Shown: piece by piece, positions 1 through 31,426 of the stretch
Layout of the letters: each line of letters begins with the position of its first letter
Numbering within the stretch: the stretch's first letter is position 1
Virus record (IMG/VR): IMGVR_UViG_3300025759_009344
Coordinates: 1 to 31,426 of that record
Reading direction: 5' to 3' (one strand)
Length of the DNA stretch: 31,426 bases
Source of the DNA: a virus
Translations under genes and position numbers: made by a program
The notes under the pieces: generated by a model
The model's input: the letters and a program-made list of their open reading frames with translations, nothing else
Database searches by the model: none
What the model was told of the DNA's origin: nothing

Positions 1-202
1 TGTTTTAACCTTTGTCGCCAAAGGGAGCGGACTATATCATCACTCATAAGAGTGTCGGACGCTAGTGGCGTATTACGGATGAAGCGTCATCCACCGCCTA
101 GTCTCTGAACCTTCCTTACACGCTTGCAAGGCTTGGCTGCTGATTGTCTACAAGAGAGTTCCAGCAATTCATCCGATTTAACGAGCGCCATGCGTTCACA
201 AA
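1..202 (-). ncRNA. psbA intron 2, group I intron (3' end beyond window)
   Basis: This follows exon 2 directly. The 5' splice site is fixed by a P1 helix: exon bases ACGAGCGU (210-203) pair with intron bases GCGCUCGU (188-181), with the final exon U opposite G as group I introns require. Core elements are visible: the P7 strand in GTTCAGAGACTAGG (110-97), its partner GATATAGTCC (38-29), and a P9-like hairpin CCTTTG-GCGA-CAAAGG (24-9) closed by a GNRA tetraloop. The sequence TTAAAACA after P9 should be close to the 3' splice site. No ORF lies in the visible part. From memory, phage S-PM2 has a psbA group I intron of about 212 nt near the 3' end of the gene; this could be its counterpart. Confidence 0.88.
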
Positions 203-1025
203 ACGCTCGTGCATTACCTCGAACCCAAGGTTAGCACGATTCAGAATGTCAGCCCAGGTGTTGATAACACGACCGTCAGAAGACAGCAGGGACTGGTTGA
301 AGTTGAAGCCGTTCAGGTTGAATGCCATAGTGCTTACACCAAGAGCAGCGAACCAGATGCCAACAACAGGCCATGCTGCGAGGAAGAAGTGAAGTGAACG
401 AGAGTTGTTGAACGAAGCATATTGGAAGATTAGACGACCAAAGTATCCGTGGGCAGCAACAATGTTGTAGGTTTCCTCTTCTTGTCCAAATTTGTAACCA
501 TAATTCTGAGATTCGGTTTCCGTAGTCTCCCTAACGAGCGAACTTGTAACAAGGCTTCCGTGCATAGCACTAAACAGAGAACCACCAAAAACACCCGCGA
601 CACCAAGCATGTGAAAAGGATGCATGAGAATGTTGTGTTCTGCTTGGAAGACAAGCATGTAGTTGAACGTTCCACTGATTCCAAGAGGCATAGCATCAGA
701 GAAAGAACCTTGACCGAAAGGATAGACTAGGAATACTGCAGATGCAGCAGCAACAGGTGCGCTGTAAGCAACGCAGATCCAAGGACGCATACCAAGACGG
801 TAAGAAAGTTCCCACTCACGTCCCATATAAGCATAGATGCCGATGAGGAAGTGGAATACTACAAGCTGGAAAGGACCACCGTTGTAGAGCCACTCATCTA
901 GGGAAGCAGCTTCCCAGATGGGGTAAAAGTGCAGTCCAATAGCATTGGACGAAGGAACAACAGCACCAGAGATGATGTTGTTACCGTACATGAGTGAACC
1001 AGCAACTGGTTCACGAATCCCGTCG
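203..1025 (-). CDS. psbA: psbA exon 2: photosystem II D1 protein, residues 60-334
   Basis: D1 is the photosystem II reaction-centre subunit that binds P680, QB and the Mn4CaO5 cluster; phage copies sustain PSII repair during infection. This exon encodes most of the protein, from D61 ([11 protein letters not shown]) through the transmembrane helices to VMHER. Joined to exon 1 it gives 179+823 = 1002 nt, or 334 codons. That places the Mn ligands H332 and E333 at the exon's end, as in D1 numbering. Reading past 203 produces unrelated sequence (FVNAWRS and on) instead of NAHNFPLDLA, so the apparent altered C-terminus is intron read-through. The remaining 25 or so residues must be in exon 3, left of the window. 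Confidence 0.95.
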
Positions 1026-1031
1026 CTTCAT

Positions 1032-1484
1032 CTAACAAACAACCATATCATTAGACTTAGGTTGTTTCTGCTGACGAATTTGATTTGCTCGTCTTGCGTT
1101 TTCTACTCTTCCACCATTTTCTACCCACTCTTTCCAAGTTTGTAGATGAGAAATACATTCGGTTATTCTTTCTCCTCTTCTTACTCCCATATAAGGAAGT
1201 ATTTTTTGTAGAATGAATAAAACCTTTTCTTTCTCTCCGATGTGAAGTGTATAAACTTGTTTACCTTTTACAGTTTTTCTTGATGGTGAGAAATAAGATT
1301 TATCTAAAAGTTTACTCAACCTTTGGATAATATCTTCATCTACCATAGAAACTTTGATAAAAGGTGCTGGTGGTATTTTAGAAACTTCATAACGGTCTTT
1401 GGAACGATTATCTATTCCAAAGTATCCTTCACCTTCTAAAATGCCAGCAATCCAAGCAATATCAGTTTCAGTTAAGTTTAACAT
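1032..1484 (-). CDS. Intron-encoded LAGLIDADG homing endonuclease
   Basis: A 150-residue protein with one LAGLIDADG helix near its N-terminus (WIAGILEGEGYFGID, residues about 11-25). One motif in a protein of this size suggests a homodimeric enzyme of the I-CreI type (family knowledge). Such enzymes cut intronless alleles so that the intron is copied into them; the expected target is the psbA exon 1/exon 2 junction. The acidic residues of the motif are intact and no frameshift is visible. The gene ends 6 nt before the 3' splice site. It has a late promoter 23 nt upstream, so it can be expressed apart from the psbA pre-mRNA. It might also act as a maturase. Confidence 0.85.
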   Translation of the reverse strand: MLNLTETDIAWIAGILEGEGYFGIDNRSKDRYEVSKIPPAPFIKVSMVDEDIIQRLSKLLDKSYFSPSRKTVKGKQVYTLHIGEKEKVLFILQKILPYMGVRRGERITECISHLQTWKEWVENGGRVENARRANQIRQQKQPKSNDMVVC

Positions 1485-1500
1485 TTTACTCTTGCGTCTT

Positions 1501-1517
1501 CTGTATTATTTATACAG
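1501..1517 (-). promoter_or_regulatory. Late promoter TATAAATA inside a palindrome, upstream of the intron endonuclease gene
   Basis: The minus strand reads CTGTATAAATAATACAG. The T4-type late element TATAAATA is at 1514-1507, and CTGTAT/ATACAG (1501-1506 and 1512-1517) form 6-bp arms around AAATA. It lies 17-33 nt before the endonuclease ATG. In psbA read-through RNA the palindrome would be a hairpin; as DNA it is a promoter. Confidence 0.7.
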
Positions 1518-1738
1518 CATTAGCAAGAAAAAGTCAACAGTAGATGTGTGGACTATATCTTCACCCTTCGTAGAAGGGGCTGGGCGCTTAAACCTGTTAT
1601 TAAGGGGACTAAACCCCTCAGGTAGTCTCTGAACCTTTCCAAAGTGTACTTTGGACTTGGCTGCTGATTGCCTTTCGGTTTCCAGCATTTCACCCAGTTT
1701 CGTCAATACTCTTACGAGTAAGGGACACCGATTAGTTA

Positions 1739-1917
1739 ATGTCTACGGGAGGTGCGCCGATAAAGGCAATGATGAAACAGATTGTAGCAGCGAGCAGGCA
1801 AGGAATCATAAGAGTTCCGAACCAACCAACATAAAGACGATTGTCAGTTGAAGTAACCCACTGGCAGAACTGTTCCCAAGTATTCGATTGTCGTTGTTGT
1901 GAAATTGTAGCAGTCAT
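1739..1917 (-). CDS. psbA: psbA exon 1: D1 N-terminus, residues 1-60
   Basis: It starts at ATG 1917 ([10 protein letters not shown]) and covers the stromal N-terminus and first membrane helix ([20 protein letters not shown]) up to PPVDI, where the last codon is split after two bases. The downstream sequence TAACTAATCGG belongs to intron 1 and would stop translation after one codon. No strong Shine-Dalgarno sequence is visible just before the ATG; the leader is long and structured. The exon boundary follows from P1 pairing and from frame continuity with exon 2. Confidence 0.95.
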
Positions 1918-1968
1918 TTTAGTTGAAAGTAAGTAGATCCATCAGGGAAATGGTGGAGGTACTTATTT

Positions 1969-2074
1969 CTCTACCACCCTCAGGTAGAGATATGAGAGAC
2001 GGATTGGTAACCCTGCCTAGTCTCGGTAGCGGCAGGAGTGTTACAACTTGTTAAGGAGTTGTTACATTCCTTAA
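1969..2074 (-). promoter_or_regulatory. Structured psbA 5' leader with three hairpins and a possible pseudoknot
   Basis: The psbA transcript should begin near 2080, giving a leader of about 160 nt. In RNA order it can form TTAAGGA/TCCTTAA (2074-2068 with 2057-2051), CCTGCC/GGCAGG (2036-2031 with 2017-2012) and CTCTACC/GGTAGAG (1989-1983 with 1975-1969). The loop of the middle hairpin contains GAGAC (2024-2020), which is complementary to GTCTC at 2000-1996 just downstream, an H-type pseudoknot. Conserved RNAs called PhotoRC-I/II are known upstream of psbA in marine cyanobacteria and their phages. I cannot confirm membership by eye. Confidence 0.5.
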
Positions 2075-2085
2075 CGTCGTTGTTG

Positions 2086-2119
2086 TATTTATAATACTAC
2101 GCATTTCCCCACCTGTCAA
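2086..2119 (-). promoter_or_regulatory. Composite psbA promoter: sigma-70 -35/-10 overlapping a T4-type late element
   Basis: On the minus strand a perfect -35 TTGACA (2119-2114), a 17-bp spacer and the -10 TATTAT (2096-2091) overlap the late element TATAAATA (2093-2086). The same layout occurs at 14800-14833. It should let psbA be read by unmodified host polymerase early and by the phage late sigma factor later. Confidence 0.8.
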
Positions 2120-2129
2120 GCCCTGCTTG

Positions 2130-2137
2130 CTAAATAA
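2130..2137 (+). promoter_or_regulatory. Possible late promoter variant CTAAATAA for the plus-strand secreted gene
   Basis: CTAAATAA ends about 20 nt before the ATG at 2158 and differs by one base from the NATAAATA late consensus. The same core CTAAATA lies 20-23 nt upstream of minus-strand genes starting at 6990, 8722 and 10301. It is back to back with the psbA promoter. Confidence 0.4.
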
Positions 2138-2157
2138 GTCAGAGTTAACTCCATTAA

Positions 2158-2649
2158 ATGAAAAAAGCATTGTTTGCTTTTGGAATGTTACTGATGGCGG
2201 CACCAGCACATGCCGATCTTACTAGCAAAATTTCTTCTTCAGTTCAACTGTCAGTAGAAGGTCCAGCAGTTCAGTCTACAAGACTTGGTTCTTCTTACTC
2301 AGTATCTGGAGACAACATCGCAGTTACTACTCTTGGTGGTCTTACAGGCGGATCTGCTACGGCACCAGCAACTGTAAGTGCTGGTTCATATACAATCAAT
2401 AATGACGGTCAGTCATTTAGTTTTGCTGAGAATACTTTTATTGGCGACACAGTAGTTACTACACAGACAGCACTCTCTGCTGGTCAGATTGATACTCCAA
2501 ATCTTTATGGCGAATCCACCACACAGATTGGTGGAACTGCTGGAGCACTTGCAGGAACCATCGACACAGCAGGAGCAATCACTCTGACTGCTGGTGGTTC
2601 TGGAACAGTAGCAACAGGACAATTCGTAACAGAACTGACTGTAAGATAA
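2158..2649 (+). CDS. Secreted protein of unknown function, Thr/Ser/Gly-rich
   Basis: 163 residues. The N-terminus is a clear signal peptide (MKKALFAFGMLLMAAPAHA, cleavage after AHA). The mature part is low in charge and rich in Gly, Thr, Ser and Ala, as in beta-rich surface or virion proteins. Segments SSYSVSGDNIA and SFSFAENTF resemble YQYSVSGSGIT and AFQFAETYR in the next plus-strand gene, suggesting old tandem duplicates. The gene is divergent from psbA. I do not recognise the family. Confidence 0.8.
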   Translation: MKKALFAFGMLLMAAPAHADLTSKISSSVQLSVEGPAVQSTRLGSSYSVSGDNIAVTTLGGLTGGSATAPATVSAGSYTINNDGQSFSFAENTFIGDTVVTTQTALSAGQIDTPNLYGESTTQIGGTAGALAGTIDTAGAITLTAGGSGTVATGQFVTELTVR

Positions 2650-2650
2650 T

Positions 2651-3124
2651 CTAAATATATCTGGCAATATACCCTTTATGAGATTTTCTATGTCCGCCAG
2701 CAACAGCAAGGAGATTCACAGGATTTAAACCTAATTCCCTAGCAATATCAGAAATTACTCCAGTATATTTTTCTTTGGTTTTGGTATTGATAACTTCTCC
2801 TTGCTTAACCCTAACTCTATTAGACCAACTATTTTGACCAGAGTTTTTTATACTCACACCTTTTTTAGAATCAGAAATTTTCTTTTTAGTTTCTTCAGAC
2901 CATGGGCGACCCTTATTCCATCCAGCAATAAAACTTTCTTCACCCTTTAACATTTTCCAAGCTTTAAAATCCGAAGCAAGTCCCAATCTTTGCCATTCGC
3001 AAAAATGGAACATACAATGTTGAGTATAAGATACTTCAATTAAATTGGATGGGTCATCATTTCCACCTCTATGTTTAGGTATAACATGATGTTTATACTT
3101 TTTAACTTCATCAAAACAAGACAT
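2651..3124 (-). CDS. Free-standing HNH homing endonuclease with NUMOD-type DNA-binding repeats
   Basis: 157 residues. The HNH core is at the N-terminus: KHHVIPKHRGGNDDPSNLIE, then the final His in the QHCMFH region. SEETKKKISDSKKG (about residues 76-89) is a NUMOD3-like segment. The C-terminus (EKYTGVISDIARELGLNPVN) resembles a helix-turn-helix NUMOD segment. It lies antisense between two plus-strand genes, its stop 2 nt from the left gene's end and its start opposite the first codon of the right gene. A late promoter of its own lies 32 nt upstream. Confidence 0.85.
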   Translation of the reverse strand: MSCFDEVKKYKHHVIPKHRGGNDDPSNLIEVSYTQHCMFHFCEWQRLGLASDFKAWKMLKGEESFIAGWNKGRPWSEETKKKISDSKKGVSIKNSGQNSWSNRVRVKQGEVINTKTKEKYTGVISDIARELGLNPVNLLAVAGGHRKSHKGYIARYI

Positions 3125-3550
3125 TTGTGGAGGTTCCGAACTTTACTTCCTTTATTATTTATACAAATGACTCCTGCAATAGCAGTTCCAGTCGTGCCTA
3201 ACTTTAGTCAAGGAAGTATGACGAGCCACACAGAAACAAGGTCAAAAATAACAGAGACCATCAACTCGATGGACTATAACACTGGGTATCAATATTCCGT
3301 ATCTGGATCTGGTATCACTCCAACAGGTGCATTGTCGCCAACTACATCTACTTCTACATCGACCATAGACGGGGTAACTTCTACATGGACAGGAATAGGA
3401 AGCAAACCAAACTTCACACAAACAACTCCAGGAGCAGCATTTCAGTTTGCAGAAACTTACCGTGGTCCTGGTTTAAGCAATCAAACAATAATTCAGAGAG
3501 TCACAGAAGTAGAATCAATAACAGACACTACAAGTATCTTCTCACAGTAA
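3125..3550 (+). CDS. Secreted protein of unknown function, related to the gene at 2158
   Basis: The frame is open upstream into the HNH gene, but a signal peptide begins at TTG 3125 (WRFRTLLPLLFIQMTPAIA, cleavage before VPVVPNF). I therefore prefer TTG 3125; ATG 3167 would remove most of the signal. The mature protein (about 120 aa) is Ser/Thr-rich and shares YSVSG and FAE segments with the product at 2158. The 3' end overlaps the signal peptide of the next gene. The odd start may reflect replacement of the original upstream region by the HNH gene. Confidence 0.6.
   Translation: MWRFRTLLPLLFIQMTPAIAVPVVPNFSQGSMTSHTETRSKITETINSMDYNTGYQYSVSGSGITPTGALSPTTSTSTSTIDGVTSTWTGIGSKPNFTQTTPGAAFQFAETYRGPGLSNQTIIQRVTEVESITDTTSIFSQ
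3156..3163 (-). promoter_or_regulatory. Late promoter TATAAATA for the HNH endonuclease gene
   Basis: The minus strand reads GTATAAATAATAAAGGAAG about 32 nt upstream of the endonuclease ATG at 3124. The element lies inside the 5' coding part of the opposing plus-strand gene. The same GTATAAATAATA string precedes the intron 1 endonuclease gene. Confidence 0.7.
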
Positions 3551-4185
3551 TTCTAGGTCTTACTCCAAATGCCAGTCTCGCTGAAACTGTTGGCGGTGTA
3601 TCTGCTACTGCTGCTCCTGTTGCTAATAGTTCAGGGAGCGTTACCAATCAGGCGATCCAGGTGCTGCAAGGTCCGTATATTACGAACACTTACGGAAATG
3701 GAATCCAATGTCAAGGACCAACCAGAAACTTTACCCCCTATGTAACTGGAAGCATCTCTGCTCAGAAACCTTGGGAACCTTATTATGATGATAATGTATA
3801 TGATATGAGAGACCTTAATGAAGATGGAGCACCAGATAATCCTGGTAGCGTCTTATATCAAGTTCCCATCAGAACTGGTCAAAAAGATAATTACAACCTT
3901 GGAGTTGGATTCTCCATTACTTGGTCAGAGCCATTAGATAAAAAACTTCAGGCACAATGTAAAGAAGCAGCTGCTGCCAACATCGAAATGATGAAGCAAC
4001 TCACTGCTAATAAGAGATTAGATTTTGAGATTGCAAGACTTAAAAACTGTGGGGAATTAATGAAGCAAGGTATTACTTTCCACCCTAAGAGTCCTTACTA
4101 TAAAGTCTGTGCAGATGTTGTGGTTCAGAATGTAACTCAAGTTCCTAAGCACGAACATCCACACTTACATAAAATCAACCCCTAA
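3514..4185 (+). CDS. Secreted protein of unknown function without a visible canonical start codon
   Basis: The frame encodes a convincing signal peptide (YKYLLTVILGLTPNASLAE) and then about 200 residues with acidic and aromatic segments, a central segment likely to be helical (QAQCKEAAAANIEMMKQLTANK) and a His-rich C-terminus (HEHPHLHKINP). No ATG, GTG or TTG lies close upstream of the signal: the nearest ATG, 3385, adds 43 residues that are the shadow of the preceding gene. I place the start at ATC 3514 only as the first near-cognate codon ahead of the basic residues. A mutated start or a frameshift from the preceding gene is also possible. Family not recognised. Confidence 0.55.
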   Translation: MNNRHYKYLLTVILGLTPNASLAETVGGVSATAAPVANSSGSVTNQAIQVLQGPYITNTYGNGIQCQGPTRNFTPYVTGSISAQKPWEPYYDDNVYDMRDLNEDGAPDNPGSVLYQVPIRTGQKDNYNLGVGFSITWSEPLDKKLQAQCKEAAAANIEMMKQLTANKRLDFEIARLKNCGELMKQGITFHPKSPYYKVCADVVVQNVTQVPKHEHPHLHKINP

Positions 4186-4867
4186 GATGCTTTTGTTCCA
4201 TTCTTCTTTCGAAGACTGATTTAACTACTTCTTTCTTACCACGTATCTTAGCAACCTTATTAACCAATTTTTTAACTATTGGTTTAACTGCTTTTAGAAC
4301 TATATCTGCAATCGGTTTTGCAAATATCGCCGCACCAGCAGCAGTGGCGGCAATGACTGATGTTTGAATCACGATTCCTGGTTCTGGTAAGTATTCTTGA
4401 TGCCAAGGGATGTCAGGTTCGGAAGGAACTTCTATAATGTTCTTCTCACATTTCCTTAACTGAACATTATAAGTCTCATCGGGTAAACATTTTGCTGTGT
4501 TTACTTCTGGTATTTTGGGAAGATCAACTTGTTGTGGTGGTTTAGGAGGTTCTCCTGGTTTTTTATATGGAGGAAGTCTAGCAGGGCGAGTTGGTATCAC
4601 TTCCTCTGGAGTAAATTCAATCGGATTAAAAGAAGGAACACCAGCATCACAATAAGTTAGGACACCATTCTCATCATCCATACCAATTGTTTTTGACTTA
4701 TTTTTGCTGCTATGAGCTTCCACACATCCAGGAATATTAACAATGGGCAATCCAATGTTGGTAGTTACTGGAACATAAGGTGGTAGAGATTGTGATGGTT
4801 CGAATATCCAAGTAGAGACTTCTGGTATTTGAAGTCTCCGTGTTCCAATCTCTGGAATTTCTGGCAT
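4175..4867 (-). CDS. Proline-rich protein with one membrane segment and a basic C-terminus
   Basis: 230 residues. The first 150 are rich in Pro, Glu and Ile with short repeats such as PEIPEIG, IPEV and KIPEV. A hydrophobic Ala-rich segment follows (VIQTSVIAATAAGAAIFAKP, near 170-190), then a strongly basic tail (VKKLVNKVAKIRGKKE). The Cys residues may form disulfides. It converges with the plus-strand gene, overlapping it by 11 nt, and its ATG overlaps the previous stop (TAATG). No signal peptide is visible. Function unknown; a virion or membrane-anchored protein is possible. Confidence 0.7.
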   Translation of the reverse strand: MPEIPEIGTRRLQIPEVSTWIFEPSQSLPPYVPVTTNIGLPIVNIPGCVEAHSSKNKSKTIGMDDENGVLTYCDAGVPSFNPIEFTPEEVIPTRPARLPPYKKPGEPPKPPQQVDLPKIPEVNTAKCLPDETYNVQLRKCEKNIIEVPSEPDIPWHQEYLPEPGIVIQTSVIAATAAGAAIFAKPIADIVLKAVKPIVKKLVNKVAKIRGKKEVVKSVFERRMEQKHLRG

Positions 4868-4998
4868 TAGTCGTGGTGAAATACTCCTTTAAAAATATTA
4901 CCAATACCACTGAAAAAATGATAGAAAATCACATAGAGAAAAAATGTCTTCTCTGGATTTCTTTTGTTTTCTTTTTTCTTATAGGCGCTAACTGCCAT
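4867..4998 (-). CDS. 43-aa small membrane protein
   Basis: It starts at ATG 4998 and ends in a TAATG overlap with the next gene. The N-terminus is very basic (YKKKENKRNPEK), followed by a hydrophobic aromatic stretch (TFFLYVIFYHFFSGIGNIF). The tight coupling and a late-promoter-like element 22 nt upstream support it as a real gene. Function unknown. Confidence 0.6.
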   Translation of the reverse strand: MAVSAYKKKENKRNPEKTFFLYVIFYHFFSGIGNIFKGVFHHD

Positions 4999-5019
4999 AG
5001 TTAAAAAGTATTCTTTTAT

Positions 5020-5027
5020 TATTTAAC
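5020..5027 (-). promoter_or_regulatory. Possible late promoter variant GTTAAATA
   Basis: One base away from NATAAATA, 22 nt upstream of the ATG at 4998, in an AT-rich gap between two genes. The spacing matches other late elements here. Confidence 0.35.
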
Positions 5028-5054
5028 AAAAAAGTATTATATCTTAATAATAAT

Positions 5055-5354
5055 TTACTTCAATTTTCTCCAAAGTATAATCAAAAATGCTATAGCAGCA
5101 ACAATACCAATAGATTGTAAAGGACCAAATTCATTTAAGCAAGTTTTCATTGGTCCTATTTCTAAAGCACCATCACATACTTCTCTTGTCGTAACAGAAC
5201 CATCTAGATTAACAGTTCTATCAATCACTTGTTTATCTATTTGTATTTGTGTTTCTGGTTGGGGTGTGATTGTAATTCCTTTACGGATAATCACACCATT
5301 CGGTGAAGCAGTAGGAAGAACCCTAATCTGCTGTTCCATTATGTGCCCATCCAT
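5055..5354 (-). CDS. Small protein with a C-terminal membrane anchor
   Basis: About 99 residues from ATG 5354, whose first base overlaps the nuclease stop (TGATG); ATG 5339 (MEQQIRVLPTASP) is an alternative start. The body is soluble and ends in one hydrophobic helix and basic residues (IGIVAAIAFLIILWRKLK). Two Cys (in REVCDG and MKTCLNE) could pair. It is translationally coupled to the SNase-like gene. Function unknown. Confidence 0.65.
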   Translation of the reverse strand: MDGHIMEQQIRVLPTASPNGVIIRKGITITPQPETQIQIDKQVIDRTVNLDGSVTTREVCDGALEIGPMKTCLNEFGPLQSIGIVAAIAFLIILWRKLK

Positions 5355-5815
5355 CACTCAACAAGAGTTCCGTATGCTCTACGGATTTCTTTCAACTGCT
5401 CAAAATCTTTACACTTTGTGCCCCCTGAGTAACTCCACGCATATCCCTCAGTAATCATTTGTTCGTTGAGTGAGAGTTCGGCGTCTCCAATGTATAACCA
5501 ACCCAGTAACCTGCCATATTTTCCAACACCACCAACAAGCTCAGTACGAACAATAAGCTCATCTTCTCCCGAAATAGCACCTTCCAGTTTTTCTTGTAAC
5601 CAATGTGTTGCGTCATATCCTAATGCTTTTTCTTCCTCATCCCTGGTGCGTTTCTCAGGAGTATCAACACCAGCAACTCTCACACGCTCTTTCTTATAAA
5701 GGTCAAATCCCAAGTCAATAGTTACGTCAATAGTATCACCATCAATCACTCTGTTGATTTCAATCACTCGAAAGTTATAGCAACTCTTTCTGCTAGGTGG
5801 TGTCATTGCGCCCAT
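5354..5815 (-). CDS. Staphylococcal-nuclease-like (thermonuclease) protein
   Basis: 153 residues covering an SNc domain. Family motifs are in order: RVIDGDTIDV, then RVRVAGVDTPEKR, then KYGRLLGWLYI. The expected catalytic residues can be assigned: the DGDT and VDTPE acidic residues for Ca2+, the Glu after TP as general base, and Arg in YGRLLG. Members hydrolyse DNA and RNA. No signal peptide is visible, although the first 15 residues before the domain are unusual. Its ATG overlaps the stop of the Lys-rich peptide gene (TAATG), so the two are probably coupled. A role in host nucleic acid breakdown is inference. Confidence 0.85.
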   Translation of the reverse strand: MGAMTPPSRKSCYNFRVIEINRVIDGDTIDVTIDLGFDLYKKERVRVAGVDTPEKRTRDEEEKALGYDATHWLQEKLEGAISGEDELIVRTELVGGVGKYGRLLGWLYIGDAELSLNEQMITEGYAWSYSGGTKCKDFEQLKEIRRAYGTLVE

Positions 5816-5916
5816 TACTTTTTCTTGCCTCCGTTCTTGGCCTTCTTTGCTGTCGCGTTACCGCTATTTTGTTTCGCGTTGGCGGACTTCCCCTTCTTGT
5901 TCTTGGGTTTGCCCAT
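5815..5916 (-). CDS. 33-aa lysine-rich peptide, overlapping two neighbours
   Basis: ATG 5916 follows an AGGAG ribosome site by 10 nt. The product has 12 Lys among 33 residues with Gly, Asn and Ala and no acidic residue, like a histone-tail or ribosomal extension. Its first half overlaps the 57-aa gene in another frame, and its TAA overlaps the nuclease ATG. It could be a nucleic-acid-binding partner of the nuclease, or mainly a coupling ORF. Confidence 0.55.
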   Translation of the reverse strand: MGKPKNKKGKSANAKQNSGNATAKKAKNGGKKK

Positions 5917-6037
5917 CTTCTTGCATCTCCTGGAATGCTAGTCTTAATATATATACGACAACATATGCAGTAAATGCAAGTCCAGAACAGAGAAGTATAA
6001 TCACACTCCACACGGGAGAGTTAATATCGTGATCCAC
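5864..6037 (-). CDS. 57-aa single-span membrane protein
   Basis: GTG start at 6037, overlapping the stop of the LamG gene (TAGTG). Residues about 10-33 form one membrane helix (VWSVIILLCSGLAFTAYVVV), followed by a charged Gln/Glu-rich tail (EMQEDGQTQEQEGEVRQRETK). The layout resembles small lysis or spanin-like proteins, but I see no decisive motif. Its 3' end overlaps the Lys-rich peptide gene by 53 nt. Confidence 0.55.
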   Translation of the reverse strand: MDHDINSPVWSVIILLCSGLAFTAYVVVYILRLAFQEMQEDGQTQEQEGEVRQRETK

Positions 6038-6738
6038 TACAAACCAAACCTCCCTCTGAGTGCGTTAAAGTTTTGTTGGATTTCTGATGCTGATAGTGTT
6101 CTGTTGTATGCACTAAATTGAGATATGTTACCGTCAAAATAACCAGTATCACCTCCATTTCCTATCACCGTATTAGCAGATAAAGAAGTTACTGTTGCAG
6201 CAGATACTCCAAGATTACTACTACTATCCAAAACACCATCAATATACCAAGCAAATGTATTAGCATTAGCATCCCATACAGCAGCAATATTGTACCATTG
6301 ATTACTATTCCAATTATCTTTTATTGTAGGTAAGATATTACCACCTCCCCCAATATCAAACCGCAAATTTCCACCTTGAGGTGTTACTCCCCCCCATCTC
6401 ATTTCAAAAAATTCATTAGTGCCATAAGGTCTCGTGTTTCCTGCAAATGATGAATTAACATCAACATCAAGTTTTGCCCAAAAAGATATTGTTCCTGTTG
6501 CTGTGTTTAGTGCTAATGATCCCAATGATACTTGCTCATTAGACCCATCAAAGGTCAAAGAACCACCATTAGCACTATTAAAATTAGCACCATCCATATT
6601 TTGGAGACTTCCATTATTCCCATTACCACTCAAATCAGACCAAGTGGTTCCTGTGCCAGGATAAGACTTAGTATTACCTACATCTAGACACAGAACCAGT
6701 CCATCAGTAACAATCTTGGGAGAATGTGCAAGTGCCAC
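6037..6738 (-). CDS. LamG/concanavalin A-like lectin-fold protein, copy 1
   Basis: 233 residues. After a short lead (VTDGLVLCLDVGNTKSYPGT) comes a LamG-type jelly roll: ISFWAKLD, WYNIAAVWD, FAWYIDGVL and the closing strand with SAYNRTLSASEIQQNFNALR. LamG domains bind glycans or proteins and occur in phage tail fibres and structural proteins. The start is GTG 6738, directly after the previous stop and behind the strong site GGAGGAAG. It is a paralogue of the protein at 7014, with nearly identical first 45 and last 25 residues but a divergent middle. Confidence 0.85.
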   Translation of the reverse strand: MALAHSPKIVTDGLVLCLDVGNTKSYPGTGTTWSDLSGNGNNGSLQNMDGANFNSANGGSLTFDGSNEQVSLGSLALNTATGTISFWAKLDVDVNSSFAGNTRPYGTNEFFEMRWGGVTPQGGNLRFDIGGGGNILPTIKDNWNSNQWYNIAAVWDANANTFAWYIDGVLDSSSNLGVSAATVTSLSANTVIGNGGDTGYFDGNISQFSAYNRTLSASEIQQNFNALRGRFGL

Positions 6739-6990
6739 TTATACTTCCTCCATAGGAGCAGTCCATTCTTCTGTTGCAAGAATCGTAAGAATTTCTGAAT
6801 GATTATAAGGACCTTCGGCACCTACAATATCTGCAACAAATGCAGGTGCTGTTCCATTCCACTTTATAAATGTTTTAGTCTCATCTACTGACTTACGCAC
6901 AGTGTCTGCTGAGGTTTCTCCAACTTGCGAGAAATCAACCTTTGCTAATTCTCCTACTGGAATAATAAGATAACTTCTGTTCTCGTACAT
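6739..6990 (-). CDS. Small 83-aa protein between two LamG genes
   Basis: Starts MYENRSYLIIPVGELAKVDF and ends acidic (WTAPMEEV). No membrane segment, signal or Cys. Its position between two lectin-fold genes and coupling to copy 1 suggest a virion or fibre-assembly role, by context only. The sequence NGTAPAFVADI and the TxD-rich centre do not match a family I know. Confidence 0.7.
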   Translation of the reverse strand: MYENRSYLIIPVGELAKVDFSQVGETSADTVRKSVDETKTFIKWNGTAPAFVADIVGAEGPYNHSEILTILATEEWTAPMEEV

Positions 6991-7009
6991 GGTAATTATT
7001 GTTTTAAAA

Positions 7010-7017
7010 CTATTTAG
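7010..7017 (-). promoter_or_regulatory. Possible late promoter variant CTAAATAG
   Basis: 20 nt upstream of ATG 6990 and overlapping the stop codon of LamG copy 2. Same core as the elements at 2130 and 8742. Confidence 0.4.
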
Positions 7018-7793
7018 ATACCAAAACGACCTCTGAGTGCGTTAAAGTTTTGTTTTACTTCTGATGCTGATAGTGTTCTGTTGTATATGGATACATTTGC
7101 TATTTTACCATCAATCACAGATATCGGACTATTACTAACATTTTCTCCTACTTGAGCACCGATTGCAAGTCTTGCATTTCCATTTTGTATATCACCCAAA
7201 GAACCACCAACAGTAAATGATATAGTTATTGGATATGATACTCCATCTACGAATAAAGAATATCTTCCAGCATTATCAATACTACCATCATAAGAGATAA
7301 CAAAATTATACCATTTACCAGTTTCAATAGTTGCTCCTACAGTTCTATATCCAGTATAAGAACTTACACCTAGGTCAAAATAAGCAACAAATTCAAGTTG
7401 TTGAGATCCAAATGCATTAGAAGGATTTCTTACTAAAAATATATATTGCCTTTGATTTTCTGATAAATTACTGTCACCACTTTTAGTTATTAACGTTCCA
7501 TTAGTAACCAAACTCAAACTATTATATTTTGCCCAAACACTAATAGAAAACTTTTTATCTGGTCCACATGTTACATCATCAAGAATATCTCCTAAGATTA
7601 CAGCCTCATCACTACCATCAAACTGAATAGCATCCCCACTGTAACCAGGACCATTCGTAAGGGTTCCAGTATTCCCATTACCACTCAAATCAGACCAAGT
7701 TGTTCCACTACCAGGATAAGACTTAGCATTACCAGCATCAAGTGCTAATACTAGTCCATCAGTAACAGTTCTAGGATTATAATTTATACCCAT
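7014..7793 (-). CDS. LamG/concanavalin A-like lectin-fold protein, copy 2
   Basis: 259 residues. It shares the entry segment TVTDGLVLALDAGNAKSYPG and SDLSGNGNTG, then a LamG jelly roll (FSISVWAKYNS, WYNFVISYDGS, YSLFVDGV) and the end SIYNRTLSASEVKQNFNALR. Compared with copy 1 the middle is longer and has diverged, as expected if the central loops decide what is bound. A late promoter GATAAATA lies 25 nt upstream. Probably a virion-associated adhesin or decoration protein (inference). Confidence 0.85.
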   Translation of the reverse strand: MGINYNPRTVTDGLVLALDAGNAKSYPGSGTTWSDLSGNGNTGTLTNGPGYSGDAIQFDGSDEAVILGDILDDVTCGPDKKFSISVWAKYNSLSLVTNGTLITKSGDSNLSENQRQYIFLVRNPSNAFGSQQLEFVAYFDLGVSSYTGYRTVGATIETGKWYNFVISYDGSIDNAGRYSLFVDGVSYPITISFTVGGSLGDIQNGNARLAIGAQVGENVSNSPISVIDGKIANVSIYNRTLSASEVKQNFNALRGRFGI

Positions 7794-7817
7794 TTCTAGT
7801 CATAAAACTTATAAACA

Positions 7818-7825
7818 TATTTATC
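7818..7825 (-). promoter_or_regulatory. Late promoter GATAAATA for LamG copy 2
   Basis: An exact NATAAATA match 25 nt before ATG 7793, overlapping the last codons of the upstream membrane-protein gene. Confidence 0.65.
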
Positions 7826-8393
7826 AACAATCATTAAACACACTACCAACTTCGGAACCAATATTAGAACCAACTCTCTGACCTAACAGAGTCATCCATC
7901 CTGCTGCTAACCAACCAATATAAGGAATGTTTAATACTGCGGGAGCAAGAGCACCAGTAGCAATGCTAGTTCCTGCCAGAGCACCTTGTGACCGTGCTCC
8001 AGCGTCCGCTACTAAACACTCTATCTCTTCCGCAGACTTTCCCTCCTCATTTATTTCACCTCCACCAAGATTACGATATCCCTCTGCGGTATATTCGTCC
8101 TTGCGATACTCATTTCTCTTTTCAGTTCCACCACCAAACAATCCTTTCTTGGTCTTATCAAGTTCTAATGACCTTTCAGTAGAAAGAACCTTTGGGTCAT
8201 TAGCACGATACTTCACACTATACCCATCCTTACTTACATTCAGTTCGTAAGAAGAATATTTACCGTCCGGAATATTGATGACTGGACTGCTAAGATTATC
8301 AGTCTTCTTCATTAAGTGTCCCAAAATGCCAATATGAAGGAGACCAAAAGAAACACCAACAAAAAGTATAACAGCATTGGTTACGGATTTCAT
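7824..8393 (-). CDS. Membrane protein of unknown function
   Basis: 189 residues. The N-terminal helix (AVILFVGVSFGLLHIGILGH) looks like a signal anchor. The middle is charged and hydrophilic (TEKRNEYRKDEYTAEGYRN). The C-terminal part has Gly/Ala-rich hydrophobic segments (GTSIATGALAPAVLNIPYIG and WLAAGWMTLLGQ) like a glycine-zipper region. It starts inside the stop of the next upstream gene (ATGA), so the two are coupled. A role in lysis or envelope entry is possible; no family recognised. Confidence 0.7.
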   Translation of the reverse strand: MKSVTNAVILFVGVSFGLLHIGILGHLMKKTDNLSSPVINIPDGKYSSYELNVSKDGYSVKYRANDPKVLSTERSLELDKTKKGLFGGGTEKRNEYRKDEYTAEGYRNLGGGEINEEGKSAEEIECLVADAGARSQGALAGTSIATGALAPAVLNIPYIGWLAAGWMTLLGQRVGSNIGSEVGSVFNDC

Positions 8394-8722
8394 TGTCTTG
8401 GTTTATCTATAGCAGATACTACTGGTGGTTGGTCTTCTTTCTTTCCAGTAGGTGTGTTTCCATTAGGCGTCTTTACACCATTACCACCATTTCTGGCAGG
8501 TGATAGTCCGAATGCAGCTAAAGATCCTGAGAATACAGAAGCAATAAATGTAGGATCAAAGTCTAAAATTTTCTGCCCGTTAGGCATTCTGATATAAGAA
8601 GCAGTTAATAAAGAAGCGGACCAGATCAAGACTACAAGCTTGACCAAATCCGCTAACCATTCTCTGTTTTCTTCGTGATCTTTCTCCACAACCTTTGAAA
8701 TTTCTTTCTTTTGTTCTGGCAT
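8390..8722 (-). CDS. Small two-helix membrane protein, holin-like topology
   Basis: 110 residues. A charged N-terminus (EISKVVEKDHEENREW) is followed by a helix (LVKLVVLIWSASLLTASYI), a short loop and a second hydrophobic stretch (FIASVFSGSLAAFGLSP). The hydrophilic tail (about 35 residues) is rich in Gly, Asn and Pro. This size and topology fit small phage holins, but no conserved motif proves it. It is coupled to the 7824 gene by ATGA and preceded by a hairpin that abuts its ATG. Confidence 0.65.
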   Translation of the reverse strand: MPEQKKEISKVVEKDHEENREWLADLVKLVVLIWSASLLTASYIRMPNGQKILDFDPTFIASVFSGSLAAFGLSPARNGGNGVKTPNGNTPTGKKEDQPPVVSAIDKPRQ

Positions 8723-8749
8723 TGTAGATTAAGAATCTACACTATTTAG
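8723..8749 (-). promoter_or_regulatory. Late-promoter-like CTAAATAG plus a hairpin touching the start codon
   Basis: On the minus strand CTAAATAG (8749-8742) is followed by TGTAGATT-CTT-AATCTACA (8741-8723), a perfect 8-bp stem with a 3-nt loop that ends at the base before ATG 8722. There is no U-run, so it is not a terminator. No Shine-Dalgarno sequence is visible; the stem may control translation. Confidence 0.45.
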
Positions 8750-8992
8750 TTAAGGAGTAAGTAAATCTACAGTAATGTTTGCTTTCTCCAATTCATTATA
8801 TTTTTTACAAAGAGTCTCACTGGATTCGTGTTCCCATTTGTGATATAACTCTTTTAAATGTTTATGATAGTCTTCACCAGTATAGTCTATCATCTCTTTT
8901 GCGACAATGCCCTTTATCAGCATGTCTCTGGTGTATGATACCATGTCTATTTTTTTGTATCCAACAAAGAACTTATCATAATAAATTGACAT
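8750..8992 (-). CDS. Small hypothetical protein
   Basis: About 80 residues from ATG 8992 (a TTG lies one codon upstream). The sequence is mostly charged and probably helical (DYHKHLKELYHKWEHESSET, then KKYNELEKANITV), with no signal or membrane segment. A late element AATAAATA lies about 35 nt upstream. Function unknown. Confidence 0.65.
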   Translation of the reverse strand: MSIYYDKFFVGYKKIDMVSYTRDMLIKGIVAKEMIDYTGEDYHKHLKELYHKWEHESSETLCKKYNELEKANITVDLLTP

Positions 8993-9026
8993 CAAAAGTT
9001 CTTCTTGGCTGGTCTTTGGAATTAAT

Positions 9027-9034
9027 TATTTATT
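9027..9034 (-). promoter_or_regulatory. Late promoter AATAAATA
   Basis: An exact NATAAATA match about 35 nt upstream of ATG 8992, overlapping the TAA of the 46-aa gene at 9030. Confidence 0.55.
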
Positions 9035-9170
9035 GTTGGAAACACCTGAACGTAAAGTTTGGAGTTGTAGGAACACAAAAGTGTTCAGGCGGATTATCAA
9101 TCTTCCATAAAGTGTAGCAAGCAATAATAATCTGAAGGAAGGGAAGAATAAATGTAATGCGTTCTCTCAT
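9030..9170 (-). CDS. 46-aa small membrane or exported protein
   Basis: ATG 9170 overlaps the preceding stop (ATGA). The N-terminus is a short hydrophobic helix (RITFILPFLQIIIACYTLW); the rest is polar with two more Cys (HFCVPTTP, FRCFQQ). The Cys in IIIAC could be a lipobox, but the motif is weak. Support is the tight coupling and plausible composition. Confidence 0.55.
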   Translation of the reverse strand: MRERITFILPFLQIIIACYTLWKIDNPPEHFCVPTTPNFTFRCFQQ

Positions 9171-9397
9171 TCAAAAACTGGGCGAAGTTCAATGTAATTA
9201 TAGTACTCATTCCGATACTTTTCAAGAACATCCTTAGAGTTTCCATAATACCCCATGTGCATATTCACACAATCAAGATAACGAAGATGTTCACGATCGG
9301 AATCTACAGTGTAATTATCACAGTAAAATAGAATCTCCTGAGGAACTTCTACTTGTTTATTTGTGTTTGGTTCCTCAACAAAAAGGGGGAAGGTCAT
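9167..9397 (-). CDS. Small acidic/aromatic hypothetical protein
   Basis: 76 residues, Tyr- and Asn-rich (YLDCVNMHMGYYGNSKDVLE, then YRNEYYNYIELRPVFE), with no signal or membrane segment. It overlaps the metallopeptidase stop by ATGA and is in turn coupled to the 46-aa gene, so the three form one translational unit. Function unknown; a partner or inhibitor of the peptidase is only a contextual guess. Confidence 0.65.
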   Translation of the reverse strand: MTFPLFVEEPNTNKQVEVPQEILFYCDNYTVDSDREHLRYLDCVNMHMGYYGNSKDVLEKYRNEYYNYIELRPVFE

Positions 9398-10053
9398 TTA
9401 ACGTATCCGTTTTTCTTCAACCATTCTAGCGTAAGAGGAGTGGGTTTGTAAACCTCCCACATAGGACCAGCAGCACAAACATCAAGTGCCTTAGCAGTCA
9501 TTCCTTCTGTCTTACCTGCCCACTTTGCTTCTGCTTCCCAAGGAACAGCAGACTTTGGATAGGTCTTCTCTACAATCTCACGCCAGAGTTTAGGTACATC
9601 TTCTTCTGGTTTGATAATGGCAATCATACTATTATCAATGGTTCCTGCCATACAATCTTGAGCAGCGTGCCATCCTTCATGTCTCATAACAGTCATAAGA
9701 ACATCAGGACGCTTCATAAAAGCATCATTCAGATAAAAGTTATTTGTGACTGTATGATAAACACCACGATGTCCAGGAGGAAAGTATCTCTCTGGACCTA
9801 GAAAAACCATAACTCCGATCTTATTAAGGGATAAGAGCATTGAGTTAAACTCGTCAGCAACCACACTAAAATCAGAATCAGGATAGTAACTCTCAATATC
9901 TGAGATAGAGTTGATTCTTCTGACATCTTCGGTGCATTCTTGTAAGATCATGCAACCCATAGAATTCATAGTATAGAATTCTTTGACTTTGGAACCAGCA
10001 AAAGCAGGAGAACAAACTCCAAGTGCCATTAAAGAAAGTAATAATTTTTTCAT
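9394..10053 (-). CDS. Secreted zinc metallopeptidase-like protein (HExxH)
   Basis: 219 residues. A signal peptide (MKKLLLSLMALGVCSPAFA) precedes a mature domain with the gluzincin/zincin motif HEGWH (residues 125-129) in VLMTVMRHEGWHAAQDC. A candidate third ligand is in WEAEAKWAG (E173 or E175), about 45 residues later. Six mature Cys (three before the motif, three after) could form disulfides, fitting export. It may cut a cell-envelope or virion protein. It starts within the stop of the 10050 gene. I cannot name the peptidase family, and the catalytic role rests on the motif. Confidence 0.75.
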   Translation of the reverse strand: MKKLLLSLMALGVCSPAFAGSKVKEFYTMNSMGCMILQECTEDVRRINSISDIESYYPDSDFSVVADEFNSMLLSLNKIGVMVFLGPERYFPPGHRGVYHTVTNNFYLNDAFMKRPDVLMTVMRHEGWHAAQDCMAGTIDNSMIAIIKPEEDVPKLWREIVEKTYPKSAVPWEAEAKWAGKTEGMTAKALDVCAAGPMWEVYKPTPLTLEWLKKNGYVK

Positions 10054-10301
10054 GGTGTTGGAATAGCAGGACCAGTTGTTGATGGAATCGCAGGGCCAGT
10101 AACCTCTGGAACCTCAGGTATAGCACCATCTAAAAGGGCAGGAAGTGCCTCTGTAAGCGCCTCTGTGACCGCTACAGTTACTTTCTCCCTAGCATCTTCA
10201 ATAAGAGTGGTTTTATTGAGATACAAATAAGCACTCCCACCAAGAACTGATAAAGAAACCAGTCCTGATAGAAGTGCGATTGTGTTAATTAGTTTTTGCA
10301 T
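10050..10301 (-). CDS. Small membrane-anchored protein with a Pro-rich tail
   Basis: 83 residues. One N-terminal helix (LINTIALLSGLVSLSVLGGSAYLYL), an amphipathic acidic helix (EDAREKVTVAVTEALTEALP), then repeats GPAIPSTTGPAIPTP. The tail repeat and anchor suggest a periplasmic or surface-exposed adaptor. It is coupled to the metallopeptidase by ATGA. Function unknown. Confidence 0.7.
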   Translation of the reverse strand: MQKLINTIALLSGLVSLSVLGGSAYLYLNKTTLIEDAREKVTVAVTEALTEALPALLDGAIPEVPEVTGPAIPSTTGPAIPTP

Positions 10302-10305
10302 AATG

Positions 10306-10332
10306 CCTAATCACATTATAGTGATATTTAGG
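10306..10332 (-). promoter_or_regulatory. Promoter region for the 10301 gene, palindrome around TATAAT
   Basis: The minus strand reads CTAAATATCAC-TATAAT-GTGATTAGG. A CTAAATAT late-like element (10331-10324) is followed by perfect arms ATCAC/GTGAT around TATAAT (10320-10315). The outer bases CCTAA/TTAGG extend the palindrome with a bulge. It lies 5-31 nt before the start. Confidence 0.4.
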
Positions 10333-10333
10333 A

Positions 10334-10945
10334 TTAAGACCAAACAAGTTTCTTACTATAGTCATAAGCATGTTCTTGCCTATAACCTTTGATTCCCCAA
10401 CCTAACCAATAATAAGAAGGAACCATATACTGGGCAACTGTCCATCCACTTCCCTCAAACTCAGGAAGAACCTTTTGGAACTGAGATTCATTGATCATAT
10501 AACGAACTTGTCCTTCCAGACTGCTTGGATCACAGTCATACTTGTTACAGAAAGTTCCAAGTCCACGATAGCGACCAATAGAGGTCCACTGAATTAAACC
10601 ATATCCACCAGCATAACATTTATCATAAGTAACTCTTGCTCCTCCTTCACAAATGTTAGGAACAAAACCAGATTCAGATTTGATATTACCCATCAAAGTA
10701 GCAAGGGCATTACGATCAGAAATCTTTGTCTTTTGTTGAAGTTGTTCTAAAACATACTTTTCATTTTCATTACATCCTGGACACTTCCAGGTCTTATCAT
10801 CATCAACCTCAAGTTGCACAATTTCCTTTTCTTCAACCTTTTCTTCTACAGGTGCTTCTGGTGCTTGAATCTCATTGATTGCTGGATACGCACATGCTGC
10901 AATGGGAATAGTGATGAGAGAAAGAATTGCTAACTTTTTAAACAT
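10334..10945 (-). CDS. Lipoprotein tail lysozyme-like peptidoglycan hydrolase
   Basis: 203 residues from ATG 10945; the frame stays open upstream but the lipoprotein signal starts here (MFKKLAILSLITIPIAAC, Cys18). A Glu/Val-rich linker leads to a lysozyme-like domain: NALATLMGNIKSESGFVP, GGYGLIQWTSIGRYRGLGTF and a C-terminal YYWLGWGIKGYR. This pattern is that of the phage tail lysozyme family, with E91 in KSESGF the probable catalytic Glu. Several Cys suggest disulfides. A lipobox on such an enzyme points to anchoring in the host outer membrane or delayed lysis rather than incorporation in the tail. Confidence 0.75.
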   Translation of the reverse strand: MFKKLAILSLITIPIAACAYPAINEIQAPEAPVEEKVEEKEIVQLEVDDDKTWKCPGCNENEKYVLEQLQQKTKISDRNALATLMGNIKSESGFVPNICEGGARVTYDKCYAGGYGLIQWTSIGRYRGLGTFCNKYDCDPSSLEGQVRYMINESQFQKVLPEFEGSGWTVAQYMVPSYYWLGWGIKGYRQEHAYDYSKKLVWS

Positions 10946-11030
10946 TATTTTTAATAGAACTCGACATCCGTATAAAGAGAGCGCACTCCCACTTCTCAAT
11001 GGGCAATCTTCACGGCACAGGGTATTTAGC

Positions 11031-11056
11031 AAAAAAGGAAGCAAAAATGCTTCCTT
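11031..11056 (-). terminator. Rho-independent terminator after the peroxiredoxin gene
   Basis: On the minus strand AAGGAAGC-ATTTTT-GCTTCCTT forms an 8-bp stem (11056-11049 with 11042-11035), followed by a T-run to 11031. It is about 30 nt beyond the peroxiredoxin stop and closes the hli/petF operon. Confidence 0.85.
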
Positions 11057-11086
11057 CCAGAATCATAGCAAGTTATTCTTGCCTTG

Positions 11087-11614
11087 TCAAGCAGTTGCTC
11101 CAACCTTTACTGTGGATGAAACATAGTTAAACACTGCATCAGGAGTGGTCTCATAGTAAGGGTCCTCACCAGCATTATCGCATCTACCTTGTTCCTCAAA
11201 GAGTTTTTCGATAACTCCATCAGTAACTACAGCCGCATAACGCCAGGAACGCTCACCAAATCCAAGATTAGACTTGCTTACCAGTTGACCCATACCACGA
11301 GTGAAGTATGCATTGCCATCAGGAATTAGTTTAACCTTTTCGATTCCTTGATCCTTTGCCCAGGCATTCATTACAAACCCATCGTTCACAGAGATACAAT
11401 AGATTTCATCAATACCAAGTGCAGCAAACTCATCATACTTCTCTTCAAAACCAGGAAGTTGATAAGCACTACAAGTAGGAGTAAATGCACCAGGCAGAGA
11501 GAAAATAACAACTCGCTTGCCAGCAAAGATTTCAGCACTTGTACGAGTTACAAACTCACCATCCTCACGAAATACAAATTCTACTTGAGGGACTTGATAC
11601 TGTTCTCTACGCAT
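11087..11614 (-). CDS. Peroxiredoxin, Prx5-like
   Basis: 175 residues. The peroxidatic motif PGAFTPTCS (Cys48) and partner Arg in RSWRYAAVV are present, with family segments FEEKYDEFAALGID and CISVNDGFVMNAW. A second Cys in QGRCDNAGED may resolve the sulfenic acid. It reduces peroxides using a thiol donor. It is the last gene of the hli/petF operon and its ATG overlaps the hli stop (TGATG). Its place there suggests a role in limiting photosynthesis-derived peroxide during infection. Confidence 0.9.
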   Translation of the reverse strand: MRREQYQVPQVEFVFREDGEFVTRTSAEIFAGKRVVIFSLPGAFTPTCSAYQLPGFEEKYDEFAALGIDEIYCISVNDGFVMNAWAKDQGIEKVKLIPDGNAYFTRGMGQLVSKSNLGFGERSWRYAAVVTDGVIEKLFEEQGRCDNAGEDPYYETTPDAVFNYVSSTVKVGATA

Positions 11615-11733
11615 CAGAACACTCCGGGAATAATTTGACCAGTTGTGGCATAAGTCCCAACAGCAATGATAAAACCAAGCATTGCCAGACGGGAATTAAG
11701 AATTTCTGCCTCAGGTGTCCATCCGAATTTCAT
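11614..11733 (-). CDS. hli: High-light-inducible protein, 39 aa
   Basis: Sequence MKFGWTPEAEILNSRLAMLG continues into one helix ending TYATTGQIIPGVF. The chlorophyll-binding signature ExxNxRxAMxG is intact. Such one-helix proteins bind chlorophyll and protect photosystem II. Strong ribosome site AGGAGA 8 nt before the ATG. Short form typical of cyanophages. Confidence 0.93.
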   Translation of the reverse strand: MKFGWTPEAEILNSRLAMLGFIIAVGTYATTGQIIPGVF

Positions 11734-11751
11734 TTGTTTTCTCCTAAAAAA

Positions 11752-12042
11752 TTAAAGGTTTTCTTCTTGTTCAGTGAGGATTACACAATCACTTGTGGGA
11801 TAAGCAACACAAGTAAGAATGTATCCTTCTTCTACTTGTTCATCATCCAGGAATGACTGCTCCTCATTATCAACAGTACCACTTACCAGTTTACCTGCAC
11901 AAGAAGAGCAAGCACCAGCACGGCAGGAATAGAGCATATCCAGACCTGCCTCTTCAGCAGCATCAAGAATGTATTGATCGCCTTCACACTGAATTACATT
12001 CTCAGTGCCATCAGGATTTTGAAGAGTGATGTTATAAGCCAT
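11752..12042 (-). CDS. petF: Plant-type [2Fe-2S] ferredoxin
   Basis: 96 residues. The cluster ligands are C40, C45, C48 and C78 in [13 protein letters not shown] and [11 protein letters not shown], the normal pattern of photosynthetic ferredoxins. It carries electrons from photosystem I to NADP+ reductase, nitrogen enzymes, bilin reductases or ribonucleotide reductase. It sits between hli and a small membrane peptide gene in an operon for redox and light stress. It could also feed the iron-sulfur dehydrase encoded at 26253 (speculation). Confidence 0.95.
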
Positions 12043-12047
12043 TAGTT

Positions 12048-12134
12048 TCAGTAAGTTTTAGATAGTTGGTTTACAGAGTGTGCCAGTAAAACGAAAAAGG
12101 CAACACTTGTTATTGTAAAGATAGTTGCGGTCAT
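12048..12134 (-). CDS. 28-aa single-helix membrane peptide
   Basis: ATG 12134 follows a strong AAGGAGA site. The peptide is one hydrophobic helix ([20 protein letters not shown]) with a short polar tail (NQLSKTY). The size resembles small photosystem or cytochrome b6f subunits (PsbN, PetN and similar), but the sequence matches none I can recall. It stands between the acidic protein and petF with normal gene spacing. Confidence 0.65.
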
Positions 12135-12146
12135 TGTCAAGTCTCC

Positions 12147-12452
12147 TTAGAAATGTGGTCCGACTCCTGACATCCACGGTTCTTGATAACTCTCAGACCC
12201 ACCACCAAACACAGGGAGAGGATCAAGAGCAAGTGTAGTAGCAACATTTTCAGTTGCCATTTGATATAGAACTTCGTGAATGTTTTCAGGTTCTTTGAAT
12301 GTTACTGGTTTCTCAGTGTATTCTTCATGATGTTCTTCTTCAAGAATCTGCTCACTAATAAGAATTTGTTTTAGTTCAATAGATCTCTCAGTGTCTGGAG
12401 CAGGTCCAAACCAAGGATCATCTTCAAGAATTTCAGGAGCAGGATAAGACAT
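12147..12452 (-). CDS. Acidic protein of unknown function
   Basis: About 101 residues from ATG 12452 (MSYPAPEILEDDPWFG); a TTG 21 nt upstream would overlap the hli gene. Rich in Glu, Pro and His (EQILEEEHHEEYTEKP) with Trp-containing ends (DDPWFGPAP; YQEPWMSGVGPHF). No signal or membrane part. Located between an hli gene and petF, so co-regulated with them. Confidence 0.7.
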   Translation of the reverse strand: MSYPAPEILEDDPWFGPAPDTERSIELKQILISEQILEEEHHEEYTEKPVTFKEPENIHEVLYQMATENVATTLALDPLPVFGGGSESYQEPWMSGVGPHF

Positions 12453-12459
12453 TAGAGAA

Positions 12460-12669
12460 TCAAACAATACCAAAGAACAGTTTACCAGTTGCTGCGTAAG
12501 AAATCAAGCCTGCAATGATACCAAGCATTGCCCAGCGACCATTCATCTTTTCTGCTTTCTCAGAGTGAGGTTCAATACCATAACGCTCAAGTGCCTCCTT
12601 TGTCATATACATTGCAGGCTCTTTGGCAAACATATTCATTTGTCCAAACTCATTCTTTGTAACAGTCAT
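12460..12669 (-). CDS. hli: High-light-inducible protein, 69 aa
   Basis: The start is ATG 12669 (MTVTKNEFGQMNMF). A polar N-terminal extension of about 40 residues precedes the signature EKMNGRWAMLGIIAG and a single helix ending GKLFFGIV. The chlorophyll ligands Glu and Asn/Arg are present. It is the first gene of the operon, with a near-consensus sigma-70 promoter 28 nt upstream. Confidence 0.93.
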   Translation of the reverse strand: MTVTKNEFGQMNMFAKEPAMYMTKEALERYGIEPHSEKAEKMNGRWAMLGIIAGLISYAATGKLFFGIV

Positions 12670-12696
12670 TGTAGTAATGTTAAGTTTTACAACACA

Positions 12697-12725
12697 ATTA
12701 TATAGCAAAAATAAAGAGGGGTCAA
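12697..12725 (-). promoter_or_regulatory. Sigma-70 (early/host) promoter of the hli-petF-prx operon
   Basis: The minus strand has -35 TTGACC (12725-12720), a 17-bp spacer and a perfect -10 TATAAT (12702-12697). The -35 lies in the loop and right arm of the pstS terminator hairpin, so termination and initiation share the same bases. Confidence 0.8.
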
Positions 12726-12733
12726 GCCCCTCT
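12707..12733 (-). terminator. Rho-independent terminator after pstS
   Basis: Minus strand AGAGGGG-CTTGA-CCCCTCT (12733-12727 with 12721-12715), followed by TTTATTTTT. A 7-bp stem 27 nt after the pstS stop. Confidence 0.85.
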
Positions 12734-12759
12734 CGTCAGGATATCCAGATATTAAGAAA

Positions 12760-13749
12760 TCAGTTCAGTGTTTCAACGGCAGCAAGTGCTTTTTGGCGAA
12801 GGTCCTCAGGAAGAGGAACATAACCAAGAGCATCAGATTTACCTTGTGCTTCTTCACTCAACATATAACGCAGAGTATCCTTCACCGCAGCATTATTTTC
12901 TGCTTGTGGATATGCAAGTACCCAAGTCAGGGAGACGATAGGATAAGCATTTTCACCTGCGGGGTTAGCGTCAGCACCACGCAACTGAGAGTCAAGAACA
13001 ATCTTACCAAGTCCTGCCGAAGCAGTTTCAGCGGATGCTTTGACATAGTTACCTGCCTTATTTTGAAGAGCAACTTGTTGGAACTTGTCACCTGAAACAT
13101 AACCATAGTTCAGATAACCAATAGCACCATCAATTTGCTTAATCTGTGCGGCAACACCAGAGTTTCCTTTACCACCAACACCAGTAGGCCACTTCACAGA
13201 CTTACCAGTTCCAACTTTTTCTGCCCACTCAGGAGAGAAAGTAGAAAGAGAATTAGTAAATCCAGCAGTAGTGCCAGAACCATCTGTGCGATAAACAGTA
13301 GTGATTTGCTTATCAGCACAACCAAAAGCAGACCAGTTAGTAATCTTACCCAGGAAGACATCAGCAAGTTGAGTCTGAGTCATCTTGGCATCACATCCAG
13401 CAAGATTATATGCAGGAACAATTGCACCACCAGTCATAGGAATATGAACCACACCAAAATCAGGTTGGTCTGCATCCTTTACAGCACTATCAGAAGCACC
13501 AAAATCAACGGTCTTAGCAACATACTGACGAACACCAGCACCAGAACCTACTGCCTGATAGTTCACTTTGTGACCACCAGATGTAGCATAGTCTTGGAGC
13601 CAACGCTGATACAGTGGGGCAGGGAAGGTTGCCCCAGCAGCAGTCAGGTTTTGTGGTGTGAAAGTTGATGCAGTTTCAGGTGCCGAACCACAAGCAACGA
13701 GGGTGCCGCCAGTGGCGACAGCAGCGAGAGCAGCGAGAACTTTCTTCAT
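12760..13749 (-). CDS. pstS: Periplasmic phosphate-binding protein PstS
   Basis: 329 residues. Lipoprotein-like signal (VLAALAAVATGGTLVACG, Cys20). The family signature AAGATFPAPLYQRW follows, then phosphate-site segments GSGAGVRQYVAKTVDFGASD, YRTDGSGTTAGFTN and GKGNSGVAAQIK. It binds inorganic phosphate for the host PstCAB transporter. Known in many cyanomyoviruses and induced under phosphate stress. Strong ribosome site AAGGAG. It follows the barrel-like gene by 12 nt and probably shares its Pho-box promoter. Confidence 0.96.
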   Translation of the reverse strand: MKKVLAALAAVATGGTLVACGSAPETASTFTPQNLTAAGATFPAPLYQRWLQDYATSGGHKVNYQAVGSGAGVRQYVAKTVDFGASDSAVKDADQPDFGVVHIPMTGGAIVPAYNLAGCDAKMTQTQLADVFLGKITNWSAFGCADKQITTVYRTDGSGTTAGFTNSLSTFSPEWAEKVGTGKSVKWPTGVGGKGNSGVAAQIKQIDGAIGYLNYGYVSGDKFQQVALQNKAGNYVKASAETASAGLGKIVLDSQLRGADANPAGENAYPIVSLTWVLAYPQAENNAAVKDTLRYMLSEEAQGKSDALGYVPLPEDLRQKALAAVETLN

Positions 13750-13761
13750 TGTAACTCCTTA

Positions 13762-14118
13762 TCAGAACTTATACTTAGTGCCGACTTCTACTTTCCAGTC
13801 ACGATCATCTTCAAAGATCAGAGTCTCATACTTACCATAAGCAGAGAACTTCTCAGAGAGTGCGACAGAAGTGCCAAGTTCCAATGCAGTGAAGCTTGCG
13901 CTATCACCAGCATCGGGGACCTCAACACCAAAACCACCTTCGATATAGGGTTTCAGTTTACCGACCTTCCAATCATAACCAACACGACCCTGATGGACTT
14001 GCTTGGAGAAGTCTTCATCAGTGCCTTTAAATTCATGCTTGGACTCTACATAGGGTCCTGCAAGGGCAGGTGTCGCCAGTGCAGAAACTGCCAGAGCGGC
14101 AAGTGCGATTGCTTTCAT
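13762..14118 (-). CDS. Small outer-membrane beta-barrel-like protein
   Basis: 118 residues. Signal peptide (IALAALAVSALATPALA, cleavage before GPYVES). The mature part alternates polar and hydrophobic residues in strands (GRVGYDWKVGKLKPYIEGGF, KFSAYGKYETLIF) and ends in KVEVGTKYKF, with the C-terminal Phe typical of barrel insertion. It is a relative of the 14314 product. It is the promoter-proximal gene of the pstS operon. A role in passage of phosphate or in altering the host outer membrane is inference; phage P-SSM2 is remembered to have an uncharacterised gene co-induced with pstS. Confidence 0.7.
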   Translation of the reverse strand: MKAIALAALAVSALATPALAGPYVESKHEFKGTDEDFSKQVHQGRVGYDWKVGKLKPYIEGGFGVEVPDAGDSASFTALELGTSVALSEKFSAYGKYETLIFEDDRDWKVEVGTKYKF

Positions 14119-14149
14119 TTGTTTAATTCCTTTTGTAATGTTTTGTCTG

Positions 14150-14182
14150 TCGAAGACCTTCTTATTATAGCAGGGTCTTCGA
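14150..14182 (-). repeat. 9-bp inverted repeat enclosing the -10 of the pstS-operon promoter
   Basis: TCGAAGACC (14150-14158) and GGTCTTCGA (14174-14182) are perfect reverse complements 15 bp apart. They flank the -10 TATAAT, so this is operator-like rather than a transcript hairpin. Confidence 0.7.
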
Positions 14183-14218
14183 GTCTTGTCGTTAATGATT
14201 GGTTAAGGATCTTTAAAA
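14164..14218 (-). promoter_or_regulatory. Pho-box-like activator site and promoter for the pstS operon
   Basis: In minus-strand order TTTTAAAG (14218-14211), CTTAACCA (14207-14200) and ATTAACGA (14196-14189) recur every 11 bp, matching the layout of cyanobacterial Pho boxes (CTTAACCT-like 8-mers with 3-bp gaps). The last repeat overlaps the -35 ACGACA (14192-14187), 17 bp from -10 TATAAT (14169-14164). A weak -35 with an overlapping activator site is typical of PhoB control. Confidence 0.7.
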
Positions 14219-14262
14219 ACAAAACCTTGGTATATATGAGCACTTAACTTAATTTTAACCAT

Positions 14263-14290
14263 AAAAAAACCTCCTCTTTATGAGGAGGTT
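14263..14290 (-). terminator. Rho-independent terminator after the 14314 gene
   Basis: Minus strand AACCTCCTC-ATAAA-GAGGAGGTT, a perfect 9-bp stem (14290-14282 with 14276-14268), then a T-run. It lies 24 nt after the stop. Confidence 0.9.
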
Positions 14291-14313
14291 AGGAGATTCA
14301 GATATTCAGAATA

Positions 14314-14679
14314 TCAGAAACGATAGGTGACGCCTGCCTTAGCGCCGTAGTTGTTATCACCTTCAGCAGTCAGGAAGGAGAACTCACCGTAGACATTGAC
14401 GTTCTCGGTGACATCAACACCCAGACCTGCCTTACCGGAGAACTGAGTATCGGTGTCCAGACCATCAATAGCAACGATAGCGGGACCTGCCTGAGCATAC
14501 CAACCAGCGTTCTCACCCAGAGCGCCTTCGTAACCAATAGCGATGTCGGTTACAGTGCCTGCATAGTCGCTACCGGTGAAACCACTGTTGGCTTCAACGT
14601 TGACGTAGGGACCTGCAAACGCAGCGGTGGCCATGAAAGGAGCAGCAGCAGCGGCTGCGAAAACAGATTTGTTGAACAT
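14314..14679 (-). CDS. Outer-membrane beta-barrel-like protein
   Basis: 121 residues from ATG 14679, which has a GAGG ribosome site; the open frame extends upstream without support. Signal peptide (SVFAAAAAAPFMATAAFA, cleavage before GPYVNVE). Mature strands include TDIAIGYEGALG, GWYAQAGPAIVAI, KAGLGVDVTENVNVYGEF and YGAKAGVTYRF, with the terminal Phe of barrel proteins. About eight short strands are possible. Visibly more GC-rich than the neighbouring glycan cluster, suggesting host origin. It has its own composite promoter and terminator, so it is a single-gene unit likely made in quantity. Confidence 0.75.
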   Translation of the reverse strand: MFNKSVFAAAAAAPFMATAAFAGPYVNVEANSGFTGSDYAGTVTDIAIGYEGALGENAGWYAQAGPAIVAIDGLDTDTQFSGKAGLGVDVTENVNVYGEFSFLTAEGDNNYGAKAGVTYRF

Positions 14680-14799
14680 TTTAGTTACCTCGTAGTTTTT
14701 ACTTGTGGAATGGTTACCCACAGATGTAAGGGACTTCGACTCGTCCCGTTTGTATCACGTTCTTGCAGCGAGTAGTTGAGGCATTCAGTAGTGATCACT

Positions 14800-14833
14800 T
14801 ATTTATAATAGCATGGGGTCTCTTGGGTGTCAA
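14800..14833 (-). promoter_or_regulatory. Composite sigma-70/late promoter of the barrel gene
   Basis: Perfect -35 TTGACA (14833-14828), a 17-bp spacer, -10 TATTAT (14810-14805), overlapped by the late element TATAAATA (14807-14800). The -35 contains the TGA stop of the preceding glycosyltransferase gene. A leader of about 120 nt follows. Confidence 0.8.
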
Positions 14834-15627
14834 GCTTCTTCTTTTGGTTTTGCTCCTTCTGAAATTCTACCCAAATAAGGATTGTATGAAGTAATTTGTT
14901 CCAAAGTTAGTTCAGGTCCTTGAGTTTTCCAAAAGTTTAAAATGCCGTTGTAACTATTCCTATGGAATATATCAACATGATCAGGATGAATAGAAGATCC
15001 CAAAGCAATTTTATAAAGAAGAATTGGAGAAGAATAAGTTACACCAGAATTATAAATCAAATCATCAGCAACTGCTCTTGGTCTGACTCCATTATCAAGT
15101 TTATATTTTTCTCCTCTTACATGATTGCGAATTAATTTTTCCGCATGATGACGAGTAATGACATAGCAAGCAGTAGAAAAATCATTCACAAAACGATTAT
15201 GAATCGGAACAATAATATCCCCAGTACAGATAATAGCAAGTTGCAGAACATCCCATGCATAAGGAGCCCTTGCAACAAAATCTTTCCAAGTAAAATTCCA
15301 ACACTTAACAATATCGAGATCGCAATCATCTTCCATGATGACTGCATAAGGACTATCCGAAGTCTCATACCAATTCTTAATTGCTTTTAAGTGAGATGTG
15401 ACACATCCAATCTCACCAGTAGTCATGTTTTCGGGATAAGTTCCTTTAATAATTTCACTTAGGTCATCATCCCTACCATCATAAGCAGAGATACGAGTAT
15501 AATTTTCAATTTTCCAATAATCAAACTGCCTTTCCATATACTCTTTTCTTTCGGGTTGCCCATCAAGATTTAGATAGTATATGGGACCAAAGTTTTCAAG
15601 TTTATATGCTGCTTTGTTTTTATCCAT
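14830..15627 (-). CDS. GT25-family glycosyltransferase (LPS type)
   Basis: 265 residues from ATG 15627, which overlaps the previous stop (TAATG). GT25 features: IYYLNLDGQPERKEYMERQ at the start, GEIGCVTSHLKAIKNW and the metal-site MEDDCDL. Members add galactose or other sugars to lipooligosaccharide. This is the last gene of the glycan cluster. Confidence 0.85.
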   Translation of the reverse strand: MDKNKAAYKLENFGPIYYLNLDGQPERKEYMERQFDYWKIENYTRISAYDGRDDDLSEIIKGTYPENMTTGEIGCVTSHLKAIKNWYETSDSPYAVIMEDDCDLDIVKCWNFTWKDFVARAPYAWDVLQLAIICTGDIIVPIHNRFVNDFSTACYVITRHHAEKLIRNHVRGEKYKLDNGVRPRAVADDLIYNSGVTYSSPILLYKIALGSSIHPDHVDIFHRNSYNGILNFWKTQGPELTLEQITSYNPYLGRISEGAKPKEEA

Positions 15628-16475
15628 TAGATTACTTTCCACCCCTCACAATAAACATCTTCAATGATTTTATCTGCATATGCAGGTCCAAACCAAAGTT
15701 TTGGAGCAACTACTTTACCCCTACCATTTTGCAACCATGCTCCCCACCAACTCAAAGAACTATTGGCAATAATTGCACCGGAGCACAATGACATCAAACA
15801 AACATCAACATATGGAATATAAGATCCATCAGGATATTTATCTGAAGGTTCTGAAATTAAAAACCTATCGCTAGAAAATATCTTTTGATCCTTTACCCAG
15901 TCAGGAGAATCTGAAAAAATAATTACAGGAATATCTTCATCATATTCTCGCAATGCATTTTCATAATATTCTATAGGTTGTGGAGGGTGCTGAGAAGAAC
16001 ATTCAGTGTAGGCCCACTTAAATCCCCTATCACTCAATGTAGGATCTCCCCTACGAACATGAAGAAAGATTGGTTCCCTATCTAGGGCATCGATCATTTC
16101 CCTACAAGGAATTAATATTGTATCATGAAAAGTAAAGTCTTTTCTGAGATCACCTTCTACATTTTTAAAATACTTTTCAGTTTGAAAAAAACCCAAAATG
16201 TTTTTTTCATCTGGACAATGATTGAAAAATTCTTCATCAAAATGAAATTGCTTTTCTTGAAAAGTATCAGAAGTTTTTAACCACCCAACATTTTTATTTG
16301 TAGACATTTTAAAAGATTCAAACAATCCATAATTATGATGTTGAATCTTTCTATCTGTAATGGGTGGTATTGTATAATCAACGCCAATATTTTTCGCAAT
16401 TCCCTTTAATGCTGCATATTGAAACATTTGATTACCAAACCTTCCCATTGTAGCAAGATTATTAAATCCAATCAT
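15627..16475 (-). CDS. GT11-like alpha-1,2-fucosyltransferase
   Basis: 282 residues. Motifs in order: GRFGNQMFQYAALKGIAK for the family N-terminus, IFLHVRRGD (nucleotide-sugar binding HxRRxD), IIFSDSPDW, and NSSLSWWGAWLQ near the C-terminus. These match bacterial GT11 enzymes that move L-fucose from GDP-fucose. A similar sugar nucleotide such as GDP-L-galactose is also possible. ATGA overlap with the next gene. Confidence 0.88.
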   Translation of the reverse strand: MIGFNNLATMGRFGNQMFQYAALKGIAKNIGVDYTIPPITDRKIQHHNYGLFESFKMSTNKNVGWLKTSDTFQEKQFHFDEEFFNHCPDEKNILGFFQTEKYFKNVEGDLRKDFTFHDTILIPCREMIDALDREPIFLHVRRGDPTLSDRGFKWAYTECSSQHPPQPIEYYENALREYDEDIPVIIFSDSPDWVKDQKIFSSDRFLISEPSDKYPDGSYIPYVDVCLMSLCSGAIIANSSLSWWGAWLQNGRGKVVAPKLWFGPAYADKIIEDVYCEGWKVI

Positions 16476-17059
16476 TTTCTATGATACCGGTTGCTATATT
16501 TTTTACGAAGAATAGTCAATCCATTGTTCCATGGAAGAGTTGACCATTCCCAAAACTGCGGATTAAGCTCTGCTACTGCTCTATATGGTCCACCATCTGC
16601 CCACTGTGAACCTCCATGAGAAAGATCACAATGATAAAAAGGATCAGTATTTCCATACATCAAGTCATGAAGAAGTATTATACTTGAAGGTCCGACATAC
16701 CTATCAAGATATTCAAGTTCTTTTTTTACGTGCTCATAAGAATGCCAGTCATCAACAAAAACAATATCCATCTTTTTTTCTTGAGGCCAAGACTCCAGAA
16801 ATGAAAGAGAATCCTGTTTACAAAAAGTATAATTCTCAGATTCTGGGTAATATATTGGGTCTTCAATATCAACAGACCACAGATGTCCACCATTCATCGT
16901 TGCTGCACTTAAAAGAGGTTCTGTGGTATGTCCCTCACGAACTCCCAACTCAACATAAGTTTTTCCTTTTGATGCTAGAGCAATGGAAAACAATGAAATC
17001 AAATGTCTATCAGAATCCATGTTACCATGAAGACATTTATCAATAAATTTTTCAATCAT
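16472..17059 (-). CDS. Class I SAM-dependent methyltransferase
   Basis: About 195 residues. SAM-binding motif YVELGVREGHTT, acidic strand end SVDIED, and IVFVDDWHSYEHVKKELEYL plus LLHDLMYG, typical of the Methyltransf_24 group. ATG 17059 is chosen because GGAG lies 7 nt before it; ATG 17065 is too close to that site. Acceptor unknown; methylation of a sugar in the same cluster is likely. Confidence 0.8.
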   Translation of the reverse strand: MIEKFIDKCLHGNMDSDRHLISLFSIALASKGKTYVELGVREGHTTEPLLSAATMNGGHLWSVDIEDPIYYPESENYTFCKQDSLSFLESWPQEKKMDIVFVDDWHSYEHVKKELEYLDRYVGPSSIILLHDLMYGNTDPFYHCDLSHGGSQWADGGPYRAVAELNPQFWEWSTLPWNNGLTILRKKYSNRYHRK

Positions 17060-17909
17060 GAACATACTCCTTTTTCATTTCCTCAAATACTTTTTCAATC
17101 CCATTATCTATAGATGTTTTAGGTAACCACCATCCAGTAATATATGTGTCTGCTTCATTTCTCTTATCCAACTGAACACTATCTTTTGCAAGTCCAGGTT
17201 TAATTCTTACATCATACTTACCAATTCTATTGAAACATCCCTGAATAATTGATGCAATTTCTTTGATAGATGTAGATCTAAAAGAAGTAATGTGGAGAGG
17301 ATCTTCTGGTTTGAAGTCAATATAATTCTCCATAACTGTTTCAAGTGCTTCACAGCAATCTTCTGCATAAAGAAATTGACGCTCTTCTGTACCATCAGTA
17401 AGCATCTCAAACTCACCCTCCTCAAATCCTCTACGGATAAAATCAGTGATAACATGTGCCTTCTCATGGTCTTTCTCAATACCATAAACATTCCAAAACT
17501 TAACAGTCAATCCGTTAAGAGTTTTGGTATACATTTCACCAACTCTCTTCATAACACCATACGGAGAATAATTCATGTTACTCATTTGAGATGATGCAAA
17601 CACAAATCTCTTATTATACTTTTTTAACAGACCAAAAGAATTAGCCATCAAACGAGTATTATTGTCGATAAATTCAAAAGTATTTTGATACTTTTGAAGG
17701 TAACGAGAACCACCAACATCAAATGCAAGAAAGAATACAAAGTCTGCCGTCTCAATTGCATTCTCAAGATATTGATTAGGAATAATAGTCATATCGTGAT
17801 TTGGAGTTTCCACCTTATCAAAATCAATAACCACATGTCCCTTATTACGAAGGTAATCTGACAAGTAGGCCCCAATCTGCCCGCTTGAACCTAAGATTGT
17901 AATTTTCAT
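17052..17909 (-). CDS. NAD(P)-dependent sugar epimerase/dehydratase (SDR)
   Basis: 285 residues. Rossmann motif ITILGSSGQIGAYL, then FVFASSQMS and catalytic YGVMKR (YxxxK), NVYG and the ATDGTEERQFLYAEDC-type C-terminal segment. Substrate not decided by sequence. Overlaps the next SDR gene by ATGA and may work in series with it. Confidence 0.85.
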   Translation of the reverse strand: MKITILGSSGQIGAYLSDYLRNKGHVVIDFDKVETPNHDMTIIPNQYLENAIETADFVFFLAFDVGGSRYLQKYQNTFEFIDNNTRLMANSFGLLKKYNKRFVFASSQMSNMNYSPYGVMKRVGEMYTKTLNGLTVKFWNVYGIEKDHEKAHVITDFIRRGFEEGEFEMLTDGTEERQFLYAEDCCEALETVMENYIDFKPEDPLHITSFRSTSIKEIASIIQGCFNRIGKYDVRIKPGLAKDSVQLDKRNEADTYITGWWLPKTSIDNGIEKVFEEMKKEYVHD

Positions 17910-18793
17910 TTCTTAATCCAATCAATAACATCTACTTCAGGTTTCCATCCTATGACTTCGCCTATCTTATCTATATTAGCAATAGTAGTTTCCATTTCAC
18001 CAGATCTTTTGGGAATGAAAGTCTGATTGTCTGAGATTGCATTGGCAATTTCTTTTACAGAATAATTCTTACCACTACCAACATTGAATACTTGTCCATA
18101 ATATCCTTCAAGACTTGACGTTGCCGCAAGATAGTTCGCTCTTGCAACATCACCAACATAGATAAAATCTCTTCTCTGTTTTCCATCACCCACAATAGTG
18201 AGTGGTGTTCCAGCATCTTTTTGCTTTTGAAAGATTCCAATAACAGGAGCATACTGTCCTACAGTTGGAGATCTTTCACCAAACACATTAAAGTATCTTA
18301 GTGTTATTGTTTCCAATCCATACAGTTCATAGTACATCTTACAGAATTTTTCTGCAGAAACTTTAGATGCTGAATATGGATTTAGACAATCGTCAGGTTG
18401 TGTTTCAACATTTGGATAGGGGTTGTTTCCATATCCAGAAGAAGTAGAAGAATAGATAAAACGTTTTACACCTGCTTCTCTAGCACACTGTAGAGTTACA
18501 GTAGTTCCAACACAGTTCTTATATACAGCATCAACTGGATTTTCAATTGACGGTTGAAGTCTAGATTCTGCTGCCAAATGAAAAACATAATCTACACCAT
18601 CAAATAATGGACGCATTCTTCCATAGTCTGTAATATCTACTACCTTTGCAATTCCATTATCATTCCAATAAAAGTTTTCATTATTGGCAGACATGTTATC
18701 TACAATGATAACTTCGTTTCCACGTTCAATAAGATAATCTACTAAGTTTGAACCAATAAAACCAGCACCACCAGTAACTAAACACTTACTCAT
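17906..18793 (-). CDS. UDP-hexose 4-epimerase-like SDR (GalE/WbpP type)
   Basis: 295 residues. TGGAGFIGSNLVDYL, FHLAAESRLQPSIENP, SSTSSGYG, catalytic YSASK, RYFNVFGERS and GDGKQRRDFIYVGDVA are the standard extended-SDR motifs of sugar 4-epimerases. Full length. It probably interconverts UDP-sugars for the nearby transferases. Confidence 0.85.
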   Translation of the reverse strand: MSKCLVTGGAGFIGSNLVDYLIERGNEVIIVDNMSANNENFYWNDNGIAKVVDITDYGRMRPLFDGVDYVFHLAAESRLQPSIENPVDAVYKNCVGTTVTLQCAREAGVKRFIYSSTSSGYGNNPYPNVETQPDDCLNPYSASKVSAEKFCKMYYELYGLETITLRYFNVFGERSPTVGQYAPVIGIFQKQKDAGTPLTIVGDGKQRRDFIYVGDVARANYLAATSSLEGYYGQVFNVGSGKNYSVKEIANAISDNQTFIPKRSGEMETTIANIDKIGEVIGWKPEVDVIDWIKK

Positions 18794-19520
18794 AACTTAA
18801 CCTGTTATAGATTGACTCAAAAATTTTTCTTTTTAATTTAGTAGTTGAATACCCATGGTCTCTGTTAATAAACTGAATGGGAATACTCAAGTCCTTTCCG
18901 GTATAAGAACCATCGGCATAGTCATCACCAACAAATCTAATATCATAATCATCAAGATAAGATAGAAAGGTTTCTTCCGCCTGATAGATAACGATATCAT
19001 CAATGTATTTTATTGCTCGCAGAATTTCTTTTCTGTCTTCCAAAGATTGCGATGGTTTTATCTTACTTGCTCTTGCCATTGACGGATCTTCATGAAGAGC
19101 CACCGTAAGATGATTACAATACTTTTTACAGTCCTTGAACATCCTCACATATCCAGGATGAATCAAATCAAATGCACCAGCAACTATACCCCTTTTAAGT
19201 GGTTGCGTTTTCATCCATTCGGATACTTCTATTCCTTTATCATCTATGAATAAGTCTGCAGTTGGTTTATGAAACATTGGTTCAAGTTCATGATACTTGT
19301 ATCCCCACTTATCTAATTGCTTACATGTAAGTTCGGTATGGTCAATACCAGAACCTCTACCACGAGCAGTCATTATAATGATATAATGACCTTCATGATA
19401 AAGGCGATTGAGTGTTTCTACCATCAATGGAATTGGAGTGGCATTAACATAGTCCGGTTTTCCTTTTTTGTTATTGGGAGTATCACAAAGTGTCCCATCA
19501 ATATCAAAACAATATCTCAT
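18786..19520 (-). CDS. HAD phosphatase fused to a HldE/TagD-like nucleotidyltransferase
   Basis: 244 residues from ATG 19520, which overlaps the SIS stop (ATGA). The N-terminal HAD domain has FDIDGTLCDT (D6, D8), IIIMTARG and ADLFIDDKG. The C-terminal domain (from about 110) starts GIVAGAFDLIHPGYVRMF and continues with SQSLEDRKEILRAIKYIDDI, as in cytidylyltransferase-like enzymes. With the SIS and GHMP genes this gives phosphatase and nucleotide-transfer steps of a heptose pathway in one polypeptide. The HxGH motif reads HPGY (121-124). Confidence 0.8.
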   Translation of the reverse strand: MRYCFDIDGTLCDTPNNKKGKPDYVNATPIPLMVETLNRLYHEGHYIIIMTARGRGSGIDHTELTCKQLDKWGYKYHELEPMFHKPTADLFIDDKGIEVSEWMKTQPLKRGIVAGAFDLIHPGYVRMFKDCKKYCNHLTVALHEDPSMARASKIKPSQSLEDRKEILRAIKYIDDIVIYQAEETFLSYLDDYDIRFVGDDYADGSYTGKDLSIPIQFINRDHGYSTTKLKRKIFESIYNRLSYE

Positions 19521-20044
19521 ACAACTCCATGAAGAAAAATCTGATGAACACATTCCACTACACCGTAACTTTCACTTGCAATATGATAGTTCCACAATGC
19601 ATTGGTTGCTCTGGTTCGAATAGTGTTTTCTGGAGAAAATCCAGTCAATACTCCATAATCAATTCTATTCTCTTCACACCATGTCAGACAATTCAAAATG
19701 TTCTTTGACTCACCACCAGAACTCATAAGAACAACCAAGGTTTCTTTCTCCACATAGTATTCCAGAAACTTCTGATATGCATTCTCATACCCAAAGTCAT
19801 TTGTAAGCATGGTAAGCATAGAAGGATCTGAAAGAATAGAAACTTTCTTACCCCTAAACTTCATATAATCCTGAGAAATGTGTGATGCAACTGAACTACT
19901 ACCACCATTACCCAAGATTATAATACGTTGATGATTATTAAATGCTTCTTGAAATTTCTCAAATTCACTACTCATATGAGCAGATTCAAGAGTATTAATA
20001 TATTCTTTAAACGGATTCACCCAATACTCCATCAGATACTGCAT
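19517..20044 (-). CDS. SIS-domain phosphosugar isomerase, GmhA-like
   Basis: 175 residues. Sugar-phosphate loop RIIILGNGGSSSVASHISQD and the second loop VVLMSSGGESKNIL. Its size, plus the kinase upstream and phosphatase/transferase downstream, fit sedoheptulose-7-phosphate isomerase (GmhA) rather than other SIS enzymes. It overlaps the kinase 3' end by 38 nt; ATG 20032 is a possible alternative start. Product D-glycero-D-manno-heptose 7-phosphate is expected. Confidence 0.8.
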   Translation of the reverse strand: MQYLMEYWVNPFKEYINTLESAHMSSEFEKFQEAFNNHQRIIILGNGGSSSVASHISQDYMKFRGKKVSILSDPSMLTMLTNDFGYENAYQKFLEYYVEKETLVVLMSSGGESKNILNCLTWCEENRIDYGVLTGFSPENTIRTRATNALWNYHIASESYGVVECVHQIFLHGVV

Positions 20045-20954
20045 TTATTCTAACTTTATTATAAGGTATTGTCAACTGTCCAGGATGAGAAAAGGTTAAA
20101 AAGAATCCCCCATTACCAGCACCACACAATTTATGTGCAATGACTGTAGTATTTTTTTCTAGATGACTATCAATTTCTTTTATTTTTTCGTTTTCAGTGA
20201 TAGAGGATGTAGTTGATTTTTTCTGCTGCCATCCATCATTAATCAATTCTAAAAATTGAGAGTAATTATTCTCTGATAATGCATCATAAGACTTATCAAC
20301 GGTTTCCAATAAAGGATATATTTTATCTAAATTGTCTGTCACATTCTTCAAAATTTGTTTTGAATTTCTGGTAACCCCAGTGAACACCAAGTTCATTTCA
20401 TATCTCTTGAAAATGTCCAGAGGAAGATACTCATACTTTATACTATTCTTATTGAAGAATTCAATTCTTTTAAATCCACCAATACCACATCCATACGGAT
20501 CTTGATATCCACAAAAAGGATTAAATTTTAGTTCTAACTCATATGCCAACTTGCATATATCAGATTGCGTATATTCTTCGTCAAGAAAAATACAACAAGA
20601 TTTTATGAGACTAATGATATAAGATGAAGAAGATGCCAGTCCACTTCCCTGAGAATAAGCATCACTAGTAAGTGTTACTTGAACTGGTGGCATATTGAAA
20701 TACTCAAGAACAACTCTTACAACATCATTATCTATCTCTTTTATTGTAGATACTTCCTCTCTTCTAGAATAGTTGATGATATATTTGTGCTTATCTTTAT
20801 TGAATCCAAACTTATCTTGACTAATAGTTACATAGGTTTTCAAATCTGATGTAAAACTAATGACACTACCATACCCATACTTATCAACAAAGTATGGGTT
20901 ATCAGTAGATCCACCAAACAAAGATATTCTTAATGGGCAAGAAGAAATAATCAT
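20007..20954 (-). CDS. GHMP-family sugar kinase, HddA-like (heptose 7-phosphate kinase)
   Basis: 315 residues. Entry motif CPLRISLFGGSTD as in HddA-type kinases, ATP loop QGSGLASSSSYIISLI and the late motif KLCGAGNGGFFL. HddA phosphorylates D-glycero-D-manno-heptose 7-phosphate at O1. Genome neighbours (SIS, HAD-nucleotidyltransferase) support a heptose substrate, though the last residues run over the isomerase gene. Confidence 0.82.
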   Translation of the reverse strand: MIISSCPLRISLFGGSTDNPYFVDKYGYGSVISFTSDLKTYVTISQDKFGFNKDKHKYIINYSRREEVSTIKEIDNDVVRVVLEYFNMPPVQVTLTSDAYSQGSGLASSSSYIISLIKSCCIFLDEEYTQSDICKLAYELELKFNPFCGYQDPYGCGIGGFKRIEFFNKNSIKYEYLPLDIFKRYEMNLVFTGVTRNSKQILKNVTDNLDKIYPLLETVDKSYDALSENNYSQFLELINDGWQQKKSTTSSITENEKIKEIDSHLEKNTTVIAHKLCGAGNGGFFLTFSHPGQLTIPYNKVRINAVSDGVLGESV

Positions 20955-21775
20955 CTATACTTTCTCAGATACTTTTGATTAGAATAATAAGATTTTAATT
21001 CATCCTTATTCATTTTTTGTAGAGACTCCCACAATTGAAAATTCTCACTCATGTAAGGATTACCTTGGACAGACGCAGGCCATGAGTTCCGTCCTCTACT
21101 GTGCTCTAAATGATAAATGAAATTATCTATTCTGGCAACCCTATAACCAAGAGTTGTAAACCTGAAATATCTTTCCTTGTCCTCTGGTGATGAACCTCTA
21201 AAGTTTTCATTCTCCATTCCACCCTCAAAGTATACGTCCCTATCGAAGAACTGAACCCAACCAAAGTCAGAAGACCAGACTTTTGATTTGTTCTCTAGAA
21301 TAGAGAAGTCACAGTTAGAGTTCAAAAACTCAGAAACAAGTTCATCATCGGCAAGAACTTGTTTCTGCCAATTACCATTGCCATAAGGATACACAACGTC
21401 TGCTTCATCATCCATAATCATCCGATAAGATTCTATATATGATTCAATGGGAAGAAGAATGTCACAATCACAATTGACAACCACCTTTGTAGTTGTCATG
21501 GCAAGCATTTCATTTAGGATATGCATCCTGTAGAACACAGGATCCTCAGACTTCTCAAACACATGTTTAAGAGAACTCAAATCATCGTAGAACTCTTTCA
21601 ACTGGGGAAGAATGTCCTCCTTGAAAACAGAGGTTGTATCAACTTCCTTGATTATAATATTAGTGTCAAAGTTTTCGAGAAGAAACACAATACTAGTAAG
21701 GACATTACGCATTCTGTCCTCACTCTCAATCCTGACTGGGATAATAAAAGTAGCTTCTTTTAAATCTTGTTTCAT
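20951..21775 (-). CDS. GT-A glycosyltransferase (galactosyltransferase-like)
   Basis: 274 residues. ATFIIPVRIESEDRMRNV at the start, DCDILL as the DxD metal site, then GWVQFFDRDVYFEGGMENEN and SSPEDKERYFR, resembling the acceptor/C-terminal domain of galactosyltransferases (Glyco_transf_7C). Overlaps the kinase by ATGA. Confidence 0.75.
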   Translation of the reverse strand: MKQDLKEATFIIPVRIESEDRMRNVLTSIVFLLENFDTNIIIKEVDTTSVFKEDILPQLKEFYDDLSSLKHVFEKSEDPVFYRMHILNEMLAMTTTKVVVNCDCDILLPIESYIESYRMIMDDEADVVYPYGNGNWQKQVLADDELVSEFLNSNCDFSILENKSKVWSSDFGWVQFFDRDVYFEGGMENENFRGSSPEDKERYFRFTTLGYRVARIDNFIYHLEHSRGRNSWPASVQGNPYMSENFQLWESLQKMNKDELKSYYSNQKYLRKYR

Positions 21776-22533
21776 TTTTTCAAGTACTGTGAATCATGAT
21801 ATTCTTGATCGAAATTATTTGGTTTTGGAATAATCACTTTAGATTTACATCCACTCATCCACCAAGATACCTCATCAAAAGTGCTATCATAAGTACCTAT
21901 AATTTTAGAACACTTTGATAAAATTAGCAACTCAATAAAAGCATCGGTGGTAATCTGAATATCATCATGATGACCAGATTCAGCCTGATGTGGATTATTG
22001 AATAATTGCCTTTCATATGTAACTACCCTATCACAATACTTATCCACAAAATACTTTTGAACATCTGAATTATCTGAGCAGAGAAAGAACTTTTCTGGAT
22101 TCAACTTATCAATTTGTTCTTCAAAAATATCGTTACTGTGAAATCTATTTTTTGAACAGTACCAAGATCTTATATGGACTCCAACCATATCTTTCCAATC
22201 TTTAGTAAAGTCATTTACATAATCAATAATGCCCCGATTAATTTCAAGTCTCTTAATGATATTAGAATACTTCTCAATAAAATATTGAGGAGTCTCTTCA
22301 TACAACAAGTCTATTGTTCTATAAGTTTCAGTGTACTTCTCCTCATCTGTTGAAATATGCAGTCTCCAATTTTCTTCATAAGGATTTACCACATCATCCA
22401 ACAACTTTACTGACGGAAAAATATAATTTATGGGTTCATGCAATGTACCAACTTCTTCAAATTGAGACATTGCACTCATAATATTTTTGATTCTATTTGC
22501 TATGCCAGCATGACTTGTAACTGTGACTAACAT
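21772..22533 (-). CDS. Fucosyltransferase-like GT-B glycosyltransferase
   Basis: 253 residues from ATG 22533, with GGGAG 8 nt upstream; a longer open frame has no support. SHAGIANRIKNIMSAM is a diverged family entry motif, VGVHIRSWYC the HxR motif, FFLCSDNSDV and GTYDSTFDEVSWW the later motifs. It resembles the wider fucosyltransferase superfamily rather than classical GT11. Donor unknown. Confidence 0.72.
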   Translation of the reverse strand: MLVTVTSHAGIANRIKNIMSAMSQFEEVGTLHEPINYIFPSVKLLDDVVNPYEENWRLHISTDEEKYTETYRTIDLLYEETPQYFIEKYSNIIKRLEINRGIIDYVNDFTKDWKDMVGVHIRSWYCSKNRFHSNDIFEEQIDKLNPEKFFLCSDNSDVQKYFVDKYCDRVVTYERQLFNNPHQAESGHHDDIQITTDAFIELLILSKCSKIIGTYDSTFDEVSWWMSGCKSKVIIPKPNNFDQEYHDSQYLKK

Positions 22534-23321
22534 AAAATTTTCTCCCAACCACTTGGATATAAATCATCAGTACTAATAGATGAAAGTCCTGGACCATACC
22601 AAGGTTTTGGAGAAATAACTCTTCCCCTATTACCTAACCAGGATCCCCACCAAGAAAAGGTGCTGTTCGAAATAATAAAATCATCACATCTTGATATTAC
22701 ACATAAATCAACGAATGCTTTTTCAACCTTTGTTTTCTCTTCGACAAAGATAAAATTGTCCCCTTTAAAATGTTTCTTATAGAGTTCTATATTATTTGAA
22801 CAAATTAAATACAATCTATCTTTACCAAGTTTTTCAATTGCTTGCTGATAATAATCAATAGGAATATTTCTGTGATTAGTATTGCAACCAGGATAATCAA
22901 ACGAATCATTATAGTGTCTTGCACAGATTGATACTGGATTTTCTTTTAGGTATTTTCCGTAGAGTATTTCAACCTCTTCTTGAATTTCTTTTTTGAATAT
23001 AAAATCAAGTCTGATTAATTTTTCTGCATTCTTAAAATATCTTTCAGTTTGAAAATATCCAGTGAGAGTCACATGGTTTGGACATTCGTCAAATAGTTCT
23101 TGGCAGAACTCATGAGATTCATGCAACTGAACTTCATCCCCGTCAATAATTCCATACCTATCACCACAGTGTAGCATCTCAAAACATCGTGTTAGGTCAC
23201 AATCTTCGGGGATTCTGAAATCGTATCCTTTGTTTTTAGCAATTCCAACAAGAGCGGCATACTGGAACATTTGATTTCCTATTCTACCATTCTTTCCAAG
23301 ATTATTCATTCCAATCGTCAT
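22527..23321 (-). CDS. GT11-like fucosyltransferase with altered HxRRGD motif
   Basis: 264 residues. GRIGNQMFQYAALVGIAKNK and NSTFSWWGSWLGNRGRVISP match the gene at 15627. The usual HVRRGD segment is replaced by ICARHYND, so the first His and the RGD are lost and only one Arg is kept. It may use another donor, or be inactive. The frame is intact with normal length. Confidence 0.8.
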   Translation of the reverse strand: MTIGMNNLGKNGRIGNQMFQYAALVGIAKNKGYDFRIPEDCDLTRCFEMLHCGDRYGIIDGDEVQLHESHEFCQELFDECPNHVTLTGYFQTERYFKNAEKLIRLDFIFKKEIQEEVEILYGKYLKENPVSICARHYNDSFDYPGCNTNHRNIPIDYYQQAIEKLGKDRLYLICSNNIELYKKHFKGDNFIFVEEKTKVEKAFVDLCVISRCDDFIISNSTFSWWGSWLGNRGRVISPKPWYGPGLSSISTDDLYPSGWEKILC

Positions 23322-24157
23322 AACTCAATTCCCATGTTTTGCTCTTTCAATCTATTATCTATTATATCACCCACATCGGAAGAGTAAAATTCATGCCATC
23401 CATGAGGATTTCCAGTGAAGTAATAATGATTTGCATCATATATATCTTTCATCTTTACCTTTTCCCAATACTCTCTCGATTGTATCTTGTAATGGTTTAG
23501 AAGAAGTTTTGGATTCTCCTCATCTGTTTTATATCCAAGATTTATTGTAGGACCGTCAGTAAAAATGTCATGGACATTGAAGTGTTTGATATTAAAATCG
23601 GAATTTGCTATTCCTTTCGCAGCATTGAATGTCTCCCACTGAGGTTCAAATTTTCCTCTGGGATTCATACAATCATTTCTAGTGAAAAACACTCTAACAT
23701 TGTACTCAGCTCTTTTAGTAAAGTTTTTAACAATACCATCCTTTGGATGTTCAATAAAATCATTAGAGTTAAACCATACCCAATTAGTAAGAATAGTTCC
23801 ATAGTCCTCATATTGAACTAACAATTCCTTTAAGTCAATATAATCTGGACTATAAAGATATTCATCAGAATCGAGGTGAGCAATCCACTTAGATTCTTTA
23901 GTGAGAGGAAGTCCATACTTATTTGTAATATCAATCTGTCTTCCAGTGTATCTTTCAGAAACTTCGTTCATAATCAAAGTTACATATCCCTCGTCAATGT
24001 ATGGTTTAACAATGGGAAGGTAATCATCATCACTAAAATCATCAATCAGATAAATGTGATCTGCACCATGATACTTATAATGTTCTATCCATTCTTTAAG
24101 ATTCCAACTTTCATTTCTAAACATCGAAAGAATAGAAAAATAATACTTGCGTGTCAT
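23318..24157 (-). CDS. GT92/GT2-like glycosyltransferase
   Basis: 279 residues from ATG 24157, overlapping the next stop by ATGA. SMFRNESWNLKEWIEHYKYH, HIYLIDDFSDDD and HLDSDEYLY are typical of GT92-type (Glyco_tranf_2_4) enzymes. RVFFTRNDCMNPRGKF may form the acceptor side. Role in chain extension. Confidence 0.8.
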   Translation of the reverse strand: MTRKYYFSILSMFRNESWNLKEWIEHYKYHGADHIYLIDDFSDDDYLPIVKPYIDEGYVTLIMNEVSERYTGRQIDITNKYGLPLTKESKWIAHLDSDEYLYSPDYIDLKELLVQYEDYGTILTNWVWFNSNDFIEHPKDGIVKNFTKRAEYNVRVFFTRNDCMNPRGKFEPQWETFNAAKGIANSDFNIKHFNVHDIFTDGPTINLGYKTDEENPKLLLNHYKIQSREYWEKVKMKDIYDANHYYFTGNPHGWHEFYSSDVGDIIDNRLKEQNMGIEL

Positions 24158-24864
24158 TTTACAATCCCATACTTTTTGTGACAATATTTAAACTCTTCAA
24201 TAACTTCTTCCTGACTTATGGATTCCTGCCATGTATCTTTTCTAACTCTATTTCCAATCAAAGTATCATTCAAGTAGATTGGGTGTCCATAATTCAAAAA
24301 CATATTATAATAAAACTCAACGTCCATTAACATGGCAACATTTTCATCGAAGCGAATCTTATTTTCTTTCTTAAATGAAACAACAGATGGAGCACCGATA
24401 AAATTATGTCCTGGAGATTTTATCATGTTTGAATCCCATCTAGGATTGATGGGATGATAAAAAGTGTGTCCATCATCTTTTGTATGAATACACCCATTAA
24501 CTAACCACATGCTCTCACTGCCCATTAGTTCATTATAAATTTTTTCTAATGCAGTGGTATCATATAAGAAATCATCCTGAAAGAATACCTTTACAACATC
24601 TCCAGTTGCATGATTAATAGCAACGTTTGTATTGGCACACGGGTTCCCCCTACTCTCCTGATTCCTAATGTATTTGATATTCAAATTGTATTCATTTAAA
24701 TCACAAAACTTCTCAACATTATCTTCGGTGCTGTGATCAGAAACTACTACCTCAACTTCTTTTAGTGTTTGAATAGAAATGGTTCTGAGCAAATCATCAA
24801 GGAATTCTACACCTCTATCAAAATGTTCGTAAGCAGGAACAGCAATTGATACCTTTACTTCCAT
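24154..24864 (-). CDS. GT2 family glycosyltransferase
   Basis: 236 residues. GT-A features: VSIAVPAYEHFDRGVEFL, EVVVSDHSTEDN, GNPCANTNVAINHATGD and VKVFFQDDFLYD (acidic DD metal site). IGAPSVVSFKK and NVAMLMDVEFY form the catalytic and acceptor part. Overlaps the methyltransferase start by 10 nt. Confidence 0.85.
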   Translation of the reverse strand: MEVKVSIAVPAYEHFDRGVEFLDDLLRTISIQTLKEVEVVVSDHSTEDNVEKFCDLNEYNLNIKYIRNQESRGNPCANTNVAINHATGDVVKVFFQDDFLYDTTALEKIYNELMGSESMWLVNGCIHTKDDGHTFYHPINPRWDSNMIKSPGHNFIGAPSVVSFKKENKIRFDENVAMLMDVEFYYNMFLNYGHPIYLNDTLIGNRVRKDTWQESISQEEVIEEFKYCHKKYGIVK

Positions 24865-25529
24865 ACTTTAGCACCGCCGTTGATACCATCTTCATAGATT
24901 TCAAAACGGTATCCGTGTTTATCTAACCATTCCCTAAATGCTTTTCTTTCGTGGTGATCATAATCTGGCTCATGTCCATGCCAATCATCAAATCTGAAAT
25001 AGATTTCATCCCACTCACACTTGTCAATGAACTTAAACGCAGAGACAGTTGGTTCATAAATGTCCAAATCAATGTGAACCGCACCGATTTTATTGATACC
25101 ATATTCAGACGGATCTTCAAGTTTATGAACGTCTTCAATAACAAGAGTTACATTTTCATTATGTTTTAGTCTATCAATCACTCCTTGAACTGTTTGAGGA
25201 ATCCAAGTGTATTGAGGATCTCCTACACGAAATGCGCCAGGAGTCCATCCAGAATAGTGTGGAGTAGGTTGTGAGGTTTGCTCTAAACCTTCGAAATGAT
25301 CAAACCCAAACACTCTCCTATCTGGATTAGCTTTTGCGATTGGATCTAATGTTCCACCAGAACAGACACCAAACTCCAAAATATCTCCCTCTCCTGCCAG
25401 TTCAGAGATTCTGTCAGCAAAGTCAAGATGACTTAGAGTATATGATAGAGTGTTTCTATCTGTTCTTTTTGTTCCTTCAGGAAAAACGTTATCAACCTCT
25501 ACAAAAGAGGGGGGATTGTAACTCGACAT
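24855..25529 (-). CDS. SAM-dependent methyltransferase, TylF/macrocin O-methyltransferase-like
   Basis: 224 residues from ATG 25529 (MSSYNPPSF); the TTG at 25541 is less likely. DILEFGVCSGGTLDPIAK for SAM binding, VFGFDHFEGL, AVHIDLDIYEPTVSAFKFI and YFRFDDWHGH with metal-binding acidic residues. Family members O-methylate sugars. A late element AATAAATA lies 21 nt upstream, allowing separate late expression. Confidence 0.82.
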   Translation of the reverse strand: MSSYNPPSFVEVDNVFPEGTKRTDRNTLSYTLSHLDFADRISELAGEGDILEFGVCSGGTLDPIAKANPDRRVFGFDHFEGLEQTSQPTPHYSGWTPGAFRVGDPQYTWIPQTVQGVIDRLKHNENVTLVIEDVHKLEDPSEYGINKIGAVHIDLDIYEPTVSAFKFIDKCEWDEIYFRFDDWHGHEPDYDHHERKAFREWLDKHGYRFEIYEDGINGGAKVWK

Positions 25530-25549
25530 AATTTTTTTCAATTTCGTTT

Positions 25550-25557
25550 TATTTATT
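25550..25557 (-). promoter_or_regulatory. Late promoter AATAAATA within the glycan cluster
   Basis: An exact NATAAATA match overlapping the end of the 25553 gene and 21 nt before ATG 25529. It is the only such element noticed inside the cluster. Confidence 0.5.
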
Positions 25558-26260
25558 GTGATACTTCCACACCAGGTGGGAGATTTCTATGAAATCCAAA
25601 TGGGATGATATTTCTATTTTCAGGAACTGGTGATTCATATGAAAAATATTTTGCCAGTTCTAAGGGAGCAATTTTACATCCCTGCGATTCAAAAATGTGT
25701 TTGTTATGCACACAAATGTTTCCATCTTCATTTGTATTTTTTGAACCAAACATTTTATAGAAATTTGGTTTGTCAGAAACGCGATAAGGAACTTCAACTT
25801 TTGTGGGAACTTCCATTAGTTTTTTAGAACGAAGAGAAAATCCTCCGTTACCAACTCTGACATGCTCATCATACGGAGTAATGTACGAACCCTCACTGTA
25901 AGGCCATGGAGCACCGATATAATCATAGTCTAGAAATTCATCAGTCCATGCATCAGGATTAATAATAAATCCATGATCTTGAACGATTAGTCCAAACTCC
26001 ATATTAATGTGTTTGTACATGTGATACAAAATGTATTCATTATACTCATCAATATTCGTGAGTGGTTTAACCTGTTCTTCCACAATTATACCATCTTCAT
26101 CCAAACTATCTTTATATTTTTCAACATAGTTTGGAGTAGTTACTAATTTTACTTCACCAAAAGAAGCCACATCCATACAAGTATAAATGCCCTTAATCGT
26201 ATCTTCAATACGAGGTGTATTGTCTATAGAAAAACACGTAACCCTTGAAAGATTAAGCAT
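25553..26260 (-). CDS. DUF5672-like protein, probable glycosyltransferase
   Basis: 235 residues. The segment FLDYDYIGAPWPYSEG followed by VGNGGFSLRSKKLMEV is the hallmark of DUF5672 proteins, which accompany glycosyltransferases. LIVQDHGFIINPDAW may form the nucleotide-sugar/metal site. Overlaps the dehydrase gene by 8 nt. Confidence 0.7.
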   Translation of the reverse strand: MLNLSRVTCFSIDNTPRIEDTIKGIYTCMDVASFGEVKLVTTPNYVEKYKDSLDEDGIIVEEQVKPLTNIDEYNEYILYHMYKHINMEFGLIVQDHGFIINPDAWTDEFLDYDYIGAPWPYSEGSYITPYDEHVRVGNGGFSLRSKKLMEVPTKVEVPYRVSDKPNFYKMFGSKNTNEDGNICVHNKHIFESQGCKIAPLELAKYFSYESPVPENRNIIPFGFHRNLPPGVEVSQ

Positions 26261-27542
26261 AGTTGTTAATTACCTCTCCAATATGATTTAGCATATCATC
26301 ATTAATAGTAGGTGAACATCCAAGGAAAAATACTTTGTTCAGAACTTGATTGGATTCAGGATATTTAAACGCATCATCTAAGTGAACGTATCCAGGGTGA
26401 AGGAGAATATTACCAGCAAAATAATTACGTGTTTGAATTTTATTTTCTTCTAAGTGCTTAACTAAAGAGTGCTTCAATTCTGGAGTATCACACACGATTG
26501 GAACTCCAAACCAACTAGTCTCAGAATCTTTTCTTTCATTTACAACTCTACATCCAGATATAGTTTCAATCATGCCGTGAATTGTTTCTTTATTCTTACG
26601 ACGTATCTTGTGAATCTCATCAAACTTCAACAACTGAATTGAACCAACCGCACCCTGAAGATCAAGAGGTTTGAGATTATATCCCATCTGACCAAAGACA
26701 TACTTGTGATCGACAATATCGTCATAATCCTCCAACCATTTATCAAATCTACGTCCACATACACCATTGGAAAGTAGATTCTGCTGTCCAACACAGTAAC
26801 AACCACGTCCCCACCAAGCAAAACTGCGAGCAAGATCTACAACCTCTTTAATATTTGAAGATACCATACCACCTTCAATTGTGCATATGTGGTGTGCAGG
26901 ATAGAACGAGCAAGATGCAGCAACAGCGTGCTTTGTCAGGTAGTCATTCTTATATTTACTACCAAGACTATCACAGTTGTCGGAGATTAGTTTAATTCCT
27001 TTACTATTACAAATATCGATAATTCTATCCATATCATATGCATTACCAAGCACTGGTGAGGAAAAGACTGCGCGGGTGCGTTCGGTAATCTTTTCTTCTA
27101 CTTGATCGATATTCCAATTAAGATCTTTCCAGGTGATATCAACAAAGACTGGTTTCAATCCGTTTTGAACAATTGGTGCAATGGTAGTGGCAAATCCACA
27201 AGCACAAACAATTATTTCATCGCCATCACTCCACCCAAAATACTTTTTAAGGGCAGCAATCATCACAAGGTTTGCGGATGAACCAGAGTTCACCATCACA
27301 GAATAATCAAACCCAAACTTGTTTGAGAACTCACGCTCAAACTTGTTTACCTTCTCGCCAGAAGATAACCACTTCCCTTTCAATACGGCGTAGATAAGTT
27401 CTTGTGCTTCCAAATCATCCCAATAAGGACCAGAGTAATATATTGATTTTCCAGGTTTCCAATCTTTATTCGCCATGAAAGGAAAGATGCTATCATCAGA
27501 TTCCTTTGCATCTTGAATAAACTTATCAATTAGTTGATACAT
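26253..27542 (-). CDS. rfbH: RfbH/E1-type PLP and [2Fe-2S] 3-dehydrase of deoxysugars
   Basis: 429 residues of the DegT/DnrJ/EryC1 fold: VNSGSSANLVMIAALKKYFG, EIIVCACGFATTIAPIVQNG, LISDNCDSLGSKY. The usual PLP Lys is His (SFYPAHHICTIEGG, H217), which marks dehydrases instead of transaminases. Cys190, 248, 250 and 262 reproduce the C-X57-C-X-C spacing of E1 (CDP-6-deoxy-glucoseen 3-dehydrase), with the last gap 11 residues instead of 7. It should remove the C3 hydroxyl of a 4-keto-6-deoxy sugar nucleotide to lead to 3,6-dideoxyhexoses, using electrons from an E3-type reductase, which is not in the window. Confidence 0.88.
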   Translation of the reverse strand: MYQLIDKFIQDAKESDDSIFPFMANKDWKPGKSIYYSGPYWDDLEAQELIYAVLKGKWLSSGEKVNKFEREFSNKFGFDYSVMVNSGSSANLVMIAALKKYFGWSDGDEIIVCACGFATTIAPIVQNGLKPVFVDITWKDLNWNIDQVEEKITERTRAVFSSPVLGNAYDMDRIIDICNSKGIKLISDNCDSLGSKYKNDYLTKHAVAASCSFYPAHHICTIEGGMVSSNIKEVVDLARSFAWWGRGCYCVGQQNLLSNGVCGRRFDKWLEDYDDIVDHKYVFGQMGYNLKPLDLQGAVGSIQLLKFDEIHKIRRKNKETIHGMIETISGCRVVNERKDSETSWFGVPIVCDTPELKHSLVKHLEENKIQTRNYFAGNILLHPGYVHLDDAFKYPESNQVLNKVFFLGCSPTINDDMLNHIGEVINNYA

Positions 27543-28348
27543 AATTCTTCGATAATCTCTTCGGTGGAAATGGTTTGTTTGAAACCAAGGTTTTTTAGTT
27601 TAGTTGTATCATACCAAAAATCTTTTGCTTGAACAACTTTATGAAATTCTGCAGCTTCCCTGCAGTATATACCACCTTTAGAATTTAAAAATTCTTTGGC
27701 TAGATTCATTATATCACACAGTTGTGTTGGTTGTCCACTACCAATATTGTAGATTTCATTAACGTTTCCTTCCTCCATCACCAAATGGATGGCACGACAA
27801 ACATCACCAACGTGCATAATATCTCTAATTGGTGTTCCATTATCATACAAGTAAATATCCTCATCTTTTTTCAAGTTATTAATCATGTAAGTGATGGCAT
27901 TCTTTTTCGTTGAAGTTCCCCCATCACTACCACCAAGGACATTGCAAAGTCTCAAAATCCTATATTTGCATCCAAAAGTATTGCAGAAAGAAATAATTAA
28001 ATCTTCTGCCGCTTTCTTAGTAATTGAATAAAATCCAGTTGGATTGCATGATGATTCTTCCGTGGCAGGTAAATCTACTGTGCCATAAACAAACCAAGAA
28101 CTAATAAAGTTGAATACAATATCTTCCTTCTTACAATGCTCAAGCACTTCACAAAGAACTCTCAAGTTTGTATCAACATCCAAAGTAATATTCGAATGAA
28201 CATTATAGTTATCTGTGGTTGATATCAAATATAAAATATTATTCGACTTAGGTATTCTATCTTCTCTATCTTGTCTGATTACCTCAGACGAATACATGTT
28301 GCAAAAAGTGCTACCGACATAACCAGTAGCACCGAATACATTATACAT
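27530..28348 (-). CDS. SDR sugar-nucleotide epimerase/reductase
   Basis: 272 residues from ATG 28348 (MYNVFGATGYVGSTF), overlapping the previous stop by a few bases; the upstream frame is unsupported. Rossmann FGATGYVGS, FNFISSWFVYG, YSITKKAAEDL (YxxxK), LRLCNVLGG and DIMHVGDVCRA. Beside the RfbH-like gene (13-nt overlap) it may reduce the C4 keto group as CDP-abequose/paratose synthases do, but substrate is not proven. Confidence 0.78.
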   Translation of the reverse strand: MYNVFGATGYVGSTFCNMYSSEVIRQDREDRIPKSNNILYLISTTDNYNVHSNITLDVDTNLRVLCEVLEHCKKEDIVFNFISSWFVYGTVDLPATEESSCNPTGFYSITKKAAEDLIISFCNTFGCKYRILRLCNVLGGSDGGTSTKKNAITYMINNLKKDEDIYLYDNGTPIRDIMHVGDVCRAIHLVMEEGNVNEIYNIGSGQPTQLCDIMNLAKEFLNSKGGIYCREAAEFHKVVQAKDFWYDTTKLKNLGFKQTISTEEIIEELCIN

Positions 28349-29273
28349 TATCCCACTCCTGTCTACATTGATCGGATGTAAATAGTCTACCAGATGTGTC
28401 CATATAATTCCAACCATCTACAATACTGCCAACAGGTCTCCACCATCCTGTAGAAGTTTTATAATCGAACCAATACTTAGGAGCAATAACATTCGGTTTT
28501 ACAGAACTTGTCCAGACAGGCCAGAAAGAAAAGGTAGAAGCGGACATAATAACGTTCTTTGCATTGTGCAGGATAGACCAGTCAACCCCAATGTTTCCAC
28601 CTTTGTATTTGAAGAATCCTGTCCCCTGCTCAATATCTTCCTGCTCATCAAGTATAGTCGCACCAACTACAGTTGCCCATGGGATAAACTTATGGGCATT
28701 TTCCGGATCGTCAGTCACAACCACAAACTTCATGTTTGGATTGATTTCCAACATTCTATCCCTAGCATTTGCATAATACTCAGGAGGACACCAGGAAGCG
28801 GTAATAAGATACTCACCACCACGGAAATGAATTACACATATGTCATCAGCAGAATACTCAGTGACATTAACATTGTGCTTTAACCACTCACGAATGTCAT
28901 CCTTTCTATCCACAATGTATTTCATGTTCTGAAACAATCCATCCAGTTTGCTATTGTCTGGAAGTTGATTCCAAAGATAATCATCGAAAGCAATAGCATT
29001 GTTCCCACACTCAGGCATCACATCAGCCCTTTCTCTAATGTAATGCACAATCCCATCAGGTAATGAGGCAGGAGTTTGCCCTTGCACAGGTGTATGTCCA
29101 CCAATAACTTCTTCACCATAATCAAAGTTGGGCATAAACTTTGTTGCTTTGAATGGTGTAGTTTGTTTTACTCCCCACTTATACCCATGCTTTTCTGCAA
29201 GAATACGTGTCACAACCAGATTCCAAATTTGGTTGCCAAGACCTGCACCACTATAAATTTCAGTAACAATCAT
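28341..29273 (-). CDS. Fucosyltransferase-like glycosyltransferase
   Basis: 310 residues. SGAGLGNQIWNLVVTRILAE, ICVIHFRGGEYL, FVVVTDDPENA and SASTFSFWPVWTSS are spaced like the GT11 motifs but have diverged (HFRGGE for HxRRGD). Third or fourth member of this superfamily in the cluster. Overlaps the FkbM gene by ATGA. Confidence 0.75.
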   Translation of the reverse strand: MIVTEIYSGAGLGNQIWNLVVTRILAEKHGYKWGVKQTTPFKATKFMPNFDYGEEVIGGHTPVQGQTPASLPDGIVHYIRERADVMPECGNNAIAFDDYLWNQLPDNSKLDGLFQNMKYIVDRKDDIREWLKHNVNVTEYSADDICVIHFRGGEYLITASWCPPEYYANARDRMLEINPNMKFVVVTDDPENAHKFIPWATVVGATILDEQEDIEQGTGFFKYKGGNIGVDWSILHNAKNVIMSASTFSFWPVWTSSVKPNVIAPKYWFDYKTSTGWWRPVGSIVDGWNYMDTSGRLFTSDQCRQEWDNV

Positions 29274-30040
29274 TTTTTACTTTTGGAATAAATTTTATCA
29301 GAAATGTCTTTTCTAATTGCAATGAGATTACAACCAGCACCTTTAATCATATCACTCTTAATGATATCATAAACCTCAGACGAGAGCGGAGTTAACATAT
29401 CACTATTTGTAGAGTAATAAGGATGTCTGGGATCTACACGCTGCAAGTAGATATCAAACTTTTCTTTATCAAACCAACCAATCAAATCATCTGGATTAAT
29501 TTTCCTATCCAGAATACAAAGACCGAACTCAAACTGAATAATTTTAACTGCCGAGTTGATGATATTTTTTCCTCCATTGAGGACATCTATTTCCATCCCC
29601 TCAATATCAATTTTCAGAAAGTCAATTGAGTCAACAGAATTTTCTATGCAGTATCCATCAAGAGTTTTGATTTCAAATGACATTCCAGAATCGATAGATG
29701 TTGCATTGTGTGTTCTAAAAACAAAAGATTGAGTATTGGAATAATAACTCATAGTTCCTTCTTCAGAACCTATTCCATATGGATTCAAAAATATCTTATT
29801 TTCAATTGTGTCAGAGGGATTTAAATTTTCAATCTGTTCTTGACAGTTAGAAAGAAACTCCTGTACGGGTTCAAACAAATGAAACTCTCTACTCTTATCG
29901 TATGAATTTTTTATATAATCAATATCATCCCTAGATCCAATATCAAATACAACATCTACATCGTCTTTAATGAGATTAAAGAATTCAACCTCACTTTTTG
30001 GAAAACTATCTAATTCGGATTTATTATGGAAGTAAGTCAT
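29270..30040 (-). CDS. FkbM-family SAM methyltransferase
   Basis: 256 residues. VDVVFDIGSRDDIDYI is the SAM motif, EFHLFEPVQEFL the FxEP segment, IETLDGY-like KTLDGYCIEN, then SIDFLKIDIEGMEIDVLNGG, a defining FkbM pattern (DxEGxE). These enzymes O-methylate sugars and polyketides. Coupled on both sides by ATGA. Confidence 0.88.
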   Translation of the reverse strand: MTYFHNKSELDSFPKSEVEFFNLIKDDVDVVFDIGSRDDIDYIKNSYDKSREFHLFEPVQEFLSNCQEQIENLNPSDTIENKIFLNPYGIGSEEGTMSYYSNTQSFVFRTHNATSIDSGMSFEIKTLDGYCIENSVDSIDFLKIDIEGMEIDVLNGGKNIINSAVKIIQFEFGLCILDRKINPDDLIGWFDKEKFDIYLQRVDPRHPYYSTNSDMLTPLSSEVYDIIKSDMIKGAGCNLIAIRKDISDKIYSKSKK

Positions 30041-30924
30041 TTAATCAGGTATGCGTATTTTTCTTTGTTTTGGATTAGATATACTGGAAAATTATTTTCT
30101 TCATTTAACTCAATAGTCCTATACCTGGCATTGTCCTGTCCCAAAGGAGATCTGTCCTCTTCTATTCTTTTAGTTACTTGAGATAATAAGGTTTCATTAT
30201 TCAGTTCAATATGAGAACATCCCTTTATTTTTCTCACAACTCTTTCATAGAAAGAATTTTTATTTGGACTTCCTACAGTGCTCCAATGCCATCCACCAGG
30301 ATAAATTCTTGAATTATTTTCATTAGGAAGTTCTCTACGCATCTGTGTCATGGTATACTTTTTCAGAATAGAGAAACTAAACATTTTAGTTCCAATCCAC
30401 CTACGTCTTCCCTCACAATCAAAATCCATTGTTTGTGAATGGATAGTTCCCGTCGTCTCAATCCAATTCAAATAACCTTGAAAATTATCTTGAGAGAAAT
30501 TATATACTACATTACTGTCATAGAAACTATTCAACTCTTTTAATACATCTGGATTTGGAATTTCATCCAAATCACTCCATATGATTATATCATCATCACT
30601 ACAGTGTTTTTCTAGAACTTTTTTGATGCTATCTTTTTCATAAGCATCCTGTTGAAAAGTTCTATGTCCATGAATCCCATACAAATTTGAAACTGTATCC
30701 AAATCTTCTTGAGTTGGTGAATCTATTTTCGTGTATATAATTTTATCATGAAACTCTTCAAAGAGATGTTTATTATTTTCATAGTAAAACTCTTTCTTAA
30801 TTCCCGAATGAGTTTCATCATATTCAGATATTACAAAATAATCAACATAATCATTTAACAAATTAAAACGAATTTCGAGAAGATCGAGTTCGCCGTTGAA
30901 TAAAAATACGTCAAATACTTTCAT
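30037..30924 (-). CDS. GT17-like glycosyltransferase (N-acetylglucosaminyltransferase-type)
   Basis: 295 residues. VFDVFLFNGELDLLEIRFN, VDYFVISEYDETHSG, IIWSDLDEIPNPDVLKEL and WHWSTVGSPN are the characteristic motifs of the GT17 family, which in animals adds bisecting GlcNAc. A bacterial-type homologue with SDLDE as metal site. Overlaps the epimerase stop by ATGA. Confidence 0.83.
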   Translation of the reverse strand: MKVFDVFLFNGELDLLEIRFNLLNDYVDYFVISEYDETHSGIKKEFYYENNKHLFEEFHDKIIYTKIDSPTQEDLDTVSNLYGIHGHRTFQQDAYEKDSIKKVLEKHCSDDDIIIWSDLDEIPNPDVLKELNSFYDSNVVYNFSQDNFQGYLNWIETTGTIHSQTMDFDCEGRRRWIGTKMFSFSILKKYTMTQMRRELPNENNSRIYPGGWHWSTVGSPNKNSFYERVVRKIKGCSHIELNNETLLSQVTKRIEEDRSPLGQDNARYRTIELNEENNFPVYLIQNKEKYAYLIK

Positions 30925-31426
30925 AATTTCTCCGAATTGATTTGCTCAGTAATCCACCCATAAGTTTTAGCAATACCCTCTTCAAGAGTTTGGGAATAAT
31001 CCCATCCCAGTTTCTCACGAATCAAATCATTATTAGAATTGCGACCACGGACCCCAAGAGGACCGTCAATATGATTTTTACTTACTTCCTTACCAGCAAC
31101 CTTAGAGGCAGTATCAACCAGTTGATTGATAGTAACCATTTCTTCGGATCCAATATTAACTGGTCCGATAAAATCAGAATCCATAAGTCTACGGGTTGCT
31201 TCAATACATTCATCAATAAACAAGAAAGAACGTGTTTGCAGTCCATCACCCCACACATCAATAGTTCCACCTTCTTCTGGGAGATATGCTACCTTACGGC
31301 AGATTGCTGCTGGTGCCTTTTCTCTTCCACCATCCCATGTACCTTCGGGACCAAAGATATTATGATATCTGGCAACACGAACAGGAATATTATAATTGCG
31401 ATGATAGGCAAAATAAAGACGTTCCG
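30921..31426 (-). CDS. GDP-mannose 3,5-epimerase-like SDR, C-terminal half (5' end beyond window)
   Basis: 168 codons visible, frame open to the window edge. The segments VRVARYHNIFGPEGTWDGGR, EKAPAAICRK, WGDGLQTRSFLFIDECIEA, INQLVDTASKVAGKE and GVRGRNSNN match GDP-mannose 3,5-epimerase, which makes GDP-L-galactose and GDP-L-gulose. The catalytic Tyr/Lys region lies outside. Related enzymes epimerise GDP-heptose derivatives, so a heptose substrate is also possible. Confidence 0.85.
   Translation of the reverse strand, partial: ERLYFAYHRNYNIPVRVARYHNIFGPEGTWDGGREKAPAAICRKVAYLPEEGGTIDVWGDGLQTRSFLFIDECIEATRRLMDSDFIGPVNIGSEEMVTINQLVDTASKVAGKEVSKNHIDGPLGVRGRNSNNDLIREKLGWDYSQTLEEGIAKTYGWITEQINSEKL

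Follow-up and report, generated by a model that had tools for sequence, protein, structure and literature searches.

The psbA gene at the beginning of the window (by which we mean one entire IMG/VR record of 31,426 bases) is interrupted by two group I introns, and these belong to a set of 153 introns that we mapped at 18 psbA positions in 97 distinct regions. Seven of the 18 positions (179, 276, 408, 548, 570, 645, and 750) are also published chloroplast insertion sites. psbA is a central photosynthesis gene carried by cyanophages, and the copy in the window is most likely a working cyanophage gene. We lean slightly toward the view that the mobile psbA introns of cyanophages and of green-algal chloroplasts form a single population, moving between the two gene pools or drawn from one pool, and that a psbA such as the one with nine introns described below, all to be spliced in one infection, is the most finely split phage gene that we know of. 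The explanation as a whole, in which a working cyanophage psbA holds two mobile group I introns from an 18-position family that has undergone exchange with chloroplasts, seems to us a good deal more probable than its competitors, which are weighed below.

The psbA gene runs off the end of the contig (Table 1). Its first two exons, of 179 and 823 nt, add up to 1,002 nt and give exactly 334 codons, just as an earlier, sequence-only reading of this DNA had calculated; they contain no stop, and an ORF at 991-116 that covers most of exon 2 matches the Pfam family Photo_RC (E = 2.2e-77). The two group I introns proposed in that reading were both recovered in a covariance search with the Rfam model RF00028, at 70.6 bits for intron 1 (1748-1532, minus strand) and 85.7 bits for intron 2 (242-8, minus strand) against a gathering threshold of 50. 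A P1 helix with the terminal U.G pair can be drawn at the 5' splice site of each, and G is the last base of both, that of intron 2 being taken from an identical contig. Without splicing, the psbA frame meets a stop immediately in intron 1 and another 28 codons into intron 2. Each intron would be expected to remove itself after transcription by the two-step guanosine reaction, guided by P1.

Table 1. Features of the interrupted psbA gene and its surroundings; positions are those of the window unless preceded by L071, a contig identical to the window where they overlap.
Feature	Position	Strand	Basis or remark
psbA start	1917	-	
psbA exon 1: 179 nt, from codon 1 through base 2 of codon 60	1739..1917	-	
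Group I intron 1, 713 nt, at psbA nt 179	1026..1738	-	RF00028, junctions
Intron 1 internal guide sequence GGTGTC	1724..1729	-	pairs with exon GACAT, terminal U.G
Intron 1 P9 5' strand ACATCTAC	1540..1547	-	
Homing endonuclease gene (LAGLIDADG, single motif) in L9 of intron 1; product 150 aa	1032..1484	-	
Intron 1 P9 3' strand TAGATG	1029..1034	-	first three bases are the endonuclease stop codon
psbA exon 2: 823 nt, from base 3 of codon 60 through R334	203..1025	-	
Group I intron 2 at psbA nt 1002	1..202	-	RF00028; 5 nt missing at contig end
Intron 2 internal guide sequence GCGCTCGT	181..188	-	8-bp P1 with exon ACGAGCGT, terminal U.G
PhotoRC-II RNA, psbA 5' leader element	1955..2049	-	RF01717, 56.3 bits, gathering 39
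psbA exon 3, NAHNFPLDLASVEATPVALTAPVIG*	L071:1677-1754		from contig identical to window
F-CphI-like endonuclease VII gene, 123 aa	L071:1845-2216		PF02945 (Endonuclease_7), E 5.7e-18

The missing end of intron 2 is supplied by contig L071 (IMGVR_UViG_3300025769_000367), which overlaps the window by 1,671 nt without a single difference. It completes the intron to 207 nt (end at L071:1676) and carries the third exon that had been expected to the left of the window, giving a spliced D1 protein of 359 aa. The intron had been placed straight after the Mn ligands H332-E333; it does lie next to them but follows R334, one codon farther on. Its 8-bp P1, also found in cyanophage S-SRM01, bears out the original argument from base pairing for the 5' splice site. 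Intron 2 contains no gene, and the F-CphI-like endonuclease gene starts 90 bases past the psbA stop codon, as seen in L071 beyond the end of the window, its product sharing 35% identity with F-CphI of phage S-PM2 (E = 3e-20). The psbA intron of S-PM2 is inserted at the same nucleotide, 1002 (73% identity over 78% of the query), likewise lacks a gene of its own, and forms a collaborative homing pair with the F-CphI gene adjoining psbA; intron 2 has probably spread in this way, by means of the endonuclease encoded downstream. S-PM2 has this one psbA intron, whereas the window has an additional one at nt 179 with its own LAGLIDADG gene. Splicing of the S-PM2 intron is reported, and described as light-responsive, in the available text of PMC5931967.

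Intron 1 begins with TAACTAAT after exon sequence GACAT and ends with GATGAAG before CGACGG. The sequence-only reading had set it between I60 and D61, which is the correct region, but the intron splits codon I60 itself after the second base (AT, then C). The P1 that was drawn for it exists but has 5 bp, a length that on its own lies within chance (mean 5.29 bp at site 179 against 4.12 bp at control sites; P = 0.15). The endonuclease ORF lies 3' of the catalytic core, between the two P9 strands, and the P9 pairing is kept with other letters in other site-179 introns (CATTTA/TAAATG and AACTTCA/TGAAGTT). It is these strand pairs that place the gene in L9, since P9 reaches at least 6 bp in 31 of 31 real introns and in 66% of shuffled ones, so that its length separates the two poorly.

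The LAGLIDADG assignment of this ORF stands, even though its match to LAGLIDADG_3 (20.8 bits) falls under the Pfam cut-off of 22.5; one relative, in L088, scores 22.3 bits and another, in L018, exceeds the cut-off with 33.1. A profile of the endonuclease finds I-AniI among solved LAGLIDADG enzymes (E = 6.7e-7), and the motif L16-E17-G18-E19-G20 (LEGEG) is invariant in all 19 aligned copies, a twentieth (L090) having been excluded because of a stop in its frame. By sequence the closest enzymes are I-AniI and I-HjeMI, not the algal ones. By fold, an AlphaFold model of the 150-aa protein (pLDDT, 82.5; pTM, 0.73) is best matched in Foldseek by I-CvuI (E = 2.2e-5), I-MsoI, and I-CreI, single-motif enzymes that we take to come from other chloroplast introns; E values for the three run from 2e-5 to 2e-4 with TM-scores of about 0.5 to 0.6, and they share only 10 to 18% identity with the window protein. 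The enzyme would be expected to cut psbA copies that lack the nt-179 intron, into which the intron would then be copied. We found this intron in 31 distinct psbA regions, the window counted: the LAGLIDADG gene is full length in 18, reduced to the last 14 to 24 residues (the C-terminal end) in 4, and absent from 9, two of which have a 199-aa ORF instead (GIY-YIG in the one tested) and a third another ORF with no Pfam match. The partial copies look like stages of endonuclease decay. That nt 179 is a known chloroplast site, occupied there by an intron with the same endonuclease type, had been missed in the earlier reading.

Introns in other phage psbA genes were mapped with a spliced-alignment script on viral contigs fetched by junction or endonuclease searches. 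The 97 distinct regions comprise the window, five GenBank phages, and contigs fetched via intron junctions or the endonuclease; distinctness was judged by exact containment only, and near-copies are therefore counted separately. At least one intron is present in 84 of the 97, which is not a frequency because of the way in which the regions were fetched; 35 have at least two, 15 at least three, 10 at least four, and 5 at least five. The 13 regions in which no intron was mapped comprise four uninterrupted full genes, four exon-3 fragments, three regions starting at codon 58 to 61, one that covers codons 1 to 61 only (L085), and one false match to a D2-like gene (L054). A P1 of at least 4 bp can be formed in 153 of 153 introns and at 61% of control T positions, and one of at least 6 bp in 52% of the introns compared with 13% of the controls.

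The maximum of nine introns occurs in L102 (IMGVR_UViG_3300042987_001812), whose psbA is divided into exons of 179, 138, 182, 57, 14, 75, 245, 102, 19, and 66 nt. Eight of its nine introns have gathering matches to RF00028, as do 47 of the 49 introns in the ten regions with at least four, and phage sugar-transferase genes lie upstream of its psbA, with an endonuclease VII gene on the downstream side. With as many as nine introns per gene, it becomes possible to test what splicing costs during infection, in which order it proceeds, and how it is regulated. None of the titles and abstract openings that we searched dealt with more than two introns in one phage psbA, and none with psbA intron sites common to phages and chloroplasts; earlier remarks on either point may exist in the body of papers.

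Insertion sites are given here as the nucleotide before the intron. The available text of PMC2442088 lists psbA introns of the Oedogonium chloroplast at 179, 276, 384, 408, 525, 548, 570, 645, 754, and 898, and that of PMC10151680 lists introns of the Ulva chloroplast at 179 and 750. By the time these algal tables were consulted, 17 phage sites had been mapped; six of them coincide with algal ones (179, 276, 548, 570, 645, and 750), with a hypergeometric p of 2.8e-9 if the 1,059 positions are taken as uniform. When the comparison is confined to positions where 30, 50, or 70% or more of 32 phage genes have a T, the coincidences are 5 of 15, 4 of 12, and 3 of 10 (p = 2.8e-6, 4.8e-5, and 4.7e-4). 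Most loci had been fetched through sites 179 and 1002; leaving out these two ascertained sites gives p = 1.2e-7 for uniform positions and 5.6e-5, 8.2e-4, and 0.011 at T positions.

Three further chloroplast sites were then searched for in viral contigs. The search for site 408 returned 12 stretches, of which 5 without psbA were dropped, and all seven remaining phage psbA contigs have an intron there. At site 384 psbA was uninterrupted in all four stretches found. The search for site 525 returned four stretches, three of which lacked psbA and were dropped, and gave no phage intron; the only psbA match, L140, was rejected because this IMG/VR record is a contig from a green plastid, and was removed from the census. 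Its intron at 525 contains a GIY-YIG ORF (PF01541, E = 3.6e-10), and an intron at 525 with a GIY-YIG ORF is reported for the chloroplast psbA of Scherffelia in the available text of PMC4743939, an agreement that checks our site numbering. Searches at two conserved control sites found psbA genes with no intron at either.

The contents of the introns also bear on their relationship. At site 179, phage and Oedogonium introns alike have a single-motif LAGLIDADG gene in L9, and at site 276 phage and algal introns alike have an HNH gene in L5 (the algal side of both from the available text of PMC2442088). At site 548, too, L5 holds an ORF in phage and alga, HNH in the latter (same source), while of the three phage ORFs tested two fall just under the cut-off for HNH_2 and one matches a zinc-finger model only. 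At site 408 an ORF again lies in L5 on both sides, but none of the four phage ORFs tested has a Pfam HNH match, so that here the loop alone agrees. The comparison is uninformative at 570 and 645, and there is no agreement at 750, where the ORF of the Ulva intron is of the T5orf172 type, two phage introns have no ORF of at least 80 aa, and a third is only 248 nt long. Endonuclease class and loop thus agree at 179 and 276 and, weakly, at 548. The case for homology to the algal introns is made from position, loop, and endonuclease class, within which an HNH gene in L5, being common, is weak evidence; the collections searched yielded no sequence of a chloroplast intron at site 179. The available text of PMC2442088 classes the Oedogonium introns at 179, 276, 408, 548, 570, and 645 as IA1; the Rfam model that we used is not subgroup-specific.

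The closest algal counterparts of intron 1 are Oc.psbA.1 of Oedogonium and psbA-179 of Ulva, both inserted at nucleotide 179 and both with a single-motif LAGLIDADG gene, located in L9 in Oedogonium. The accessible descriptions give 184 codons for the Oc.psbA.1 ORF, against 150 in the window, with a chloroplast as host, and class psbA-179 of Ulva as 'I (derived, B1)'.

Such coincidences might also arise by convergence, if separate phage and chloroplast lineages of group I introns had each reached the same few conserved stretches of psbA through the targeting of their endonucleases. Around the insertion sites (17 in this comparison) the DNA is indeed more conserved than around T positions picked at random (P = 0.0015), as the sequence-only reading had suggested when it noted that introns often enter conserved bases. 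Its remark on proximity to the oxygen-evolving site likewise holds for the set of sites. Nine of the 18 are within two codons of the residues of the Mn cluster, where chance would give 2.3 (P = 5e-5), or 3.3 once conservation is matched (P = 0.0012), and 4 of 13 remain so when the C-terminal cluster is left out (P = 0.02). Most simply, endonucleases aimed at bases that can hardly change are the ones that persist. Convergence is also in keeping with the 11 of 18 phage sites absent from the algal list used, with the empty sites 525 and 384, and with the lack of a Pfam HNH match in the phage ORFs at 408. It fits less well with 6 of 17 sites matching to the very nucleotide, a coincidence still significant among T positions, with the recovery in phages of one of three further chloroplast sites against neither of two conserved control sites, and with a single-motif LAGLIDADG gene in L9 at site 179 in both phage and chloroplast. 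We consider convergence possible but rather doubtful. An exchange of introns or endonucleases between cyanophages and chloroplasts, directly or via intermediates, would be the simplest account. Should the introns of phages and chloroplasts prove to be one family, the intron richness of green-algal chloroplast psbA gains a testable non-algal partner.

A different way to reach shared positions is common descent, with the introns already present in the cyanobacterial ancestor of plastids, kept in green algae and phages, and lost from free-living cyanobacteria. Introns at the same site do mostly group together: a quick maximum-likelihood tree built from 70 of the 153 requires 21 changes of site (minimum, 17), against a mean of 54.6 after shuffling, with none of 200 shuffles as low, and most intron spread has therefore taken place at a fixed site. 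Intron 2, however, is 99% identical to its counterpart in S-SRM01 (206-nt query), while the identity of the exons of the two genes is 81% over nt 61 to 1002 and 79% over the 252 nt that lead up to the intron. An intron this similar between genes that differ by about 20% is what recent mobility predicts, and points to recent spread of the intron. In addition, a scan for the 179 junction, confined to that junction and covering 84,980 prokaryote species with a single genome apiece, gave eight matches, none of them in psbA. We therefore regard ancient inheritance as quite improbable.

On our reading, both window introns belong to a related set occupying the 18 phage psbA positions, spreading mostly at a fixed position and occasionally to a new one. 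Near-copies at different sites (548 and 645, 96% over 182 nt; 408 and 1008, 91% over 191 nt) show occasional jumps or exchange of cores. Introns at different sites of the same gene are barely more alike than expected (mean percentile, 0.559 versus 0.500; standard deviation, 0.021; 0 of 200), which makes exchange within one gene a minor force at most. Endonucleases also change place, to judge from L018, where the intron at 548 has a LAGLIDADG gene 3' of the core and L5 is the loop that normally holds the gene, and from L093, where a free-standing LAGLIDADG gene lies about 95 bases 3' of an uninterrupted psbA.

The stops met by the unspliced frame in both window introns are what a dead or unspliced psbA would show, yet there is no stop in 139 spliced D1 translations (duplicates and fragments included), a result partly built in because the aligner penalizes stops, and the exons of the window are open. 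Codon differences are mostly silent, the nonsynonymous fraction relative to the nearest relative being 0.137 in 12 genes with at least two introns and 0.195 in 20 others, and the S-PM2 intron at nt 1002, the site of intron 2, is the one reported to splice (PMC5931967, available text). That these genes are dead or go unspliced is thus extremely hard to maintain. Scarcely more credible is that the multi-intron genes are chimaeras assembled from metagenomic reads, for although intron cores resemble one another and contigs, the window included, often end inside introns, spliced frames are open and junctions clean in ten distinct regions with at least four introns, and two isolates also have more than one intron, S-CBWM1 two and S-SRM01 three.

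Among isolates, probes from introns 1 and 2 match the psbA introns of S-PM2, S-RSM88, and S-SRM01, and the intron 2 probe also reaches S-CBWM1. Two introns in one phage psbA had been called unusual in the sequence-only reading; they cannot be claimed as new, since S-CBWM1 (MG450654) is annotated with two psbA group I introns, one of them, as in the window, with a homing endonuclease, and uncultured phages have up to nine. The window psbA itself is a further example of an interrupted phage psbA. By our mapping the S-CBWM1 introns are at 649 and 1011, and its endonuclease, unlike that of the window, has no Pfam match. S-SRM01, from Serangoon Reservoir in Singapore, has sugar-transferase genes nearby, as does the window; our mapping gives it three introns, at 276, 750, and 1002, and in contrast to the window none at 179. 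The available text of the S-SRM01 paper proposes one self-splicing intron with ORF320, and this phage illustrates how an intron-rich psbA can come to be recorded as fragments during annotation.

The LAGLIDADG endonuclease gene carried by the window's intron 1 is also found free of its intron and in reduced form, and a LAGLIDADG gene occurs at another psbA site. In the fetched region L093, a free-standing copy lies ∼95 bases downstream of a psbA without interruption, and this intron-less gene retains a GTAGACATTGATGG site at nucleotide 179. The introns at site 179 of four other regions (L096, L097, L098, and L118) are short and keep only the last 14 to 24 residues of the LAGLIDADG gene, and these C-terminal pieces are remnants of a lost endonuclease. 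In L018, a LAGLIDADG gene is located 3' of the core of the intron at site 548; in other site-548 introns, L5 instead houses a zinc-finger/HNH-like gene.

Peptides such as ISIQV...GSETT, translated from the P4/P6/P7 core, form the C-terminal end of several L5 ORFs, in which identical bases double as ribozyme and protein C-terminus.

Both the window and L071, a contig identical to it over 1,671 nt, break off within psbA introns at position 1, probably because intron cores resemble one another; such breaks may conceal more interrupted psbA genes. We mapped three introns in psbA of phage S-SRM01 (MW015081.1, 203198-213700), at sites 276, 750, and 1002, where the record gives only two D1 fragments with one endonuclease between them and no intron annotation. 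IMGVR_UViG_3300037055_000490, listed as viral in IMG/VR, is a green plastid psbA contig with an intron at site 525 bearing a GIY-YIG/NUMOD3 ORF.

Genes of the kinds suggested for the window's long run of sugar-related genes adjoin psbA in S-SRM01 and in L102, the contig with nine psbA introns.

Coordinates of features in the window and in fetched contigs
Feature	Location	Remarks
LAGLIDADG gene, free-standing	L093:3826-5429	
LAGLIDADG gene, site 548	L018:4128-4526	
L5 ORFs with core-derived C-terminus	L102:7284-7955; L072:1375-2124	others too
HNH/NUMOD3 endonuclease gene, free-standing	window 2651-3124 (-)	157 aa; flanked by two opposite-strand ORFs
Glycosyltransferase-, fucosyltransferase-, and sugar-nucleotide-enzyme-like genes, long run	window 14830-31424	translations read by eye
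Glutamine riboswitch-like aptamer	L149:5127-5175	phage contig; RF01739, 35.8 bits (gathering 35)

Follow-up and report, generated by a model that had tools for sequence, protein, structure and literature searches.

A conserved Pho-box-type promoter of fixed geometry ahead of a barrel-pstS gene pair in a marine cyanophage fragment

Cyanophage phosphate genes and the barrel-pstS unit

The control of cyanophage pstS genes by the host PhoBR system was reportedly described by Zeng and Chisholm in 2012, and Kelly et al. are said to have found in 2013 that eleven cyanomyoviruses contain Pho boxes ahead of pstS or of phoA, eight of them with PhCOG173 in between. The barrel family treated here, which is listed as DUF680 or PhCOG173 in phage annotations, is presumably the PhCOG173 of Kelly et al. 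2013. The pstS gene of P-SSM2 is stated to be under host PhoBR control, and gel shifts have demonstrated that cyanophage promoters are bound by the PhoB protein of the host strain WH7803 (Rihtman 2024, PMC10976474). PMC10976474 and PMC3686209 cite the study of Zeng and Chisholm (2012) for host PhoBR control of cyanophage pstS. An earlier Pho-box scan yielded promoters that adjoin all nine pstS genes (Sullivan 2010, PMC3037559). For PhCOG173/DUF680 itself, PMC6224464 cites Kelly 2013 for a role in phosphate limitation, and PMC9146016 refers to reports that place Pho boxes ahead of DUF680. In the cyanobacterial hosts, the Pho boxes of SphR are 8-bp repeats of the type CTTAACCT with a 3-bp linker, and Synechocystis has at least three of them in tandem (Su et al., 2007, PMC1906773).

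The window, i.e., the whole stretch of DNA that was analyzed, is a virus fragment of 31,426 bases, the relatives of which are T4-like marine cyanophages. All window features described below are located on the minus strand. The first gene of the unit (13762-14118) encodes a secreted putative barrel protein of 118 aa, which matches Phage_OMP (PF24653, E 6e-39; 133 bits versus a curated cut-off of 27) and phrog_417 (E 1e-37). The second gene is pstS (12760-13749), which encodes a protein of 329 aa with a full-length match to phrog_5385 (E 2e-161, across residues 6-329) and a match to PBP_like_2 (E 1e-35). It begins only 12 nt past the barrel stop codon, and a terminator recognized from the sequence (12734-12714) closes the unit; therefore, barrel and pstS likely form one transcription unit. 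Upstream of the unit lies a paralogous barrel gene (14314-14679; PF24653, E 2e-45, and phrog_417), the relatives of which form a family without Pho boxes. Its terminator (14290-14268) insulates the Pho promoter, which sits between this terminator and the barrel start at 14118. The genes checked between 14830 and 31256 form a surface-sugar run that resembles a heptose/LPS-type cluster in phage (a GHMP kinase, a weak SIS match, a cytidylyltransferase, glycosyltransferases of families 11 and 25, a methyltransferase, and a DegT aminotransferase).

The locus PSSM2_247-pstS (PSSM2_248) of P-SSM2 is organized like that of the window: the arrangement box-3-box-19-TATAAT is followed by the barrel and then by pstS, a barrel paralogue lies upstream, and the two barrels are 48% identical. 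However, P-SSM2 has neither the distal TTAA-TATATA array of the window nor its 9-bp inverted repeat at the -10 element. The glycosyltransferase-barrel-barrel-pstS-phoA cluster of S-SM2 represents the same neighborhood, but it includes phoA after pstS, and its promoter, like that of S-SSM4, fits the layout less well. With PhCOG173 (DUF680) of the cyanomyoviruses the window shares the family and the gene order; in comparison to that description, about 100 loci were used here to quantify the precise spacing and how the paralogous barrel family differs. The 8-bp repeats and the 3-bp linker are those of host Pho boxes, but the phage promoter has two good boxes instead of three. A scan of genome contigs for host pstS promoters and their -10 spacing returned only one phage-like locus, L243 (CAJXMP010000220.1), binned in an uncultured Lewinella genome. 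It encodes a cyanophage-type PstS that is 74% identical and is probably misbinned phage DNA.

Tandem Pho boxes at a fixed distance from an extended -10

The original prediction placed three Pho-box-like repeats at 11-bp intervals ahead of the barrel gene, the last of which overlaps a weak -35. The positions and the octamer starts hold, but only the second and the third repeat score as Pho boxes. Box 2, CTTAACCA (14207-14200), is strong with 9.1 bits, and box 3, ATTAACGA (14196-14189), at a distance of 11 bp, is fair with 5.0 bits; both are kept in relatives. They are direct 8-bp repeats near the cyanobacterial motif with a 3-bp linker, and they are placed, as expected for Pho boxes, in the promoter of a phosphate gene. 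Box 1, the weak upstream repeat TTTTAAAG (14218-14211), does not reach background level with its score of -2.1 bits, and the distance from its TTAA core to the core of box 2 is 10 bp instead of 11 bp. The weak score and the register shift of 1 bp argue against reading it as a true Pho box. A TTAA 10 bp upstream of the pair is present in 23 of 99 relatives, and thus box 1 is weakly conserved; in the relatives as well, only two boxes are strongly conserved. The extended -10 TGcTATAAT (14172-14164, with TATAAT at 14169-14164) lies 19 nt past box 3. The predicted overlap with a weak -35 was recovered, as the candidate ACGACA (14192-14187), at 17-bp spacing to the -10, overlaps box 3. The 19-nt spacing between the boxes and the -10 is not that of E. 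coli Pho boxes, for which 10 bp are stated (PMC1906773).

The scoring matrix was derived from 23 triples of host Pho boxes that Su et al. (2007, PMC1906773) list and that comprise predicted as well as known sites. The three box scores and the comparison of the triple with shuffles stem from a first version, which was based on 9 of the 23 triples. A triple of such a score is expected about 1.3 times in a sequence of the size of the window, and a better one was found in 71% of the window shuffles. The bare triple is therefore not significant in a 31-kb window and was dropped as evidence. On its own, it would be compatible with TTAA repeats that have arisen by chance from AT-rich intergenic DNA, combined with the -10 of an ordinary phage early promoter that is not under phosphate control. 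The tandem pair, in contrast to the triple, is rare when the 150 nt around it are shuffled (p = 0.0016), and none of 5000 promoter shuffles matched the pair combined with a -10 at a distance of 19 nt. When distances of 18-20 nt are allowed, this combination is the top site of the window and was matched by none of 200 whole-window shuffles. The Pho-like site that ranks second in the window (20100-20058) consists of TTTAACCT ttt CTCATCCT with a TATAAT 18 nt further on; it is located within the preceding reading frame, just ahead of a gene that weakly matches the SIS domain.

For the comparison with relatives, 78 pstS loci were fetched from IMG/VR, together with 80 loci each for relatives of the barrel and of its upstream paralogue, and duplicates were removed. 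All 90 distinct barrel-pstS promoters contain, within 150 nt, a tandem pair that scores 8 bits or more, versus 14% of shuffles, and the median pair score is 12.7 versus 4.8; these loci share ancestry, and the counts do not represent independent events. In 54 of the 90 promoters a -10 follows exactly 19 nt past the pair, while the next commonest distance occurs five times. When all spacings were scanned, the median joint score peaked at a box spacing of 11 and a distance of 19 (17.1 versus 2.4 for shuffled sequences). An alignment of 79 promoters yields approximately the consensus nTTAACyT-3-CTTAA(A/C)(G/T)A-19 nt-TATAAT, with TGt directly before the hexamer, and the TG of the extended -10 is kept at about 90%. 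The boxes and linkers vary in sequence among the relatives, whereas the spacing is constant. The same layout, with 19 or 20 nt, is present in the cultured phages P-SSM2, P-SSM7, S-SSM5, S-E7, and S-SCSM1, and S-B64 has the layout as well.

The relatives of the paralogue that are not followed by pstS (n=96) behave differently, as their median pair score of 3.4 equals the shuffled level, and the layout is absent before the paralogous barrels of P-SSM2, S-SM2, and S-SCSM1. A chance origin of the repeats is extremely improbable in view of the constant 11-bp and 19-bp spacing over diverged relatives and of the absence of the layout from the paralogous family and from window shuffles. In the podovirus P-SSP2 (L242, 2941-3300), a gene of this barrel family immediately precedes psbA and has no Pho boxes. 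The generalization that every cyanophage barrel gene has Pho boxes is ruled out by this gene and by the paralogous group.

Host PhoB and the distal elements

The original prediction attributed the promoter to host PhoB, and this is the best reading: the boxes match host sites, and the layout is conserved in relatives and missing from the paralogous barrel family. Judged from the sequence, it is highly probable that the promoter is activated by host PhoB (SphR) and drives barrel and pstS. The boxes, their spacing, the -10, the gene order, the terminators and the conservation are direct sequence observations in support of this regulation, whereas PhoB binding, induction, and any role of the barrel are inferred. 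In an infected cell that is short of phosphate, phosphorylated PhoB would bind to the direct repeats CTTAACCA and ATTAACGA and, positioned over the weak -35, would recruit the major RNA polymerase of the host to the extended -10. Barrel and pstS would be copied as one message that ends at the terminator behind pstS. PstS would then raise phosphate capture for phage replication, and the co-induced barrel would probably be its partner in the outer membrane. Points against this reading are the poor first repeat, the 19-nt distance to the -10, the predicted host sites in the matrix, the weaker fit of S-SM2 and S-SSM4, and the finding that some marine Synechococcus do not contain SphR (PMC1906773).

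Two further elements had been overlooked in the original prediction. The first is a distal tandem TTAA array, GTTAAAAT taa GTTAAGTG (14259-14241), which reads CTTAACTT aat TTTAACCA on the opposite strand and thus is a near-consensus Pho pair. It is followed at a distance of 11 bp by the element TATATACCAAGG (14236-14225), the sole match in the window, and the whole distal array (14259-14225) is 52 bp from the proximal pair. In relatives, the array TTAA-N7-TTAA lies just past the upstream terminator, with TATATA 11 bp on and then AGGTTTGT. The TTAA pair is found in 41 of 96 relatives and the TATATA part in 46 of 96, with a strong preference for the spacing of 11, and TTAA cores occur 44 bp and 55 bp ahead of the proximal pair, each in 23 of 99 loci. 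The distal array may represent further in-phase PhoB sites, or another promoter. The second element is a perfect 9-bp inverted repeat, TCGAAGACC/GGTCTTCGA (14182-14174 and 14158-14150), which flanks the -10. Arms of at least 7 bp around the -10 are present in 23% of the relatives, versus 8% when the arms are swapped between loci, and the repeats differ in sequence.

The distal array with its TATATAnnnAGGTTTGT is not a textbook Pho promoter, and direct repeats are also used by OmpR-family regulators. Therefore, the TTAA arrays might be bound not by PhoB but by another regulator of the OmpR family with similar sites, encoded either by the phage or by the host. This seems very improbable, because the boxes match the host Pho consensus, they are linked to pstS and, in S-SM2, also to phoA, and PhoB control has been published for pstS of P-SSM2 (PMC10976474).

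The barrel protein and the phosphate response

If host PhoB activates the promoter, the barrel would be part of the phosphate response, as had been proposed from its position as the first gene of the operon. This is in agreement with its place in the two-gene unit and with phages that have kept the Pho promoter and the barrel without pstS, so that, as far as sequences can tell, the phosphate control of the barrel is well supported. In the tree of the family, 85 of 89 pstS-linked barrels fall into one clade, the support of which is only 0.52, together with eight others, several of which are cut by contig ends. The loci L140, L141, and L146 have a Pho-type promoter and a barrel without a recognizable pstS behind it, L146 with an apparent remnant of the pstS start, and in S-B64, a cultured phage, a Pho-type promoter likewise precedes a barrel that has no pstS behind it.

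The Pho promoter might nevertheless serve pstS only, with the barrel as a passenger in between that has no role in phosphate supply. The putative barrel has no assigned function, and in one locus, L183, the Pho boxes and pstS seem to have been retained while no intact barrel is present. This explanation is rather unlikely, because the barrel is the first gene in nearly all loci, the pstS-linked form is a separate clade, and the four pstS-less loci indicate that the barrel itself is worth inducing. The same three observations make it likely that the barrel is controlled for its own sake.

An AlphaFold2 model based on 80 sequences (mean pLDDT 85, about 93 in the mature part; pTM 0.70) contains a signal-like helix, six long strands forming a sheet or barrel, and a C-terminal Phe, and the model of the paralogue also has six long strands. 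The closest solved folds are OmpX (TM 0.62), OmpW, and other outer-membrane barrels, all of them weak matches, none with an E value below 0.001, and a search of the PDB found no sequence relatives. The predicted barrel has two strands fewer than OmpX, which has eight. To our knowledge, the known monomeric outer-membrane barrels have more than six strands, so that, judged from this monomer model, the protein may form an oligomer or an open sheet that a partner completes. A further-reaching and quite doubtful idea is that the Pho-induced six-strand barrel forms an oligomeric pore in the outer membrane which admits phosphate to the periplasm for the co-expressed PstS, under a promoter set by PhoB sites phased at multiples of 11 bp, with the distal array 55 bp upstream in many relatives. 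If true, the phage would build a phosphate route across two membranes.

The promoter of the window is a further example of an already described host-phosphate control, and its arrangement is real and widely conserved. Added to prior knowledge are the promoter geometry, the way in which the paralogous family differs, and the predicted six-strand barrel; the latter is less explained, as are the distal phase-locked TTAA array and the inverted repeat that flanks the -10. The sequence evidence indicates that, very probably, this marine cyanobacterial virus uses the low-phosphate alarm of its host to turn on a small outer-membrane-type protein and PstS. Across about 100 distinct loci, phosphate genes of ocean cyanophages appear to be tied to the phosphate sensor of the host by a promoter of fixed geometry, which marks the small barrel protein, unlike its adjoining paralogue, as a conserved part of the phosphate response and can be used as a search pattern for other phosphate-controlled phage genes.
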